Positions 1 through 64,000 of a stretch of DNA of 64,000 bases are shown here, piece after piece. The translations under genes were made by a program, and so were the position numbers. The stretch lies in contig NZ_FNHQ01000015.1 in NCBI RefSeq assembly GCF_900103535.1, positions 1-64,000 on the forward strand, read 5' to 3'. Every line of letters starts with the position of its first letter. Position 1 is the first letter of the stretch. The notes under the pieces are model-generated. The model was not told the origin of the DNA, did not search any database, and was given only the letters and a program-made list of their open reading frames with translations. Source of the stretch: Megasphaera paucivorans. GTDB lineage: Bacteria > Bacillota > Negativicutes > Veillonellales > Megasphaeraceae.

Positions 1-1
1 G

Positions 2-271
2 CGTCATTGGAGTCGGACAGGAGGGACTGCGATGGTGAAAGTGATTACGGCCATACGAAACAAGGAATTAGATCAGGCGTTTGCCGACTGGACCAAGGGG
101 TTTACCGCTCCAGTCAGCCGTACTTTCCGTGGGACGATGAGACGAGTCATGCGAAAGATTCCCTTTCAAACGCATGTAGGGATTCATCACGGACGCATTT
201 GCAATAATGGCCCGTCCAGCAGTGCCATAGGGAAGTTAGCTAACAGTTTCTCAACACCTGCATTTTTATAA
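2..271 (+). pseudogene. C-terminal fragment of an unidentified protein, possibly a transposase end
   Basis: An open frame runs in from the left edge of the window and stops at 271. The translated segment begins with a WSRTGG-like stretch followed by a basic, helix-rich tail. The WS..G...M pattern loosely resembles the C-terminus of ISLre2/UPF0236 transposases, but I could not make a firm match and the upstream part is outside the window. An internal ATG at 32 has GGAGGG-like bases upstream, so a separate 79-residue ORF is also possible. Its position immediately before a strong promoter and a glycan locus fits an insertion-element end. Confidence 0.3.
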
Positions 272-356
272 AAAAACGATGTCGACGAGGCTAGCTATTA
301 TCTAGGTCAATACATTTACCGAGAACTTCTTGACACATACCTGTGCAGTGTTTTAT

Positions 357-386
357 TTGACACTGAAAAACAAATACTTATATAAT
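357..386 (+). promoter_or_regulatory. Consensus sigma-70/A promoter for the 420-1955 membrane protein
   Basis: A perfect TTGACA (357-362) and a perfect TATAAT (381-386) are separated by 18 bases. The predicted start near 393 leaves a leader of about 27 bases with an AAGAGG ribosome-binding site at about 405-410. A second TTGACA at 330-335 has no good -10 partner. This is among the strongest promoter matches in the window. Confidence 0.75.
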
Positions 387-419
387 GCAAGTAACAACTT
401 GCTAAAAGAGGTGCTTTTA

Positions 420-1955
420 TTGATAAACCTGAAGCCGTATACGACAGCTGCTGCCATTTTTTATCTTCTTTCTTCTATCGTTTTATTTTTTTTGACTTGG
501 GTTCGCTGGTATTATGGAGTGCCCGCAGCGATTCTCTTACTATATGCTTCCTATCGATTCCTTTGCTCTATCCCAAAAGAAGAAACGGCGTTTTCTTCTA
601 TTTCATGGTCAAAGGAAGGGTTTATCGCTTCTATCCTCTTATGTATATTTCTCCTTTCGACCGGGCACGGCATGTTTATCGGCGGCTCGGGGTATGATAT
701 TCCTTGGCGTAACGCTATGTATTATGATTTGATACATCAATCTTGGCCTGTCCTATATGAATATTCTCAAAGTGCCTTAGTATATTATCTGACATATTGG
801 CTTGCCCCGGCAGGTATTACGTATGTATTCGGATCAAATACGCTGTCGGCAAACATTATCTTGTTTTTGTGGACATATATAGGTCTGCGGATTTTTATTT
901 CTCTCTTATGGAATTTTTTAAAAGCAGAAAAAAAATACTATATCTATATTACCCTTATATTTCTATTCTGGAGTGGACTCAGTACCATCGGAATGCTCAT
1001 TGTATCTGCCACCGGTATTATGCCTTTTTACCTGGATGCTGATTGGGGCTGGCATACCTGGCAGTTTACCGCTATTTCGCAAAACGGGTATACCATGGGG
1101 TACATGATCCGTTCTACGTTTGATGGTTTATCTAATATCTATAACCAACTGATTCCCATAGTCTTATGTACTGTATTGTTTTTAAAATATCGCCAACCCA
1201 CATACTATGCACTATTTATCGCACTGCTCCTGCCGTATTCCCCTTTTGGAGCTGTTGGCTTATGTCTCCTTGCCGGCATAGATATGGCTGGACATGGCAT
1301 TTTAGCGTTTCGAGCACGCCAATTTTCTTCTTTTTTTAAGAGTCTCGTCAGTCGTTCAAATATTTTCGCTGTTATTGCCATTTTACCGATATTTTTTTTC
1401 TACTTTACAGCCAACGCGTCCTTGGATCAAACCAGCAGTTTATGGCTAGCACCTTTATCTGATTATACGGTCATACGAATCACCATATTAGGGTTATACT
1501 ATATGTTCTACTTCATTATTTTCGCAGATTTATGCCATTCGCATACCACGGACTCTGTATTGCTGGGCGCTGTGCTCCTTACATTGATGATTATTCCTTT
1601 TTTTAAAATCGGACACTCCTTAGATTTTTGCTGGAATGCTTCTATCCCCGGTTTTTATATTATTATGATTTTCCTTATGCAGGAAATTCTGCGGCTATTC
1701 CGGACGCATGATAGAAGCCGCCATTTTGTGATCACAATGGTTGTCCTTTGCATTGCTGTGACAACACCGTGTCTGCAATTAACATCTCAATTCCTCAAGT
1801 GTTATGCTGCCGGTACCTATTTTGTATATGTTAACGTACCGAAATTGGAAGATACCTTAAGCAATACATCCCGAGACAGTGTTATCCATACATATGGAAA
1901 TTTTATGAATCCGTACTATAAGGATACGCCTTTCTACCGTTGTATCGCAAAATAA
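420..1955 (+). CDS. Multi-spanning membrane protein of a surface-glycan locus (GT-C-like candidate)
   Basis: A protein of about 511 residues made almost entirely of hydrophobic segments (a dozen or so) separated by short loops, with a short soluble C-terminus. I place the start at TTG 420 because it lies about 8 bases after AAGAGG and inside the transcript from the 357-386 promoter. The frame stays open upstream to 330, but that extension overlaps the promoter. No domain is recognised with confidence. Size, topology and the facing GT2 gene make a polyprenyl-phosphate-sugar-dependent glycosyltransferase or glycan polymerase plausible. Its stop is only a few bases from the stop of the convergent GT2 gene, with no terminator between. 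Confidence 0.7.
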   Translation: MINLKPYTTAAAIFYLLSSIVLFFLTWVRWYYGVPAAILLLYASYRFLCSIPKEETAFSSISWSKEGFIASILLCIFLLSTGHGMFIGGSGYDIPWRNAMYYDLIHQSWPVLYEYSQSALVYYLTYWLAPAGITYVFGSNTLSANIILFLWTYIGLRIFISLLWNFLKAEKKYYIYITLIFLFWSGLSTIGMLIVSATGIMPFYLDADWGWHTWQFTAISQNGYTMGYMIRSTFDGLSNIYNQLIPIVLCTVLFLKYRQPTYYALFIALLLPYSPFGAVGLCLLAGIDMAGHGILAFRARQFSSFFKSLVSRSNIFAVIAILPIFFFYFTANASLDQTSSLWLAPLSDYTVIRITILGLYYMFYFIIFADLCHSHTTDSVLLGAVLLTLMIIPFFKIGHSLDFCWNASIPGFYIIMIFLMQEILRLFRTHDRSRHFVITMVVLCIAVTTPCLQLTSQFLKCYAAGTYFVYVNVPKLEDTLSNTSRDSVIHTYGNFMNPYYKDTPFYRCIAK

Positions 1956-1960
1956 TGGAA

Positions 1961-2902
1961 TCAACGCTGCTGCCGCAAGAGCATCCGGATAATATTCATC
2001 TGGACTTCAAAGTTCTTGCGGTTATTTTTCGCGTTTGTATCCAAAATAAGACCGCAAACAACGGACAAAAATGCCGCCAGCATAAGAACTACACTGACAA
2101 CCAAAGTAGGCATGCGCGGTACTAATCCTGTTTCTATATATTCAATAAAAACAGGAATAAATAAGACAAGGGATATAAAAAACATCAAACAAGCCGCATA
2201 GCCAAAAAACTTCAGCGGTTTGTAATCCCGGTACAAGTTAAATATAGTTCCCATTACTTTGCATCCATCAGAAAAGGTATTCAGTTTACTATGACTGCCT
2301 TCCGGCCTATCCCGATAGGAGACAGGCACACTACAGATACGTAAATTTTTATCTAAGGCATGTACCGTCATTTCTGTCTCAATTTCAAAGCCTTGTGAGA
2401 GAATGGGAAAACTTTTTACAAACAAGGGACTACACGCGCGGAATCCCGTCATCCCATCTTCTATATGACAACGTTCTCCCCAAAACATATTGATACACTT
2501 ACGGACTAAAATATTTCCGGCTCCATGAAGAGGACGCTTGTTTTCTTTGAAATAGGTCAAGGATAATCGATCACCAATTACCATGTCCGCTTTATTCTGC
2601 AGCACAAGTTCGCACATTTCCCCTGCACTTTCTGCCGGATAGGTATCATCCCCATCTACGATCAGATAACAATCCGCCTCTATCTCTCTGAACATGGTTC
2701 GAACTACATTTCCTTTTCCCTGACGGTATTCGTAGCGGACTATCGCACCGGCTGCCTGTGCAATCGCAGCCGTATTATCTGCCGAGTTATTATCATACAC
2801 ATAAATACCCGCCTGCGGCAATACTCTTTGATAATCGCGCACTACTTTTTCTATTGTCTGGCTTTCATTGTAACACGGTATTAACACTGCTATTTTATCC
2901 AT
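1961..2902 (-). CDS. GT2 glycosyltransferase, polyprenyl-phosphate hexose synthase type
   Basis: A 313-residue inner-membrane-anchored GT-A enzyme expected to load a sugar from a nucleotide donor onto undecaprenyl phosphate. The N-terminus carries the family opening IPCYNE, then a VDGDDTYP segment that supplies the metal-binding DxD-type motif. Two hydrophobic helices close the protein, as in GtrB/DPM1-like enzymes. I use the ATG at 2902 (MDKIAVLIP), preceded by AGAGG at good spacing, instead of the longer frame from 2962, which overlaps the upstream gene. It is the last gene of the minus-strand glycan operon. The donor sugar cannot be told from sequence. Confidence 0.88.
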   Translation of the reverse strand: MDKIAVLIPCYNESQTIEKVVRDYQRVLPQAGIYVYDNNSADNTAAIAQAAGAIVRYEYRQGKGNVVRTMFREIEADCYLIVDGDDTYPAESAGEMCELVLQNKADMVIGDRLSLTYFKENKRPLHGAGNILVRKCINMFWGERCHIEDGMTGFRACSPLFVKSFPILSQGFEIETEMTVHALDKNLRICSVPVSYRDRPEGSHSKLNTFSDGCKVMGTIFNLYRDYKPLKFFGYAACLMFFISLVLFIPVFIEYIETGLVPRMPTLVVSVVLMLAAFLSVVCGLILDTNAKNNRKNFEVQMNIIRMLLRQQR

Positions 2903-2918
2903 ATGTTTTTCCTCTGTT

Positions 2919-4835
2919 TTACTTATATTCAACATGATATACCGTATGCCCATTGGCTGCATACAATGGTACTAAGCCTACCGTATTATTGTGCATTACA
3001 CTTAAGTCTCGGGAACTTAATACATACGATACATTCAATTTTTTTAAATCGCTGACATTTAATTTAATATTAACAATATCCGCAATAATAGAGTTTCCTT
3101 TTGGATTTTGAAATTTTGTCGGTTCTGCATTATCCAGCGTTATATTCATATGAGCATACCGGTTCAATATACTGCGTTCTTTTTCTGTAAGCTCGAACGA
3201 TTCCCAACGCGGCCAATATACATATAAATTAACACTGTTGATGGTAGGTGCTCCAAACATGATAGGATAACTATTCATATAATTAATATGATCTGTATTC
3301 CATGTATCTCCATTGTCAACGATCCAATTTCCTTTATCCTGCGCTGCGATCTCCGTTATTTCTCGTGCCAGCTGCGTTCCATATACACTTTGTACGCCTC
3401 GTGCCACTGGATTCACCGCCATGCCGGATACAAGCGCTGTTAAGGCGATGAACAATACCAGACCATGCCGCAGTCGCAATATATACAAGGCTGCACAAAC
3501 AGAAAACATAGATACTACCATGATCCATAATGTAAAATGTTCAGGCTTGATAACCGGCAGCACAGCCCAAAGTTCAAAAATTACAAAGGCCGCAGTCATA
3601 CAAGCCGTCATTTTTTTATTGCAAACAGGCAGTTGAAACGACAATACTCGCAGCAAAATAAGTAATTGCAAAAAGTCCATGGCCGGTATCATCCTCGCCG
3701 CAGGCGAAAAAGAAAGCAGGGTTGCACGAGCCAGGAATTCGGGCCACGGATATAAAAAGTGAGTTATATATACAACAAGCAATATAATCAGGCCACCTGT
3801 AAGGCTGTCTCTAAAATGTGTTTTACAGTAATTCCAGCCAGCCAGCACGATCCCCAGCGGGGCAAAACTAATGAACGTTGCTGCCCCTGTCGGTGCATAT
3901 CCCATATCCCAGCCAAACGGTGCCATATACAGCAATATATAATGAAACAGCCAGTCAAAGGAAAAACCGCCGCCCAAATCCCGGCGTTGTCCCGGATAGA
4001 CGGAATTGGCAAAAGCCAGGATCGTATCCCATGATTTAAAAAAAACATGTACTATTGGAAGGGTGGCAAGACAGATAAGCGCCAGTCCCAAAAAAACATC
4101 TTTATATGTCCCATAGGTATTCTTACGATTTTTATAAATAATCCAGCCTGCCATAAACAGAAACACATAAGCAAAAGAAACCTGCCAAGCCGGATAAAAA
4201 GATACGGCATACGCCACTATACCATATGCCAACCCCACCATATATAACAGCCTTTTTTTATAAGAAGAAGTAGTAATATAACCGTTAACCGCAAGTACTC
4301 CCACCTGACCCCAAAGAAGCGTTTCTACAAAACCGTTGATACTGAACCACCATTGTACCATAGGAGAAAACACTGTTAACAGTGCATAACAAAAAGATAA
4401 TTTCTTATTCTGCTGCAGAAAGAGCATGCCGAATTCATAGGAAATAAGGAACAGAAAAATAAGCCGGCCCGTCCAAAAAAAAGACAGTCCATTACCGACA
4501 GGCAAAAATAAATATCCCCATAAAAAAGGACGGAATACGGTTATCACATCCCAGCAGGGCTGTCCATAAACCAAAGCGACATCAGTTACTGCGGCTCGTG
4601 ATAAATGGCTGAAATAGGAAAATCCATCAAAATACTGCGAAAATGCAAGTGGTGTAAAAACCGCCCATTCATCCAGTTGAAAATCATGATTTGTGCCCAT
4701 ACATGCCGTATCCATATCCGGCACTTGCAATATATGTGCATACAATCCTATGGAGGATCCATGTATTTGAAAAATAATCAATATGATCCATAAGATAATA
4801 CCGATTTTCCAGCGATGCGAAAGTATTCGATTCAT
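2919..4835 (-). CDS. Large membrane protein of the glycan cluster, paralogue of the 15559-17721 product
   Basis: A 638-residue protein with about a dozen membrane helices, then a C-terminal extracytoplasmic domain of roughly 170 residues. The C-terminal part (IVDNGDTWN, FGAPTINSVNLYVYWPRWE, LNRYAHMNI, LKKLNVSYVLSSRDL) aligns by eye block for block with the 720-residue protein encoded at 15559-17721, so the two are paralogues in one operon. The overall layout fits GT-C fold polyprenol-sugar glycosyltransferases or the DUF7657/DUF7654-type membrane proteins. Catalytic Asp/Glu residues are not assigned. GGGAG precedes the ATG at 4835. Its neighbours are two GtrB-like enzymes, so it may use their lipid-linked sugar. 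Confidence 0.75.
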   Translation of the reverse strand: MNRILSHRWKIGIILWIILIIFQIHGSSIGLYAHILQVPDMDTACMGTNHDFQLDEWAVFTPLAFSQYFDGFSYFSHLSRAAVTDVALVYGQPCWDVITVFRPFLWGYLFLPVGNGLSFFWTGRLIFLFLISYEFGMLFLQQNKKLSFCYALLTVFSPMVQWWFSINGFVETLLWGQVGVLAVNGYITTSSYKKRLLYMVGLAYGIVAYAVSFYPAWQVSFAYVFLFMAGWIIYKNRKNTYGTYKDVFLGLALICLATLPIVHVFFKSWDTILAFANSVYPGQRRDLGGGFSFDWLFHYILLYMAPFGWDMGYAPTGAATFISFAPLGIVLAGWNYCKTHFRDSLTGGLIILLVVYITHFLYPWPEFLARATLLSFSPAARMIPAMDFLQLLILLRVLSFQLPVCNKKMTACMTAAFVIFELWAVLPVIKPEHFTLWIMVVSMFSVCAALYILRLRHGLVLFIALTALVSGMAVNPVARGVQSVYGTQLAREITEIAAQDKGNWIVDNGDTWNTDHINYMNSYPIMFGAPTINSVNLYVYWPRWESFELTEKERSILNRYAHMNITLDNAEPTKFQNPKGNSIIADIVNIKLNVSDLKKLNVSYVLSSRDLSVMHNNTVGLVPLYAANGHTVYHVEYK

Positions 4836-4903
4836 TATTTTCTCCCATTTATTATGTTAGTCCTACGAATACAAGGTATTACGTCATCTAGTTATATATC
4901 ACA

Positions 4904-5854
4904 TTATTTCTGTATCTCTTCATCAAAATTCAGCCTTTTTTCTTCAACAACTAACGGCCTGTGCAATATGCGAGCATTGATATTGAGAATATATTCCCCT
5001 AAAAGTCCAATAAAAAAAATTTGAACGGAACCAATAAAAAAGATGCCAATCAAAAGCGGCGCCATCCCAAAAGGAAATGCATTCCACCAGACCAATTTAG
5101 CAATCAAATATAACATTGCAATCATCATTGTCACGGCAGAAAACAAAAAACCCGTAATCGTAGCTATACGCAATCCTATTTTAGTATATGAGGTAAAACC
5201 TAACATAGCAAAGTCATATAACGTGTATAAATTATTATGCGTCTTGCCCTTCCTGCGTTTGGGCTGTACGTACGGTATTTCTTTACGTTCCGGTCCTAAT
5301 TCGGCAACGATTCCGCGAAAATACGGCAGCGGATCATCGAGTGACCGCATTATATCAACAAAGCTTTTATCATAAAGACCAAATCCGGTAAAATGTTCAA
5401 TTTGTTCAACAGATGCCATTTTCTTGATGGCTTTATAATAACAAGACCGCAACGCATACACCAGTGGATTTTCTTTACTGTTCACTTTAATGCCGATCAC
5501 GATTTTAAAACCCTTTTCCCATTCTTTCACAAATTGGGGAAGCAACTCCACGGGATCCTGAAAATCCGCACACATCGAAATCGTACACGCTCCTGTCGTC
5601 TGACACATGCCATAAAAAGGCGAATTTGCCTGACCAAAATTTCTCGCATTAAATATGGCTTTCACTTTTTTATTTTGCCCACAAAGCAATCTTAATTTAT
5701 CCCGCGTACCATCAGTAGAAAAGTTATCGATAAAAACAATTTCATAGTCATAATAGGATAAATGAGTGGAAAATTCATCGATAATAGCTTTACTTAAGGG
5801 AATTACATTTTCCACTTCATTATAGCAAGGAATCAATATACTTATTTTTTTCAT
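4904..5854 (-). CDS. GtrB-like GT2 glycosyltransferase (undecaprenyl-phosphate sugar synthase)
   Basis: A 316-residue GT2 enzyme that should transfer a hexose from a nucleotide sugar to undecaprenyl phosphate at the cytoplasmic face. Seen are IPCYNEVENV at the N-terminus, FIDNFSTDGT, the CADFQDP metal/donor motif, FGLYDKSF, and two C-terminal membrane helices ending in a short basic tail. This matches the bactoprenol glucosyltransferase family in length and order. It is followed by the large membrane protein and preceded within 22 bases by gtrA, the classic GtrA-GtrB-GT-C arrangement of O-antigen decoration modules. A purine-rich AAAGGAA stretch lies upstream of the ATG. Confidence 0.9.
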   Translation of the reverse strand: MKKISILIPCYNEVENVIPLSKAIIDEFSTHLSYYDYEIVFIDNFSTDGTRDKLRLLCGQNKKVKAIFNARNFGQANSPFYGMCQTTGACTISMCADFQDPVELLPQFVKEWEKGFKIVIGIKVNSKENPLVYALRSCYYKAIKKMASVEQIEHFTGFGLYDKSFVDIMRSLDDPLPYFRGIVAELGPERKEIPYVQPKRRKGKTHNNLYTLYDFAMLGFTSYTKIGLRIATITGFLFSAVTMMIAMLYLIAKLVWWNAFPFGMAPLLIGIFFIGSVQIFFIGLLGEYILNINARILHRPLVVEEKRLNFDEEIQK

Positions 5855-5875
5855 TCTATTCTGTATTCCTTTCGG

Positions 5876-6274
5876 TTATCTGAATGTCCACCATTTATTC
5901 ATCAAAAAGTTTACCGGTACCGTAATCAAAAGAGTGCATATAGGTGCCAGCAACACAGATATATGTCCCCATTCCACAAGGCCATACAATAATCCGGTTC
6001 CCAGTAAAAATGAAATACCATAAGAAATATAGGTTTTAAACAATGCCTTCAACCAAAACGCCGGCGTCTTAAAAACATATCGGCTGTTCCAATAAAAAGC
6101 ATTAAATACACTCACAATCCAAGCAACAATATTGGCGATAAGATAGTGAATTCCCAAAAACACCAAGCTATAATAAACGATAAATGCAATTCCCGTATTG
6201 GAAATTCCTACTATCCCAAATTTAAGAAATTGTTTGAAATTATCTCTATCGGCGGGTTTCTGTTTACCTATCAT
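5876..6274 (-). CDS. GtrA-family small membrane protein (putative lipid-linked sugar flippase)
   Basis: A 132-residue protein with four hydrophobic segments and the GtrA signature region FLKFGIVGISNTGIAFIVYY near the N-terminus, plus a basic C-terminal MNKWWTFR end typical of the family. GtrA proteins are thought to flip undecaprenyl-phosphate-linked sugars across the inner membrane. Its start overlaps the end of the upstream SDR gene by 11 bases, implying translational coupling. The gene directly downstream is a GtrB-like enzyme, which supports the assignment. Confidence 0.88.
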   Translation of the reverse strand: MIGKQKPADRDNFKQFLKFGIVGISNTGIAFIVYYSLVFLGIHYLIANIVAWIVSVFNAFYWNSRYVFKTPAFWLKALFKTYISYGISFLLGTGLLYGLVEWGHISVLLAPICTLLITVPVNFLMNKWWTFR

Positions 6275-7208
6275 GTCTATTCCTATTCTGCAATTTTTCT
6301 TTGTACCAATTCAACGTTTCTTTCATACCCTCTTGAAAAGAGTACTGCATCGTATACCCTAAATCATTTTTAATTGCCGTCGTATCAGCCAACAGATACT
6401 GCACCTGCCGTTCACTGTAAGGAATTTCTCCCAGCCCTAACGGCAGCGAAGGATCAATCAAATCCCGAATCGTTTTCATATAGTCTTTGAGCGGCTTTGC
6501 CTGCCCGCTTCCGATACAGTAAATTTTACCATCTACACTTTTTTCTTCACCAAGCGCGGTTAATATATTGGCAACATCTTTAGCATATACATAATCCCAT
6601 ATTTGTTCACCCTTTGTACAGGCAGGTTTCTGCCGGTGCAGTAATGTGCGGAGAAGATACATGATCAACGTATTCTCTCCATCATATGGACCATATACAC
6701 TGAGTATTCTAGCCCATATGTGCTTCATTCCCATCTGATGAGCCAAAAGCCGGCTCATCTGTCCGGCACAAAGCTTTGCCACGCCATATCCCACTTCTGG
6801 AAATACAGGAGTTTCTTCGTTCAGAGCCCCTTCAGCCCTACCATATTCAGCCTGCGAACCTGCTCCAATAAACGTATGACAGCCACAGACTTGTGCAAGT
6901 TTCACTGCCTCCAATGTGTACTGAATGTTGGCAGTTTGCATATACACATTATTTCTATAGGCAGCTGCCGAGCCACTCCATCCTAAATGATAAAACACAT
7001 CGCACGTATGCGGAATCACATCGGCAGCAAACTTTAACTCCGATAAATCAAACTCCAAAATATGAATCAGCGGATCATGCGGAAGATTTTTTTTTCGCAG
7101 AGATTTAGGATTCACGATTACATACACTTCCTGCCTCCGCAATAGGCATGATTCCAGCACTGCATGTCCGATTACTCCCGTAGCTCCTGTTACGATTAAT
7201 TTAGTCAT
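6264..7208 (-). CDS. NAD(P)-dependent sugar epimerase/reductase (extended SDR), YerF/RfbJ-like candidate
   Basis: A 314-residue extended short-chain dehydrogenase. The Rossmann glycine motif GATGVIG is at residues 8-14, a GSQAEYG block follows the NAD domain, and the catalytic Tyr-x3-Lys is in YGVAK. The family reduces or epimerises nucleotide-linked keto sugars. Following the CDP-sugar genes and the ThDP enzyme, a role in reducing the keto group of a branched CDP-sugar (as YerF does in yersiniose synthesis) or of a 4-keto sugar (as RfbJ does for abequose) is inferred. AAAGGG lies upstream of the ATG at 7208. Family confidence is high, exact substrate low. Confidence 0.8.
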   Translation of the reverse strand: MTKLIVTGATGVIGHAVLESCLLRRQEVYVIVNPKSLRKKNLPHDPLIHILEFDLSELKFAADVIPHTCDVFYHLGWSGSAAAYRNNVYMQTANIQYTLEAVKLAQVCGCHTFIGAGSQAEYGRAEGALNEETPVFPEVGYGVAKLCAGQMSRLLAHQMGMKHIWARILSVYGPYDGENTLIMYLLRTLLHRQKPACTKGEQIWDYVYAKDVANILTALGEEKSVDGKIYCIGSGQAKPLKDYMKTIRDLIDPSLPLGLGEIPYSERQVQYLLADTTAIKNDLGYTMQYSFQEGMKETLNWYKEKLQNRNRHDR

Positions 7209-7270
7209 ACGTTTTACATCCCTTTATAGGTATACCCAGCTAATGAAAGTCCAACAATAACAGATTATTT

Positions 7271-9073
7271 TTAAATAGAATCAACGTCTTTATTTTTTTC
7301 ATATTCTTGTCTATCCAAAAAAGGATACATATCATCAATCGGCGGTGACACAATAGTTCCATCCGGCAATGCCTTAGAAGAAAGTTTCGGTTCAAAATTC
7401 TGTCGGCTATCCACAACAATTTCACAAAAATAAGGGCCGTCAGACTTTACTACTTGTTGTATTTTTTTAGATATGTCACTTAAAGATTCAACTTTCACAT
7501 ACGGAATGCCATACGCTCCGCAGATTTTTTCCATATTGGGAAAACTGATGCCATTCCCATTGCATACGCCGACTAACGGCGGTTCAAAAAAACTGCTTTG
7601 TGTCTGTCTAATAGAATGGTATCCATTATTATTGATATAAAAAATTTTTAAATTTAAATTATAATATATAACGGTTTGTAATTCTTGCAAATTCATCTGA
7701 AAACTGCCATCCCCATCGATACAAATCGTCCGTTTACTGCCATTAGCAACAGCACATCCTATGGCTGCCGGAAAACCATACCCCATAGCCGCACAGCCTG
7801 AATTGGTAAATAACCGCTGCTCTTTTTTCAGATTTGCTGCTTGGAAGGTAATCACACAGGCACTGCCATTACCGCAGATAATATCATCACCTTCTTCTAA
7901 TACCTTACATAATTCTGCAATAAAAACATAGGGATTGATAGGCTTTTTTAACTTATAGTATTCCGGACGTACAGCAGGATATTTGGCATTTACATTCCGG
8001 CACCACGTCAGCCAGCGGGTATGACTATCATTTTGCTTGAAGTTCGCTTTAAGCAAATCGACTATCACATCTTTAACATCTGCATGAACTGGCAAATCCG
8101 GCTGCACTGTCGGCTTATGCAGTTCCGCATCATCAATATCAACAATGATTTTATAAGCATTTTCAGCAAAATGCTTATAGTTATAACTAATTTGGCGTAT
8201 ATTAAGGCGACATCCTAAAACTAGCAATACGTCACTATTTTCAACAATAAAATTACCGCCACGGGTGCCTACGGTCCCAGGCCGGCCACAAAACAACGGA
8301 TGTGCATCCCAAAGCGTATCATGTGCATTCCAAGCGGTAACAACCGGAAGCTGAAGTTTATTAATCAATTCGATAAATTCCGAATGTGCTTTTCCCAAGC
8401 GGATACCCGTACCTGCTAAAATAACAGGACGTTTTGCCGTTTCCAGTTTTTCAATAATTTCAGCAGTAAATGCGGTATCATATATGGAATCTTCCGGCAT
8501 ATCCAATTCTTCAGGATCAAATCCCTGCAACTCATTTGTATCTATAATGGCCGCTTGTATATCAAGCGGTACATCAAGCCATACCGGACCGCCTCTGCCA
8601 TGGGTTGCTAAATATAACATTTTTTCTAAATGATAACGTATTTCATTAGCATCGGTAATCATGTGAGCATACTTAGTCATAGGTTTTACAGATGCTGTAA
8701 TGTCATATTCCTGATCTCCTAATTGCCGAAGCGGAATCTCTGTGATCCATGTGGTCGTTTCTCTTTTAACCTGTCCCGAGATAACAAACATAGGAATAGA
8801 ATCGAGCCAGCCTCCTAATACTCCGGTAATAGCATTGGTTCCTCCCGGTCCGCTGGTAACACATATTCCAGACAAATTTCCCGTAAGACGAGTATAGGCT
8901 TCCGCCGCTATAGCAGTCGCCTGTTCATTATGATTAAAAATACAATGCAGTCCATCTTTATGACCTAATGCGTTATTTAAATGCATAGCGCCGCCGCCAA
9001 CTATCATAAAACAATCGGTAATACCATTTTCTACCATAAAGTCCGCAATATACTCCGATAATTTAACTTTCAT
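7271..9073 (-). CDS. ThDP-dependent enzyme of the acetolactate synthase/YerE type
   Basis: A 600-residue three-domain ThDP enzyme. The N-terminal pyrimidine-binding domain carries the catalytic Glu in NHNEQ (about residue 50), followed by a central domain and the C-terminal ThDP/Mg motif GDGSF...NN (about residues 450-480). It resembles acetohydroxyacid synthase large subunits, but sits in a CDP-sugar operon with no ilv genes or small subunit nearby. In Yersinia, YerE of this family transfers a two-carbon unit from pyruvate to CDP-3,6-dideoxy-4-ketoglucose. That reaction fits the adjacent RfbFGH set and is my inferred role. ATG 9073 with AAGGGG upstream is preferred over the GTG at 9079. Confidence 0.8.
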   Translation of the reverse strand: MKVKLSEYIADFMVENGITDCFMIVGGGAMHLNNALGHKDGLHCIFNHNEQATAIAAEAYTRLTGNLSGICVTSGPGGTNAITGVLGGWLDSIPMFVISGQVKRETTTWITEIPLRQLGDQEYDITASVKPMTKYAHMITDANEIRYHLEKMLYLATHGRGGPVWLDVPLDIQAAIIDTNELQGFDPEELDMPEDSIYDTAFTAEIIEKLETAKRPVILAGTGIRLGKAHSEFIELINKLQLPVVTAWNAHDTLWDAHPLFCGRPGTVGTRGGNFIVENSDVLLVLGCRLNIRQISYNYKHFAENAYKIIVDIDDAELHKPTVQPDLPVHADVKDVIVDLLKANFKQNDSHTRWLTWCRNVNAKYPAVRPEYYKLKKPINPYVFIAELCKVLEEGDDIICGNGSACVITFQAANLKKEQRLFTNSGCAAMGYGFPAAIGCAVANGSKRTICIDGDGSFQMNLQELQTVIYYNLNLKIFYINNNGYHSIRQTQSSFFEPPLVGVCNGNGISFPNMEKICGAYGIPYVKVESLSDISKKIQQVVKSDGPYFCEIVVDSRQNFEPKLSSKALPDGTIVSPPIDDMYPFLDRQEYEKNKDVDSI

Positions 9074-9168
9074 ACGCACTATCCCCTTTAAGTAGTTTTA
9101 CAACATAAAAGGCAAGCCTTCTACAATATTTCTCGCTGTTATTAAATACACCGGTATCCTAGTTAATG

Positions 9169-10776
9169 TCAACTTTCTTTATATCGAGAGGACGTAATAA
9201 AATTTACGGTTATTTTTTCTTTTACAGATTCTAAAAAATCACTTATGTAGCCATTTAAATATCCTGATTTTTCTTTTACAAAAGTATATTCTCTGCTTGC
9301 GTTAAAATAATTGTCATTTTTTCTGGAATATCCATCAAAACCCGCTAAATTAACACATTTAACCTGCACTTTTATCATTGCCTTTAGCAACATTACCAAA
9401 GAATTATCTATAATTTCTGTATTTGTATCAATTAATGTACTGAAATTCAGCACATAGGGAAAACTTCCTTTTATTTTGGTAACATTAGAAGTTGCAATAA
9501 TACCAATATCACGGCCATTGTTTACACTATTTCCCATATCATTGGCCAATTGGCTATACCGTTTGGTATTAGTCAAAAAAATATAATCAACTTCTATATC
9601 CGCAGGAACAAAATTAACAGCCATAATCAACGGTTTATTTTTCTTGATATACTTTTTTACCCTATATTTTTGTTTGTTCAAGTTATTTCCAGGTCCTAAT
9701 ATTACTATATGTTTTTCAGCAACTATCTGTTTCAGCCACGTCATGACAGCGGTATCATCACACTGAATGCTTTGATAATCAACATAAAGTTTCTCCGCAT
9801 ATGCAGCATCGTACATCAGTTTTTTACTGGGTATAATACTTTGTAGCACATCAATAATCTGTTTCACAGACAAGGTCTTTTTATCTATTAAGAAATTAAT
9901 ATAATTAGGATGACACTGATAGCATGCTGCTATAAAGAAGGGCATAGTATATCCCCAATACTGCTTTTGATAAATTTCCAAAATAAAAGTATCAATCGTT
10001 TCCAACATCCGAACAATATTGTATGTTATTCCATAATGATGATTCATATATGCAGCTAAAAGTTCACTAGGTGCGTTCCCTGCACTTTTCCCCATGCCAT
10101 ATAAAGTACCATCAACTATTAAATTTCTACTCGTATGTGAATTTAAATATGCAATGGCATTGGCATACGCCATCTGGAGATTATTATGTCCATGAAACCC
10201 TATCGCAATTTGTGGATTTAAATATGCATCCAATGTTTCAAAAATATGCAGAAGTTGAAAAGGATGCATCAGACCATATGTATCTACCATAGATGTCGCA
10301 TAAGGTTCAACGGAATTTACTAATTCGGCATATTCTTTTAATTTTTCGTCTGTATATGTCGTAACTGAAACCATTTGTGCATATACAATATAGCCTAATT
10401 GCTTTAACTGTTTACAAAAATCCAAGGCTTCATACATCAAAGGTTCTTTAAAAATAACACGTATTCCATCAATAAAGACATCTGAACAATGCTGAATATG
10501 TTCTAACCTACAAGTCCCATAATCAATCATCGCCACAACAGTAGAATTTCCTTTATCCAATCCGCCAAAAATTTTATTTATTGCTTGTGTATCTGGCATA
10601 ATAGTGCGGTTACAATCATACGTTCTACGATCATCCAGAAAACCAATTTCAATAACATCAATCCCAGCACTAACTAGACGCTTAAAAATTTCAACTATTT
10701 GATCGTAACCAAATTTCCAATCATTAACATATCCCCCATCACGAAGTGTACAATCCAGTAACTTCCTATTCCCCAT
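9169..10776 (-). CDS. DRE-TIM aldolase domain fused to a C-terminal Rossmann-like domain
   Basis: A 535-residue two-part protein. Residues 1 to about 300 form an HMGL-like (DRE-TIM) aldolase: the LDCTLRDGG opening, VIEIGFLDD, and the metal-binding GFHGHNN motif. These enzymes, such as 4-hydroxy-2-oxovalerate aldolase, make or break C-C bonds next to 2-oxo acids. From about residue 350 a second domain begins with IVILGPGNNL and contains VDYIFLTN and VNLAGFDGYS. That spacing recalls GT42/DUF115-like Rossmann proteins, though this is only a motif impression. It stands between rfbH and the ThDP enzyme, so it may supply or modify the carbon branch. AAAGGAG precedes the ATG. Confidence 0.75.
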   Translation of the reverse strand: MGNRKLLDCTLRDGGYVNDWKFGYDQIVEIFKRLVSAGIDVIEIGFLDDRRTYDCNRTIMPDTQAINKIFGGLDKGNSTVVAMIDYGTCRLEHIQHCSDVFIDGIRVIFKEPLMYEALDFCKQLKQLGYIVYAQMVSVTTYTDEKLKEYAELVNSVEPYATSMVDTYGLMHPFQLLHIFETLDAYLNPQIAIGFHGHNNLQMAYANAIAYLNSHTSRNLIVDGTLYGMGKSAGNAPSELLAAYMNHHYGITYNIVRMLETIDTFILEIYQKQYWGYTMPFFIAACYQCHPNYINFLIDKKTLSVKQIIDVLQSIIPSKKLMYDAAYAEKLYVDYQSIQCDDTAVMTWLKQIVAEKHIVILGPGNNLNKQKYRVKKYIKKNKPLIMAVNFVPADIEVDYIFLTNTKRYSQLANDMGNSVNNGRDIGIIATSNVTKIKGSFPYVLNFSTLIDTNTEIIDNSLVMLLKAMIKVQVKCVNLAGFDGYSRKNDNYFNASREYTFVKEKSGYLNGYISDFLESVKEKITVNFITSSRYKES

Positions 10777-10790
10777 GATAGATGCTCCTT

Positions 10791-12122
10791 TTACCTGATA
10801 ACAGATTGTTTTATATTACGACTCATATATGCTATCTCTTCATCGGTCATTCCCGGATATATGCCAACCCAAAAAGTATCACTCATTATTCGGTCTGTTT
10901 GCTGAAGCGTACCGATTTGCCGATATTCATCCTGCTTGTTTCTCATACTGTCGAAACAAGGGTGTTTAATAAGATTTCCAGCAAAAAGCATCCGTGTTTG
11001 TATTCCATTATTTTCCAAGTAACGTACAACCTGTTCTCGATGTATATGTCCCCGGCAGGTCAGCGGAAAGCCAAACCAACTGGGGATTGAAGATGCGCAC
11101 GCTTCCGGAAGAATGAATGCTTCCTGTACTGTTTCCAATGCTTGCCGCAATGTTTCAAAATTATGTCGACGCCGTGCTATAAAAAAAGGTAGTTTATCTA
11201 ATTGAGCGACTCCCACAGCAGCCTGCATATCTGTTGCTTTTAAATTAAATCCAAAATGAGAATATACATATTTATGATCATAACCGATAGGCAGTTCTCC
11301 ATATTTTGTATCAAATCGATGTCCACAAGCATTATCTTGTCCTGGAGCACACGAGCAGTCCCTGCCCCAATCTCTGAGAGAGCGAATAATTTTATGCAGC
11401 AGCGGATTTTTCGTATACACCGCCCCCCCTTCTCCCGTCGTCATATGGTGCGGCGGATAGAAACTGGAGGTCCCAATATCACCCACGGTCCCTGTATACA
11501 TATCGATGCCGTTCAGTTTATATTGAGCACCCAAGGCATCACAATTATCTTCAATCAGCCACAGTTTATGTTTACGACAAAAAACGGTGACCGCTTTTAG
11601 ATCAAACGGATTTCCCAATGTATGAGCCAGCATAACTGCCTTTGTTTTAGGAGACAGTGCCTGTTCCAGCTGCTCTGTATCAACATTGTATTGCGGAATC
11701 GTCACATCGACAAAAACCGGTACAGCTCCATATTGTATAATCGGAGTGACCGTCGTAGGAAATCCTGCGGCTACAGTGATTACCTCATCGCCACGACGGA
11801 TGGCCCGTTCTTCCAGTAAGGGAGAAGTCAATGCCATAAACGCAAGCAGATTCGCTGAAGACCCGGAATTTACCAAAGAACAAAAGGGAACCTGCAGATA
11901 CGCTGCCATTTTGTTCTCAAATTCAGCTGCATAGGTACCGGCAGTTAACCAGAATTCCAAAGCACTATCTACCAAATTTACCATTTCATGATAATCATAG
12001 ACGCGAGAAGCATACGGGATATAATCTCCGGCATGAAAAAATTTCTGTTGGTTATGATACGTTTGACAATATTCTTTTACCAATGCCAGTATATTTTCTC
12101 GTGCTTCCTTTTCTGTTGCCAT
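10791..12122 (-). CDS. rfbH: RfbH: CDP-4-keto-6-deoxyglucose 3-dehydrase (E1)
   Basis: A 443-residue aspartate-aminotransferase-fold enzyme that removes the C3 hydroxyl of CDP-4-keto-6-deoxyglucose. The normal PLP-binding lysine is replaced by His in PPHHMTTGEGG (about His226), the hallmark of E1 dehydrases. Nearby cysteines (about 256, 258 and 266) agree with the [2Fe-2S] site of the family. The start is set at ATG 12122, 7 bases after GGGAG, since the longer frame from 12266 overlaps rfbG. E1 needs an E3 reductase partner (DdhD/RfbI), and none is encoded in this window. The gene follows rfbG by 11 bases. Confidence 0.93.
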   Translation of the reverse strand: MATEKEARENILALVKEYCQTYHNQQKFFHAGDYIPYASRVYDYHEMVNLVDSALEFWLTAGTYAAEFENKMAAYLQVPFCSLVNSGSSANLLAFMALTSPLLEERAIRRGDEVITVAAGFPTTVTPIIQYGAVPVFVDVTIPQYNVDTEQLEQALSPKTKAVMLAHTLGNPFDLKAVTVFCRKHKLWLIEDNCDALGAQYKLNGIDMYTGTVGDIGTSSFYPPHHMTTGEGGAVYTKNPLLHKIIRSLRDWGRDCSCAPGQDNACGHRFDTKYGELPIGYDHKYVYSHFGFNLKATDMQAAVGVAQLDKLPFFIARRRHNFETLRQALETVQEAFILPEACASSIPSWFGFPLTCRGHIHREQVVRYLENNGIQTRMLFAGNLIKHPCFDSMRNKQDEYRQIGTLQQTDRIMSDTFWVGIYPGMTDEEIAYMSRNIKQSVIR

Positions 12123-12133
12123 TCGCATACTCC

Positions 12134-13225
12134 CTACTGCCGATTCCGTATCCCGGCTTGAAAATATTCTTGTATTTGCCGTTCCATACAAGCGGCAATA
12201 TCTTCTCCTGCATAATATAGCTTTGCCCATTCTACCGTTTTTTCCACAGCCATATGAATATCCCATTTAGATTGCCATTTCAATATATTTTCTATTTTCC
12301 GGCAATCGAGCCTTAAATAGGAAGCTTCATGAGCTTGCTGCTCATGATTGGTCTTCCAAGATATTGCGCCACCCCAGCTTTGACAAAAATATTCCACCAA
12401 CGTTCCTGTCGTTATGTAATCTTCTTTCCCCGGTCCTACATTATAGGATCCGGCATAGTGTATATCATTATACTGTTTATAGGCAATCAGCAAATACGCT
12501 GATAACGCCTCCAGCACATGCTGATATGGGCGAATAGATGATGGATTTCTGACAACTATTGGTTCTCTCATAATCGCAGAACGGATACAGTCAGGAATAA
12601 TCCTGTTTTCTGCAAAATCTGCTCCACCGATTACATTACCGGCCCGCGCAGTAGATACGGCAATACCTAACTGATCGAAAAAGCTTCGCTTATACCCATG
12701 TGTTACAATATCCGAACAGCTTTTGCTGTTAGAATACGGATCATACCCATCCAACCTATCTGTTTCCTTATATTGTTTTGTTTCTTGTTCCTGATTATCA
12801 TACACTTTATCGGTCGTCACATTCAAAACAGATATAACCTCGGAATGCTGCCGTATACATTCCAGCAGGTGTATCGTCCCCATGATATTTGTATCATAGG
12901 TTGCCAACGGTTCTTCATAACTTTTTAATACTAAAGGCTGCGCTGCCAAATGAAATACTATCTGTGGTTTATAGATATCAAATACCGTGTTGAGCGCTTC
13001 ATAATCCCGAACATCCCCCAAGACAGAGGTCATTTGTTCTTCTAAGCCGGAAAGACGAAATGCCTTTTCCCGTTCTGCCGTAGAAAATGGCAGTGCATAC
13101 CCGATTACGCGGGCTCCGGCCATTGCCAATAGTTTGCATAGCCATAGTCCTTTAAATCCGGTATGCCCGGTTATCAGTACTCGTTTATTACGAAAAAAAC
13201 GTACATACTCTACCATATTTTCCAT
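12134..13225 (-). CDS. rfbG: RfbG: CDP-glucose 4,6-dehydratase
   Basis: An extended SDR of 363 residues that converts CDP-glucose to CDP-4-keto-6-deoxyglucose using bound NAD. The GHTGFKG nucleotide motif lies at about residues 20-26. TTDKVY precedes the catalytic pair Tyr164-x3-Lys168 in YSNSK. Length and motifs agree with RfbG/DdhB. I choose ATG 13225, which has AGGAAGGG upstream. ATGs at 13246 and 13216 are alternatives. The start overlaps the rfbF end by about 16 bases, so the two are probably translationally coupled. Confidence 0.93.
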   Translation of the reverse strand: MENMVEYVRFFRNKRVLITGHTGFKGLWLCKLLAMAGARVIGYALPFSTAEREKAFRLSGLEEQMTSVLGDVRDYEALNTVFDIYKPQIVFHLAAQPLVLKSYEEPLATYDTNIMGTIHLLECIRQHSEVISVLNVTTDKVYDNQEQETKQYKETDRLDGYDPYSNSKSCSDIVTHGYKRSFFDQLGIAVSTARAGNVIGGADFAENRIIPDCIRSAIMREPIVVRNPSSIRPYQHVLEALSAYLLIAYKQYNDIHYAGSYNVGPGKEDYITTGTLVEYFCQSWGGAISWKTNHEQQAHEASYLRLDCRKIENILKWQSKWDIHMAVEKTVEWAKLYYAGEDIAACMERQIQEYFQAGIRNRQ

Positions 13226-13989
13226 GGTGCCCTTCCTGTTGCCCATAAGTCTTCCAGCCGATTTTTATCACGCTGTGTATCCATACATTGCCAAAATCCA
13301 TCGTGATAGTACGCCATTAATTGCTTATCCCTTGCTAGTTGTTCCAACGGTTCTTGTTCAAAGGTTGTATTATCATTGCCGATATAATCAAAAATCTGCG
13401 GTTCCAAGACCATAAATCCTCCATTGATTCGGCCGGAATCGGTCATTTTTTTTTCGCGAAAATCCTTTACTGCATTATTTTCGCCTATATCGATAACACC
13501 GAAACGCTGTTCCACATTAACCGTAGTTAACGTAGCGATTTTTCCATGTGCTTCATGAAATTTCAACAATTGGCATACATCTATATCTGCAACACCATCA
13601 CCATATGTAAACATAAATCTTTCATTGGGAATATACTTTTGAATTCGTTTAATACGGCCACCCGTCATCGTATCCATTCCTGTATCAACTACCGTGACCC
13701 GCCAAGGTTCCGCCGCTCTATGATGCACTAGCATTTCATTTCCATTAGTAAAATCAAAGGTGATATCCGATGTATACAAAAAATAATTAGCAAAATATTC
13801 CTTTATAATATGCTGCTTGTACCCAGCACATATAATGAAATCGTGAAACCCATATGCTGAGTAAATTTTCATTATATGCCATAAAATAGGTTGTTCTCCG
13901 ATCTCAATCATCGGTTTAGGCTTTAAATGGCTTTCTTCACTGATGCGAGTCCCATATCCCCCCGCAAGAATTACAACTTTCACTGGCAT
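13210..13989 (-). CDS. rfbF: RfbF: glucose-1-phosphate cytidylyltransferase
   Basis: A 259-residue nucleotidyltransferase that makes CDP-glucose from CTP and glucose 1-phosphate, the first committed step to CDP-3,6-dideoxyhexoses. The N-terminal LAGGYGTRISEE signature and KPKPMIEIGEQPILWH are family-diagnostic, and GDGVADIDV supplies the metal-site aspartates. The ATG at 13989 follows AAAGGA and gives the usual family length. The frame's earlier start at 14025 would add a non-conserved leader. It heads the rfbFGH block and follows the flavoprotein gene. Confidence 0.94.
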   Translation of the reverse strand: MPVKVVILAGGYGTRISEESHLKPKPMIEIGEQPILWHIMKIYSAYGFHDFIICAGYKQHIIKEYFANYFLYTSDITFDFTNGNEMLVHHRAAEPWRVTVVDTGMDTMTGGRIKRIQKYIPNERFMFTYGDGVADIDVCQLLKFHEAHGKIATLTTVNVEQRFGVIDIGENNAVKDFREKKMTDSGRINGGFMVLEPQIFDYIGNDNTTFEQEPLEQLARDKQLMAYYHDGFWQCMDTQRDKNRLEDLWATGRAPWKIW

Positions 13990-14031
13990 CACGTCCTTTG
14001 AAGTATCAATTATAGTATGCCGCATTGTACA

Positions 14032-15555
14032 TTATTTCACTTCTTCGTGATATTCTTCTTCCACATTGACATTCCATATATTCTCTTTGCCTGCTGCGCC
14101 ATTTACGATATTCTTAACCGCTTCCATGGCGGTCAGCATGGAATGATCCATATTGTTATAGCGGTGCATCCCATTCCGGCCAATAAGGTATAAATTTGTG
14201 ATAGGATCTGTAAAATTGCGGACCGTGTCCATTTCCTTATAGGTACCAAAGTAAGCAGGATATGCTTTAGGGACTCGAACAACCGTGCTGTCACATACAT
14301 CTGCCGTATCGATAATACCTATTTTAGCCAATTCCCCTGCCGCAAATGCTGCAAAGTCCTTATCCTCCATATTCCAAAGTGAATCGCCTTCATTGCAGAA
14401 ATACTCGAGTCCCAGCCAAACCTTGGAACAATCGGCCACCATATAGGGACTCCAATTATTAAGAATCTGCAGACGACCTATTTTCACGTCTCGTTCCTGG
14501 ATGTAAATCCAATTGTCTCGAACAAGTTGTCCGTCCTTTTCCCGTATCTGCAGTCGTTTGACAAGCAGCCCCGCAGTCATGAAATCGCGATAAATCAGCC
14601 CTTCGGATACACGCCGGACATCTTTGGGTACGGTATCGCCCATAGCCCGAATCAAATTTTTGACCGGCATCGTCGATATGATATATTCTGTAGGGATATA
14701 GGCACTCCCCGTTTCCGCATCTTCTATCCAAACCCCTTTTACCTTGTTATTTTCATATTCTATCTTATCTACCCGGCAATTGAGCCGAATAATTCCGCCT
14801 TGTTCCACGATCGTATCTGCTACGGTCTGCCACATCTGTCCGGGACCATATTTAGGATACAAAAACTGTTCAATCAGCGACGTTTCGACTTCTTTTTGCC
14901 GTAAGGAATAGCTTTTATGAAAAAACTGCAAAATGGCATGCTTAACGGTTCCCATAATAGATAACCCTTTGACACGCTGCGCACCCCAGTCAGTTTCGAT
15001 TTGGTTACACGGAATCCCCCAGACTTTCGCGGTATAGTCTTTAAAAAAAGTTTCATACAGTTCTTTGCCAAAACGGTTAATAAAAAAATCCTCCAGCGAT
15101 CGTTCCGGTTTTATAGGGTGTACCATATATTTTAAATAGGAAAATCCAATACGCAGCATGCGCAGAATTCCCAAATTATGGATAGTTTCCCATTGAAGAG
15201 AAATCGGATATGCAAAAAACTTACGCAGGAAGAAGATACGCGACACACGATGACGTACCATCATAATACGGTCTATATCATCTGCTTCCCGCATATTTCC
15301 AAAATCATCTTCCGAACCTTCCATCGGTAAAAAATGAAGCCACCAATCAATAACTTCATCCGACTTGGAAAAAAAACGATGGCCTCCCATGTCAAGATGA
15401 TTTCCCATATAACTTACGGTTTTAGCAATCCCGCCAACCATGGTATCTGCTTCCAAGACGATGGGACGGATATCGCTCTTCTGTAATAATTCATAGGCAG
15501 CAGTCAAGCCTGCCGTACCAGCCCCAATGATGACGGCTGTTTTCTTATGCTCCAT
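14032..15555 (-). CDS. FAD/NAD(P)-binding oxidoreductase, UDP-galactopyranose-mutase/amine-oxidase-like
   Basis: A 507-residue flavoprotein with an N-terminal dinucleotide-binding motif [13 protein letters not shown], followed by the conserved [13 protein letters not shown] segment. The C-terminal FAD-contact block is [17 protein letters not shown]. The family is common in glycan clusters, where members are called UGM-like or protoporphyrinogen-oxidase-like, but the reaction is usually unknown. At over 500 residues it is longer than classical Glf. It lies 4 bases from the large membrane protein gene upstream and just ahead of rfbF, so it is clearly in the operon. A role in converting a sugar or polyprenyl substrate is inferred only from context. 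Confidence 0.75.
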
Positions 15556-15558
15556 TTG

Positions 15559-17721
15559 TTATGACTCCTTATCATAGAGTACCTTATATATGATCCGGCC
15601 ATTAGCCCACACAATAGGTTTGAATTTAATAGTAGTTGTATCGAGCGGCTGCAGATCTGTACTGTCTGATAAAATATAGCGCACACCCAGCCTTTTTACA
15701 TCATCGCGGCTTAGTGTAAGTTCTGCCAAGTCACCATGTTCAGATATATATGTCGATGGTTCTTTCGTAATTTCTCCGATTTTGATATGACCGCAGCGAT
15801 TCAATACCCAGCGTTCTTCGTCATTCAAATCTAATTTATTCCAATTATCCCAAGCTACATAGGTATTGTAGCTGTTAATTGTCGGAGCTCCGAAAATAGG
15901 CGGATAGTTATTCAACGTCGTTTCTTCTCCTATTACGATCCATTTTCCCTTATCCACAGAGGCAATCTGTGAAATCGCCTGTCCCAATTCAGTTTTATAC
16001 ACACTGGCAGTTCCCTGCGCAACGGGATTGATCATGCCGCCGATACACAGAAACAGCCCTAGCAGCAACGGCCCCAGATGACTGCGGTAACGACAGAAAC
16101 AAGCAATTCCCACTGTCGTTACCAGGAGCAGGACGATCGTATTTACCGGCATATATGCATCTTTACAATAATGAAAAGATGCCCACGCCGAAAACAAAGC
16201 AATTCCATCTGCCAGAAAAGCCGTCTGCCATCGGCCGAGCCGCTGTGGATATATGATAATCGTACGCAATATCAATACTACATTGATATACGAAATAGGA
16301 ATAATCATACGTCCTTCGGGTACTTCAAATAGCAATGTTCCCGCAGCCAGCCAGCGCGGCCAGGGAAACATGCAAAAGGCAATAAATATGACATCGAGTA
16401 TCAGCAATGCAGTGATCAAGGCATCTATTTTACGCGCTTTCGCCATTTGATAGAGTGCCAGCAAAAATCCAAAAGGTGCAAAATCAAAAAATTGGCTCAA
16501 ATTAAACGCATATTGCGGTTTTGTGATAGCACTGAACGGCGTAAATAATCCCAGTCCCGAATTAAACAGCCAATCCCAGGTCAATCCCCCACCGGTAATA
16601 AACCGTTCTCCGGGATAGACGCTGGAACGGATAAGGGCAATAGCTGCCGCCGACATATGCAGCGTATGCAGCAGCGGCAAGATAAGCATCGCTGCAAAAA
16701 TACCGCCGCAGACTACATCCAGTCTGCCCCATTGATGCTCCCGCCAATGTTGTTTTATGATCCATATGGCAAAAATAAGAAAAATATAGGCAAACGGAAT
16801 TTGCCAAGCCGGATACATAACATATACATATATACCTGCCAAATACGAAAGCAGCAGGCCCCAGCCAACCTGCCGCCACCCTGTCCGGCACTGCAGATAC
16901 CGATGAATAACGAGAACTGCCGCCTGCCCGGCTATGAGCATTTCCACAAATTCATTGACGCCAAACCACCATTGCACAGCCGGAGACAAAACCGTCATCA
17001 GCGTATAGTACCACGCCCACGTATGGTTGTCTTTCAGCCACAACCTGCCAAATTCATAAGACACAAGTCCCAATATAAGGAGCCGTCCTATCCAGAAAAA
17101 AGCAAGGCCGTTTCCCGGGGGCATGACCAGATATCCCAGCATAAAGGGACGAAATAGGGTACATATATCCCATACCGGCTGTCCAAGGACAATAAACACA
17201 TCCGTGGGTACGGCCCGCAAGTACGGGTTGAAATAGTTAAACGTACTTCCGTCCGGTCCGGGTACATATTGAGAAAACGCAAAGGAAGTCATGTTAAGCC
17301 ATTCATCAAAGCGATCCGGCCGGCTAAAACCAATACGTGCAGTATCCACATTGGCATCATCCAGTATTTTTGCATATACTCCGATAGCCGAACCATGAAT
17401 TTGAAGCAGCGTCAACACACCCCAAAGTCCCACTCCCACATACCATCGATACCGATACAGCCAGCCCGGCCACCGTTTGATCCGCTGCACCACCGCATAT
17501 TGTATAATAAACTGCTGCAGGGGGCGTCTCGCTTTATATAAGCAGCCGCTGATAATCAGGTACATACTCACAGATGGAATAATAATAGGAATATATTCAG
17601 CAAAATGATACCGGTCTTCACTGGGAATAAAAACAGCGACAGGAATAACCATAAAATACGCCAACCCTAATAGAAACAGCAGCCATTTTTTATTTACTTT
17701 TTTTCCCCGTTTATGCAGCAT
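15559..17721 (-). CDS. Large membrane protein, first gene of the glycan operon
   Basis: A 720-residue protein with an N-terminal pair of helices, roughly twelve further membrane segments, and an extracytoplasmic C-terminal domain. It shares ordered blocks with the 2919-4835 protein (VDTARIGF..DEW, GQPVWDICTLFRPF, SPAVQWWFGVNEFVE, FGAPTINSYNTYVAWDNW, LGVRYILSD), so the two arose by duplication. It has an extra segment of about 80 residues at the N-terminus. ATG 17721 follows GAGGG by 8 bases. The upstream TTG at 17736 overlaps that ribosome-binding site. It may be a GT-C enzyme using a lipid-linked sugar, but the function is unknown. Confidence 0.75.
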   Translation of the reverse strand: MLHKRGKKVNKKWLLFLLGLAYFMVIPVAVFIPSEDRYHFAEYIPIIIPSVSMYLIISGCLYKARRPLQQFIIQYAVVQRIKRWPGWLYRYRWYVGVGLWGVLTLLQIHGSAIGVYAKILDDANVDTARIGFSRPDRFDEWLNMTSFAFSQYVPGPDGSTFNYFNPYLRAVPTDVFIVLGQPVWDICTLFRPFMLGYLVMPPGNGLAFFWIGRLLILGLVSYEFGRLWLKDNHTWAWYYTLMTVLSPAVQWWFGVNEFVEMLIAGQAAVLVIHRYLQCRTGWRQVGWGLLLSYLAGIYVYVMYPAWQIPFAYIFLIFAIWIIKQHWREHQWGRLDVVCGGIFAAMLILPLLHTLHMSAAAIALIRSSVYPGERFITGGGLTWDWLFNSGLGLFTPFSAITKPQYAFNLSQFFDFAPFGFLLALYQMAKARKIDALITALLILDVIFIAFCMFPWPRWLAAGTLLFEVPEGRMIIPISYINVVLILRTIIIYPQRLGRWQTAFLADGIALFSAWASFHYCKDAYMPVNTIVLLLVTTVGIACFCRYRSHLGPLLLGLFLCIGGMINPVAQGTASVYKTELGQAISQIASVDKGKWIVIGEETTLNNYPPIFGAPTINSYNTYVAWDNWNKLDLNDEERWVLNRCGHIKIGEITKEPSTYISEHGDLAELTLSRDDVKRLGVRYILSDSTDLQPLDTTTIKFKPIVWANGRIIYKVLYDKES

Positions 17722-17911
17722 GCAGATAACCCTCAACTATTTGTTAGTAAACCACTTTTATTATATCACAAACCCATTTATAATATAGATAAGTTAAAAT
17801 AAAGAATTTCTGTTTATACATTTTTTCGTATTACATCTTTTATAAAAATACAAGACTGTATAACAAGAAAACAGAAACGTTATACTTTTCCGCCGGAAAG
17901 GATTTTCTATC
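17722..17911. other. Divergent intergenic region between the glycan and Tad loci
   Basis: AT-rich spacer of about 190 bases that must hold the promoters for the leftward glycan operon and the rightward TadG-like gene. A leftward TATAAT lies at 17760-17765, but no convincing -35 accompanies it. Rightward, TATAAC-like sequences lie near 17860. Nothing else was recognised. Confidence 0.4.
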
Positions 17912-19444
17912 ATGCTTATACCACAACTAAAATCATACTTGAAACATCAGCGCGGTGCTGTATTTCTGTTATTTGCCACTGCCTTTTTACCCATAGTTTT
18001 GGTTAGTACCGCCATAGCTATCAATGTAGCGACTATTCAAGTACAAAAAACACAGCTGCAAAATGCAGCTGATGCAGCAGCATTAGCTGGAGCATCACAA
18101 TATGGCAGTGCTTCTGACACAGGCACCATAACGGCTAATATTAATTCTTATGTCAGCAGCTATGTTGGAAAAAATACATTTAATGCCGCTATTGGAGATA
18201 CTCCTAACGCAACTGATTTTCCTAATGATACACATACAATAAATATTAATATAACACAAGGAACGCGAAATACTGCCAAAACAGTAACAGTTGACCTACG
18301 CAGAAAAGTACCACTATATTTTTTTGGATTACATTTTCTGCAAGATTTTACAACGATAAATATTGCGGTAAGAGCAACCGCAAAATATGTTCCTACCACC
18401 ACTGCCACACCTTTTTCAATTTTCAGTGAAGGCCCATTCAAAGATAATATACTGTTTGCCGGTTCAACAAACCAATCTTCTATTAATATTGTGAGTCCTA
18501 ATATTACACTTAATCTCGGCAATGTCCGAACAAATGGAAAAATCGATTTATATGAAAGAAAAGAAAATAGTAATATCAAACTAACCGGACAAGTAAATAG
18601 TACGTCTGTCAATGTCTACAGTCCATACGCTCCGGATCAAGCATGGGCAAATATAGTGCAGGTAGGAGGCTGGAATCCTGGAGATATTCCTATATATGAA
18701 GTCAAGGGCTTTGATATAAATAGCATAAATTATGTCACTAAATTAGAATATGATACCAGCGGAAAACCTTATTATCTCCAATATCCCATTACTGGCAGTC
18801 AAAATATCACTAATATCAATTATTCCGCAAATACAGATATGGCAGATATTAATACGTATATTAATACAATTCTAAATAACTCTTCCCCTTCAAATATTAC
18901 TTCTAATTGGTGGGATGATAAAAACGAATATGGAGGAAACAATATCACGAAAACGGACAATCCGTATTCGCCCCCAACAATCACCGCAAGTACAGGAACA
19001 CAAGTATACTACACCTCTGGCAGTATAGAGTTAAAAAGTGCAACAAGCACCTACCCTAACGACGGAGTTACAAAGGTTATGCTATACAACGCCGGCGTAA
19101 CTCCTTGGGCTGCTCGGTATTACAATGTCGTCATTGCCAATGGCGATATCAATTTCAGCGGGAATACCGCTAATACTAAAAATAGTCCTTTTATTGTTGT
19201 TTCACTTAACGGAAATATAAATTTACATAACAGCACCGATTTTTATGGTTATGTATATGCACCCAAAGGCAATATCCGCGTTGATGTAGGCGGTACCGTA
19301 TATGGTAGTCTGGTAGGAAATACCATATACATCAGTTCCGCAGGACAAATTATCAATTATCAATCGTTTGCCGATTCATCCGGAAGCAGTGGCGGCGGCA
19401 GTTCCAGTTCTGCTAGCTCCGTTTCCTTAATTCCTGATTCTTAA
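17912..19444 (+). CDS. TadG-like pilus assembly/secreted protein
   Basis: A 510-residue protein with a short basic N-terminus, one hydrophobic helix (about residues 17-42) and the QLQNAADAAALAGA segment. That combination is the hallmark of the TadG/DUF2134 N-terminal domain of Flp-pilus loci. The rest is Asn/Thr/Ser-rich and predicted extracytoplasmic. It ends in a domain with DFYGYVYAPKGNIRVD and a Gly/Ser linker, resembling DUF7305-type C-terminal domains. AAAGG lies 9 bases before the ATG. It is transcribed opposite to the main Tad operon and converges with the DUF192 gene, with only 16 bases between the stops. It may be a minor pilus-associated or anchoring protein. Confidence 0.78.
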   Translation: MLIPQLKSYLKHQRGAVFLLFATAFLPIVLVSTAIAINVATIQVQKTQLQNAADAAALAGASQYGSASDTGTITANINSYVSSYVGKNTFNAAIGDTPNATDFPNDTHTININITQGTRNTAKTVTVDLRRKVPLYFFGLHFLQDFTTINIAVRATAKYVPTTTATPFSIFSEGPFKDNILFAGSTNQSSINIVSPNITLNLGNVRTNGKIDLYERKENSNIKLTGQVNSTSVNVYSPYAPDQAWANIVQVGGWNPGDIPIYEVKGFDINSINYVTKLEYDTSGKPYYLQYPITGSQNITNINYSANTDMADINTYINTILNNSSPSNITSNWWDDKNEYGGNNITKTDNPYSPPTITASTGTQVYYTSGSIELKSATSTYPNDGVTKVMLYNAGVTPWAARYYNVVIANGDINFSGNTANTKNSPFIVVSLNGNINLHNSTDFYGYVYAPKGNIRVDVGGTVYGSLVGNTIYISSAGQIINYQSFADSSGSSGGGSSSSASSVSLIPDS

Positions 19445-19460
19445 TTCCACATATTCCATA

Positions 19461-19802
19461 TTACCGTATAGCCAAATTTTGATTTATGCGCCACTCCAAT
19501 GTTTTCACTGTCCCTGCCGGCAATTCGATCGTATGCTTAGCTTTGCAGCACCCGCTTATTTGCCAAGGATGGAGATCCGAAACGATTTTTACAATACGAT
19601 AATCGGCATCTACATATACAATGTCAAGGGCATAGCGCATAAAAAACATATGGACGGCATTGCAATCAGCAAGCAGCAATCCTGTATACGCTTTCAATGT
19701 TTTTGTACCCAGAAGGCCGCGCAGGCGTTCTAAAAAGGAGCCGGCAACATAGAGTTCTATGGCCGGCTTTTTGTTTGTTATAATGCAATATTTTTTCTTC
19801 AT
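19461..19802 (-). CDS. DUF192 family protein
   Basis: A 113-residue protein. The segments LERLRGLLG, AVHMFFMRYALDIVYVD, IVKIV and the final ELPAGTVK are the conserved DUF192 blocks. Typical bacterial members carry a signal peptide, but this one starts nearly directly with the domain. The function is unknown. DUF192 genes are often found beside tad genes, and here it is the last gene of the minus-strand pilus operon, one base after tadC. The tight spacing suggests co-translation with tadC. Confidence 0.85.
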   Translation of the reverse strand: MKKKYCIITNKKPAIELYVAGSFLERLRGLLGTKTLKAYTGLLLADCNAVHMFFMRYALDIVYVDADYRIVKIVSDLHPWQISGCCKAKHTIELPAGTVKTLEWRINQNLAIR

Positions 19803-19803
19803 A

Positions 19804-20763
19804 TCAGAAATTTCCTTTAAGTTGCGTCAGTACAGTCAAGACCAAGGGACCTAGTACGACTATAAAAATAGTCGGGAAAATAAAGAAAGCCAAAGGAAAC
19901 ACTAATTTGACCGGCAGCTTCATCGCTTTTTCCCGAATCATCTGCCGATGACGGTCCCGCATATTATCGGCTTGGATTTTCAGCATATTGGCCAAACTCA
20001 CTCCCAAGCTTTCCGTCTGAATAACAGCAGCCACGAAGAGATACACGGAATCGACATGACAGCGGTTCGCCATTGCTGTCAAAGACTGACGCCGGGTCAT
20101 CCCCATGCGCACGTCACGAAGCATGCGGTTTGTTTCATCAGCCATCGGACCTTTCATGCGTTCTCCTACCTTAGTCAACGCCGCATCAAAAGAAAGTCCC
20201 GCCTGTACACTGACACACACCAAGTCCATCATATCGGAAAGTTGTGCGTTGATTCCCTGCCGTCGTTTGGTAATCATGACACTAAGGCAAAACCATGGCA
20301 GAAACATCCCACAAAAAAACATGACAAGCACGATCATCAGACGCTGCATCAAAGGCAATACATCCGTAAATATAAACCCTAACGATAATACGACCATCCC
20401 GGTACCGCATAAAACCATAACGAAAAAAAAGGTACCTGCATTCCAGATGTATTGTTTTCCTGCCCATGTGATCCGCTGATCCAATGCCCGGTACAACGCC
20501 TGCGGGGTCATCGCCTTGACGCGGTTTCCCACAATAAACATGATCCAATCCCATATGCGCAGCAAGGAAATACGCAGTGAACGATGCGGCCGTTGTTCCT
20601 GATACATCTTTCCCGTCTGCATAATATCGACAGCCTGCAACCCTTGTACCCGGTTACGTACTTGGTACCGAGTAGAAGAGCGCCGTACAAAAAGCATAAA
20701 AATCAGTAGGAAAACAGCCACTCCCGTTGTTATCGAAACAAACAAAATCATCTGTATCACCAT
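19804..20763 (-). CDS. tadC: TadC: type II/IV secretion inner-membrane platform protein
   Basis: A 319-residue GspF-domain protein with an N-terminal membrane helix, two further helices around residues 105-150, a cytoplasmic T2SSF domain (DLVCVSVQAGLSFDAAL..VG through ESLGVSLANML) and a closing helix. In Tad systems TadB and TadC form the inner-membrane platform on which the TadA ATPase acts. The start overlaps the tadA stop by 7 bases. The paralogous tadB lies beyond flp and tadE. Confidence 0.9.
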   Translation of the reverse strand: MVIQMILFVSITTGVAVFLLIFMLFVRRSSTRYQVRNRVQGLQAVDIMQTGKMYQEQRPHRSLRISLLRIWDWIMFIVGNRVKAMTPQALYRALDQRITWAGKQYIWNAGTFFFVMVLCGTGMVVLSLGFIFTDVLPLMQRLMIVLVMFFCGMFLPWFCLSVMITKRRQGINAQLSDMMDLVCVSVQAGLSFDAALTKVGERMKGPMADETNRMLRDVRMGMTRRQSLTAMANRCHVDSVYLFVAAVIQTESLGVSLANMLKIQADNMRDRHRQMIREKAMKLPVKLVFPLAFFIFPTIFIVVLGPLVLTVLTQLKGNF

Positions 20764-22154
20764 CCCGTCTGTTCATCCGGCATATTCACAATCTCCATGT
20801 TTTTAGGCAGTTCCACACCGTTGATAATAAATTTTTCCATAAAGCTCGGACGCAGTCCGGTCGCCTTAAACGTGCCTAATACTTTTCCTTCTTCGTCTAC
20901 TCCTTCTGGAATAAACCGGTATAAATCCTGCAACGTTATTACATTTCCCTCTAAGGACTGCACCTCTGTAATATAGGTGATTTTCCGGCTGCCATCACGC
21001 ATACGCGATTGATGTACAATCAGATCCAGCGCTGAGGATATCTGTTCCCGTATGGCTTTGACCGGAAGATCCATTCCCGACATAAGCACCATCGTTTCCA
21101 GTCGGCTCAACACATCCCGTGGACTATTGGCATGCGCTGTTGTTAAGGATCCGTCATGGCCCGTATTCATGGCCTGAAGCATATCTAACGCTTCCCCGGA
21201 ACGAACTTCTCCTATCAGTATCCTGTCCGGCCGCATACGCAGGGCATTCCGTACCAAATCGCGGATAGACACGGCACCGCGTCCTTCAATGTTCGCCGGC
21301 CGAGCTTCCAAGGTCACGACATGATCTTGTTCCAGCCGCAGTTCTGCCGCATCTTCAATCGTAACGATCCGTTCTCCAGAAGGAATAAAACTAGACAATA
21401 CATTCAATGTAGTAGTTTTCCCGGAACCCGTACCACCGGAAACGATGATATTCAGACGTGCCCGGATACAGGCTTGCAGAAAATTCACCATGTCTTGATC
21501 CATGGTGCCGAATTCCATCAGTTTTTCGGCACTGATAATATCCTTGCTGAATTTACGAATCGTCACGCAAGGACCCATCAGCGACAGCGGCGGAATAATA
21601 ATATTGACTCGAGATCCATCGGCAAGACGCGCATCTACAAGAGGAGACGCTTCATCGACACGCCGCCCCAAGGGCGTAATAATACGTTCAATGATATTCA
21701 TTAAATGGGCCGTGTCGTAAAATTGCACGTCCGTATGATGAAGTTTCCCTTTTTGTTCCACAAAGATATTTTTCGGTCCATTGATCATGACTTCCGTAAC
21801 CGTATCATCCTTAAGCAGCGGTTCTATCGGCCCCAGTCCAAGAATTTCATCAATCACGTCATTAATAATGGTCTGCCTGTCCCCCCGAGGAACCACAAAC
21901 GGGTTTTCGTCAATCACACGGTTGCAGTAACTGGAAATAACCTGTTCTACCGTATTCCGGTCCTGTCCTCCGTGCGTCAGCAGCCGCTGCTGCTCAACAT
22001 TCATTTCGGTTACGATTCGGTGATGGATTTCCAACTTCAATGCACGATACTGATCGCTCTCATTGGCGTTAATCGTTTTTTCCCGTATAGAAAATATTTT
22101 TTTTGGTATATCTTGTTCCGGCAGTTTTCCGAGCCGTTTTACTAACGTGCCCAT
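20757..22154 (-). CDS. tadA: TadA/CpaF: pilus assembly ATPase
   Basis: A 465-residue VirB11/GspE-type ATPase that powers Flp pilus assembly at the cytoplasmic face. The Walker A is SGGTGSGKTT (about residues 240-250), and the Walker B/His box region is LIGEVRSGEALDMLQAMNTGHDG..TTAHANS. The DEILGLGPIEPLL segment before the nucleotide domain is typical of CpaF. Length is normal. It follows tadE by 29 bases and overlaps tadC. Confidence 0.95.
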   Translation of the reverse strand: MGTLVKRLGKLPEQDIPKKIFSIREKTINANESDQYRALKLEIHHRIVTEMNVEQQRLLTHGGQDRNTVEQVISSYCNRVIDENPFVVPRGDRQTIINDVIDEILGLGPIEPLLKDDTVTEVMINGPKNIFVEQKGKLHHTDVQFYDTAHLMNIIERIITPLGRRVDEASPLVDARLADGSRVNIIIPPLSLMGPCVTIRKFSKDIISAEKLMEFGTMDQDMVNFLQACIRARLNIIVSGGTGSGKTTTLNVLSSFIPSGERIVTIEDAAELRLEQDHVVTLEARPANIEGRGAVSIRDLVRNALRMRPDRILIGEVRSGEALDMLQAMNTGHDGSLTTAHANSPRDVLSRLETMVLMSGMDLPVKAIREQISSALDLIVHQSRMRDGSRKITYITEVQSLEGNVITLQDLYRFIPEGVDEEGKVLGTFKATGLRPSFMEKFIINGVELPKNMEIVNMPDEQTGW

Positions 22155-22183
22155 CGTAAGACTCCTTTATAAAAATAATATAA

Positions 22184-22699
22184 TTACTGACTGGAGGAGG
22201 TGCTGCCCTCCCAGTACATCGTCGAAGTAGCTTTGATCGTATTTGGCAGGATACTAAATATATCATTCAGGCCGCTTTGCGTTTTTGTCGCCGTCATCGT
22301 AACGGTCACATATGCATCACCAGTCGTACTCGTCGTACTGCTGGTGGTTCCTGTAGAAGAACTACTAGTCGTCGAACTGTTGGAATAATAAGTATACATA
22401 AAAGCATCTGGCGTACCCGGCTGTATTCCCTTTGTCGGATTCCACACATAATAGCTGCCCAACAATGTATTCCCATTTGTCTTACGGGTAATGATCGCAT
22501 CTCTGGCTGTCGACATAGTCGAGGTCGTCTGTACGGATAATTCCCGCGCACTTTCTCTGGCCAAGGAGGCTACCGTGGTATAATAATAGCCAAAAATAAA
22601 CACAAAATATACAACAAAAACAAATGGGATGGCAAGCATTAGGACAATGCCAAATTCCACAATACCCTGTCCTTTTTTATGCAGCAGATTCATCTCCAT
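22184..22699 (-). CDS. tadE: TadE-like minor pseudopilin
   Basis: A 171-residue protein with a prepilin-type N-terminus: KKG, then QGIVEF with Glu at +5 after the predicted cleavage, followed by a hydrophobic helix. This is the TadE pseudopilin layout, processed by the TadV/CpaA peptidase. A low-complexity Ser/Thr run at about residues 107-128 forms a linker before a final extracellular segment. It lies between the flp terminator and tadA. GAAAGGGG precedes the ATG. Confidence 0.87.
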   Translation of the reverse strand: MEMNLLHKKGQGIVEFGIVLMLAIPFVFVVYFVFIFGYYYTTVASLARESARELSVQTTSTMSTARDAIITRKTNGNTLLGSYYVWNPTKGIQPGTPDAFMYTYYSNSSTTSSSSTGTTSSTTSTTGDAYVTVTMTATKTQSGLNDIFSILPNTIKATSTMYWEGSTSSSQ

Positions 22700-22764
22700 T
22701 GCCCCTTTCTTTTCTCTATTTTAACAAATCCAGACCTAAAAGGGAACAGGTTTAATACTTCTGC

Positions 22765-22795
22765 AAAAAAAAACAACTTCTCTCTAGGAGAAGCT
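22765..22795 (-). terminator. Rho-independent terminator of flp
   Basis: On the minus strand a CTTCTC/GAGAAG stem with a short CTAGA loop is followed by GTT and a run of nine T. It lies about 70 bases after the flp stop and before tadE. Confidence 0.8.
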
Positions 22796-22864
22796 GTCTT
22801 TACCAGTTCTTTGAAGTATAACTTCCGTGTTACCGTCGATATAAACCCATTATCTGATTTTATT

Positions 22865-23062
22865 TCACGAAGTAGTTGCAATGCTGGATAAATCACTGCC
22901 AATTTTGCTGTAAATCGTAGATAAGGAGCCTTTAATATTAAAGCCAAACCAAATCATGACACCAATAAGAACTACAAGCAGTAAAATAATAGCGTATTCG
23001 GTAAGTCCCTGACCTTTTTCGCCTAAATAGCGATTCATCAAATACTGTACATACGTCAACAT
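22865..23062 (-). CDS. flp: Flp-type major pilin
   Basis: A 65-residue type IVb pilin. The leader ends in EKG and the mature part begins QGLTEYAIILLL, giving Glu at +5 and Tyr at +6, the Flp cleavage signature, followed by one hydrophobic helix and a short Ser-rich tail. ATG 23062 is preceded by the GGAGGGGAGGG purine run. The frame's earlier start would add a non-pilin leader. It has its own promoter (23132-23160) and terminator (22765-22795), so it can be made in excess over the assembly proteins around it. Confidence 0.93.
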   Translation of the reverse strand: MLTYVQYLMNRYLGEKGQGLTEYAIILLLVVLIGVMIWFGFNIKGSLSTIYSKIGSDLSSIATTS

Positions 23063-23131
23063 ATCGTTTCCCTCCCCTCCATCCGTACTCTTTATATACC
23101 CTTGCATAATCATAAGGTATATCACGTTTTG

Positions 23132-23160
23132 ATTATACACTATGTATTTTTATAATTCAA
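23132..23160 (-). promoter_or_regulatory. flp promoter
   Basis: On the minus strand TTGAAT (155-160 within 23100s) and a perfect TATAAT (23132-23137) are 17 bases apart. The leader to the ATG at 23062 is about 60 bases and contains an ATATACC..GGGTATAT hairpin that could stabilise the message. Confidence 0.75.
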
Positions 23161-23188
23161 GACTCATTTACTATTAATTGTTTCTTGT

Positions 23189-24175
23189 TTACATCTCGAT
23201 ATTGACCAATTTTCGGATAATCATCAGTCCTATGAAATCAAGAAAGATTCCTACCCCAATTAGAATCCTGCCTATAGTAAGCGTAAACAAAGGCATCATA
23301 AATTCAGGAGCTATCAATAATATAATTCCAGCAAAACCAAACGGCAGACATGCCAGAATATACCCGGACAAGCGACCTTGTGCCGTCAGCGCCTTGATTT
23401 CCCGTTTCATGCGGATCCGATCCATAATCGTCTGCGCTACGGTATCTAAAATCTGCGACAGATTGCCGCCTACCTGCCGTTGAATCAGTACAGCCGTTAC
23501 GACAAGGTCCAAATCCTTGCTGGGAATGCGCCGTCCCATATTTTCCATGGCTGTTTCGGTGCTGGCTCCCAATTGTATTTCCATGATCGTCTTGGTAAAT
23601 TCTGTGGAAATAGGCGGACTCATTTCCCGTCCCACCAAGGACATGGTCTGATTAAAGCTGAACCCGGCTCGCAGGGCGTTGGCCATCATGACCAAGGCAT
23701 CCCCCAATTGATTGCCAAAAGCCGTTCGCCGCTGCTGTATATGAATCTGCAGCCAAAAAAAACTGGCAATCATAGCCATCAAGCCCAACAGAACTCCTGA
23801 AAACACATTCTGAAAGAGAATGGCCGCAACCACACCCGCAACGATGCCCACGAGAACCATCAATACGATAAAATCAGCCCCGCGAAACGGCAGATCTGCC
23901 TGCTGCATGCGCTGATCCATGGAAATGGCCTGCGGCATACGGATAATAGAAGATCCAATGGGATGGATCACGCGAAGCAGTGCCTCGAAAAATTGTCCTG
24001 CCACCTGTCTTCTCGGTTGCGCCGCCTGTATATTACGCTGTTCCATATACGGCCGCATCTTCGCATTAACATCCACACGCTTTGTGGATACGCCGGCACG
24101 CAAAAGAAAGATAGTTATCACGATGAAGAAAAACAATCCGATTGTCAAAGAGAGGAGAATAACCACAAGACTCAA
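23189..24175 (-). CDS. tadB: TadB: pilus inner-membrane platform protein
   Basis: A 328-residue GspF-domain protein with an N-terminal helix, a pair of helices around residues 100-145, a T2SSF cytoplasmic domain (DALVMMANALRAGFSFNQTM..VGREM, VGGNLSQILDTVA) and C-terminal helices. It is a paralogue of the tadC product. Its start overlaps the end of the upstream CpaE-like gene by 4 bases. Transcription from upstream would read through to the flp region. Confidence 0.9.
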   Translation of the reverse strand: MSLVVILLSLTIGLFFFIVITIFLLRAGVSTKRVDVNAKMRPYMEQRNIQAAQPRRQVAGQFFEALLRVIHPIGSSIIRMPQAISMDQRMQQADLPFRGADFIVLMVLVGIVAGVVAAILFQNVFSGVLLGLMAMIASFFWLQIHIQQRRTAFGNQLGDALVMMANALRAGFSFNQTMSLVGREMSPPISTEFTKTIMEIQLGASTETAMENMGRRIPSKDLDLVVTAVLIQRQVGGNLSQILDTVAQTIMDRIRMKREIKALTAQGRLSGYILACLPFGFAGIILLIAPEFMMPLFTLTIGRILIGVGIFLDFIGLMIIRKLVNIEM

Positions 24176-25290
24176 CCCTTCCTATCTGCTACATACATCT
24201 TTTTGGCAATAGCCGCAACGCTCTTGGCAAATGCTGAATCCGGACGAATATCTGCTACGATTCGTCCGTTGTTAGCCGCCGTAGATAACAGAAGATATTC
24301 ATTCGGAATAATGGCATATACGGGATTGCCTAATTCGCTTTCCAACCATTGCCGCATGTCTTCCGTGCAAGGTTCTACCCGAGAAAAGAAAACACGGACT
24401 CGTTCCGCATAGTCATCCCAAGTTTTAAAAATATCCAAGCATTTTTTCATGTGTTCTATTTCAAACCCGCCGCTGATCATCGTCATGACCGCCGTCATAT
24501 CGGCTGTCTCACAGGCCGCATTGGTAATAGGTCGAAAGGCAGGCGGCAAATCGATCAAAATATACTGGAATATTCCTCGTGCCATTTGCACGAGGGCCGT
24601 AAAATCATCGGGCATAACCTGCTCAGACATCTCCGGTATCCGCGTGCTGCAAAGAACACTGACCTTCTCAGACACAGGAATAAAGTAAGAATTCAAGGTC
24701 GTCGGCGATAAAAAAACAATATCACGAACAGCTTCTACTATCGTACTTTGTGGATTCAAATTAAAAAACATGGCCATATCGCCAAATTGTAAATCTGCAT
24801 CTATGATGCCAACACGACCTTGGCTTTCTTCAGCTAATGACATAGCAAGGTTAGCGATAAAGGTTGTTTTGCCACTTTTCCCTTTCGGACTGAAAAAAGC
24901 AATCACTTTTGAATGAATTTCCTCTTCCTCAAACGCCCGCACACTATTGACTAATTCCATAGAAGAAAACGGTGCCACCAGAAACCCGCCGGCACCGGAT
25001 TTTATAACAGACCGAAATAGATTCAAGGACCATTTTTTCCCTAATGCCAGCAATTGCGTATTAGGGAATTTTTCCCGGAAATCTTCAATAATAGCGTACG
25101 TGTCTATATGGTCAACATCAAGCAATATCAATGTCGGACGAAATATCCCTCCCTGGTTCAGCGCATCGTGTGAATCAGTGTATGCAGCAGCTAGTTGAAA
25201 ACCAACCGTTTCCTGTATGACGGTGGCCATATCCTGCAGCAGTTTTGTATCATTTTCCACAAGCAAAACACGATATTCCTGTGTTGCCAT
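24172..25290 (-). CDS. CpaE/TadZ-like ATPase with N-terminal receiver-like domain
   Basis: A 372-residue two-domain protein. Residues 1 to about 125 look like a response-regulator receiver fold (VLLVENDTKLLQDM, LILLDVDHIDTYAI). Residues 135-370 form a ParA/MinD ATPase with the deviant Walker A KGKSGKTT, DADLQFGDM and IDLPPAF. CpaE/TadZ proteins place the pilus machine at a cell site. The receiver retains acidic residues, but whether it is phosphorylated is unknown. It forms a tandem with a second, receiver-less ATPase upstream. Confidence 0.87.
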   Translation of the reverse strand: MATQEYRVLLVENDTKLLQDMATVIQETVGFQLAAAYTDSHDALNQGGIFRPTLILLDVDHIDTYAIIEDFREKFPNTQLLALGKKWSLNLFRSVIKSGAGGFLVAPFSSMELVNSVRAFEEEEIHSKVIAFFSPKGKSGKTTFIANLAMSLAEESQGRVGIIDADLQFGDMAMFFNLNPQSTIVEAVRDIVFLSPTTLNSYFIPVSEKVSVLCSTRIPEMSEQVMPDDFTALVQMARGIFQYILIDLPPAFRPITNAACETADMTAVMTMISGGFEIEHMKKCLDIFKTWDDYAERVRVFFSRVEPCTEDMRQWLESELGNPVYAIIPNEYLLLSTAANNGRIVADIRPDSAFAKSVAAIAKKMYVADRKG

Positions 25291-25351
25291 GTTATACCTT
25301 CCCTTCTATCTCTAACCCGTATGTAAACACAACGGCAGTTTATTTAAATGC

Positions 25352-26191
25352 CTACTTACGGAATAATCCAAAAAGCCCGCCGCTGTTTTGCTGAAGCACC
25401 GGCGTCTTGGTACTGCGTGCTTTCCCCGTTCTATTCGTATATTTATCGGTCAATTCTATTAGCCCTGCCGCCAGAGGAGAATATCTCTTTGCCTGGTCTA
25501 ATACGATCGGCACAGCTGATTGTATTGATTCAACAGCCGCTTTAAAATCATTGGGCAATACATGATAAAAACGAGCATCCAGCAGCCGTTCCACGTCGCT
25601 GATTTCTATATTTGTTTTGGCATTGCTGCGGTTTAAAATAAACCGGATTTTATTAGAAGCATATCCGAGCCGTTTCATCGCTTCATATCCCATTTTCATA
25701 TTTTTGATCGTTGGGATAAAATCCACGATTGCAACGGCTGTTATAATCGTGCTGATATCCATGATCTGCAAATTGAGTTCCGTAAACGTTGCCATGGCAT
25801 CTACAATTACATAGTCGTATTCACGGCGCAGTTCTCCCATGACTTTTCCCACCTGCTTGGCAGAGACATTATACGATTGTTCCAACGTATTCGGCGCAGC
25901 AATAACAGAAAATGACGTGTCCTCGTATTTATACAGCGTTGTATAGGTCAGCGGATCAAACTGTTCCGGATTTTTATCTATTGCTAATTGGGCATCATAT
26001 ATTGTCTGCGTCGGTCGGAGTTGCAAAAAATTCGCTATATCGCCAAACTGCAGATCTAAATCAACAACACAGGCTCGAAATCCTTGATGAGCCAATTCCG
26101 CAGTCAGATTTACCGCTATCAATGTCTTTCCCACTGCGGAAGCCGTGCTGAACACAGTAATGATAATGCCGTTCCTGCTTATTTCTGCCAT
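25352..26191 (-). CDS. CpaE/MinD-like ATPase lacking a receiver domain
   Basis: A 279-residue ParA/MinD-family protein. The Walker A region reads FSTASAVGKT: the P-loop GKT is kept, but the signature lysine of deviant Walker A motifs (KGGxGKT) is replaced by Ala. DLDLQFGDI and the VIVDAMATF Walker-B-like strand follow. It is clearly related to the ATPase half of the next gene, suggesting duplication and loss of one receiver. It is probably a pilus positioning or assembly factor. The altered lysine may change dimerisation-dependent ATP hydrolysis. Confidence 0.82.
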   Translation of the reverse strand: MAEISRNGIIITVFSTASAVGKTLIAVNLTAELAHQGFRACVVDLDLQFGDIANFLQLRPTQTIYDAQLAIDKNPEQFDPLTYTTLYKYEDTSFSVIAAPNTLEQSYNVSAKQVGKVMGELRREYDYVIVDAMATFTELNLQIMDISTIITAVAIVDFIPTIKNMKMGYEAMKRLGYASNKIRFILNRSNAKTNIEISDVERLLDARFYHVLPNDFKAAVESIQSAVPIVLDQAKRYSPLAAGLIELTDKYTNRTGKARSTKTPVLQQNSGGLFGLFRK

Positions 26192-26231
26192 TACTGTTCC
26201 CCCTTTTCCATCGATACCACAGGTTATCCCA

Positions 26232-27962
26232 TTATGTTATATTTTCTTTTGCTTTCTCATTCTTTGCCCTGAGAATCGCCAGCTTTTGCTCTAAAAGTCC
26301 CGGCGTATGATCTGACGGGCTCGTATTATTTGTATCGTTCATATGCTGATCTAAGCGTACGGGAACAATCCCGTTATTTGCATTATTGGCCGCCACGACT
26401 TGCTGATATGAGTTGGTTGTTCTGCTCATCGTATGTATACTGGCTTCTCGGTCCGCTTCGGTAGCGGCATGGATAAAATTACTATCCGGGGTATTGCCTG
26501 CTTCCTTCGCAGCTTTCGCGAGTCGTTTTGCTCTGGCTTTCGCGATTTCCTCTTTTTCCTTTGCTTTATTGGCTGCTTTTTGAGCTGCTACCGCTTCATC
26601 TTCTTCTTGATATTCGTCTTTAGCAACGACTGTATTGCTGTCCATGATCTTAGGAATGACCGGCATTTGCTGTTCATCCCGAGTGATGGCGTGCAATTCA
26701 TGCTGCATCGCTTCAGACACTCTTGTAGGTGTTGAATTATCGATTAGTGTCGGTGTAATAAAAATCAATAATTCTTTTTCATCATGTGATTCTGATACGT
26801 CACGGAACAACCGCCCTAATATAGGAATATCTCCCAATATAGGAATTTTATTAATGGATTTTGTTTCCTCCGTGCTGATAAGACCGCCGATTACCATAGT
26901 CTGTCCGGAAGGCAGGCTGACCACCGTTTCTGCCTTGCGTGTAGCAAGTCCCATTAACGATGTGCCATTTACAATAATTCCTGCTGCAGAGCTTAACGTG
27001 CTGACGGACACCATTACTTTGCTGGTAATCAACCCGTCTTCGTTCGCAATGGGTTCCATATTGAGTTCAATACCATAATTTTTCCACTGCACATTGGTAG
27101 ATCCATTGGAATTGGTAGAAGGAACCGGCATTTCTCCGCCGATCAAAATACTGGCTTTTTGTCCGCTCATTGTTACCACATGCGGCTGAGATAATACTTT
27201 AGCATCGCCATTTCCGATCAATAAATTTAAGGTTGCCATTAACGGAGCTGTCGTATTATATTTTCGTGAATTGACAGCAATAACATTATTATTACTATCA
27301 TACGACATCGTTGTCGTATCAAATTTACTATACTGTCCAAAAGAAAAGCTGCCCGGATTAACGGAGGCAATCCCGGTCGTACTATCAACAGAAGCGGCAT
27401 TGCCCCAATTAATACCTAAATTTTTGGTTTTATTTTTAGATATTTCAACAATTCGCGCTTCAATGCGAATCTGCATCGGATCCGTTAACGTGAGCATGTC
27501 GATTACATCACTGCCATACATCTTGGCAATGGCTTCTGCACGCTGCTGCTGTTCCTGATCCTTCACTTCGCCTGTGAGAAGTATTTTGCCGCCAATTTTA
27601 TCGACATGCACGCCGGAATACCCGATAATTCGCTGAATTACCTCTCCTGTGCCTACGTCCTGATCCGTAATAATGACATTATAATCATGCCGTCTTCCGC
27701 CGCCGTCCCACACGTAAAGAGAAGTCGAACCTACCCCTTTGGCAACAAGTACCAACTGTTGTCCCGAAGTCACCGTCACATCGGCAATGGCAGGATTGGC
27801 GATCGCAATGCGGGAAATCCCGCCATTTATATTCATGATTTGAGATTGATTGATATCGATCACAATGTCTGAAGCCGCCCATGCGACAGTAGCAGACATC
27901 ATCCATACGGCGGTACAGAAAGGCAATGCCCATATGCCGTTTTTCAGCTTTTTCTTGTTCAT
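26232..27962 (-). CDS. rcpA: RcpA/CpaC: outer-membrane secretin of the Tad pilus
   Basis: A 576-residue secretin that forms the outer-membrane pore for the pilus. A signal peptide (about residues 1-30 ending AWA) is followed by the pilus-assembly N-domain (SRIAIANPAIADVTV, LVLVAKGVGSTSLYVWD), a BON-like stretch and the secretin core (VLSQPHVVTMSGQKASILIGGE, VSLPSGQTMVIGGLI, LLIFITPTLI). After the core an extra tail of about 150 residues contains an Ala/Lys/Glu-rich stretch likely to form a coiled coil. That tail is unusual. ATG 27962 with GGGGGC upstream gives the signal peptide at the right place. Confidence 0.93.
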   Translation of the reverse strand: MNKKKLKNGIWALPFCTAVWMMSATVAWAASDIVIDINQSQIMNINGGISRIAIANPAIADVTVTSGQQLVLVAKGVGSTSLYVWDGGGRRHDYNVIITDQDVGTGEVIQRIIGYSGVHVDKIGGKILLTGEVKDQEQQQRAEAIAKMYGSDVIDMLTLTDPMQIRIEARIVEISKNKTKNLGINWGNAASVDSTTGIASVNPGSFSFGQYSKFDTTTMSYDSNNNVIAVNSRKYNTTAPLMATLNLLIGNGDAKVLSQPHVVTMSGQKASILIGGEMPVPSTNSNGSTNVQWKNYGIELNMEPIANEDGLITSKVMVSVSTLSSAAGIIVNGTSLMGLATRKAETVVSLPSGQTMVIGGLISTEETKSINKIPILGDIPILGRLFRDVSESHDEKELLIFITPTLIDNSTPTRVSEAMQHELHAITRDEQQMPVIPKIMDSNTVVAKDEYQEEDEAVAAQKAANKAKEKEEIAKARAKRLAKAAKEAGNTPDSNFIHAATEADREASIHTMSRTTNSYQQVVAANNANNGIVPVRLDQHMNDTNNTSPSDHTPGLLEQKLAILRAKNEKAKENIT

Positions 27963-27975
27963 AGCTTTCTGCCCC

Positions 27976-28950
27976 CTATTGTACACGTACCTGACTGACT
28001 GAATTACCGCGGATAACTTCAATTCCACGGCCGCCGCCATCGCTGTATCCCGATGAACCGTTGGAAATCACTTGGGCTTGTGCCGGCGGATAATACGGCA
28101 TCGGAGCAGTTGCCGGCTGAACAGGCTGTGAAGGTTGCTGTTGTTTTGGTTCTTCTTGTCCACCGGCCATATATTGGAAATAATCAGGAACAACCGTATA
28201 GGATTCACTCGGTAAATCCGGCCGCAGGGCCAGATACAGAATGCCTTCCTGCAACGCCCCCTGCACACGCATTACATCCGAAGGCTGTACGGCAATCGTA
28301 ACCATCCCCAATTTTCCTGCAGGCTGCTGTTGTTTATCTTTATTGTCCTTTGCATCTTTGGCATCTGTTCCCTGCACATTGTTGAAAGAGGTATTCACTG
28401 CCAGTAATAATACATTCTGAAGTATCAGTTTTCCGTACACAGCGTTTTTATACGCTTTGTTCGTACTGATCATAAAAATATCCACATAATCGCCCGGTTT
28501 TACCAATCCGGCAACGCCGGTAAGATCATTGATCGGAATTGTAATCGCCCGCATATTATCCGGAATCGTCCCGGAAAAACCGTTTCCACCCGTAAGTTTT
28601 TGTCCGGTAATGATATCTTCCTTCATAATCCTTACAGCCGCCGCTTTCCCTACGGCATCTCCGATTGTATGTACGGCATCCTGAGATACTACATCCTTCG
28701 GAACGTTTATGGTTTTTAACATATCTTTGGTAATTCGTGTCCGCTCCGGTATATCTACTGCCGCAACAACAACATTCTGATATTGCGGAACGACAGCTCC
28801 CTCTTGTCTCGGTGTCAAAAATCCCGTCAAAATGATATAAATAATACTCGCAACAATCACACTCAATATAAATGCCAAAAATACCAATTTGCGAGGTGAC
28901 ATGACTGCTAGCTTTTCCGGCAGAGCTTTGAATTTGTCCAATAATTTCAT
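27976..28950 (-). CDS. rcpC: RcpC/CpaB: Tad pilus periplasmic assembly protein
   Basis: A 324-residue protein with an N-terminal membrane anchor (about residues 22-45) and a SAF domain (VVVAAVDIPERTRITKDML), followed by the RcpC/CpaB C-terminal domain (LVKPGDYVDIFM, VTIAVQPSDVMRVQGALQEG, LALRP). The end is Pro/Gln- and then Gly-rich. CpaB proteins interact with the secretin, whose gene is next downstream. The ATG at 28950 follows GGAGG by 8 bases. It heads the main leftward Tad operon. Confidence 0.9.
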   Translation of the reverse strand: MKLLDKFKALPEKLAVMSPRKLVFLAFILSVIVASIIYIILTGFLTPRQEGAVVPQYQNVVVAAVDIPERTRITKDMLKTINVPKDVVSQDAVHTIGDAVGKAAAVRIMKEDIITGQKLTGGNGFSGTIPDNMRAITIPINDLTGVAGLVKPGDYVDIFMISTNKAYKNAVYGKLILQNVLLLAVNTSFNNVQGTDAKDAKDNKDKQQQPAGKLGMVTIAVQPSDVMRVQGALQEGILYLALRPDLPSESYTVVPDYFQYMAGGQEEPKQQQPSQPVQPATAPMPYYPPAQAQVISNGSSGYSDGGGRGIEVIRGNSVSQVRVQ

Positions 28951-29168
28951 CACAAGGGCCTCCCTTGTATTTTATATCAAATTTCAGGCAGTATTCTCAT
29001 TTTCAAATTTTACAAATAACTACATACGTACCCCAAGTACTGCCCTTCATTTCAGTATATATTAATTTTAGTTTTTATTACAATTAAATTTAGTATATCA
29101 TATTTGCTATTTCAATGCTATGCATGTATTACATGTTCAAATCACGTACTGCATATTTTACCTGTATT
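28951..29168. other. Intergenic region upstream of rcpC, long inverted repeat
   Basis: An AT-rich divergent spacer. Leftward, TTGTAA-N16-TATATA near 29060-29090 is a possible promoter. The transcript would contain GGCAGTA and TACTGCC arms separated by about 45 bases, able to form a long-range 7-bp stem upstream of the rcpC ribosome-binding site. No known riboswitch consensus was found. Confidence 0.4.
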
Positions 29169-29197
29169 CTGAAAAAATCGGCAAGCTATGCTATAAT
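29169..29197 (+). promoter_or_regulatory. Promoter of the prepilin peptidase gene
   Basis: CTGAAA (29169-29174), a 17-base spacer and a perfect TATAAT (29192-29197), followed by a GAGGAGG ribosome-binding site at about 29218-29225. Confidence 0.6.
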
Positions 29198-29232
29198 AAA
29201 AAAATAAGTCATTTTATGAGGAGGACTCGGCT

Positions 29233-29880
29233 ATGCAGCCTTTTTTTTCTATATTTTTAATCGTTTTCATCCCTTTTTTAGCATATGGAACCGCTATTAT
29301 ATTAAATCATAGTATCCTTTGGGGATATAAAAAGGCATCTTCCGAATTGGAATTTCCTGAAAAATTAACACAAAGAGCTACGCACACGCGCCGGCAGAGA
29401 CTGACGCTCGTACTTTTTATCTTTTATGGACTGGCTCTGTGGGCCGCATCCTCTTGGCCGCTGTTATTGATATATGTCGTATATGCCGCAATCTTGGGCG
29501 CTATTATTGTCATGGATTTTGAACAGCAAATTATTTTGAATACTTTTGTATTGGCACTGGCACTATTGGCATTGGCAGCCACTCCCGTATTATCTGCCGC
29601 ACTGACAGAACGAATTCTTGCCGGGGCCGGAAGTTTTGCCATTTTTCTTCTCTTAGCCGTATTAACACGCGGTGGCATCGGCGGCGGGGACATTAAATTA
29701 ATCGGTGCCTTAGGATTATTTCTCGGATTAGACCGTATTATTTTTACCGTCGTCTGCGGCATCATTGCTGGCGGCCTCGTCAGTCTCTTCTTATTATCCA
29801 CTAAACGAAAGAAGCGGAAAGATGCCATTGCCTATGGTCCCTATTTTGCAATAGCTGCTATGATTGCTTTATATGTTTAA
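29233..29880 (+). CDS. tadV: TadV/CpaA: A24 prepilin peptidase
   Basis: A 215-residue polytopic aspartic peptidase with about six hydrophobic segments. One active Asp is in VMDFEQQ and the second in the GGGDIKLIGALGLFLG (GxGD) motif. The methylase domain of larger PilD enzymes is absent. It should cleave the Flp and TadE leaders. It is divergent from the Tad operon with its own promoter. Its stop overlaps that of the convergent Crp/Fnr gene by 4 bases, with no terminator between them. GAGGAGG precedes the ATG. Confidence 0.88.
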   Translation: MQPFFSIFLIVFIPFLAYGTAIILNHSILWGYKKASSELEFPEKLTQRATHTRRQRLTLVLFIFYGLALWAASSWPLLLIYVVYAAILGAIIVMDFEQQIILNTFVLALALLALAATPVLSAALTERILAGAGSFAIFLLLAVLTRGGIGGGDIKLIGALGLFLGLDRIIFTVVCGIIAGGLVSLFLLSTKRKKRKDAIAYGPYFAIAAMIALYV

Positions 29881-30542
29881 TCTCCACGCAGCGTAAAACG
29901 ATTCTTATGAAAATCAATGATTCCTTCATCCCGCATCCGGCCTAGTTCAGAGGACATCGCACTGCGGTCTACGGAAAGAAAATCTGCCAGCTGCTGCCGG
30001 TCAAACGCAATATCAAAAGAAGAAGCTCCGTGCCGGCGTGCTTCATCAGACAAAAACGCCATCAATTTCTGCCGCGTTGTACGTTGTGATATATACCGAA
30101 TTTTCTGTGTCAGAAAAACATTTTTTTCCGCCATAATAGCCAAGAGGTTTCCCATCAATAAACTGGCATATTTTCCGGCATTAATTTCCGTTCTTACAAA
30201 TTTATCTATATCTAAATACAGTACCTCTGCTGCCAGCGCAGCTACCGTATCTACTTCACTTTTAGCATTCTGTACGCAGGCAAACCCTTCGCCAAACATC
30301 CCGCCCGGTGCAACACGCGCTAAAATATTGCGGTTGCCCCAGAAGTCTTCTTGTATAATATGGACTGCCCCGCTTAACACAATACCAATATGATGAATTT
30401 CATCACCCGCAAAAAAAATAAAGCTGCCTTTTTTGTAGCTTTTTTTTCTTGCCTCCAACCCTTGCAGCATAGGCAAAAATTCATCTTGCCGTACTCCTTT
30501 AAACAGAGGATTTTTTTTAAAAATATCGGTGTAGCTTCCCAT
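29877..30542 (-). CDS. Crp/Fnr-family transcriptional regulator
   Basis: A 221-residue protein with an N-terminal cyclic-nucleotide-binding fold (GSFIFFAGDEIHHIGIVLSG, GGMFGEG) and a C-terminal winged helix whose recognition helix is SVDRSAMSSELGRMRDEG. There is no N-terminal cysteine cluster for an Fnr iron-sulfur centre, so the signal is not oxygen sensed in that way; a haem-, redox- or metabolite-type signal is possible. A palindrome with Fnr/Crp spacing (30556-30569) lies just ahead of its own gene, suggesting autoregulation. The divergent gene encodes a ferredoxin-like protein, a likely target. GGAGG precedes the ATG. Confidence 0.87.
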   Translation of the reverse strand: MGSYTDIFKKNPLFKGVRQDEFLPMLQGLEARKKSYKKGSFIFFAGDEIHHIGIVLSGAVHIIQEDFWGNRNILARVAPGGMFGEGFACVQNAKSEVDTVAALAAEVLYLDIDKFVRTEINAGKYASLLMGNLLAIMAEKNVFLTQKIRYISQRTTRQKLMAFLSDEARRHGASSFDIAFDRQQLADFLSVDRSAMSSELGRMRDEGIIDFHKNRFTLRGD

Positions 30543-30555
30543 AATTCACCTCCAT

Positions 30556-30613
30556 GTTGTAAAAACAACGGTGCTTTTCTTTTTATTGTACTATACTTAC
30601 ATCGTAAGGTAAA
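30556..30613 (-). promoter_or_regulatory. Promoter and candidate operators of the Crp/Fnr gene
   Basis: On the minus strand TTTACC (30608-30613) and TACAAT (30585-30590) are 17 bases apart. The perfect palindrome GTTGT-AAAA-ACAAC (30556-30569) has the 5-4-5 geometry of Fnr-family sites and lies just after the predicted start. A second perfect palindrome, CTTAC-ATC-GTAAG (30596-30608), fills most of the promoter spacer. Both are candidate operators. Confidence 0.5.
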
Positions 30614-30676
30614 GGAAAAACAACAAATCACACTCGTATTTATACAGAGTGCTCATTTTTAAGGAGGATACTTATT

Positions 30677-31417
30677 ATGATCAGAAGAATTATACATATC
30701 GACCAAGATGCATGCAACGGCTGCGGAGCTTGTGCCCAAGCCTGTCACGAAGGTGCGATTGCCATGGTAAACGGCAAAGCGCAACTGATGCGCGATGATT
30801 ATTGCGACGGGTTAGGTGATTGTCTGCCTACCTGCCCTACCGGCGCCATCACGTTTGTAGAACGGGAAGCCGCAGAATATGACGAAAAAGCAGTAGAAGC
30901 AAATAAAAAGACAAAAGGTCTCCCGTTACAGGGCGGCTGCCCGGGAAGCCGCGCACAAAAGATCACCCATACGCCCCCCGTCGGCGGCTGCCCGGGACAT
31001 AAAGCCGCAGTTATTACTCCGGCAACTGCCACGGCGGCCGTGCCTGTCGGACAATCGCAACTGCGGCAATGGCCTGTTCAAATTAAGTTAGCTCCGGTCA
31101 ATGCCCCCTACTTTGAAAATGCACACCTGCTTATTGCGGCAGATTGCACTGCCTATGCCTATGCTAATTTTCACGAAGACTTTATTAAAAATAAAATCAC
31201 GCTGATTGGCTGCCCCAAACTGGATGATGGGGATTATGCAGAAAAATTAACAGAAATTATACGCCGTAACGACATCAAGGATGTGACGATCGTCCGCATG
31301 GAAGTTCCCTGCTGCGGCGGGTTGGAAAACGCCGCCAAAAGAGCGTTGCAGGCAAGTGGGAAATTTATTCCTTGGCAGGTAGTTACTCTCTCCATCGACG
31401 GGAAAATAATAAGCTAG
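30677..31417 (+). CDS. 4Fe-4S ferredoxin-like protein with extra cysteine motifs
   Basis: A 246-residue cytoplasmic iron-sulfur protein. Two [4Fe-4S] sites lie at residues 11-60: DACNGCGACAQACHEG, then CDGLGDCLPTCPTGA. Two GGCPG motifs follow (about residues 91-110), and a VPCCGG motif near residue 215 adds a further Cys pair. Such proteins accompany hybrid-cluster (Hcp) and redox regulator loci in anaerobes, but no hcp is present in this window. It is divergent from the Crp/Fnr regulator. A CACTC..GAGTG inverted repeat lies just upstream of the AGGAGG ribosome-binding site. The substrate is unknown; electron transfer is likely. Confidence 0.8.
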   Translation: MIRRIIHIDQDACNGCGACAQACHEGAIAMVNGKAQLMRDDYCDGLGDCLPTCPTGAITFVEREAAEYDEKAVEANKKTKGLPLQGGCPGSRAQKITHTPPVGGCPGHKAAVITPATATAAVPVGQSQLRQWPVQIKLAPVNAPYFENAHLLIAADCTAYAYANFHEDFIKNKITLIGCPKLDDGDYAEKLTEIIRRNDIKDVTIVRMEVPCCGGLENAAKRALQASGKFIPWQVVTLSIDGKIIS

Positions 31418-31479
31418 ACGGTACGCTGTGTATTTGCTGGACCGTGATTTCCGTGCTTTTATTGTTTTTTCAGATTGCC

Positions 31480-31524
31480 AATAAGGGTATCGATATGTAG
31501 TTATATCGATACCCTTATTTTTTT
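31480..31524. terminator. Bidirectional terminator
   Basis: A perfect long stem AATAAGGGTATCGATAT / ATATCGATACCCTTATT with a short loop, followed by T-runs. It ends the ferredoxin-like gene and also touches the stop of the convergent GlcD-type gene. Confidence 0.85.
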
Positions 31525-32923
31525 ACGCTTCTATTAATTTTCCCGGATTAAGAATAGTATTAGGATCCATTGCCCGTTTTATCGTTTTCATCATATTTAA
31601 TTCGCCGGCCGGCGTAAATTTTTCCATATACGCCAACTTTTTATTGCCGATGCCGTGTTCTCCGGCTAATCGTCCGCCTGCTGCATACGTGTATGCATAC
31701 ACATCTTGATGAAATGCTTCTACATTCTTATCCCACTCTTCATCACTCATATCCATTTTACATAGAACGATATGCAGGTTACCATCTCCAATATGTGCAT
31801 TGATTTTAACTTGGAAGGGATAGTTTTTCCCCACTTCCATGATATGTTCAATCGTTGTCGCTATGTTATGCACCGGTACCACAATATCATCCGTAAGAGA
31901 GACCTTGCTGATCTGTTCTACAGAGGTCTGACAATTACGCCGCATATTCCAGACGCGTTCATCGGCTTCCAAGACCTCTGCGGCTCCTGAGGCTTCACAT
32001 ACCTGACATACCGTTTCCATGCGGGTATCCAGTTCCTCTTCCCGAAAGCTTTCTACCGTTATAATGACATACATACCATCTTCATAATGCGGCATATTGG
32101 TATATCCGCAATAGTCGGCACAGCCGCGCACATATGAATTATCCATATATTCGACACTCGTCGGTTCTATACCGGCTTTTAAGAGCCGGGGCACCATTTC
32201 CAGTGCTGTATCCGGTTCTGTATAAATGGCCAATACATCAAATTTATACGGCGGCAGCGGCGATAATTTCAACGTTGCTTTGGTAATAATTCCTAGCGTA
32301 CCTTCACTGCCAATAACCAGCTGTTCCAGACTGTATCCGGTAGAACACTTCTTCAAACAAGCACCGAGTTCCACAATGTCTCCCGTAGGTGTTACCATTT
32401 CCACGGCATATACCTGATTGCGAGTAACTCCATACCGGACGGCCTTCAATCCACCGGCATTGGTAGCTAAATTGCCGCCGATCAAACAGCTTTCCGAACT
32501 GCTGGGATCTCCAGCATACAGCAAGCCTGCTTCTCGAGCCCGTCGCTGCAGATCGACCGTACGAACACCCGCCTCCACCACCATATACATTCCGTCTTCA
32601 TTAAGTTCCAAAATAGTATTCAATCGTTCCATGGACAATACCAGTCCACCACATACAGGAATCGCCCCATCGGCCAAACTGGTTCCGCCGCTGCGCACTG
32701 TAACAGGAAAACCATATGTATTCGCCAACTTAAGGACAGCCGCTATTTCTTCGGCATCCGCAGGAATAACGGCAGCTTCGGGCATATGAAACCGTTTCGG
32801 ATCCGATTCGTAATCGGTCTGATACTGCACTAATACATCGGTATCTGTTTTTATATAAGATGGTCCAACAATATCCCGTAATTTTTCTATTATTTCTTTT
32901 GTAATTGGCTGGTACTCCTTCAC
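31523..32923 (-). CDS. FAD-binding oxidoreductase, GlcD/lactate dehydrogenase type
   Basis: A 466-residue flavoprotein of the GlcD family that oxidises 2-hydroxyacids such as glycolate or D-lactate. The PCMH FAD-binding domain shows TVRSGGTSLADGAIPV and LLYAGDPSSSES. The C-terminal cap shows HIGDGNLHIV and RLAGEHGIGNKK, the family active-site block. I start at GTG 32923, 7 bases after GGGGAG. The longer frame from 32965 adds a non-conserved leader. No iron-sulfur partner (GlcF) or EtfAB lies next to it, so the electron acceptor is not known. Confidence 0.88.
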   Translation of the reverse strand: MKEYQPITKEIIEKLRDIVGPSYIKTDTDVLVQYQTDYESDPKRFHMPEAAVIPADAEEIAAVLKLANTYGFPVTVRSGGTSLADGAIPVCGGLVLSMERLNTILELNEDGMYMVVEAGVRTVDLQRRAREAGLLYAGDPSSSESCLIGGNLATNAGGLKAVRYGVTRNQVYAVEMVTPTGDIVELGACLKKCSTGYSLEQLVIGSEGTLGIITKATLKLSPLPPYKFDVLAIYTEPDTALEMVPRLLKAGIEPTSVEYMDNSYVRGCADYCGYTNMPHYEDGMYVIITVESFREEELDTRMETVCQVCEASGAAEVLEADERVWNMRRNCQTSVEQISKVSLTDDIVVPVHNIATTIEHIMEVGKNYPFQVKINAHIGDGNLHIVLCKMDMSDEEWDKNVEAFHQDVYAYTYAAGGRLAGEHGIGNKKLAYMEKFTPAGELNMMKTIKRAMDPNTILNPGKLIEA

Positions 32924-33124
32924 GTTACCGCTCCCCCTTATGCAATTCCTAATCTTACTCGGCACTTTGCCAATACGGCTATAGCATCCGTATAAGAAGG
33001 CGTGCCGTTTCTGTACTGCAGCATACGCTCTATAATCTATACTGCAATTGTCTATTATTGTATCACGTTCATAAAAAATTGCAATACATTATCGATTCAT
33101 CGTACGGAATACAATCTTCTCATC

Positions 33125-33157
33125 AAAAAACGATGCCGCATTTCTGCCACATCGTTT
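33125..33157 (-). terminator. Terminator downstream of the Lrp-type regulator gene
   Basis: On the minus strand the stem AACGATG/CATCGTT with a 14-base loop is followed by TTTTTT. Confidence 0.7.
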
Positions 33158-33191
33158 TCTGCGTACTATTCAGCTGCATTTATATTTGATT

Positions 33192-33632
33192 TCATACATT
33201 CCATTCTTCCTTCAGCGTCGAAAGACACATAAAGGTTTGAGACGAAGCTACTGTCGGTATTTCATTCAATTCGGTCATAAGGAAGTGTTCCAAATCATCA
33301 GGTGTATGAACCAGCACCTTTAGCAAATAATCAAAGGCACCTACTACATGATGACATTCCAGCACTTGCGGAAAATCAATGATTTTTTGACGGAATTCAT
33401 CAACATCTCCAGACCGTTCCAGATTTACCATAACAAAAGCCGTCACATTATACCCTGTCTTCCTACGGCTGATTTTTGCACCATATCCTTCAATAATGCC
33501 GCTATGTTCCATCTTACGGATACGTTCCGCTACAGCTGGGATAGACAGACCTACAACCTTGCTGATTTCTGTCGCCGAAACTTTACCATTCTTCTTTAAG
33601 ATTGTTAAAATTTTGTCATCGATTTGATCCAT
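33192..33632 (-). CDS. Lrp/AsnC-family transcriptional regulator
   Basis: A 146-residue regulator with an N-terminal winged helix (VSATEISKVVGLSIPAVAERIRKME) and a C-terminal RAM/AsnC ligand-binding domain (VLECHHVVGAFDYLLKVLVH). These proteins sense amino acids and often control their own gene and neighbouring metabolism. It is monocistronic: a TATAAT at 33690-33695 lies upstream and a terminator at 33125-33157 follows. The amino-acid ligand cannot be deduced. Confidence 0.9.
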   Translation of the reverse strand: MDQIDDKILTILKKNGKVSATEISKVVGLSIPAVAERIRKMEHSGIIEGYGAKISRRKTGYNVTAFVMVNLERSGDVDEFRQKIIDFPQVLECHHVVGAFDYLLKVLVHTPDDLEHFLMTELNEIPTVASSQTFMCLSTLKEEWNV

Positions 33633-33724
33633 TTTCTACTCCTATCTTCATTTAAATATTCCCTCCACCCACTTCTCTTATTATCTTATATTATAAAGGA
33701 AAAGTAAAGAGATAATTTAAAAGT

Positions 33725-33761
33725 TAAAAAAGTACTGTCTCCACACTTGTGCAGACAGTAC
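33725..33761 (-). terminator. Terminator of the rnf-apbE operon
   Basis: On the minus strand the 9-bp stem AGTACTGTC/GACAGTACT with a 13-base loop is followed by TTTTTT, 10 bases after the apbE stop. Confidence 0.85.
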
Positions 33762-33769
33762 TCGCCGCC

Positions 33770-34828
33770 TTAATTCGATATATGAAAATCCGGGTTTAAA
33801 TCAGAAAATTGTTTTTTAAACCCATCCGTGACATATACGGTCCCATTTGTCCCCGTTACCTCACATTCGACGCCATCCATATCATTAATCAAATCTCGTC
33901 CTTTTTCAGGCCCTAAAACGAATACTGCTGTTGTCAGCAAATCACTAAGCATTCCGGCATGTTCTACCGACCCATCAATAATGATAGTATCGCTCATAAT
34001 GCCAGAATCAGCTGGACGTCCGGTTCGCGGATCGAAAATATGAAAATATCGGTTGCCATTTTCAATAAAAAATCGTTCATAGTCACCGGATGTAGACAAT
34101 GCCTGATTTTTGATGCTTACAATACCTAAATACTCGCCTTCTTTTTCGGAGCGTGGATGCTTAATCCCTATATTCCAAGGTTTCCCCTTTTTATTAGTAC
34201 CTACTGCATACATAGAACTAGCCCCCATATTGATAAGTCCTTTTTCAATATGATGCGCTTCGTATATCTTGCGTACTTCATCAACAGCATACCCTTTGGC
34301 AATCCCCCCTAAATCAATAGACATTCCAGGTTGTGCCAGCATAACACTGTGGTCAGAAGAACGCAGACGAATATTTTTATAATTTACCTTAGAAAGGGCT
34401 GCCGCAATTTCACTATCGGAAGGAACATGCTGCTGATCCGTTCCAATGCCCCACAATGTCGTAATAGGCCCTATGGATATATCCCATTCTCCCTGACTTT
34501 TTGCAGAATATTGCTGTGAATATGCAATCATTTCATAAATAGCCGGATCTACTTGGACGTATTCTTTCCCTGCGGCCTCATTAATACGACTCACATCACT
34601 ATTGGGATTCGTCGTACTCGCTAAAGAATCCAATTCCGCAATTTTAGCAAATCCTTCATCTACCGCTTGTTTTGCTTCTTTCCCGGTAGCTTTAAGAGAT
34701 ATCGTCGTATCCATTGCAATTCCGCTTCTATCATAAGACTGCTCCGGACGCAAAGAGCATCCGGAGCAGTTTATCATTACAATAGAAACGGCTAGGCATA
34801 TCAGCCTTATATACCGTTTTCTGTTCAT
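33770..34828 (-). CDS. apbE: ApbE: FAD:protein FMN transferase
   Basis: A 352-residue exported lipoprotein-like enzyme that covalently attaches FMN to threonines in RnfG and RnfD. The signal segment ends in an INCSGC cysteine, a loose lipobox. The core contains DTTISLKATG, SIDLGGIAKGYAVDE and HIFDPRTGRPAD, the family FAD- and Mg-binding blocks. It is the last gene of the rnf operon, one base after rnfB, exactly where its substrates are made. Confidence 0.92.
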   Translation of the reverse strand: MNRKRYIRLICLAVSIVMINCSGCSLRPEQSYDRSGIAMDTTISLKATGKEAKQAVDEGFAKIAELDSLASTTNPNSDVSRINEAAGKEYVQVDPAIYEMIAYSQQYSAKSQGEWDISIGPITTLWGIGTDQQHVPSDSEIAAALSKVNYKNIRLRSSDHSVMLAQPGMSIDLGGIAKGYAVDEVRKIYEAHHIEKGLINMGASSMYAVGTNKKGKPWNIGIKHPRSEKEGEYLGIVSIKNQALSTSGDYERFFIENGNRYFHIFDPRTGRPADSGIMSDTIIIDGSVEHAGMLSDLLTTAVFVLGPEKGRDLINDMDGVECEVTGTNGTVYVTDGFKKQFSDLNPDFHISN

Positions 34829-34829
34829 A

Positions 34830-35675
34830 TTACCCTACGTTTTCTTCTTTTTTGGTTCTCGCAACCAAGGCCGCAATCGCTTTGGTCGGACATTTATCAA
34901 CACAGGTCAAATCATCGCACTCACGGCAGATGGACGGATCGACAATCGCCAAATGATCAACGACTTTTACGCCACCCTTATGCGTGCAGTTCTTCATGCA
35001 AAGACCACAGCCAATACAAGCTGCTGTACAAGCTTTACGAGCAGCGGCTCCCATATCTTTCGAGCTGCAGCTTACCGTAACCTTAGCACTGATAGGAATC
35101 AATTCAATAACATGCTGCGGACATATAGAAGCACATTTACCGCACCCGGTGCAGAGAGATTTGTTAACTACAGGGATTCCATTTTCACCCATGCTCATGG
35201 CACCAAAAGGACATGCTTTGACGCAATTGCCAAAACCAAGACAACCATACTTGCAGTCTTTCGGACCTTGCTGCACTAATTTAGCAGCAGCACAGTCATG
35301 AACCCCTTTATAGTTAAACGCGAGTTTAGCAATGCCCGCACCGCCACGACAGCGAATATGAGCATATTTGGGTTCCGTAGCTTCCGCAACTTTACCGGTA
35401 AGGTTTGCAACAACAGTCGCAACTTCCGCTTTACCAGGAACACAGAGGTTAGGCGGAACTTCCGGATCAAGTACGACGGCTTCCGCATATTTTGCACAAC
35501 CAGCAAAACCGCAGGCACCGCATTGTCCTTTGGGAAGTGCTTCTTCCACTTCACCAATAAGCGGATTTTCTTCCATGGCAAATTTCTTATCGGCCAGAGC
35601 CAGGACGAAGCCAAAGACAACGCCGACACCGGTCATGATAACAACCGCCATTATCGCGATTTGAGTGTAATCCAT
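34830..35675 (-). CDS. rnfB: RnfB: iron-sulfur subunit of the Rnf complex
   Basis: A 281-residue subunit that passes electrons from ferredoxin into the Rnf complex. An N-terminal membrane helix is followed by the 4Fe-4S motif GQCGACGFAGC..Y and CVPG (about residues 50-80). Three further ferredoxin-type cysteine clusters (CKYGCLGFGNCVKACP, CTGCGKCASICP, CIGCGLCMKNC) and a final CRECDDLTCVDKCP follow. The extended C-terminal cluster set is typical of anaerobic Firmicutes. It lies between rnfA and apbE. Confidence 0.95.
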   Translation of the reverse strand: MDYTQIAIMAVVIMTGVGVVFGFVLALADKKFAMEENPLIGEVEEALPKGQCGACGFAGCAKYAEAVVLDPEVPPNLCVPGKAEVATVVANLTGKVAEATEPKYAHIRCRGGAGIAKLAFNYKGVHDCAAAKLVQQGPKDCKYGCLGFGNCVKACPFGAMSMGENGIPVVNKSLCTGCGKCASICPQHVIELIPISAKVTVSCSSKDMGAAARKACTAACIGCGLCMKNCTHKGGVKVVDHLAIVDPSICRECDDLTCVDKCPTKAIAALVARTKKEENVG

Positions 35676-35705
35676 AATAACTATTCCAACTCCTTTGCGT
35701 AACGA

Positions 35706-36281
35706 TTATAACATACCGGAGAAACCGAGGAATGCCAATGAAAGCATCCCGGCTACAATAAAGGCAATAGGCGTGCCTTTTAAGGCTTCCGGAACATCGG
35801 CATAATCCAATTTTTCACGAGCGCTGGCCATCAGGATCAATGCCAAGGCAAAGCCTAACCCGGAACCAACGGCAAATACAATATTTTGAATGAAATTGTA
35901 GTTGTTGGTTACGCTCAATACAGGTACAGATAAAACAATACAGTTTGTTGCAATCAGCATAAGGTAAATGCCCCACATGTTATACAAGGTCGGAGACATT
36001 TTCTTAATAACGATTTCCAGCAGCTGTACAAAACTTGCGATCAAAACAACGAACGTAATAGTACGCAGGAAGGTCAAGCCAAATGGTACCAGAATGAAGT
36101 TGTACAAAAGCCATGCCAAAATTGTACTCAAGGTAATGACAGAGGTAACGGCAAAGCCCATACCGATTGATGCATTCAAGTTCTTGGAAACACCAAAGAA
36201 GATACACAGGCCCAGGAACTTGGTCAAAACGAAGTTATTAATCAATACTGCACCGATAAACAGTGTAAAATAGGCACCCAT
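35706..36281 (-). CDS. rnfA: RnfA: membrane subunit
   Basis: A 191-residue membrane protein with six hydrophobic helices. The INNFVLTKFLGLC segment near the N-terminus is the conserved RnfA/NqrE region whose cysteine helps hold the intramembrane iron-sulfur site. TNCIVL is the second half of that pseudosymmetric pair. It overlaps rnfE by one base, so the pair is probably co-translated. Confidence 0.95.
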   Translation of the reverse strand: MGAYFTLFIGAVLINNFVLTKFLGLCIFFGVSKNLNASIGMGFAVTSVITLSTILAWLLYNFILVPFGLTFLRTITFVVLIASFVQLLEIVIKKMSPTLYNMWGIYLMLIATNCIVLSVPVLSVTNNYNFIQNIVFAVGSGLGFALALILMASAREKLDYADVPEALKGTPIAFIVAGMLSLAFLGFSGML

Positions 36282-36901
36282 TACGCTTCACTCCCTTTCA
36301 TTTTCTTCATTTCCCGCGATTTATTCCACATCTTAAGACCTGCCATCATAAAGCCGATAAGCATAAAGGCTCCCGGCGGCAGCGCCATAATCAAAGCCGG
36401 CTGATAGGATGCGCCAAACATAGATACACCGAACAAGGTGCCATTGCCAAAGAGTTCACGAACTACGGAAATGACAAACATGGCAATGGTAAAACCCATC
36501 CCCATGCCCATGCCATCGAGGAAGGAAACGACCACACCGTTCTTCGATGCAATAGATTCGGCACGAGCCAGAATGATAGCAAATACGACAACCAAATCAA
36601 GATATACGCCCAAGGCTTTATACAGATCCGGTGCATAGGCCATCAAGAATAATTGTACACAGGTAACAATCGTAGCAATACAGGTAATGTATACCGGTAC
36701 ACGTACTTTTTTATTGATCGTTTTACGAATAATAGAAACGACTACGTTATTTGAGGTAATAACAAACCATACCGTAAGACCCATCGTCAGGCCGTTGACT
36801 ACGCTAGTTGTAACAGCAAGCCCCGGGCACAAGCTCAATGCCAGTACGAAATACGGGTTTTCTTCAATGATGCCTCTGGTAAATACTTTCCATAAACTCA
36901 T
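36281..36901 (-). CDS. rnfE: RnfE: membrane subunit
   Basis: A 206-residue membrane protein homologous to NqrD, with six helices and the LSLCPGLAVTTSVVNGLTMG segment carrying the conserved cysteine. TCIATIV lies in the second repeat. It pairs with RnfA around the buried Fe-S centre. It overlaps rnfA by one base and follows rnfG by two. Confidence 0.95.
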   Translation of the reverse strand: MSLWKVFTRGIIEENPYFVLALSLCPGLAVTTSVVNGLTMGLTVWFVITSNNVVVSIIRKTINKKVRVPVYITCIATIVTCVQLFLMAYAPDLYKALGVYLDLVVVFAIILARAESIASKNGVVVSFLDGMGMGMGFTIAMFVISVVRELFGNGTLFGVSMFGASYQPALIMALPPGAFMLIGFMMAGLKMWNKSREMKKMKGSEA

Positions 36902-36903
36902 AA

Positions 36904-37458
36904 TCAGTTACCTCCTAACTGCGCTGCTGCTTCAACAGCTTCTTTAACGCCCTTAGTAACTGCGCGGGAAGAAATAGTAGCCCCGGTCATAGCCTGGATA
37001 TGTTTTGTATCACTCGGTGTCTTTGTTACTTCCAGGTTATCTAATTTCTTACCTTTAAACTGATTACGGAACGGTGGTTTCGATGCATTATCACCCAAAC
37101 CCGGAGTTTCATTTGCTTCGAGAATGGTATAATCAAGAATAGTGCCGTCCTTAGAAACAGCTACCAGCATTTTGATCGGTCCGCCATACCCCTTCGGTTC
37201 GCTCGGAACAATAAAGGCGATTGTCTGTCCGCCCTTTTGGGCTAGGAAGGTATCTTTTTTGCCGGCTATTTCTTTAAAGTTGTCGGCATCAGGAACAAGA
37301 GCCTTCATAGATTCCTGTTTCATTTGTTCAGCCTTTGCAGCCGCCGTCGGTCCTGTAATAAAGAAAACAGCACCGATAATACAGCCGGAAACAAGGCAGG
37401 TGAGTATAAGATTGAGTGCAATCTTAAAAATGTTACTTTGTTCGTGATTTTCAGCCAT
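36904..37458 (-). CDS. rnfG: RnfG: FMN-binding subunit
   Basis: A 184-residue subunit with one N-terminal membrane helix and a periplasmic FMN_bind domain. The flavinylation site is in MTGATISSRAV near residue 155, where the threonine of TGAT takes FMN from ApbE. The LEANETPGLGDNA segment is the second conserved block. Its placement between rnfD and rnfE is the usual CDGEAB order. Confidence 0.94.
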   Translation of the reverse strand: MAENHEQSNIFKIALNLILTCLVSGCIIGAVFFITGPTAAAKAEQMKQESMKALVPDADNFKEIAGKKDTFLAQKGGQTIAFIVPSEPKGYGGPIKMLVAVSKDGTILDYTILEANETPGLGDNASKPPFRNQFKGKKLDNLEVTKTPSDTKHIQAMTGATISSRAVTKGVKEAVEAAAQLGGN

Positions 37459-37460
37459 TT

Positions 37461-38513
37461 TTATTTTGCCCCCTTTGCCTTTACTGCGCCAAAGACTCTG
37501 GGTTTAACGAGGCGATCAATAAGCGGCGTGAGCGCATTCATCAAGAGGATGGAATAGCAAACACCTTCCGGATACCCGCCAACAAGACGAATCAAAACCG
37601 TAATCAGACCACACCCCAAAGCGAAGATAATTTGTCCCTTTAACGTAATAGGAGCAGTAACCATATCTGTAGCCATGAAGAAAGCACCGATGATAAGACC
37701 GCCAGCCATCATGTGGAAGAGCGGATCACCGGAGAATAAGCCTGTACCGAGAGGAATACCGCCAACGATCCACATAAGGATGCCAACGGTAGCGATCATG
37801 GTAACAGGAACCTGCCAATTTACATATCCTTTATAAATGAGGTATAACCCGCCAAGGACTAAAAGTACGGTGGAGGTTTCCCCCATAGAACCATTACGGA
37901 AACCAATAAACATTTGCTGATACATTGTCATCGGATCGTTGCCAAACATCGCCAGTAATGCATCATGGCCGCCATGTTTCAATACATTCAGCGGCGTAGC
38001 GCTGGCTACCGCATCGACAGTGCCATTCAGGCTTGTCCATGTCGTCATGGCGACCGGCCAGGAAACCATTAACCCCGCACGGCCTACATGAGCCGGGTTA
38101 AATAAGTTATAACCCAAGCCACCCATAGATTGTTTACATACAACGATAGCAAGGAAAGAACCAATGATGCTCATCCACCACGGTAAGGTCGGCGGACAGC
38201 ACATTGCCAGCAACAAGCCGGTAATAACAGCACTACCGTCTTGAATGGTAACTTTTTTGTGCATCATTTTTTCCCATAAATATTCAAATATAACTGCGGA
38301 AACAACTGCTACAATGATGTTGACCAGGGCGTTCATACCAAAGTAGAACACACCGAATGCCGCTGCCGGTACCAATGCGGCAACAACATTCCACATAATT
38401 TTAGGAATTGTTTCGTTACAGCGAACGTGCGGCGAAGATGATACAGTAAATTTATATTCCTGCATGTCTTTAGCATCCTTTCCTTTTGTTTGTCCTTCTG
38501 CTACTGGACTCAT
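37461..38513 (-). CDS. rnfD: RnfD: membrane subunit
   Basis: A 350-residue membrane protein (NqrB family) with a covalently bound flavin expected at the threonine of SATPLNVLK. The FNPAHVGRAGLMVSWP segment is also conserved. The ATG at 38513 has GAAGGG upstream. An internal ATG preceding QEYKFTVSSSPH (38465) also has an AAGGA-like site and would match the family's usual N-terminus, so the first 16 residues are uncertain. Confidence 0.93.
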   Translation of the reverse strand: MSPVAEGQTKGKDAKDMQEYKFTVSSSPHVRCNETIPKIMWNVVAALVPAAAFGVFYFGMNALVNIIVAVVSAVIFEYLWEKMMHKKVTIQDGSAVITGLLLAMCCPPTLPWWMSIIGSFLAIVVCKQSMGGLGYNLFNPAHVGRAGLMVSWPVAMTTWTSLNGTVDAVASATPLNVLKHGGHDALLAMFGNDPMTMYQQMFIGFRNGSMGETSTVLLVLGGLYLIYKGYVNWQVPVTMIATVGILMWIVGGIPLGTGLFSGDPLFHMMAGGLIIGAFFMATDMVTAPITLKGQIIFALGCGLITVLIRLVGGYPEGVCYSILLMNALTPLIDRLVKPRVFGAVKAKGAK

Positions 38514-38584
38514 GATATCCCTTCTTCCCTATTACTTGTCTGCCAGGGCTTCTGCCTTAGCTTTCCGCTTCGGCTTCGGCCATT

Positions 38585-39964
38585 TTACATTCTTTGAATC
38601 GTGTCCTTCAGCGAAGTTTCCGCCTTAGCTTTCTGCGCTTCCGTCTTAGCTTTTGCAGCTGCCTGCAAGGCTTTGCATTGTCCTTTTGCATTGCGGATAT
38701 ATTGAACAATATTCCGTTTTGCCGGGCAGGTATATACACAGCTGCCGCATTCTACGCAGTTCATGACACCGTATTCCATGCATTTTTCCCAGGCAGAGCG
38801 TTCGGAAAAGATACTCAGCTGGCTCGGGATAAGCCCCATGGGACAGGCTACAACACAACGGCCGCAGCGAATACAAGGGGATTCTTCACCGACTTCACAT
38901 TTTTCAGCAGATAAACAAGTAATACCGGAAGCACCTTTAGCAATAGGAACATCCAAGCTGAATTGTGCAAGTCCCATCATAGGACCGCCGCTGATCACAC
39001 GATCCGGCTGTTTAGAAAAGCCGCCGCAATAATCAACACAAGCTTGATACGATGTACCGATACGGACCAAAAGGTTTTTCGGTTCTTTAATGCAATCACC
39101 GGTTACGGTCGTAATACGTTCGATAAACGGAATACCGTGGCATACCGCATCGGTAATAGCTAAAACCGTACCTACGTTACTGACCACACAGCCGACATTC
39201 ATCGGCAGGCCGCCCGGTTCAACTTCGCGTCCCGTAACAGCTTTGATCAGCATTTTTTCTGCACCCTGCGGATATTTAGTCGGCAAGGCTTCTACAGAAA
39301 CACCCTCAATACCCGTAAAGGCTTCCTTCAGTACTTTTACTGCTTCAGGTTTATTGTCTTCCACCCCGATATAAGCGGTTTTAACACCCAAAGCTTTCAT
39401 ACAGATCTGGACACCCGTTACTAAACGATCGGAGCATTCCAGCATGCCGCGATAGTCGGCCGTCAAATACGGTTCGCATTCTGCACCATTAACGATAAAT
39501 ACGTCGACAGGTTTGTTCGGAGTCAATTTTACATGTGCAGGGAAAGTAGCACCGCCGCAGCCAACAACACCGGCCCGTTTAATCAGGTCAATGATTTCCT
39601 TGCTGTCTAATTGATTCCAGTCATGTTCTTCCGGAAGTCCATCTGCCCATTCATCCAAGCCGTCGCTCTTAATGACAACGGACATGCACTTAACCATCAT
39701 GTTATGGGGCATAGGGGCTACCTTGATAACGTCACCGGAAGTAGATGCATGGATGTCAGCATGCAAAAATGCATCGCTGGTCCCAATAAGCTGGCCTTTT
39801 TTCACATGATCGCCGACTTTTACGGTCGGAGTACATGGAGCGCCAAAATGCTGGCTCATCGGGATGACTACTTCTTCCGGTACTGCTAGGGTTTCTATTG
39901 CTTTGTCCTTCGCATAGATCTTGCCATCATCCGGATGGACCCCACCGATAAAGCTTTTCATCAT
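38585..39964 (-). CDS. rnfC: RnfC: NADH/ferredoxin-side subunit
   Basis: A 459-residue peripheral subunit that holds FMN and two 4Fe-4S clusters and handles NAD. Seen are the N-terminal barrel-sandwich region, the glycine-rich GVVGCGGATFPAHVKL segment (SLBB/NADH-binding region) and two ferredoxin clusters (CIRCGRCVVACPMGL and CVECGSCVYTCPAKR). The C-terminal tail is Ala/Lys-rich. Just past the stop, another frame encodes a similar Lys/Ala-rich tail that ends at 38532, so the C-terminus may have been shortened by a frameshift. ATG 39964 follows GAGGTG by 7 bases. Confidence 0.94.
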   Translation of the reverse strand: MMKSFIGGVHPDDGKIYAKDKAIETLAVPEEVVIPMSQHFGAPCTPTVKVGDHVKKGQLIGTSDAFLHADIHASTSGDVIKVAPMPHNMMVKCMSVVIKSDGLDEWADGLPEEHDWNQLDSKEIIDLIKRAGVVGCGGATFPAHVKLTPNKPVDVFIVNGAECEPYLTADYRGMLECSDRLVTGVQICMKALGVKTAYIGVEDNKPEAVKVLKEAFTGIEGVSVEALPTKYPQGAEKMLIKAVTGREVEPGGLPMNVGCVVSNVGTVLAITDAVCHGIPFIERITTVTGDCIKEPKNLLVRIGTSYQACVDYCGGFSKQPDRVISGGPMMGLAQFSLDVPIAKGASGITCLSAEKCEVGEESPCIRCGRCVVACPMGLIPSQLSIFSERSAWEKCMEYGVMNCVECGSCVYTCPAKRNIVQYIRNAKGQCKALQAAAKAKTEAQKAKAETSLKDTIQRM

Positions 39965-40023
39965 CAAAAATCACCTCATTAAATATATAATGAAAAAATA
40001 ATAAAAACAGTTAAGCAACCAAT

Positions 40024-40437
40024 TTAGAGAATCGATATGATCTTCGGCTTCGAACTTTCCTTATCTGATATGGATCGGTCATACATTTTAACTCCTACTA
40101 AAGCAATAAGAAATGCCACGATGCCGCCGATGATTTCCGACTGCACTATATCGTATCCCAAAGGGATGCTTACCCATCTACCAATAAAAACGCCAATCGC
40201 CGCAACAACCAGCGGCATAATGAAACATACAAAAGCGCCAATCACAATGTTGGCTTCTCTTACTTCAAACGTTACCCGGTCCCCCACCTTGGCATGAATA
40301 GGGTTCGTCGCTTTTACAATAATGTTCTCCGCACCCGGGCAGGCTCCGCAAGCGATGCAATCGGAATGGCGTCCGACTTTTACTTCTGCGATACCTGATT
40401 CATCAATAGATGTAATTGTCCCTTCTTCCGTCTTCAT
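40024..40437 (-). CDS. rseC: RseC/MucC-family protein at the head of the rnf operon
   Basis: A 137-residue membrane protein of the SoxR-reducing/RseC family. The cytoplasmic N-terminus has the four-cysteine motif HSDCIACGACPG, likely an Fe-S or metal site. Two membrane helices follow (about residues 60-80 and 95-115). In E. coli the rsxABCDGE operon and rseC together reduce SoxR, so the link with Rnf is known. Here the gene sits 59 bases upstream of rnfC under a candidate Fur-controlled promoter. ATG 40437 is used in place of the longer frame that runs through the promoter. Confidence 0.87.
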   Translation of the reverse strand: MKTEEGTITSIDESGIAEVKVGRHSDCIACGACPGAENIIVKATNPIHAKVGDRVTFEVREANIVIGAFVCFIMPLVVAAIGVFIGRWVSIPLGYDIVQSEIIGGIVAFLIALVGVKMYDRSISDKESSKPKIISIL

Positions 40438-40470
40438 AATTTCATCGCTCCTTTCCCACAAAATAAAATG

Positions 40471-40508
40471 AATGAAAACCATTATCATTACTAATAGTGT
40501 GTTCTCAA
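40471..40508 (-). promoter_or_regulatory. Promoter with a candidate Fur box ahead of rseC-rnfCDGEAB-apbE
   Basis: On the minus strand TTGAGA (40503-40508) and GATAAT (40481-40486) are 16 bases apart. The -10 is embedded in a 19-base sequence (40471-40489) that reads as TGATAAT-G-GTTTTCA, matching 12 of 14 positions of the 7-1-7 Fur palindrome TGATAAT-N-ATTATCA. Iron repression of the Rnf operon is inferred. Confidence 0.6.
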
Positions 40509-40941
40509 CAGTTTTAATTATAACATCATATTTTGCAATATTCAATGTGAAAATTATCGCAAGCTAGCTTAAATACCGCAATTTAAGCAAAAGATTTTTA
40601 CTAAAATAAGATGAATCTTTTAATAGCATAAATATTAATTATACATAACAGCGAAAAGGTACGGTAATTATCCTACATTCGCTCTTATCGATACATATCA
40701 GCCTTGTTCGGTCTTTTTATAAGTATGCTGAAACAAGATTTATATGTTGCGTTTTTTATATGTATAAACTGTTTGGTATTATTTTTTTTATTTGTAACTT
40801 TTTAGAACATATTCGCACGATATTCTCAATCAATTTACGACAGCTTTGGTAACAATGCAAACGGGTACGATTCGCTGACGGTATTCTATATGGAAAAACC
40901 AGCATGTCCCATGACAAAAATATATCGATCTTGAAAAGACG
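40509..40941. other. AT-rich intergenic region between rseC and pyrG
   Basis: About 430 bases with no supported gene. A 78-residue minus-strand frame (40756-40992) begins inside the pyrG terminator and has no family resemblance, so it is rejected. No structured RNA or repeat was recognised. Confidence 0.5.
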
Positions 40942-40978
40942 AAAAAAAGATGACTTCCCCTGCGAAAAGTCATCTTTT
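40942..40978 (-). terminator. pyrG terminator
   Basis: On the minus strand the stem AGATGACTT..AAGTCATCT with a short loop is followed by a run of seven T, about 20 bases after the pyrG stop. Confidence 0.85.
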
Positions 40979-40997
40979 ATAGCAAAAATCATACGTA

Positions 40998-42653
<1,656 letters not shown>

Positions 42654-42680
42654 TCACTGAACTATTTATATTATATTATA

Positions 42681-44345
42681 TTACATTTTTTCCGGTGCCG
42701 AAACACCCAAAATGGCCAAGCTGTTGGCAATCGTAATACGCACTGCCGTGATCAAAGCCAATCTCGCTTCTGCCAGTTCTTTATTCTCTTGAATGATCCG
42801 GCAATGATTATAAAATTGATGGAACAGACTTGCCAACTCATACACAAAATGGGCAATGCGATGGGGCGCCCGGTCACGAGCTGCCTGTTTAATAATATTA
42901 GGAAAAGCCGCCATTTTCTTTATTATTTCCAGTTCTTCCTCTTCCTGCAATGTATTCCAAACTACATGGGACCAATCTGTATCCAGCTTGATTCCCGCTT
43001 CCGCAGCTTGTGCATAAATGCTGTAAATACGAGCATGGGCATATTGAATATAATATACAGGATTTTCACTACTATGTGATTTTGCCAAATCAAGGTCAAA
43101 ATCAAGCTGCGTATCCAGCGATCTCATGATAAAAAAGTATCGTGCCGCATCTGTCCCAACTTCTTCGATCAACTCATTCAGCGTAATTGCCTGTCCTGTC
43201 CTTTTTGACATCTTAACAGGTTTTCCTTCTCGGAAAAGACTGACCATCTGCAGCAGCAATACTTCCAATTGATCCGGGTCATATCCAAGAGCAGCGATAG
43301 CCGCTTTAACACGAGCTACATAGCCGTGATGATCGGCTCCCCATATATTAATGAGTTTCTTAAAGCCTCTATCATATTTATTTTTATGATACGCAATATC
43401 CGCTGCCAAATAGGTAGGCACGCCGTTATCACGAATAACAACTCGGTCTTTGTCATCTCCGTACTCCGTTGATTTCAGCCAGAGAGCTCCTTCTTTTTCA
43501 TATATCTTGCCACGTTTTTCAAGTACATCGCACGCCGCATGAATCGCATCCGGATGCAGCGTCCGTTCACTGAACCACGTATCATATTGAACATTGAAAT
43601 GAGCCAAATCTTTTTTCAATATATTCATTTTTTCCACATAGGCCCGGTCTTTAAAAAATTCCAACCGTTCCTGTTCCGGCATAGCTAAATAGGCATCGCC
43701 ATCTTGGTCGATAATCGCTTGGGCTGTATCAATAATATCGGTACCATGATATCCGTTTTCGGGAATCTGGCTTTCTTTTCCCAAGAGTTCCAAATAGCGG
43801 GCATTGACAGATGCTGCTAAATTATTCATCTGATTACCGGCATCATTAATATAGTATTCTGCCTGCACATTATACCCGGCCGCACATAACAAATTGACCA
43901 GTGCACTGCCATAAGCAGCCCCCCGGCCATGTCCCACATGAAGCGGTCCTGTCGGATTAGCACTGACATATTCTACCTGGACCGTATCTTCCGGACGCAG
44001 GGGCGCCTTCCCATATTGCGGACCTGCTGCTAGTATTTGCTGCAGTGAATCATAAAGAACTGTATTATTTAAAAAAAAGTTGATAAATCCGGCTCCGGCA
44101 ATTTCTGCTTTTTCCAGCCAAGGATATTTCATTTCATCAACAATGGCCTGCGCTATTGCGCGAGGAGCTTTATGTGCCACTCTGGCAGATTGCATTGCGA
44201 TGTTTGATGCAAAATCACCAAATTCTTTCTGCGGAGGCACTTCCAAACTGATATCCGGATAGGTACCTTCCGGCAGCACGCCGGAATGAATCGCTTTCGC
44301 CATCGCTTCTGCGATTCCCTGCTGCAATAATTCTTTCATTTCCAT
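42681..44345 (-). CDS. argS: ArgS: arginyl-tRNA synthetase
   Basis: A 554-residue class I synthetase. The HIGH-type motif is in GPLHVGHGRG (about residue 130), the KMSKS-type motif reads KMSKRTG, and the anticodon-binding DALR domain ends the protein (FYNHCRI near the end). The start overlaps the stop of the DUF1934 gene (TAATG), with AGGAGG upstream, so the two are translationally coupled. Confidence 0.97.
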   Translation of the reverse strand: MEMKELLQQGIAEAMAKAIHSGVLPEGTYPDISLEVPPQKEFGDFASNIAMQSARVAHKAPRAIAQAIVDEMKYPWLEKAEIAGAGFINFFLNNTVLYDSLQQILAAGPQYGKAPLRPEDTVQVEYVSANPTGPLHVGHGRGAAYGSALVNLLCAAGYNVQAEYYINDAGNQMNNLAASVNARYLELLGKESQIPENGYHGTDIIDTAQAIIDQDGDAYLAMPEQERLEFFKDRAYVEKMNILKKDLAHFNVQYDTWFSERTLHPDAIHAACDVLEKRGKIYEKEGALWLKSTEYGDDKDRVVIRDNGVPTYLAADIAYHKNKYDRGFKKLINIWGADHHGYVARVKAAIAALGYDPDQLEVLLLQMVSLFREGKPVKMSKRTGQAITLNELIEEVGTDAARYFFIMRSLDTQLDFDLDLAKSHSSENPVYYIQYAHARIYSIYAQAAEAGIKLDTDWSHVVWNTLQEEEELEIIKKMAAFPNIIKQAARDRAPHRIAHFVYELASLFHQFYNHCRIIQENKELAEARLALITAVRITIANSLAILGVSAPEKM

Positions 44346-44770
44346 TACGCGTTATCCTCCTGCACAGTAATTGTCAGCTGATTATAGCTTGTTCCAATTC
44401 CTTCTATTGTAACATCATATCCAAGACGAACCGTTCCTATACCTTCTACCAAATGAATTTCCATCTCATAGGTTTTCATATGTATCATAACTTCGCCAAA
44501 CGGCATTTTATAGGTTGCCTTAAAACTGCTGCCTTTACGAAATACTTGGCGCTGTCGGACAGTTCCCCTGCGAAGCAGCACTGCCGAATCGGGTAGCAGT
44601 TTAATAATCGTGGTAACCCCGGCCATGCCTGTAATTTCGCTTTCTTCATATACAATATATTGGACATTCTGTTTGCAATAGTATTTTCCTGCAGAAACAA
44701 GCTCAAGCTTCAATTCCTGTCCGTCCTCATCTCGCTGGATGCTTTGTACGGTTACTAAGACAGGTTTCAC
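44345..44770 (-). CDS. DUF1934 (YwiB-like) protein
   Basis: A small beta-rich protein of about 141 residues. The segments YIVYEESEITGM, TIIKLLPDSAVLLRRG and IEGIGTSYNQLTI are typical of the DUF1934/YwiB family, which forms a lipocalin-like barrel of unknown function. It is often located directly upstream of argS in Firmicutes, as here. The start is uncertain: TTG at 44779 lies only 2 bases after GGGAAGG, so GTG at 44770 is preferred. Confidence 0.85.
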   Translation of the reverse strand: MKPVLVTVQSIQRDEDGQELKLELVSAGKYYCKQNVQYIVYEESEITGMAGVTTIIKLLPDSAVLLRRGTVRQRQVFRKGSSFKATYKMPFGEVMIHMKTYEMEIHLVEGIGTVRLGYDVTIEGIGTSYNQLTITVQEDNA

Positions 44771-44872
44771 TGAATCCAAATCCTTCCCTTTTTTATCTCA
44801 ATGTTACTATTATATAACATATGACTTGAAAAAGAAACAATGAATAATGGAAATTTTCAAAAGAATTCCATA

Positions 44873-44900
44873 GAAAAAGTGGCAGTCAGAAACTGCCACC
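44873..44900 (-). terminator. aspA terminator
   Basis: On the minus strand the 8-bp stem GTGGCAGT/ACTGCCAC with a short loop is followed by TTTTTC, about 10 bases after the aspA stop. Confidence 0.85.
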
Positions 44901-44911
44901 GCTGTTATCTA

Positions 44912-46369
44912 TCAGTAAAATTCACCGCTGATTTTTTTATGATGCTCTATGTGGTTTCCCTGATCCGTATGAAGCAGTTTAGCGCCCGCAATGCCAGGTT
45001 GTGTCATTTCTGCCGGTGAAAGAATATATTCTATTTGTTCCTGTGTCAGGAGCCCTTTCTCCAAAATAATTTCCTTTACAGGCCGTCCTGACATATAGGC
45101 CTCTTTTGCCAGCATAGAAGATTGTTCATACCCAATATGCGGCAACAACGCGGTAATAATACCAACACTGTGATCCAGCCAATACGCACATTGTTCCCGG
45201 TTGGGTTCCAGATTGATGAGCAGATTATCAACAAATGCATTGACGGCATTAGTCAGATAACGCATGGAATTAAACAGATTAAAGGCCATGACCGGTTCCA
45301 TCACGTTTAGTTCAAACTGTCCGTTCTCTACGCCTAAACTGATCGCAATATCATTTCCAATAACTTGATAACAAGTTTGGTCTAATACTTCCGCCATCAC
45401 CGGATTTACTTTGCCCGGCATAATAGAGGACCCCGGTTGACGCGGCGGCAGTTTTAATTCATTCAGTCCGCAGCGCGGTCCCGATGCCATGAGACGAAAA
45501 TCATTTGCCATTTTGATAAGTACCAGTGCCGTTGCTTTCATGCTTCCTGAAAAATCAGCAAACGCATCGGTATTATTGGTCATGTCGATAAGGTTTCGTG
45601 CTGTAATAAACATCTCGCCTGTAAGAGCGGACAATTGCCGGGCAACAGACTGGATATATTTAGGTTCGGCGTTAAGTCCCGTCCCTACGGCCGTACCGCC
45701 CATATTGATCGTATGAACCCCTTCAATAGCACGTTCGATACGATGAATGCTGCGACGGACGGCCGAAGCATAGGATCCCATTTCCTGCCCGAGGGTAATA
45801 GGCACGGCATCCTGCAAATGTGTCCGCCCCATCTTGACGATATCTTTGTATTCTTCGGATTTTACTTCCAATTCATCTGTCAGGCGGCGCAGCGCCCGCA
45901 ACAGGCCTTTACTTTTCATAATAATACAGACTTTGATGCTCGTGGGAAACACATCATTAGTGGACTGCGCCATATTAGCGTGGTTATTAGGCGATACAAT
46001 ATCATATCGTCCTTTTGGTTTCCCCATAATTTCCAATGCGCGATTACATAATACTTCATTCATATTCATATTAACAGAGGTCCCTGCTCCTCCTTGAATG
46101 GGATCGACAGGAAACTGATCAATAAATTTTCCCTGCATAACTTCTGTTGCCGCTTGTACAAGTACATTACCGATTCCTGGATCCAGACGGCCGGTTTCCA
46201 TATTAGCCAGCGCTGCCGCTTTTTTGACGGTAGCGACCGCAATAATAAAATCTTTATCGAGATGTTCTCCTGTAATATGAAAATTTTCCATAGCCCGCAT
46301 AGTTTGTACACCATAATACACTTCGTCCGGTATTTCCATCTCTCCTAAAAAGTCATGTTCTTTTCTCAT
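44912..46369 (-). CDS. aspA: AspA: aspartate ammonia-lyase
   Basis: A 485-residue member of the fumarase/aspartase superfamily that converts aspartate to fumarate and ammonia. The three conserved regions are visible: GGAGTSVNMNMNEV, the GRTHLQDAVP block, and the flexible catalytic loop GSSIMPGKVNPVMAE with its active serine. The N-terminus MRKEHDFLGEMEIPDEVYYGVQT is aspartase-specific. ATG 46369 follows GGGGG. The longer frame runs through the upstream hairpin and is not coding. Fumarate from this reaction can act as an electron acceptor in anaerobes. Confidence 0.94.
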   Translation of the reverse strand: MRKEHDFLGEMEIPDEVYYGVQTMRAMENFHITGEHLDKDFIIAVATVKKAAALANMETGRLDPGIGNVLVQAATEVMQGKFIDQFPVDPIQGGAGTSVNMNMNEVLCNRALEIMGKPKGRYDIVSPNNHANMAQSTNDVFPTSIKVCIIMKSKGLLRALRRLTDELEVKSEEYKDIVKMGRTHLQDAVPITLGQEMGSYASAVRRSIHRIERAIEGVHTINMGGTAVGTGLNAEPKYIQSVARQLSALTGEMFITARNLIDMTNNTDAFADFSGSMKATALVLIKMANDFRLMASGPRCGLNELKLPPRQPGSSIMPGKVNPVMAEVLDQTCYQVIGNDIAISLGVENGQFELNVMEPVMAFNLFNSMRYLTNAVNAFVDNLLINLEPNREQCAYWLDHSVGIITALLPHIGYEQSSMLAKEAYMSGRPVKEIILEKGLLTQEQIEYILSPAEMTQPGIAGAKLLHTDQGNHIEHHKKISGEFY

Positions 46370-46737
46370 GATATTTCCCCCTGTTGTAACAGCGACGTAT
46401 AATCCTATTGCATATTGTATACAAAAAAAGCAAGTTTGATTTAAAAACCCGTAGGGTATGTCCCCCTTGACATAGTAAAAGACGCTGTCGAAATAAAATT
46501 CAACAGCGTCTTTGCCGTACGAGCTTCTTAAATTAACCACATTCTAATACTTCTGTTCTGCAAAGTCAAGGTACTCTCTTATGCCAAAATCACCGATGTT
46601 AAAAATAATAATTAATCATTTCGGAATCGAATCGTTCTTGATTTCAAAAAATATATGTAAATGATTTTTTTACCTTATAATTTTAAAAAAATAGTCGAAA
46701 AATATTTTTTGTTTCTAATTGTCTCATAGACTTGCAC
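46370..46737. other. Intergenic region with hairpin and possible gene remnant
   Basis: About 370 AT-rich bases. A hairpin at 46477-46513 (AAAGACGCTGT/ACAGCGTCTTT) may terminate the upstream repair gene. On the minus strand a short open stretch near 46540-46600 ends FGIREYLDFAEQKY before a stop, with stops upstream. It reads like the tail of a lost protein, perhaps a transposase, but is too short to identify. Confidence 0.35.
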
Positions 46738-47481
46738 CTACTCGTGTTCATTCAATTCGATGAGATAGGGCCAATATTTTTTAGGCATAAATTGGCGTCT
46801 TAATTTTGTATTGGTTCGTTCTTTAATCGCAATCGTCCGATAATAGTTCCGCCAAAGTTCTGAAAAAAAGTGTTCTGCCTCTGTTATTTCTGCCGTCTGC
46901 AGTATCTTTGGTATCTCTACGATTTGTAGTTTCCGCGTATCATAAAATACCCCAAAATTCCGCCGCGCGTCGTGAATGACCCACGTTTCTCCTTGCAGCC
47001 GTCGCACAAAATGAGGTGCCATAATAGGGACAACACAATAATCCGGTGCGATTTTTCCATAAAGCATTCCGTTGGATATTTCTCGGAAGCGCAGCAGACC
47101 TAATAATTTGTGCCGTTCGTTCCCCGTCTTTACTGCCCATTGATGTACTTCCCAGATCGTTTCCTCACTCAAATGGTGTTGAAACTCCTGCTTTTGCTGA
47201 AAAGCCTGCCGAATAAATTTCAGAAGCCGCTGTTCACGCTTCGGTTGTTCCGCTAAAAACGCATAATACAGCAAATGACAGATTTCACTGCCGCACTGCT
47301 GTCGTAGACTTTCCAAGACCTTACCGGCTTTTTCCATATCTGTACAAACAAACCGTTCTTCCCCAAAGAGACTCGTCTGACTTCCGTCATGGATTATTCC
47401 TGTCTGACAGATACCGTCATGATACGCATCAAACACAGCGGATATATATCCAAAAAAACTGCCATCATATATATAATTCAT
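46738..47481 (-). CDS. TIGR03915/DUF4130 putative DNA-repair protein
   Basis: A 247-residue soluble protein. The opening YIYDGSFFGYISAVFDAY, the middle SNGMLYGKIAPDYCVVPIMAPHF and the ending MPKKYWPYLIELNE are the conserved blocks of TIGR03915 (SAM_7_link_chp). The family is always coupled to a radical-SAM partner, and its start here overlaps that gene's stop (ATGA). Some genomes fuse it to a uracil-DNA-glycosylase domain; no such domain is present here. The biochemical role is undetermined. Confidence 0.9.
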   Translation of the reverse strand: MNYIYDGSFFGYISAVFDAYHDGICQTGIIHDGSQTSLFGEERFVCTDMEKAGKVLESLRQQCGSEICHLLYYAFLAEQPKREQRLLKFIRQAFQQKQEFQHHLSEETIWEVHQWAVKTGNERHKLLGLLRFREISNGMLYGKIAPDYCVVPIMAPHFVRRLQGETWVIHDARRNFGVFYDTRKLQIVEIPKILQTAEITEAEHFFSELWRNYYRTIAIKERTNTKLRRQFMPKKYWPYLIELNEHE

Positions 47482-48734
47482 AGGCGTACCTGCGAAAACA
47501 AGTCACCGGCTTCGTAACGGCTGTTTTTTTCATGCAGGCAAAGGCTGTGGTGAATTGCCTCCGGCTTACCTGAACCGCCATAATATTTTCCACGACAGGT
47601 AATAAAATATTTAGCCCGCTTCAAAACAATGCCCATGCGGTGCAGTGTATCGTATGAAACCCACGCTGCCCGGCGGGCGGCACAGATCCTTTTAGCAGAA
47701 GTGACTCCGATACCCGGTACCCGAAGCAGCATATGATAAGATGCTTTATTCACTTCCACCGGGAAGCATTCGATGTGACGGAGAGCCCAGCACGCCTTGG
47801 GATCGAGGGATAAATCAAAATCAGGCTGCTGTTCCGTCAATATTTCTGCCGCTGAAAACTGGTAGTATCGCAGCAGCCAGTCGGCTTGATACAGGCGGTG
47901 TTCCCGCAGCAGCGGCGGCTTAATAAGCGCCGGCAGATTGGGACCGCTCAAAGCTGGCACATAGGCTGAATAATATACCCGCTTCAGTCCTACTTTTCGG
48001 TACAATGCTTCACTTAATTCCATAATGCGGCGGTCGCTATCCGGAGTCGCCCCGATGATGAGCTGTGTTGTCTGCCCGGCCGGGACAAAAGAAGGCAGTT
48101 TTTTATAGGATCGACTTTCTTCCTGCCGCTCAGCAATGCCTTGTTTTACCTCCCGCATCGGCATCATAATCGCTTGTTTCGTTTTTTGCGGAGCTAATAA
48201 CTGCAGACTAGCTGATGATGGCAGCTCTATATTAATGCTCATGCGGTCCACATACCTGCCAAGTTCGCGGATGAGACGGCTGTCTGTACCGGGAATCCCT
48301 TTCATATGGATATATCCGTTAAAATGTTTCTCCTCACGCAGCATTCGTGCCGCTTTAATAAGCAGTTCCGTCGTATAATCTGGAGACCGATATACGCCGG
48401 AACTAAGAAACAAGCCTTCAATATAGTTCCGACGATAAAACTGAATCGTTAATTCGGCAATTTCTTCCGGCGTCATCATGGCTCTCGGTGTATCATGACT
48501 GCTGCGGTTTACACAATAAGAACAATCGTATATACAGCGATTCGTCATAAGAATCTTAAGAAGAGATATGCAGCGTCCATCTTGGGACCAGCTGTGACAA
48601 ATACCGGAATAAGCCGCATTGCCGATACCACGTCCTTCATTTTTACGAGTACTGCCGCTGGATGAACAAGATACATCATATTTCGCAGCATCACTCAAAA
48701 TTTTTAGTTTATCTTGCATCTTGTCCCAGTCCAA
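47478..48734 (-). CDS. TIGR03916 radical-SAM putative DNA modification/repair protein
   Basis: A 418-residue radical-SAM enzyme. The cluster-binding motif CIYDCSYC (Cx3Cx2C) is in the first third. A helix-hairpin-helix-like segment near the end (LLRVPGIGVTSAKRICAARR) is of the type that binds DNA. Together with the next gene it forms the TIGR03915/TIGR03916 pair predicted to act on damaged or modified DNA. I start at TTG 48734, 7 bases after AAAGGAGG. The ATG at 48719 lies too far from the ribosome-binding site. Confidence 0.9.
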   Translation of the reverse strand: MDWDKMQDKLKILSDAAKYDVSCSSSGSTRKNEGRGIGNAAYSGICHSWSQDGRCISLLKILMTNRCIYDCSYCVNRSSHDTPRAMMTPEEIAELTIQFYRRNYIEGLFLSSGVYRSPDYTTELLIKAARMLREEKHFNGYIHMKGIPGTDSRLIRELGRYVDRMSINIELPSSASLQLLAPQKTKQAIMMPMREVKQGIAERQEESRSYKKLPSFVPAGQTTQLIIGATPDSDRRIMELSEALYRKVGLKRVYYSAYVPALSGPNLPALIKPPLLREHRLYQADWLLRYYQFSAAEILTEQQPDFDLSLDPKACWALRHIECFPVEVNKASYHMLLRVPGIGVTSAKRICAARRAAWVSYDTLHRMGIVLKRAKYFITCRGKYYGGSGKPEAIHHSLCLHEKNSRYEAGDLFSQVRL

Positions 48735-48825
48735 GGGATCCCCTCCTTTTTTTATTATCATATCATATTTTTTCGCGTATTTCAAACATATGTTCTATTT
48801 TGTGGAAATTAACAACAATACATAA

Positions 48826-48862
48826 GCCGTGTTATTCCGTATACGCGGAACAACACGGCCTA
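48826..48862 (-). terminator. Hairpin after the WG-repeat gene
   Basis: A strong stem pairs AGGCCGTGTTGTTCCGCGTA with TACGGAATAACACGGCTT imperfectly, 12 bases after the stop. It lacks a long T-run, so termination is likely but not certain. Confidence 0.55.
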
Positions 48863-48873
48863 TAGGTGATTCA

Positions 48874-50661
48874 TTAATTCAACACGTCTAGTTCTTCGTA
48901 TTCCGGTGGTACCGTACTATTGCCATTTACATCGATAACTCCCCATTTTCCCTTACATTGAATCGGTGCATACCCACCGAAAAAATCGCCAGCTTTGTTT
49001 ATGGTTGAAGCCAGTATTATTACAACTGTCCCATGGTCATTTACATACGCCAAGTTCTTTCCCGTCCTTACCAAAAGACGGTCATCCTGCAGCCGTCCCC
49101 TGACTTCATCAAAAACAGGCCGGCATAGTTCGGTTCCATCGGTCTGCAATAATCCCCATTTCTTTCCTTCCTTATATGCAAGTATCGTTCCCAGTTGCTG
49201 CAATCCATCATACTTGAAAGGAATCATTAGCTGTCCTGCTGTTAGGGAAAGCGCTCCCCATATATTCTTTTCATTTTCTGCAAGAAAGAGTCCTGCCTCT
49301 GCACTGCGTTCCAATGATTTGTATACAGGCGGTATCAAATAAGAACCATCAGTCCGTATATACCCCCACCGATTGCGATCCATCACATAGGTCCCCTCTT
49401 TTGTCATAGGATATACAATATCCCGCTGTGCTTCAATAATAATTTTTCCCGTCGTATCGATATATCCCCGCCGTTCTTCTCGGCCCATAGAAGTTGTAAT
49501 TCCCACATTCATGCCGCCCCCATTATGATAACCAAAATACGGTTCGCTGCCATCATAATACGGATCTCCGCCGATGTAGACCCCGATATTGCGATATAAC
49601 GGAACTTGCCAGGAAGGATATCCATAATGATCATTGCCGCCGACAGAAATAGAAATCGTCCCGCCGGTCGTAACTGTGCGCACCTTGATTCCGTATTCAG
49701 CAAGATTATTGTGGAAACTTCCGAGTGTATCATAGTTCGCCTTGATCACAATTTTTCCTTCTGTATTTATATAGCCTTTCGTCCCATTTTGCAGGCGTAC
49801 CGGAGCCAGTCCTTCATTAAATTGTCCATATATGTCTGATACCGGTTCCGTCAGTGCCTGCCCATGGGTATTAATAAAAATAAGTCCTTTATCTGTCGCT
49901 GCCGCAGCAAATCCGTCATGAAAATTACTGATAATTTTTTTATATTGCGGCACGATAGCAATACGGCCGGTTATATCCGCAAATCCCCAAAGACCCTTTT
50001 TTTGAATCCCGATATATCCGTTTTCATACGCAGATTGGATACCCTCATATACGCAAGGAATACATTCTTTTCCCTGCCTATCAATGACTCCCCACTTCCC
50101 ATTTTTACATACCACTGCCCGACCTTGTTGAAAAGAACCAGCTTGTCCATATTGCAGGGGGATACTGATAGTCCCTTGTTCATCAATATATCCATACTGT
50201 CCCTGTTTTCCAACACTTGCCAACCCTTCACTAAACACAGCCGCACTATCGTACTGAGGCACTGCAATAACAGTCCCGTCGCTTTTATAATATCCGTATT
50301 TTCCTTGTACCCGTATCATCAGGGTATGATCGTTCCAAGAACTGCGCCGGTCATACGATACAGGAATAATTGCTTTCCCTTCCCGTGTAAAAAAACCTCG
50401 TACACCGTGGGATTGCACTTCTACTAATCCCAATTCTTTATTTTTCTGAACATCTGCCTGAAAAGCCTCCCTGCTTACGGCTTTATCATTTTCTAATGAT
50501 AGTCCTGCCCGATCATAAATCAAAGGAATCATTTTTTTATTCGTGCCGTCAATAACACCCCATCTGTTATTTTGCTGCACCGCTGCATCGAATGATGCTT
50601 CCGCCATAACCGCCGTACTTGCAATCGTAAGAATACTCACTGCATACATCCATTTTTTCAT
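48874..50661 (-). CDS. Secreted WG-repeat protein
   Basis: A 595-residue exported protein made almost wholly of WG/KWG repeats: more than a dozen units of the type (K/R)WGxI or GYIxxxGxxxIPxxYD. A clear signal peptide occupies residues 1-22 (ending VMAEA). One repeat is interrupted at about residues 325-400 by a Gly/Tyr-rich insertion (SVGGNDHYGYP, GVYIGGDPYYDGSEP, YHNGGGMNVG). WG repeats are thought to fold as beta structures, and their role is mostly unknown; envelope binding is plausible. ATG 50661 has AGGAGG upstream. Confidence 0.88.
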   Translation of the reverse strand: MKKWMYAVSILTIASTAVMAEASFDAAVQQNNRWGVIDGTNKKMIPLIYDRAGLSLENDKAVSREAFQADVQKNKELGLVEVQSHGVRGFFTREGKAIIPVSYDRRSSWNDHTLMIRVQGKYGYYKSDGTVIAVPQYDSAAVFSEGLASVGKQGQYGYIDEQGTISIPLQYGQAGSFQQGRAVVCKNGKWGVIDRQGKECIPCVYEGIQSAYENGYIGIQKKGLWGFADITGRIAIVPQYKKIISNFHDGFAAAATDKGLIFINTHGQALTEPVSDIYGQFNEGLAPVRLQNGTKGYINTEGKIVIKANYDTLGSFHNNLAEYGIKVRTVTTGGTISISVGGNDHYGYPSWQVPLYRNIGVYIGGDPYYDGSEPYFGYHNGGGMNVGITTSMGREERRGYIDTTGKIIIEAQRDIVYPMTKEGTYVMDRNRWGYIRTDGSYLIPPVYKSLERSAEAGLFLAENEKNIWGALSLTAGQLMIPFKYDGLQQLGTILAYKEGKKWGLLQTDGTELCRPVFDEVRGRLQDDRLLVRTGKNLAYVNDHGTVVIILASTINKAGDFFGGYAPIQCKGKWGVIDVNGNSTVPPEYEELDVLN

Positions 50662-50700
50662 AGATACCTCCTGATTACATACACCGCAATATCTATATAT

Positions 50701-50745
50701 AAAAAAAATAAAATCAGGCAAACTAAACAGCAAGCCTGATTTTAT
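50701..50745 (-). terminator. Terminator of the 52-aa protein gene
   Basis: On the minus strand the 10-bp stem AAAATCAGGC/GCCTGATTTT is followed by a run of eight T, directly after the stop at 50749. Confidence 0.85.
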
Positions 50746-50748
50746 TGG

Positions 50749-50907
50749 TTATCCCATTTGTAAACCTTCTTTAAGTTTTTCAAAAATTTTCTTTTCTTCT
50801 TCTGTTAATGGACGACCCAAATCAAATTGCAACTGTTCGCCGTTATTTGTAGCTTTGGCTTGTTTGTGCGGATCGCCGGCTTTAGCACTGTCATCTCTAA
50901 TAATCAT
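50749..50907 (-). CDS. Small 52-residue hydrophilic protein
   Basis: A short gene with a strong AAGGAGG about 12 bases before ATG 50907 and a strong terminator right after the stop. The product begins MIIRDDSAKAGDPHKQAKA and ends in a charged helix, LTEEEKKIFEKLKEGLQMG. It is acidic/basic mixed, has no membrane segment or cysteines, and resembles no family I know. Bounded by terminators at both ends (50701-50745 and 50979-51018), it is a monocistronic unit. Codon use looks normal. Confidence 0.7.
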   Translation of the reverse strand: MIIRDDSAKAGDPHKQAKATNNGEQLQFDLGRPLTEEEKKIFEKLKEGLQMG

Positions 50908-50978
50908 ACTTACAGATAACCTCCTTTACATAGGCTGCGATTTCATTATACCACCGGAAATATCTCTGCGGCAAGATA

Positions 50979-51018
50979 TAAAAAAGCCGCCCATCTTTTT
51001 TACACGGGCGGCTTTTTA
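50979..51018. terminator. Bidirectional-looking terminator of the FprA gene
   Basis: A perfect 12-bp stem AAAAAGCCGCCC/GGGCGGCTTTTT, 6 bases beyond the FprA stop, with T-runs in both directions. Confidence 0.85.
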
Positions 51019-51023
51019 TTTAA

Positions 51024-52259
51024 TTAAACCAAAGAATCCGGGTCTGGAGATTCTGCTATGCTTTTAGCAATTGTTTTAGCCATACTGTCGAGAATTCCTT
51101 CTTCTTCATCCTTCAAGGAAGATCTAATATCCAGCGGCGTTCCCAGTACTTCGCAATTCTTAAATTTCTTTTCTACGTATTCGATCATCGTTTTTTGTGC
51201 TGCCGACGCCCAGCTATGGCAGCCTATAACTGCAATTTTACGATTCTGAAACTGTAATGTTTTTAAATCGTGCAGGAAGTTTTCCATCGGTAAATACAAG
51301 TTAAGGTTGTATGTGGGTGCCGCCAGCACCAGATGACTGTATTTCCAAGCCTCGGCTGTAAGAAATGACGGATGAACTTTGGATACATCATAGAGATGAA
51401 TATTTCTGATCCCCTGCAAACTCAATTTATGAGCCAGCACACAAGCCGCCCGTTCCGTATTCCCATAAATAGAAGCAAAGGCAATCACAACCCCGTTCTG
51501 TTCCGGAACATATTTAGCCCAATGGAGATATTTATGGATGATCAATTGAATCGTTTCCGGTGTACGGAACACTAACCCATGTACCGGAGCGACTACTTCA
51601 ATAGGAAGTCCGTCCATTTTTTTCAGCACATTGACAACCTGCGGTCCATATTTACCAACAATATTGACATAGTACCGCCGGAATTCATCCATATAATCTC
51701 TTTCAAAATCAACCTGGTCAGCATATACATTGCCGCTGGTACCAAACATACCGAAAGCATCTACACTAAACAACACTTTATCCGTCACATCATAGGCCAG
51801 CATGACTTCCGGCCAATGCACCATAGGAGCCTTAATCATTTGAATAACATGTTTTCCCAGTTTGATTTGGTCGCCTTCTTTAACTGCAACATAATTATTC
51901 GGCATAGGATGACGATAAAATTGTTCAAATAGCTTAAAGGTCTGTGCCTGCCCAATGATTTTTACATTCGGATACTTTTCCACTAACGCCAAAATAGAAC
52001 CAGCATGGTCGGGTTCCATATGATTTAAAAAGAAATAATCAAGCGTACGCCCTTTCAGCAAATATTCAATATCCTCTAAAAATTCATCACGGACACTTTT
52101 ATCCATCGCATCCAGTACTGCCGTCTTTTCATCATCAATGAAATATGAATTATAGGAAATACCGAAAGGCAACGGAAAAATATGTTCAAACATTTCAGTC
52201 CTAAAATCGTTGCACCCCATCCAATAGATACCATTTTTAATTTCTTCAACACAATGCAT
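51024..52259 (-). CDS. fprA: FprA-family flavodiiron protein
   Basis: A 411-residue soluble enzyme that reduces oxygen to water and/or NO to nitrous oxide, protecting anaerobes. The N-terminal metallo-beta-lactamase domain holds the diiron ligands in HMEPDHAGS, in the MVHWPEVM region and in VVAPVHGLVF. The C-terminal flavodoxin domain starts with the FMN loop ASIYGNTERA. There is no fused rubredoxin domain, so a separate rubredoxin is expected. Length is normal for the class A form. Confidence 0.94.
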   Translation of the reverse strand: MHCVEEIKNGIYWMGCNDFRTEMFEHIFPLPFGISYNSYFIDDEKTAVLDAMDKSVRDEFLEDIEYLLKGRTLDYFFLNHMEPDHAGSILALVEKYPNVKIIGQAQTFKLFEQFYRHPMPNNYVAVKEGDQIKLGKHVIQMIKAPMVHWPEVMLAYDVTDKVLFSVDAFGMFGTSGNVYADQVDFERDYMDEFRRYYVNIVGKYGPQVVNVLKKMDGLPIEVVAPVHGLVFRTPETIQLIIHKYLHWAKYVPEQNGVVIAFASIYGNTERAACVLAHKLSLQGIRNIHLYDVSKVHPSFLTAEAWKYSHLVLAAPTYNLNLYLPMENFLHDLKTLQFQNRKIAVIGCHSWASAAQKTMIEYVEKKFKNCEVLGTPLDIRSSLKDEEEGILDSMAKTIAKSIAESPDPDSLV

Positions 52260-52380
52260 ATATCATACCCTCCTGACTTATTAATATTGGTAATGGAAAA
52301 CTATCTGCTATGTCCCACTGCTATATATAGCATACCATTTTTTTTCATGTTCGCAAATAAGAATATGCTAAATATATCCA

Positions 52381-53733
52381 TTACTTGCTTCCTTTTGTCG
52401 TTTTTCCACTTCCCGCCGATGCTTTTGAAGCCGGTCCGCTTCCAGAATTACCTGCCGTCGATGCCGACTGTCCTGAATTATCAGAATTATCAGAACCGCT
52501 GGCAGTACTATCCGATGTGCCTGCAGTATCTGAGGATGCAGAATTGCCGGCAGTATCACTCAGTGTACCGCTGGAAGACAAATCATCGGCTCGTTTCTGT
52601 TCTTCCGATACGCTGCGTTTTTGGATCGGCGTCTGTATCACCGTCTGTCCATTGCCTATATCTTCCGCTTCCTGAATAACACGATTCACTAACTGCCGCA
52701 AAACATCTTTATCAGCTTGTGACAGATCCCCGCTGTTATCCAGCAGATCCTTCGCCTGTGAAGTCAATTTCTGTGCTTCTGCCTTAGCTGCTGTCTTACT
52801 GTATTGCCCCGATTGATATCCACGATTTAAATCGCGCAAGGAGGCCGATATTTCCAGCATTTTATCCTTGATATGTATAATTTTACTGTCATTTTTACGA
52901 AGTTCGGCATCATGGAGGCGTCGGTCTTCTTCCCTGTTTTCAAGTAATTCTTCTTGCTGCTGCTGTGACACTTTTGCCAACGTATCTGCGGTGATATGCG
53001 TACCAACAAAGTATTCATATCCCATATATCCCAAAATAAAAATAGGAATAAACAAAAGCATCATTTCCATACGGCGCATTTGAGCGGCACGCTTCCAGCT
53101 AATAACATTGCGCCGCCGGTGTTCGATCAGCAAAACGAGGATAACTACCGCAATAACCAGCATCAATGCTACATAAATAGCCAGTTTATGCCACACTGTC
53201 GCCTGCAGCTTGATTGCCTGCGGGTGAGAATTCTTCAAGCTCCATAAATAGGTACTTCCCTGATTATCACTCTTCGTACTATTGCTGACAACTTGTGTTC
53301 CCGATGGAAACGAGACAATATATTCCAAGTCGGCATTATTTTCTTCCATGGGTATGCCCATACGAAGCGACTTTATACTATCCGGATTATATTGATAATC
53401 GATATAATAAGTGGAACAAATAAGTCCGTCATGCGTTTTATGAACAATATGGTCTACCGAGCTTTTATTCGCGCCGTCTTTAGTAATCGTACGCATAGCA
53501 CGAAAGCCTTCTCCATTATTGTTGCTATAATCCATGATAGTATAATTCCGTTTTTGAAATTCATCTGCATCGGCACGCAGCTTTTTTTGCCCGGCAGTGG
53601 TGCTGGATACTTTCAAAACATCCTGCGTCTCACTGCCGTCATCATGAATGATCGTCTGTGCTCTAAATCCTGACAACAGCATAAACGCCGTGATGAGCAG
53701 AACGGTACATCCTAATTTCCAATACCCTTTCAT
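52381..53733 (-). CDS. Membrane-anchored protein of unknown function with Ser-rich tail
   Basis: A 450-residue protein. A signal-like helix (about residues 9-24) lacks a lipobox cysteine. It is followed by an extracytoplasmic domain resembling LppM-type folds (about 30-180), a membrane helix (about 187-207), a short basic loop and another helix (about 232-248). A charged coiled-coil region (about 250-350) precedes a tail very rich in Ser, Gly, Thr and Asp. No family is recognised. It is the last of three genes with the GDYXXLXY- and DUF2157-like genes. GGAGG precedes the ATG. Confidence 0.7.
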   Translation of the reverse strand: MKGYWKLGCTVLLITAFMLLSGFRAQTIIHDDGSETQDVLKVSSTTAGQKKLRADADEFQKRNYTIMDYSNNNGEGFRAMRTITKDGANKSSVDHIVHKTHDGLICSTYYIDYQYNPDSIKSLRMGIPMEENNADLEYIVSFPSGTQVVSNSTKSDNQGSTYLWSLKNSHPQAIKLQATVWHKLAIYVALMLVIAVVILVLLIEHRRRNVISWKRAAQMRRMEMMLLFIPIFILGYMGYEYFVGTHITADTLAKVSQQQQEELLENREEDRRLHDAELRKNDSKIIHIKDKMLEISASLRDLNRGYQSGQYSKTAAKAEAQKLTSQAKDLLDNSGDLSQADKDVLRQLVNRVIQEAEDIGNGQTVIQTPIQKRSVSEEQKRADDLSSSGTLSDTAGNSASSDTAGTSDSTASGSDNSDNSGQSASTAGNSGSGPASKASAGSGKTTKGSK

Positions 53734-53766
53734 AATTCCCTCCTTTTTATTTATCTTATATGTTTT

Positions 53767-54441
53767 TCATTCCACGTTCTGCTGCTTCGGCGGAACCATG
53801 GCAGATCCCAAAATATGAGTTTTAACGCTTGCTGCAGGCTTGCCGGCAGCCTTTCCCGCCAATGATTCTGCTGTTTTTTCCGCTTCACTGCCGCAAAATT
53901 CCAAGGGCATTCCATTAACAAAGATACCTTCAATAACGCCTTCTCCCTTTTTCATGCGAATACTGGCAATAACGCTGTCCGATACACCGATATCATAAAT
54001 ACCATCCGCTTTTGCCGGATCAATGCGGTACCGATCAAACCCAACCAAGAACTGTACAATACTATCACCATACCCCACGACAGAGGCGTTCATATAATCT
54101 TCGCCTACAGGCGGTTTATGTGCAGAGGCGCCATTAATTTGTATTACCCCTTTATCATCACGTGAAATATACACATAAATAGTTTCATGAAGCCGCGGTT
54201 CCGTATCATCCAGCCATTTTGTCGTATCCTCAGGAAAAACTACACGGATATAATCCGTACCGAAGGCAGATTGTTCCAAACGCGGAATGCATTTCCACTG
54301 ATACGGAATGCCATCGACCTGAATATTATGCCAGCGCCAAGCTATATATCCGCAAACACTGAATTGCGCTATGACAAGAAAAATAAAAAGCACCCACCTG
54401 TATTTACTATCCGGAGATATTCTAAAATTCATGACCTTCAT
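53767..54441 (-). CDS. GDYXXLXY-like membrane protein
   Basis: A 224-residue protein with one N-terminal helix (about residues 17-38) and an extracytoplasmic domain. It resembles the GDYXXLXY family (FGTDYIRVVFPED, ETIYVYISRDDKG, GFDRYRIDPAKAD) but with the signature partly changed. The family is usually found beside DUF2157 membrane proteins, as here, where its start overlaps the upstream stop (ATGA). The function is unknown. An alternative ATG lies at 54432. Confidence 0.72.
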   Translation of the reverse strand: MKVMNFRISPDSKYRWVLFIFLVIAQFSVCGYIAWRWHNIQVDGIPYQWKCIPRLEQSAFGTDYIRVVFPEDTTKWLDDTEPRLHETIYVYISRDDKGVIQINGASAHKPPVGEDYMNASVVGYGDSIVQFLVGFDRYRIDPAKADGIYDIGVSDSVIASIRMKKGEGVIEGIFVNGMPLEFCGSEAEKTAESLAGKAAGKPAASVKTHILGSAMVPPKQQNVE

Positions 54442-56123
54442 TTTTTAGATTCTCCTTCCTTTGACCACGGCGACTGTGTAAATTGTTTTTTACGCTTGAC
54501 GGAAGCCGGCGTCCCCCACGGAGAAGTTGTCACCGGTTTTGTTTTTACAGATTCGCTGCGTTTTTTTGTTTGTTTCATCTTATTTTCTTTCGCTTCTTTT
54601 TTTATTTCTGCAAATATCTTTTTATCAGGCAGCGGAATTTGATCGGGTCCATGAAAAACAGGTGCCACAAAGGTAGATACTGCCGGTTCTTTGGGTGATA
54701 CGGTTTCTGTATGAGGCAGTGCTGCCGATTCGCGGTTCACCGCATCCGTCATCCAGCCGGGTAGTGCCTCCTGCTGTTCTGTGATATCGGCAGCATTACT
54801 TTTATAGGGTGAATCAACAGGATGATTTCTTCTCTTTTTATTGATTCCTTGCCGAACGGATGTGACCGTATGATCTTTTTTAGCATGTCTTTTCTGACGA
54901 GCTTGTTGAAAAAATGATACTTTCTTTTTGCGAAAAAAGCGTTGCAGCTGCCACCCAGCTGCACAAATAACAATAAAGGAAATAACCATGGCAAACGGGG
55001 ATACATGACTTCCCATCAACACAGCGGCACCTATAAAGATAAATATGGTCAGTCCCCACCGCAAATGATGGGCTTTGCCAAAGCGGACACCTTGAAATAC
55101 TTCAAACATGCCCAAAAAGAAAATATAAATCGAAGAAACAAAAATAGGCACGGAAAAAGCAATGCCGTTTCGTATTAAAACAGTTTCTGCTCCTATCAAT
55201 AGAGGAATCAGAGCATATAAAGCCGGCGACCAAAGCTTTCTTTTTAACGCTTTCCCATATATAGCTGCACCAAAAAACAGTAATAAAACTGTAACAGCTA
55301 TATTCATCCATTGAAATCCCGCCACACGAATAACACTGTCCCAGGCTGCCGGCAGGCAAGAAACAAGCAGGGCCCCGACAGCAGCCAGACGCCCCAGCCA
55401 GCGGAATGGAACTCCCCATGCTTTGCGACTATCAATTGCGTACCCCATCAGCAAAACAACTCCGGCCAGTGCAGAAAAAAGCAAAAACGGAATATACGGT
55501 GCCTCTCCGGCGGCAATGCCAAAGGCAAGGAACACTGCGATCGTACCTGCCCACGAGAATATTGCTAACCGTACTTCATCGTGATGATCTCGAAGCAGCA
55601 TATAAAAAGGTCCGGCTAAGGCCAGCAAAATCCACATCATGACGCAGCCGCCGGGAGAATAAGAAACTCCCGTCATAAAGGCCCAATACAATACAACACC
55701 GGCATACGCGATAATCGAAGCCGCCGAGCGCAGCAAATACGCGCCTGGCAAAATAAGCACCGCACAGACCCACATATAAAAATAAGAACTGCTGCCAGTA
55801 TAAAAGGTCGTTTCCAATAACGTCACAGAAATAAATACGGCTGCACAATGAACCAATGCCACTCCTTCGCCTATCCAAGTACCCTGGCGCTCTTGAAACA
55901 TAGCCATCCCTACGCCTACTTGTGATATAAATAAAATCACCAGTGCAATGGTCATTTTCGCCCATATCGGTATGTGATACCATGTAAATGCCGCTCCCCA
56001 AATACCGGCTATGCCAGCCACAGATATACCTATAACGGCAAGTAGCATATACAGCGAAAAAAAACGTATCCGGCCTTGTGTGTCCGCTATTTCAAATTTA
56101 TTTTTTTTATTATCAGCTGCCAT
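54438..56123 (-). CDS. DUF2157-like multi-spanning membrane protein
   Basis: A 561-residue protein with about 14 hydrophobic segments from residue 20 to 400, then a long charged, Pro/Lys-rich cytoplasmic tail of about 150 residues ending in repeated SPWG/SPWS motifs (TTSPWGTPASVKRK, TQSPWSKEGESKK). The membrane half resembles DUF2157/DUF4401 proteins. The tail is unusual and could be a scaffold. ATG 56123 with GGGAGG upstream is used. It leads a three-gene unit with the next two genes. Confidence 0.72.
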   Translation of the reverse strand: MAADNKKNKFEIADTQGRIRFFSLYMLLAVIGISVAGIAGIWGAAFTWYHIPIWAKMTIALVILFISQVGVGMAMFQERQGTWIGEGVALVHCAAVFISVTLLETTFYTGSSSYFYMWVCAVLILPGAYLLRSAASIIAYAGVVLYWAFMTGVSYSPGGCVMMWILLALAGPFYMLLRDHHDEVRLAIFSWAGTIAVFLAFGIAAGEAPYIPFLLFSALAGVVLLMGYAIDSRKAWGVPFRWLGRLAAVGALLVSCLPAAWDSVIRVAGFQWMNIAVTVLLLFFGAAIYGKALKRKLWSPALYALIPLLIGAETVLIRNGIAFSVPIFVSSIYIFFLGMFEVFQGVRFGKAHHLRWGLTIFIFIGAAVLMGSHVSPFAMVISFIVICAAGWQLQRFFRKKKVSFFQQARQKRHAKKDHTVTSVRQGINKKRRNHPVDSPYKSNAADITEQQEALPGWMTDAVNRESAALPHTETVSPKEPAVSTFVAPVFHGPDQIPLPDKKIFAEIKKEAKENKMKQTKKRSESVKTKPVTTSPWGTPASVKRKKQFTQSPWSKEGESKK

Positions 56124-56388
56124 CTTTATATTGCCTCCCGGGCAAAATCTCATTACTTAAGATTTTATATACCAATTAGTATCGTTTTTCTTATTCATTT
56201 CTATCTATCATAGTATATCATAAAATTTACGTTTGCCATATTCTTCACTACCTATATATTCTATTAAATCCATCTTCCGAACCAGGGTAATTGTCTTTTT
56301 TTTTAGAAAGCGGAGAATGTTTTATCTATTTTTAATTTATCGTGTATTTTAATTTCTTTTCTATCCGCTCTGCGCGATATACCAATAC
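56124..56388. other. Intergenic region upstream of the DUF2157-like gene
   Basis: AT-rich, with no gene or repeat recognised. It must hold the leftward promoter of the three-gene membrane cluster, but no clear -35/-10 pair was seen. Confidence 0.4.
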
Positions 56389-56427
56389 AAAAAAAGCCTT
56401 GTTTTCCTATAACGGAAACAAGGCTTT
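56389..56427 (-). terminator. uspA terminator
   Basis: On the minus strand the stem AGCCTTGTTTCC/GGAAAACAAGGCT is followed by TTTTTTT, about 15 bases after the uspA stop. Confidence 0.85.
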
Positions 56428-56442
56428 CAGTACTCACATGAA

Positions 56443-56889
56443 TTATTTTACAATTAATGCCGGGCATACAGAATGAGTAACTACATAACTGCTTACGCTG
56501 CCCATAAATAATCCTTTGAGGGGTCCCAAACCACGGCTGCCCATAACAATAAGATCGGCATTATATTTTTTAGCCACCGATAAGATTGCCGGTCCTGGGG
56601 ATCCTACTTCAAACACACTTTTAACGCTAACTTCCTGGGGAATCGCTTTTGCAAAGTCATCCAGAACCTTCTTTCCATCTTCTTCCATATCCAAGGCAAC
56701 TTGTTCTGTTACATATCCGTTGGCATTAGGAATTTGGTCAAAGTTGGAAATAACAGATACGATGTTTGCCACATAGACCAATGTAATCGTAGCACCTACA
56801 GCCGATGCGATGATAACCGCATGTTCCAGTGCACGCTTGGAATTTACAGACCCATCTGTAGGAACAATAATATTTTGGTACTTTTTCAT
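56443..56889 (-). CDS. UspA-family universal stress protein
   Basis: A 148-residue alpha/beta protein with the ATP-binding signature MGSRGLGPLKGLFMGSVSSYVV near residues 112-133 and the N-terminal IIVPTDGSVNSKRAL. ATP-binding type (UspFG/MJ0577-like). It is monocistronic: a palindrome lies upstream (56923-56964) and a terminator downstream. ATG 56889 follows AGGAGGG. Confidence 0.92.
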   Translation of the reverse strand: MKKYQNIIVPTDGSVNSKRALEHAVIIASAVGATITLVYVANIVSVISNFDQIPNANGYVTEQVALDMEEDGKKVLDDFAKAIPQEVSVKSVFEVGSPGPAILSVAKKYNADLIVMGSRGLGPLKGLFMGSVSSYVVTHSVCPALIVK

Positions 56890-56922
56890 AATAATCCCTC
56901 CTGTCTTCCTCAATCACCTATT

Positions 56923-56964
56923 TACTAGTTATATTCTCTACTGAGTAATATAATTCCTGCTAGT
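56923..56964. repeat. 42-bp imperfect palindrome upstream of uspA
   Basis: TACTAG-TTATATT (56923-56935) is mirrored by AATATAA (56947-56953) and CTAGTA (56959-56964). It has no T-run and lies 34 bases before the uspA start, so it may be an operator. Confidence 0.45.
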
Positions 56965-56984
56965 ACAAAAAAAATATACAAAAT

Positions 56985-59147
56985 TTATTTTTCAAGCACT
57001 ACTTGCGTAAAAGCCCTCTTCGTCGTTTCTCCCATTTCCTGTTCAAAGTACACCCCGTGAATTTCCGGCTCAAACCCCGGAAAGCGGTTGATGGCCTCCT
57101 GCCAATATCGAAAATACCGTTGTGCCGTCTCGCTCCAGCGTTCTCCCGGTGCAACACAAATGATTCCGGGTGGATACGGTATGGCTCCTTCTGCAGCAAT
57201 ACGGCCCAACGCGTTTTCCAGTGGTATTAATTCTGTTTCATTGCCTACCAGTTGCCAATTTGCTTCTTGAGGATTCATGGCATATACAGGAAGCTTGGCA
57301 CTGCGGAATAAATTTTTCTGAACACAATTTATCTGCCACTGTTTAGAAAAATCATGCATTTCCTGACAAAGCTGCCGAATCGTATATTGTCCGTACCGTT
57401 CCCGATATTGCCGAACCAATCCAGGTAATACCGCTTTAAGCGGCATATCCATTCGTACATATCGTTCAAACCGTTTTAATAACGTAATCATGGTATTCAT
57501 CTTGCTGGCAGAATCCGCCGGTGTAAGCAAAAACAAAATGGAGTATAAATCACTTTTCTCCGGCGTAAAGCCATTTTCTATGCAAAACCGGGAGACTATG
57601 CCAGCGGGAATTCCGAAGTCTTCATACTCCCATGAAGATTCTTTAATTCCCGGCGTATACAGCAAAATCTTGCAGGGATCGACAAAATACTGATTGTCAC
57701 CATACTGATCAAACGAATGCCAGCTTGCCCCTTTTCGGAAACGAAAATATTCAATATCACCGGCCATTTTCTCAGTATCCCCCTCCTGCCATGGTTTACC
57801 GTGCACCACCGGCGGCACAAAGGGGTGGATCATCGTACATTCACGAAAGATATCTTTGCGAACTTCAATCCCCAGCTTGACTGCATCCAGCCAAATACGT
57901 TTTCCTGCCGGTCCTTCATGAATTTTGGCATTCACATCAAGAGAAGCAAACAAGGGATAAAATGGACTGGTCGAAGCATGTATCATAAATGCATTGTTAA
58001 ATCGTTTATGGGGACAGTATCGTTTTTGTCCTTGCAGATGACTATCCTTTTTATGTATTTGAGAGGCTTGTGAAAAACCACAAAGCTGCTTATGCACAGA
58101 TTGTGTAACCATAATTCCCGGATCATCCGGGCCTAAATTCAATAGGAGCGGACTGCATTCTTTCATCATCGGTATGAACTGTTCATATCCTACCCATGCA
58201 GAATCAAATAAGATATAGTCACAAAGCGCCCCTATCCGATCTACGATCTGACGAGCATTATAGATAGTTCCGTCGTAGGTCCCCAGCTGGATCACAGCCA
58301 ATCGGAACGGACGCTTTTCATCAGCCCGCCGCGGATCTCTTTGCCGAATCAGCGAACGAATGTATTCTTCTTCCAAACAATGATCATCAATGCCGCCGAT
58401 AAATCCGTATGGATTTCTCCCGGTTTCCAGATATATAGGAGTCGCTCCGGCCATAATAAGCGCACCGTAATATACGGATTTATGATTATTGCGGTCGAAA
58501 AGCACCAAGTCACCGGGACGCAAAAGCGCAGTTGCTACAATTTCATTAGAAGTGGATGTTCCGTTCAGTACAAAATATGTCTTATCCGCATTAAAAACAC
58601 GGGCCGCATGCTGCTGTGCTTCAAAAGGGACGCCCTCGTGAATCAGCAGATCGCCCATCCGGACATCAGAGCTGCTCATATCTGCCCTGAAGATATTTTC
58701 ACCAAAATATTCATAAAAATAACGGCCGGCTGGTGTTCGGCAAAAAAAAGAGCCCGCTTGATGCCCGGGTGTCGCCATAGACAGGCTGCGATCATCCACA
58801 TACTTTGCCATTTCTCCGAAAAATGGCGGTAATACGGTGTTTTCGTAACTTGCCGCCGCACGTTCCAGTTCTTTGCTCAACGCAATCTTATCAAAGGAAT
58901 CATCGAGACAGACCTCATATACCCCTTCACTCTTTTCTATCGCTGCCATATCCGTTACTAATACAAAAACAGGAATTCCGAAGCAAGTAGCTTTTATTTT
59001 ATCGATATAGGCTTTGTCCTGCTGCATCAGAACAACCGCTGCTGTATCTGTAAAATTGGTTTCCGCTACTTTCACTATTTTGCGTCTGCCAAAAACATCA
59101 AAGTACGCAGCGGCAGCATCGGTATATGCTATCTTCAAATGCTTCAC
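56985..59147 (-). CDS. PLP-dependent Orn/Lys/Arg decarboxylase (fold I)
   Basis: A 720-residue enzyme that decarboxylates ornithine, lysine or arginine to a polyamine precursor. It has an N-terminal wing domain and then the aminotransferase-fold core: MATPGHQAGSFF, LNGTSTSNEIV, FDRNNHKSVYYGA, FDSAWVGYEQF and the PLP lysine in QSVHKQ. Length and the ATPGHQ opening fit the SpeF/CadA/AdiA group. Ornithine is a plausible substrate because spermidine synthase is nearby, but lysine cannot be excluded. GTG 59147 with GAGGGG upstream is preferred over the longer frame from 59210. Confidence 0.88.
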   Translation of the reverse strand: MKHLKIAYTDAAAAYFDVFGRRKIVKVAETNFTDTAAVVLMQQDKAYIDKIKATCFGIPVFVLVTDMAAIEKSEGVYEVCLDDSFDKIALSKELERAAASYENTVLPPFFGEMAKYVDDRSLSMATPGHQAGSFFCRTPAGRYFYEYFGENIFRADMSSSDVRMGDLLIHEGVPFEAQQHAARVFNADKTYFVLNGTSTSNEIVATALLRPGDLVLFDRNNHKSVYYGALIMAGATPIYLETGRNPYGFIGGIDDHCLEEEYIRSLIRQRDPRRADEKRPFRLAVIQLGTYDGTIYNARQIVDRIGALCDYILFDSAWVGYEQFIPMMKECSPLLLNLGPDDPGIMVTQSVHKQLCGFSQASQIHKKDSHLQGQKRYCPHKRFNNAFMIHASTSPFYPLFASLDVNAKIHEGPAGKRIWLDAVKLGIEVRKDIFRECTMIHPFVPPVVHGKPWQEGDTEKMAGDIEYFRFRKGASWHSFDQYGDNQYFVDPCKILLYTPGIKESSWEYEDFGIPAGIVSRFCIENGFTPEKSDLYSILFLLTPADSASKMNTMITLLKRFERYVRMDMPLKAVLPGLVRQYRERYGQYTIRQLCQEMHDFSKQWQINCVQKNLFRSAKLPVYAMNPQEANWQLVGNETELIPLENALGRIAAEGAIPYPPGIICVAPGERWSETAQRYFRYWQEAINRFPGFEPEIHGVYFEQEMGETTKRAFTQVVLEK

Positions 59148-59248
59148 GCCATTTCCCCCTCTAATATATTTCGTCAATTCTGTTTTTAAAACACTATTAT
59201 TGTAGTACATATATCCAAGAAAAGAAACAATAATTCAAAAACAATACA

Positions 59249-59290
59249 AAAAAAATCTGCAGTCTATATAAACCGAGCTGCAGATTTTTC
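59249..59290 (-). terminator. Terminator of the ArsB/NhaD-type transporter gene
   Basis: On the minus strand the perfect 9-bp stem AAATCTGCAG..CTGCAGATTT is followed by a run of eight T. Confidence 0.85.
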
Positions 59291-59357
59291 CATATGTCAA
59301 AAAATAACCGGTCACGTTTTTTCCCATCCTGCATCCTAAGCTTTCTATTGCCATTTT

Positions 59358-60632
59358 TCAAAACATAAAATAACGCACCATGACATACAGATGGGCTATT
59401 GCTACCGACAACACCGTCAACGGAAATCCTACTTTCATATATTTTAAAAAACTAATAGAATAGCCTTCCTTCTCTGCCATGGCTACAATAAGCAGATTCG
59501 GTGAAGCTCCGATAATAGTTCCATTGCCGCCGAAGCAAGCTCCCAAGGCCAGCGACCACCACAAAAAATCCGTCTGGCTACCCATGATCTGCTGCATGTG
59601 TGAAATCAAAGGGATCATCGTTGCCGTAAAAGGAATGTTATCTACAAATGCCGAAGCCATGGCTGCCAGCCAGATAAGTAATCCGGAAGAAAGAAATAAA
59701 TCTCCGTCTGTCAATGTCAGCACATGCTGTGCCAGTGCACTAATCACGCCTGCCTCTTCAATTCCTCCCACTAAAATAAATAATCCAAGAAAGAAAAATA
59801 ATGTTTCCCAATGAATAAAAGACATCGCTTTTTTTACATCGGTTTTCGTTATAATAAGCAGCACCGTAGCACCGGCCATAGCGATGGCCGCTGATTCCAG
59901 CCCCAGGTGATGATGAAAAATAAAACCGAGAATAGTCAGCGTCATCACAACAGCCGATTGCTTCAACAGGCGCATATCCTTGATTTCGCTGCCAGGATGC
60001 AGCGCCTGCAAGCTTCGCGGCGACATGGGCCGCTTAACGTTCAACTCATTTCTATACATATATATAAGGATGGGAACAATACTCACCATAGTCAAAACAA
60101 CACAAGGCGCCAAATTATAAAAAAAAGCATTGAAAGAGAGTCCCGTTGCACTGCCGATCATTACATTCGGCGGATTACCGACCATCAGTGCCGTACCGCC
60201 AATATTAGAAATTAAAATACCCATGATCAAAAACGGATACGGTTCTATTTCAAGCCGGCGGGCCAGCGAAATGCACATAGGCGCCAACAGCAACACCGCT
60301 GTAACTGCATCAAACAACGAGGAAGTTACGGCCGTAATAACTGACAGCAGGGCTAATAAGATTTTTGGGCGCCCTCGTGTTATCTTCACTGCCCAAATCG
60401 CCATTGCCTCAAATACGCCGCTTTGGCGGATAACTCCGATCATCGCCATCATTCCAGCTAATAATCCTAATGTATTAAAATCAATATAATGCCGGATTGC
60501 ATCCTCTTGTGTCACATATCCGGCAAAAATCATGACCATGCCTCCGGCAAGAGCTGCGTATGTACGAGGAATTTTCTCCGTCACAATCCCCAGATATGTT
60601 ATCATAAAAATAACGATAGCAAAATAAAACAT
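59358..60632 (-). CDS. ArsB/NhaD (IT) superfamily ion transporter
   Basis: A 424-residue transporter with 10-12 hydrophobic helices. The repeated hairpin motifs ISNIGGTALMVGNPPNVMIG and ACFGGNGTIIGASPNLLIV, each around a GNPPN/GASPN centre, are the mark of the ArsB/CitM/NhaD group. The opposed SAFVDNIPFTATM motif is also conserved. It may exchange Na+/H+ or move arsenite or organic anions. No arsenic genes lie nearby, so the substrate is left open. It is flanked by the decarboxylase and the tRNA cluster and has its own terminator. Confidence 0.86.
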   Translation of the reverse strand: MFYFAIVIFMITYLGIVTEKIPRTYAALAGGMVMIFAGYVTQEDAIRHYIDFNTLGLLAGMMAMIGVIRQSGVFEAMAIWAVKITRGRPKILLALLSVITAVTSSLFDAVTAVLLLAPMCISLARRLEIEPYPFLIMGILISNIGGTALMVGNPPNVMIGSATGLSFNAFFYNLAPCVVLTMVSIVPILIYMYRNELNVKRPMSPRSLQALHPGSEIKDMRLLKQSAVVMTLTILGFIFHHHLGLESAAIAMAGATVLLIITKTDVKKAMSFIHWETLFFFLGLFILVGGIEEAGVISALAQHVLTLTDGDLFLSSGLLIWLAAMASAFVDNIPFTATMIPLISHMQQIMGSQTDFLWWSLALGACFGGNGTIIGASPNLLIVAMAEKEGYSISFLKYMKVGFPLTVLSVAIAHLYVMVRYFMF

Positions 60633-60666
60633 TCTTTTCGCCCTCCTTACCCGGTAAAATCATTTT

Positions 60667-60702
60667 AAAAAAGCCTTTCGGAATACTATTCCGAAAGGCT
60701 TT
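60667..60702 (-). terminator. Terminator of the tRNA operon
   Basis: On the minus strand the stem AAGCCTTTCGGAATA/TATTCCGAAAGGCTT is followed by TTTT, just after the tRNA-Lys 3' end. Confidence 0.85.
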
Positions 60703-60706
60703 CCTT

Positions 60707-60782
60707 TGGTGATCCACCCGAGATTCGAACTCGGGACACCCTGATTAAAAGTCAGGTGCTCTACCGACTGAGCTAGTGGATC
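60707..60782 (-). tRNA. tRNA-Lys (anticodon TTT)
   Basis: The full cloverleaf folds with the 7-bp acceptor stem GATCCAC/GTGGATC, the anticodon loop CTTTTAA centred on TTT, a T-loop GTTCGAATC and an encoded CCA. It is the last of three tRNAs transcribed leftward and precedes a terminator. Confidence 0.95.
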
Positions 60783-60787
60783 ATGCT

Positions 60788-60862
60788 TGGCAGGGGTAGC
60801 TGGATTCGAACCAGCGCATAGCGGAGTCAAAGTCCGGTGCCTTACCACTTGGCTATACCCCT
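60788..60862 (-). tRNA. tRNA-Gln (anticodon TTG)
   Basis: The acceptor stem AGGGGTA/TACCCCT pairs fully, the anticodon loop is CTTTGAC, the T-arm is GCTGG-TTCGAAT-CCAGC and CCA is encoded. The outermost anticodon-stem pair (C27-C43) is a mismatch, the only irregularity. Confidence 0.95.
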
Positions 60863-60864
60863 AT

Positions 60865-60941
60865 TGGGGCGAGTATAGGGACTCGAACCCTAGCGTAACG
60901 GAGCCACAATCCGCCGTGTTAACCACTTCACCATACCCGCC
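60865..60941 (-). tRNA. tRNA-His (anticodon GTG)
   Basis: The acceptor stem GCGGGTA/TACTCGC is extended by the extra G-1 opposite C73, the identity element of tRNA-His. The anticodon loop contains GTG and CCA is encoded. It is the first of the three tRNA genes, with a short spacer (2 bases) to tRNA-Gln. Confidence 0.95.
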
Positions 60942-61137
60942 ATAATCATACGCTACCAATTTTTGCCTACCCGCAAGAACCGGTAACGTATAACATTTTA
61001 CCATTACTTAAAAATCTCGTCAATAGATAATTTAATAATTATTACATTTGAATATAAATAATCTTTCTGCAGCGTACTTTTTTATGTTATCCAGCCTATA
61101 TCCGGCCTATATTGCCCTTCCGTACATCCACTGTAAA

Positions 61138-61983
61138 TTATTTTTCTTCTCCATATAATAATTCTTTAACGAAATTCGGCAAAACAAACGCACTCCGCTG
61201 AATTCCTTCATTATAATACCGTGTTTTAAAGGTCTGCGCGCGATTCGGTTTCCAAGTCAATGGATCATATTTCTTGGATCCTATAGTAAAGCAATGCATT
61301 CCACTCGGATAGAGAGGAATAAACGTGGTATATAAACGAGTAATAGGGAATATTTCAGAAACAGATTTCCATATTTTCTGAATAAGAGGCTGGTGCATAA
61401 ACGGAGATTCTGTCTGTTGTACAAACAGACCATCCGGTTTTAACGCTTTATAGGTATTTTTATAAAACTCATAGGTAAATAGACCTTCTCCCGGGCCTAT
61501 GGGATCAGAGCAGTCTACAATAATGACATCATAATACGCTTCTGCCTGCGCCATAAAACCGATGCCATCTCCGACCTTTACAGTCAATTTAGGATTGTTT
61601 TCCAACATGGCCTTTGCTATTTCCGGAAAATATTTTTTGGAAAGTTCTATGACCTTACCATCAATATCCACCATTGTCACCTTTTCCACTTCCGGATGCC
61701 GGACAACTTCTCTGGCAGCTCCGCCATCACCGCCCCCGATAATTAATACGTTTTTAGGATTGGGATGAAGAAACAGCGGTATATGCGCAATCATTTCATG
61801 GTACATAAATTCATCTTTAATCGACGTCTGGAATACGCCGTCAAGGACAAGCATTCTGCCAAATTCCTTAGATTCGACAACTTCGATATCCTGAAACTCC
61901 GATTTTCCCTTATATAAAACTTCCGATACTTCGGCCGATAAATCAAGGTACGGGGATTGATGTTCTGTTACATATTGTTTCAT
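61138..61983 (-). CDS. speE: SpeE: spermidine synthase
   Basis: A 281-residue aminopropyltransferase that makes spermidine from putrescine and decarboxylated SAM. The SAM-site motif LIIGGGDGGAAREV, the acidic VDIDGKVIELS and the catalytic DCSDPIGPGEGLFT are all present. Length is normal. ATG 61983 follows GGAGG. The longer frame from 62001 starts before the ribosome-binding site. No speD is seen in the window. Confidence 0.94.
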   Translation of the reverse strand: MKQYVTEHQSPYLDLSAEVSEVLYKGKSEFQDIEVVESKEFGRMLVLDGVFQTSIKDEFMYHEMIAHIPLFLHPNPKNVLIIGGGDGGAAREVVRHPEVEKVTMVDIDGKVIELSKKYFPEIAKAMLENNPKLTVKVGDGIGFMAQAEAYYDVIIVDCSDPIGPGEGLFTYEFYKNTYKALKPDGLFVQQTESPFMHQPLIQKIWKSVSEIFPITRLYTTFIPLYPSGMHCFTIGSKKYDPLTWKPNRAQTFKTRYYNEGIQRSAFVLPNFVKELLYGEEK

Positions 61984-62052
61984 GTATGGGTCCTCCTGCA
62001 TTACTTATATATAATTTTTAAATACGTCGTGTATAGTGTACCACATTACTCA

Positions 62053-62089
62053 TAAAAAAAACATCCCCCATACCGTTCATGGGAGATGT
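62053..62089 (-). terminator. Terminator of the purine permease gene
   Basis: On the minus strand ACATCTCCCA..TGGGGGATGT pairs with one G-T, followed by a run of eight T, 15 bases after the stop. Confidence 0.85.
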
Positions 62090-62103
62090 CTGCAAATAAA
62101 GAA

Positions 62104-63474
62104 TCAGTTAAGAAAAACATATCTGGCTATAACAACTGCGGCTAAAACGTACATGATCCAGTGCAGTTCCTTCCCTCTGCCCGTAAGAATCTTCAACAGA
62201 GGATACAAGATAAGACCGGCTGATACGCCATTGGCAATATTATAAGTAAACGGCATAAGAACAATGACCATAAACGCCGGAAACCCTTCCGTAAAATCAG
62301 AGAAGTCGATCGTATGTATTTGTTCCATCATAAAAACGCCCACAATAACCAGAATAGGAGATGTCGCTGCTTCAGGAATCAACATCATAAAAGGAGAAAA
62401 GAACAGAGACAGCAGGAAACAGATGCCACACGTTACGGCAGTTAAGCCAGTCCGTCCGCCTGCTCCAACACCCGCGGCACTTTCTACAAATGCCGTTACC
62501 GTACTGGTCCCGAGCAAGGCACCGATACTAACACCACACGCGTCTGTAAAAAATGCACGGCTCAAGCCGGGGAATTTACCGGATTCCGGATCCAGAATGC
62601 CAGCCTTCGTCGCCGTTCCTATCATAGTTCCCATCGAATCAAATAATTCAACAAAAGTAAAAGTAAAAATAATCGTTACCAATCCCATGTTAAACGCATC
62701 GCCAATATTTAATTGAAAAAATGCGGCACGGCTGAAATCAGGGATTGCCATGAGAGAAAAATTATCCGGGAGATGACAAATTCCCGTTACATACCCCACT
62801 AAAGAAGTCCCAAAAATGCCAATAAGCATTGACCCGGGAATTTTACGGGCAATAAGCAGCGCAGTAAATACGAGTCCAAACAATGCAAGCAGGTGTTCCG
62901 GATTATTTAATGTACCTAATTCCAGAATCGTTTCCTCCGCTCCGGGAACAAAATTTCCATGCGTCATTCCCACTTGTTCCAAAGAACCTGGCGTAAGAGA
63001 TAAGCGAATCGCCATCAATCCTGATAATTTCAAGCCAATAATTGTAATAAACAGGCCAATACCGACAGTAATCGCATTTTTCATGGAAGTTGGAATGCCT
63101 TCTACGATCATCTGCCGAACGCTGGTCACCGTCAAAATCAAAAATACAACACCGGAAATAAATACTGCGCCCAACGCCGTCTGCCAAGGAATGCCCATAC
63201 CAATAACAACTGTAAACGAATAAAATGCCAGCATGCCAACGCCAGGAGCCAAACAAATAGGATAGTTAACAAATACCCCCATAGCAATCGTGACCAACCC
63301 GCCAGCCAAAGCGGTCGCAATAAGTACTGCATCTTTGTCCATGCCGCCGAGGCTAAGCAGAGATGGTGCCAGAAACAAAATATAGGCCATCGTCATAAAC
63401 GTTGTCAATCCAGCCAATATTTCGGTCCTGACTGTCGTTTTTCGTTCGCTTAGGGCAAACAATTTTTCTAACAT
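62104..63474 (-). CDS. NCS2-family purine permease (AzgA-like)
   Basis: A 456-residue transporter with about 12-14 helices. The N-terminal LFALSERKTTVRTEILAGLTTFMTMAYILF and the central LFDSMGTMIGTATKAG..GKFPGLSRAFFTDA..GALLGTSTVTAFVESAAGV are the diagnostic AzgA/PbuG segments for adenine, guanine or hypoxanthine uptake by proton symport. The gene is monocistronic. The roughly 100-base leader is structured and may control expression. GAGGAGGAG precedes the ATG. Confidence 0.93.
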   Translation of the reverse strand: MLEKLFALSERKTTVRTEILAGLTTFMTMAYILFLAPSLLSLGGMDKDAVLIATALAGGLVTIAMGVFVNYPICLAPGVGMLAFYSFTVVIGMGIPWQTALGAVFISGVVFLILTVTSVRQMIVEGIPTSMKNAITVGIGLFITIIGLKLSGLMAIRLSLTPGSLEQVGMTHGNFVPGAEETILELGTLNNPEHLLALFGLVFTALLIARKIPGSMLIGIFGTSLVGYVTGICHLPDNFSLMAIPDFSRAAFFQLNIGDAFNMGLVTIIFTFTFVELFDSMGTMIGTATKAGILDPESGKFPGLSRAFFTDACGVSIGALLGTSTVTAFVESAAGVGAGGRTGLTAVTCGICFLLSLFFSPFMMLIPEAATSPILVIVGVFMMEQIHTIDFSDFTEGFPAFMVIVLMPFTYNIANGVSAGLILYPLLKILTGRGKELHWIMYVLAAVVIARYVFLN

Positions 63475-63575
63475 GACTTCTCCTCCTCATAGATAATTAA
63501 GAATTTTGTCTCTGCCTTTACATCAGGCAAAAAGACAATCCAAAACTCCATTTGCCTTTATATATGCAAATAGAT
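63475..63575 (-). promoter_or_regulatory. Structured 5' leader of the purine permease gene
   Basis: The leader of about 100 bases contains two hairpins, ATTTGC/GCAAAT and TGTC..TGCCT/AGGCA..GACA. A GGCAAA segment of the first can pair alternatively with the TTTGCC start of the second, giving two exclusive folds. It does not match the purine riboswitch consensus. It is a candidate for unknown RNA regulation. Confidence 0.4.
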
Positions 63576-63581
63576 ATTCTC

Positions 63582-63610
63582 ATTTTATGTTTTCACCTAT
63601 CAAAAGTCAA
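63582..63610 (-). promoter_or_regulatory. Promoter of the purine permease gene
   Basis: On the minus strand TTGACT (63605-63610) and TAAAAT (63582-63587) are 17 bases apart, predicting transcription from about 63575. Confidence 0.75.
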
Positions 63611-63895
63611 TTGTTATCATAGGAAACAGTCATTTTTTTTCACATTTATTGATGGCAGCTGCCGATCCTGCATGTTTTTTTATAATTTTGCCGCTTTTTT
63701 TATTGCGTAAATCAGCAATAAAGTATGTTTAGTATACGCTCCTACATTTTTCTTTGTTTTTCTTTAAATAATAACCGTTACAGTTTTGCTACAATATGTT
63801 ACAATATAGATAAAATAAAGCCAGGATATACGACATGATCAAGCTTGTATCCGAGATTATAGAAAGGCCGGTATTTTAGCCGACAGGTGAATCAC
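63611..63895. other. Divergent intergenic region before the activator ATPase gene
   Basis: AT-rich. A rightward promoter is likely at about 63776-63805 (TTACAG, 16 bases, TACAAT). The leader up to 63895 has a GGATA/TATCC hairpin and a short GGC/GCC hairpin. No known riboswitch was recognised. Confidence 0.4.
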
Positions 63896-64000
63896 ATGCA
63901 AAATATTTTACATATTGGTATCGATATTGGATCTACAACAGTAAAAATTGCTGTTCTGGATGAAAACAAGCATTGCTTGCATGCCTGCTACGTACGCCAT
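63896..64000 (+). CDS. BcrA/BadF-type activator ATPase, N-terminal fragment
   Basis: The first 35 codons of a protein cut by the window edge. The product begins with the ASKHA phosphate-binding loop IGIDIGSTTVKIAVLDE. This is the opening of the 2-hydroxyacyl-CoA dehydratase activator/BcrA-BadF family (CoA-substrate-specific enzyme activase). The start is ATG 63896 after AGGTGA. Whether the full gene is a single activator domain or the long two-domain form cannot be seen. Confidence 0.7.
   Translation, partial: MQNILHIGIDIGSTTVKIAVLDENKHCLHACYVRH

Follow-up and report, generated by a model that had tools for sequence, protein, structure and literature searches.

A two-domain aldolase encoded next to a YerE-like carboligase as a probable source of the donor for long-branched CDP-sugars

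The systems closest to the locus described here are the YerE/ErwE/JanthE clusters (yersiniose, erwiniose and caryophyllose), in which a ThDP-dependent carboligase acts on CDP-4-keto-3,6-dideoxyglucose supplied by the products of rfbF, rfbG and rfbH. According to published work, YerE uses pyruvate as its substrate, ErwE prefers 4-hydroxy-2-oxo acids and couples them to CDP-4-keto-3,6-dideoxyglucose, and MMAR_2332 from the caryophyllose pathway shows similar behaviour (PMC12247030). JanthE accepts 4-hydroxy-2-oxovalerate (PMC12188165), and caryophyllose, a 3,6-dideoxyhexose, carries a 4-C-(1,3,4,5-tetrahydroxyhexyl) branch (PMC5706390). In our own reading, this branch formally corresponds to a seven-carbon 3-deoxy-2-oxo acid that is decarboxylated, reduced and placed on C4. 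The chemistry of longer branches is already published. Unlike these clusters as published, the operon analysed here encodes a dedicated two-domain aldolase, from which the oxo acid probably comes. Our search of the literature available without subscription found no description of an aldolase-DUF115 fusion or of synthase swapping.

The window, which is the whole analysed stretch of 64,000 nucleotides, contains the two-domain aldolase gene at 9169-10776 on the minus strand, encoding a protein of 535 aa. The plus strand of this interval has many stops and no open frame. The initial annotation had placed this open reading frame between rfbH and the ThDP gene, which is confirmed here, and had given no strand. 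The four motifs it named are located as claimed, with LRDGG at residue 11, GHNN at 196, GPGNNL at 361 and LAGFDGYS at 477. All genes of the operon lie on the minus strand, and transcription runs from rfbF, encoding glucose-1-phosphate cytidylyltransferase (13210..14025; TIGR02623, 399 bits, cut-off 300), through rfbG, encoding CDP-glucose 4,6-dehydratase (12134..13246; TIGR02622, 408 bits, cut-off 278), and rfbH, encoding CDP-4-keto-6-deoxy-D-glucose 3-dehydratase (10791..12266; NF011936, 705 bits, cut-off 423), to the aldolase fusion. The latter begins 14 bases after the end of rfbH and is followed, after 89 bases, by the gene of a YerE/JanthE-like ThDP-dependent carboligase (7271..9079; TPP_enzyme N, M and C domains). 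Downstream are genes for an NAD-dependent epimerase/dehydratase-type SDR (6264..7208; PF01370), a GtrA-like membrane protein (5876-6274; PF04138) and a GT2 glycosyltransferase (4904-5854; PF00535). The GT2 and GtrA-like proteins are likely users of the finished sugar. The operon contains no KdsB-like gene according to the list of open reading frames and the Pfam scan.

The genome possesses LpxC and belongs to a diderm member of the Bacillota, the phylum being read from the relatives and the lineage of the loci. A search of 39 other genomes from the same genus, family and order did not find the aldolase gene; so patchy an occurrence is typical of loci for surface polysaccharides. The GC content of the gene is 32.3%, compared with 39-43% in the flanking sugar genes, and its GC3 is 0.25 against 0.32-0.40, hinting at a possible separate acquisition. 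Since the aldolase gene averages 4 points of GC below the ThDP gene across 74 loci, we do not lean on this hint.

The N-terminal part of the protein (residues 1-250; 10027..10776, minus strand) is a DRE-TIM (HMGL-like) aldolase barrel. PF00682 (HMGL-like) matches residues 5-247 with an E-value of 4.2e-28 and 98.9 bits, against a gathering cut-off of 29. Nine residues, R12, D13, E43, H195, H197, N199, D222, N234 and E238, are invariant in all 44 sequences compared; they include the RD motif and the HxH metal ligands (R12, D13, H195 and H197) by which a DRE-TIM metallolyase is recognized. The Pfam match and the invariant residues together bear out the aldolase assignment made initially. The barrel is followed by a helical extension (residues 251-335; 9772..10026, minus strand), for which AF2 predicts helices at 254-335. 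The same extension is present in an aldolase-only relative from Desulfobaculum (L020), whose protein stops at its end. The nearest PDB match of the aldolase half is the putative aldolase 3dxi (3.3e-27, residues 4-309), which, unlike the fusion, has 320 aa and no C-terminal domain, and whose deposit name assigns no function.

The barrel, the R-D motif and the HxH metal site are shared with 4-hydroxy-2-oxovalerate aldolase (DmpG/BphI/MhpE). Unlike that enzyme, the window protein scores 96.1 for TIGR03217, far under the equivalog cut-off of 286, carries an extra DUF115-like domain, stands in a biosynthetic sugar context and has no acylating acetaldehyde dehydrogenase partner among the operon neighbours scanned. 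The superfamily also includes 2-isopropylmalate and homocitrate synthases, and all of these families match weakly. The enzyme could accordingly be read as a Claisen-type synthase joining acetyl-CoA to a 2-oxo acid, as citramalate and homocitrate synthases do, or as a retro-aldol enzyme of 4-hydroxy-2-oxo acid catabolism. We regard both as very improbable, because the curated NCBIfam equivalogs (4-hydroxy-2-oxovalerate aldolase and the isopropylmalate, homocitrate and citramalate synthases) all score far under their cut-offs, the neighbouring genes serve sugar biosynthesis, and another aldolase paralogue, separate from this one, is located among transporter and regulator genes on contig C57. 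Moreover, Claisen products have no free 2-oxo group, which KdsB and ThDP decarboxylases need.

Among solved structures, the ThDP protein of the window best matches JanthE (8rph, 4.9e-113); its match to PpYerE is weaker (5ahk, 4.1e-69). Its score of 382 bits to JanthE, compared with 244 for the best acetolactate synthase, and its three TPP domains argue for a YerE-like enzyme as judged from sequence. Elsewhere in the genome, two other matches to the TPP N-terminal family score higher, and the window gene is therefore probably not that of the housekeeping enzyme. Searches with the ThDP protein in plasmid, phage and viral collections returned either nothing or, among the matches listed, ordinary acetolactate synthases alone.

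We consider it probable that the aldolase makes a keto-acid donor which the ThDP enzyme joins to the CDP-sugar, giving a C4 branch longer than that of yersiniose. Domain identities, folds, conservation, gene associations and fusions are observed, and from them we infer the reactions with their aldol direction, which aldehyde is used, how long the branch is and what the SDR and the second domain do. In this pathway, the N-terminal pyruvate aldolase would join pyruvate and an aldehyde, which is probably a sugar or sugar phosphate of few carbons, giving a 3-deoxy-2-oxo acid with a hydroxyl at position 4. Were the aldehyde phosphorylated, a HAD phosphatase, whose gene is adjacent in many relatives, would take off the phosphate. 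The ThDP enzyme would then decarboxylate the acid and transfer the acyl anion to C4 of the CDP-4-keto-3,6-dideoxyglucose provided by RfbF, RfbG and RfbH, and the SDR may reduce the ketone of the branch. The predicted product carries, on C4 of a CDP-sugar, a polyhydroxylated branch that exceeds the two-carbon branch of yersiniose and is of the erwiniose or caryophyllose kind; it would be destined for a surface polysaccharide. In the window, no HAD phosphatase gene adjoins the aldolase gene, and the closest HAD relatives in the genome are only 22-31% identical; here, either the aldehyde carries no phosphate or a different phosphatase removes it. The earlier proposal, in which the pair supplies the ThDP enzyme with a 2-oxo acid of greater length than pyruvate, is well supported by the gene context, by the genes found beside related ThDP enzymes (see below), by PMC12247030 and by PMC12188165; the acid would presumably be of the 3-deoxy-2-oxo type.

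A scan of 84,980 species genomes yielded 80 two-domain homologues with 45-53% identity, which match over essentially the full length and both domains, save where a contig end cuts them; the fusion is therefore more than chance. Most of their hosts belong to the Lachnospiraceae or other Clostridia; Alistipes, Prolixibacteraceae, Fibrobacter, Acidaminococcaceae and Eggerthellaceae contribute single cases. The set was picked by similarity to the window protein, so that the following counts describe the closest branch only and the synteny partly reflects shared ancestry. A YerE-like ThDP gene is present in the fetched flanks of 74 of the 80 relatives, and in four of the remaining six the contig stops 0-626 bases downstream. 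An SDR gene occurs in 57 of the 80 loci and a HAD phosphatase gene in 48, commonly between the aldolase and ThDP genes. At least one of rfbF, rfbG and rfbH accompanies the aldolase in 48/80 loci, and all three do so in 24/80. In 29 loci, the ThDP gene is found without detected rfbF/G/H in the fetched flanks, and the acceptor sugar may therefore differ there. Genes like the GT2 gene of the window are present in 38/80 loci and GtrA-like genes in 13/80. The co-occurrence with YerE-like genes and rfbH, suggested as a check by the initial annotation, thus holds for the ThDP gene, but strict pairing with both ThDP and rfbH genes is confined to the closest branch, and distant members stand with KdsB and sugar kinases. 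As a separate observation, about eight aldolase-ThDP loci (L062:15835-16905, L202:8082-9140 and others) contain a dehydroquinate-synthase-like sugar-phosphate cyclase, several of them with a short-chain reductase as well; a cyclised branch or donor is conceivable.

In the converse direction, the ThDP subfamily was searched at E 1e-95 or better and found in 13 of 398 Bacillota genomes, whose neighbourhoods were annotated. A gene of the 3-deoxy-2-oxo-acid-synthase type stands beside the ThDP gene in nine of the 13 loci and comes from four Pfam families: the DRE-TIM fusion in two (the window and G361), HpcH/HpaI in three (L200, L201 and L203), type I DAHP synthase in two (L205 and L209) and NeuB in two (L206 and L207). 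The recruitment of different synthase families to one type of ThDP enzyme is our strongest evidence that its donor is a 3-deoxy-2-oxo acid. HAD or KdsC-type phosphatases are encoded as well in the seven loci with other synthases, and L205, L209, L206 and L207 contain ribulose-phosphate-3-epimerase or SIS-isomerase genes, their other synthases suggesting a different branch donor in each. The remaining four genomes (G142, G206, G279 and G151) show no such synthase over a distance of about 8 kb, and for some ThDP members the substrate may accordingly be pyruvate; G279 and G151 hold the least similar enzymes, at 38%. Side by side, the gene sets of these loci are DAHP synthase I, HAD, a ribulose-P epimerase-CBS protein and an RraA-like protein in L205 and L209, and NeuB, a KdsC-like protein and SIS in L206 and L207.

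In other loci, the aldolase is accompanied by KdsB. KdsB and HAD genes, one intervening gene and then the two-domain aldolase gene follow each other in L029 (Robinsoniella peoriensis), and the full-length but distant relatives L003 and L021 (Leisingera) have KdsB adjoining, together with a sugar kinase or HAD. KdsB, HAD and aldolase genes form a row in L036, with the ThDP gene on the other strand. This arrangement resembles the KdsA/NeuB, KdsC and KdsB route to CMP-ulosonic acids, in which a synthase and a HAD phosphatase precede the use of a 3-deoxy-2-oxo acid, and the same partners are found in L029, L036 and L021. Unlike in that route, a pyruvate aldolase replaces the PEP-dependent synthase, and the acid of the window's pathway would be passed to the ThDP enzyme rather than KdsB. 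The aldolase goes with KdsB in some loci and with the ThDP decarboxylase in others, and since only a 3-deoxy-2-oxo acid is suited to both, the common product would be such an acid, as the chemistry of the family leads one to expect of a pyruvate aldolase.

The same loci bear on the idea that the ThDP enzyme, like YerE, takes pyruvate and builds a yersiniose-type two-carbon branch, with the aldolase fusion independently making an ulosonic acid that enters a different residue of that polysaccharide. An aldolase of this type standing with KdsB elsewhere could serve such an independent branch, and the two strands of L036, one with the ThDP gene and the other with the KdsB-HAD-aldolase row, fit the idea. 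For the window, we judge it distinctly unlikely: the operon is without a KdsB-like gene, the aldolase gene is placed between rfbH and the ThDP gene, and the ThDP protein is nearer JanthE than PpYerE. In addition, ThDP genes of this type repeatedly have a synthase from one of four Pfam families beside them and KdsB is absent, no KdsB-like gene being detected in the nine synthase-bearing loci. Delivery of the acid from the aldolase to the ThDP enzyme is the preferred reading.

Viral-classed contigs add to both fates. The pairing of aldolase and ThDP genes recurs in many bacteria and in such contigs. In IMG/VR, the aldolase without the DUF115-like part has an adjoining ThDP gene in L103-L111 and an adjoining KdsB gene in L127-L130. 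Aldolase and KdsB are joined in one protein of 555-574 aa in 16 loci, counted by length and best match and in part redundant; L112 was fully read. As observations on these contigs, L103:4496-14697 and L104-L111 hold a cassette of RfbH/RfbG-like, aldolase and ThDP genes (with HAD in L103), possibly a virus-borne pathway for a long-branched sugar, and the DRE-TIM aldolase-KdsB fusion at L112:9974-11692, with similar ones among L113-L126, L131 and L132, may be a two-step CMP-ulosonate enzyme.

The C-terminal part (residues 336-535; 9172..9771, minus strand) is assigned by AF2, hhalign, Foldseek and conservation to a DUF115/MptE-like Rossmann-type domain. Its conserved motifs are GPG, N388, N403/R406/Y407, S430-N431, D457, AGxDGY, N508 and T528. 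The AF2 model of these residues, built with 43 homologues, reaches a pLDDT of 91.7 and a pTM of 0.89. The full-length model has a pLDDT of 89.6 and a pTM of 0.68, and the mutual placement of the two domains is therefore less certain. The last 200 aa of the window protein lie outside every Pfam match, and a Pfam scan of the 43 C-terminal domains produced stray matches at noise level. For PF01973 the scores stay under the gathering score, with no match for the window domain and one of the 43 relatives at E 0.0083. In profile comparison by hhalign, the domain aligns with the PF01973/Maf set at a probability of 93.5 over about 127 columns, compared with at most 3.4 for the controls (six unrelated neighbour families, including Rossmann SDRs, reversed columns and 30 shuffles). 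The named top matches of Foldseek against the viral models of BFVD are DUF115/MptE-like (E 1.1e-4 and 1.7e-4, probability 1.00). Against the PDB, Foldseek returned nothing below E 0.001 for this model, the best by probability being SteA (TM 0.46), and the only profile matches, to MptE, SteA and a GT42 sialyltransferase (E 0.23), are all sub-threshold. SteA was rejected as the closest identity because its profile match spans only 45 columns, and DUF115 is preferred. By sequence profile and predicted fold, residues 336-535 form a domain with a confident model that belongs, as a remote member, to the DUF115/MptE-like superfamily. Unlike PF01973 members, which include the Maf flagellin glycosyltransferases, the domain is fused to an aldolase and has no flagellin context.

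The comparison with Cst-II and DUF115 foreseen in the initial annotation thus bears out the DUF115/MptE side, with GT42 appearing only in the sub-threshold profile match. The general-base histidine of GT42 is His188 in Cst-II. Over the 43 C-terminal sequences, no column reaches 30% histidine, and CST-I (PF06002, GT42) matches neither the window protein nor any relative among the families listed for them; nor is it matched in 149 Bacillota genomes and three others. These results give no support to catalytic membership of GT42. Since the PF01973 domain of Maf resembles Cst-II (PMC11339370), the label "GT42/DUF115-like" is fair as a statement about fold.

Maf enzymes use CMP-ulosonates (PMC11339370), and L130 has the DUF115-like domain as a separate gene close to separate aldolase and KdsB genes. 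Together with the remote kinship to PF01973, these points leave a small but real chance that the C-terminal domain is an active Maf/GT42-like glycosyltransferase transferring the finished sugar, the fusion then coupling synthesis to transfer; this concerns the second domain only and is compatible with the pathway proposed above. The lack of a conserved histidine speaks against it, as do the separate GT2 genes and the retention of the domain in loci without KdsB, where a CMP-ulosonate is not expected. Moreover, the domain was not detected in the seven ThDP loci whose synthases are unrelated, and the aldolase of L020, a locus with rfbF/G/H and a split transketolase, is without it. Neither the ThDP step nor the CDP-sugar steps thus require the domain. 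Most likely it would assist its own aldolase, by selecting or delivering the substrate or by controlling the reaction, and would take no part in the ThDP step. Separately, L029, which also carries the aldolase-DUF115-like fusion, encodes a stand-alone PF01973 (MptE-like) protein (L029:5555-6463, 1e-16) directly upstream of KdsB.

A wider reading, which we find plausible but somewhat short of probable, is that one ThDP family joins two sugars carbon-to-carbon through decarboxylated ulosonic-type 3-deoxy-2-oxo acids, the gene for the acid being swapped among the DRE-TIM fusion, HpaI aldolase, DAHP synthase and NeuB. The aldolase-DUF115 fusion would then be a new family of PEP-independent ulosonic-acid synthases, with the DUF115-like domain acting in catalysis or substrate delivery, and would also feed CMP-ulosonate pathways, including those on viral-classed contigs. 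If the type of neighbouring synthase predicts the donor, the length and shape of the branch could be predicted from gene order. If true, this would provide a PEP-independent route to 3-deoxy-2-oxo acids, a first handle on an aldolase-tied DUF115-like domain and pairs of enzymes with which chiral tertiary alcohols could be built on sugars.

Two further features of the window lie around the sugar operon. Two large membrane proteins that are alike in sequence, possibly paralogues, are encoded one on each side of it (2919-4835 and 15559-17736), and beyond the sugar cluster, at 17912-28953, there is apparently a Tad-type (tight-adherence) pilus gene set, as recognized by eye.
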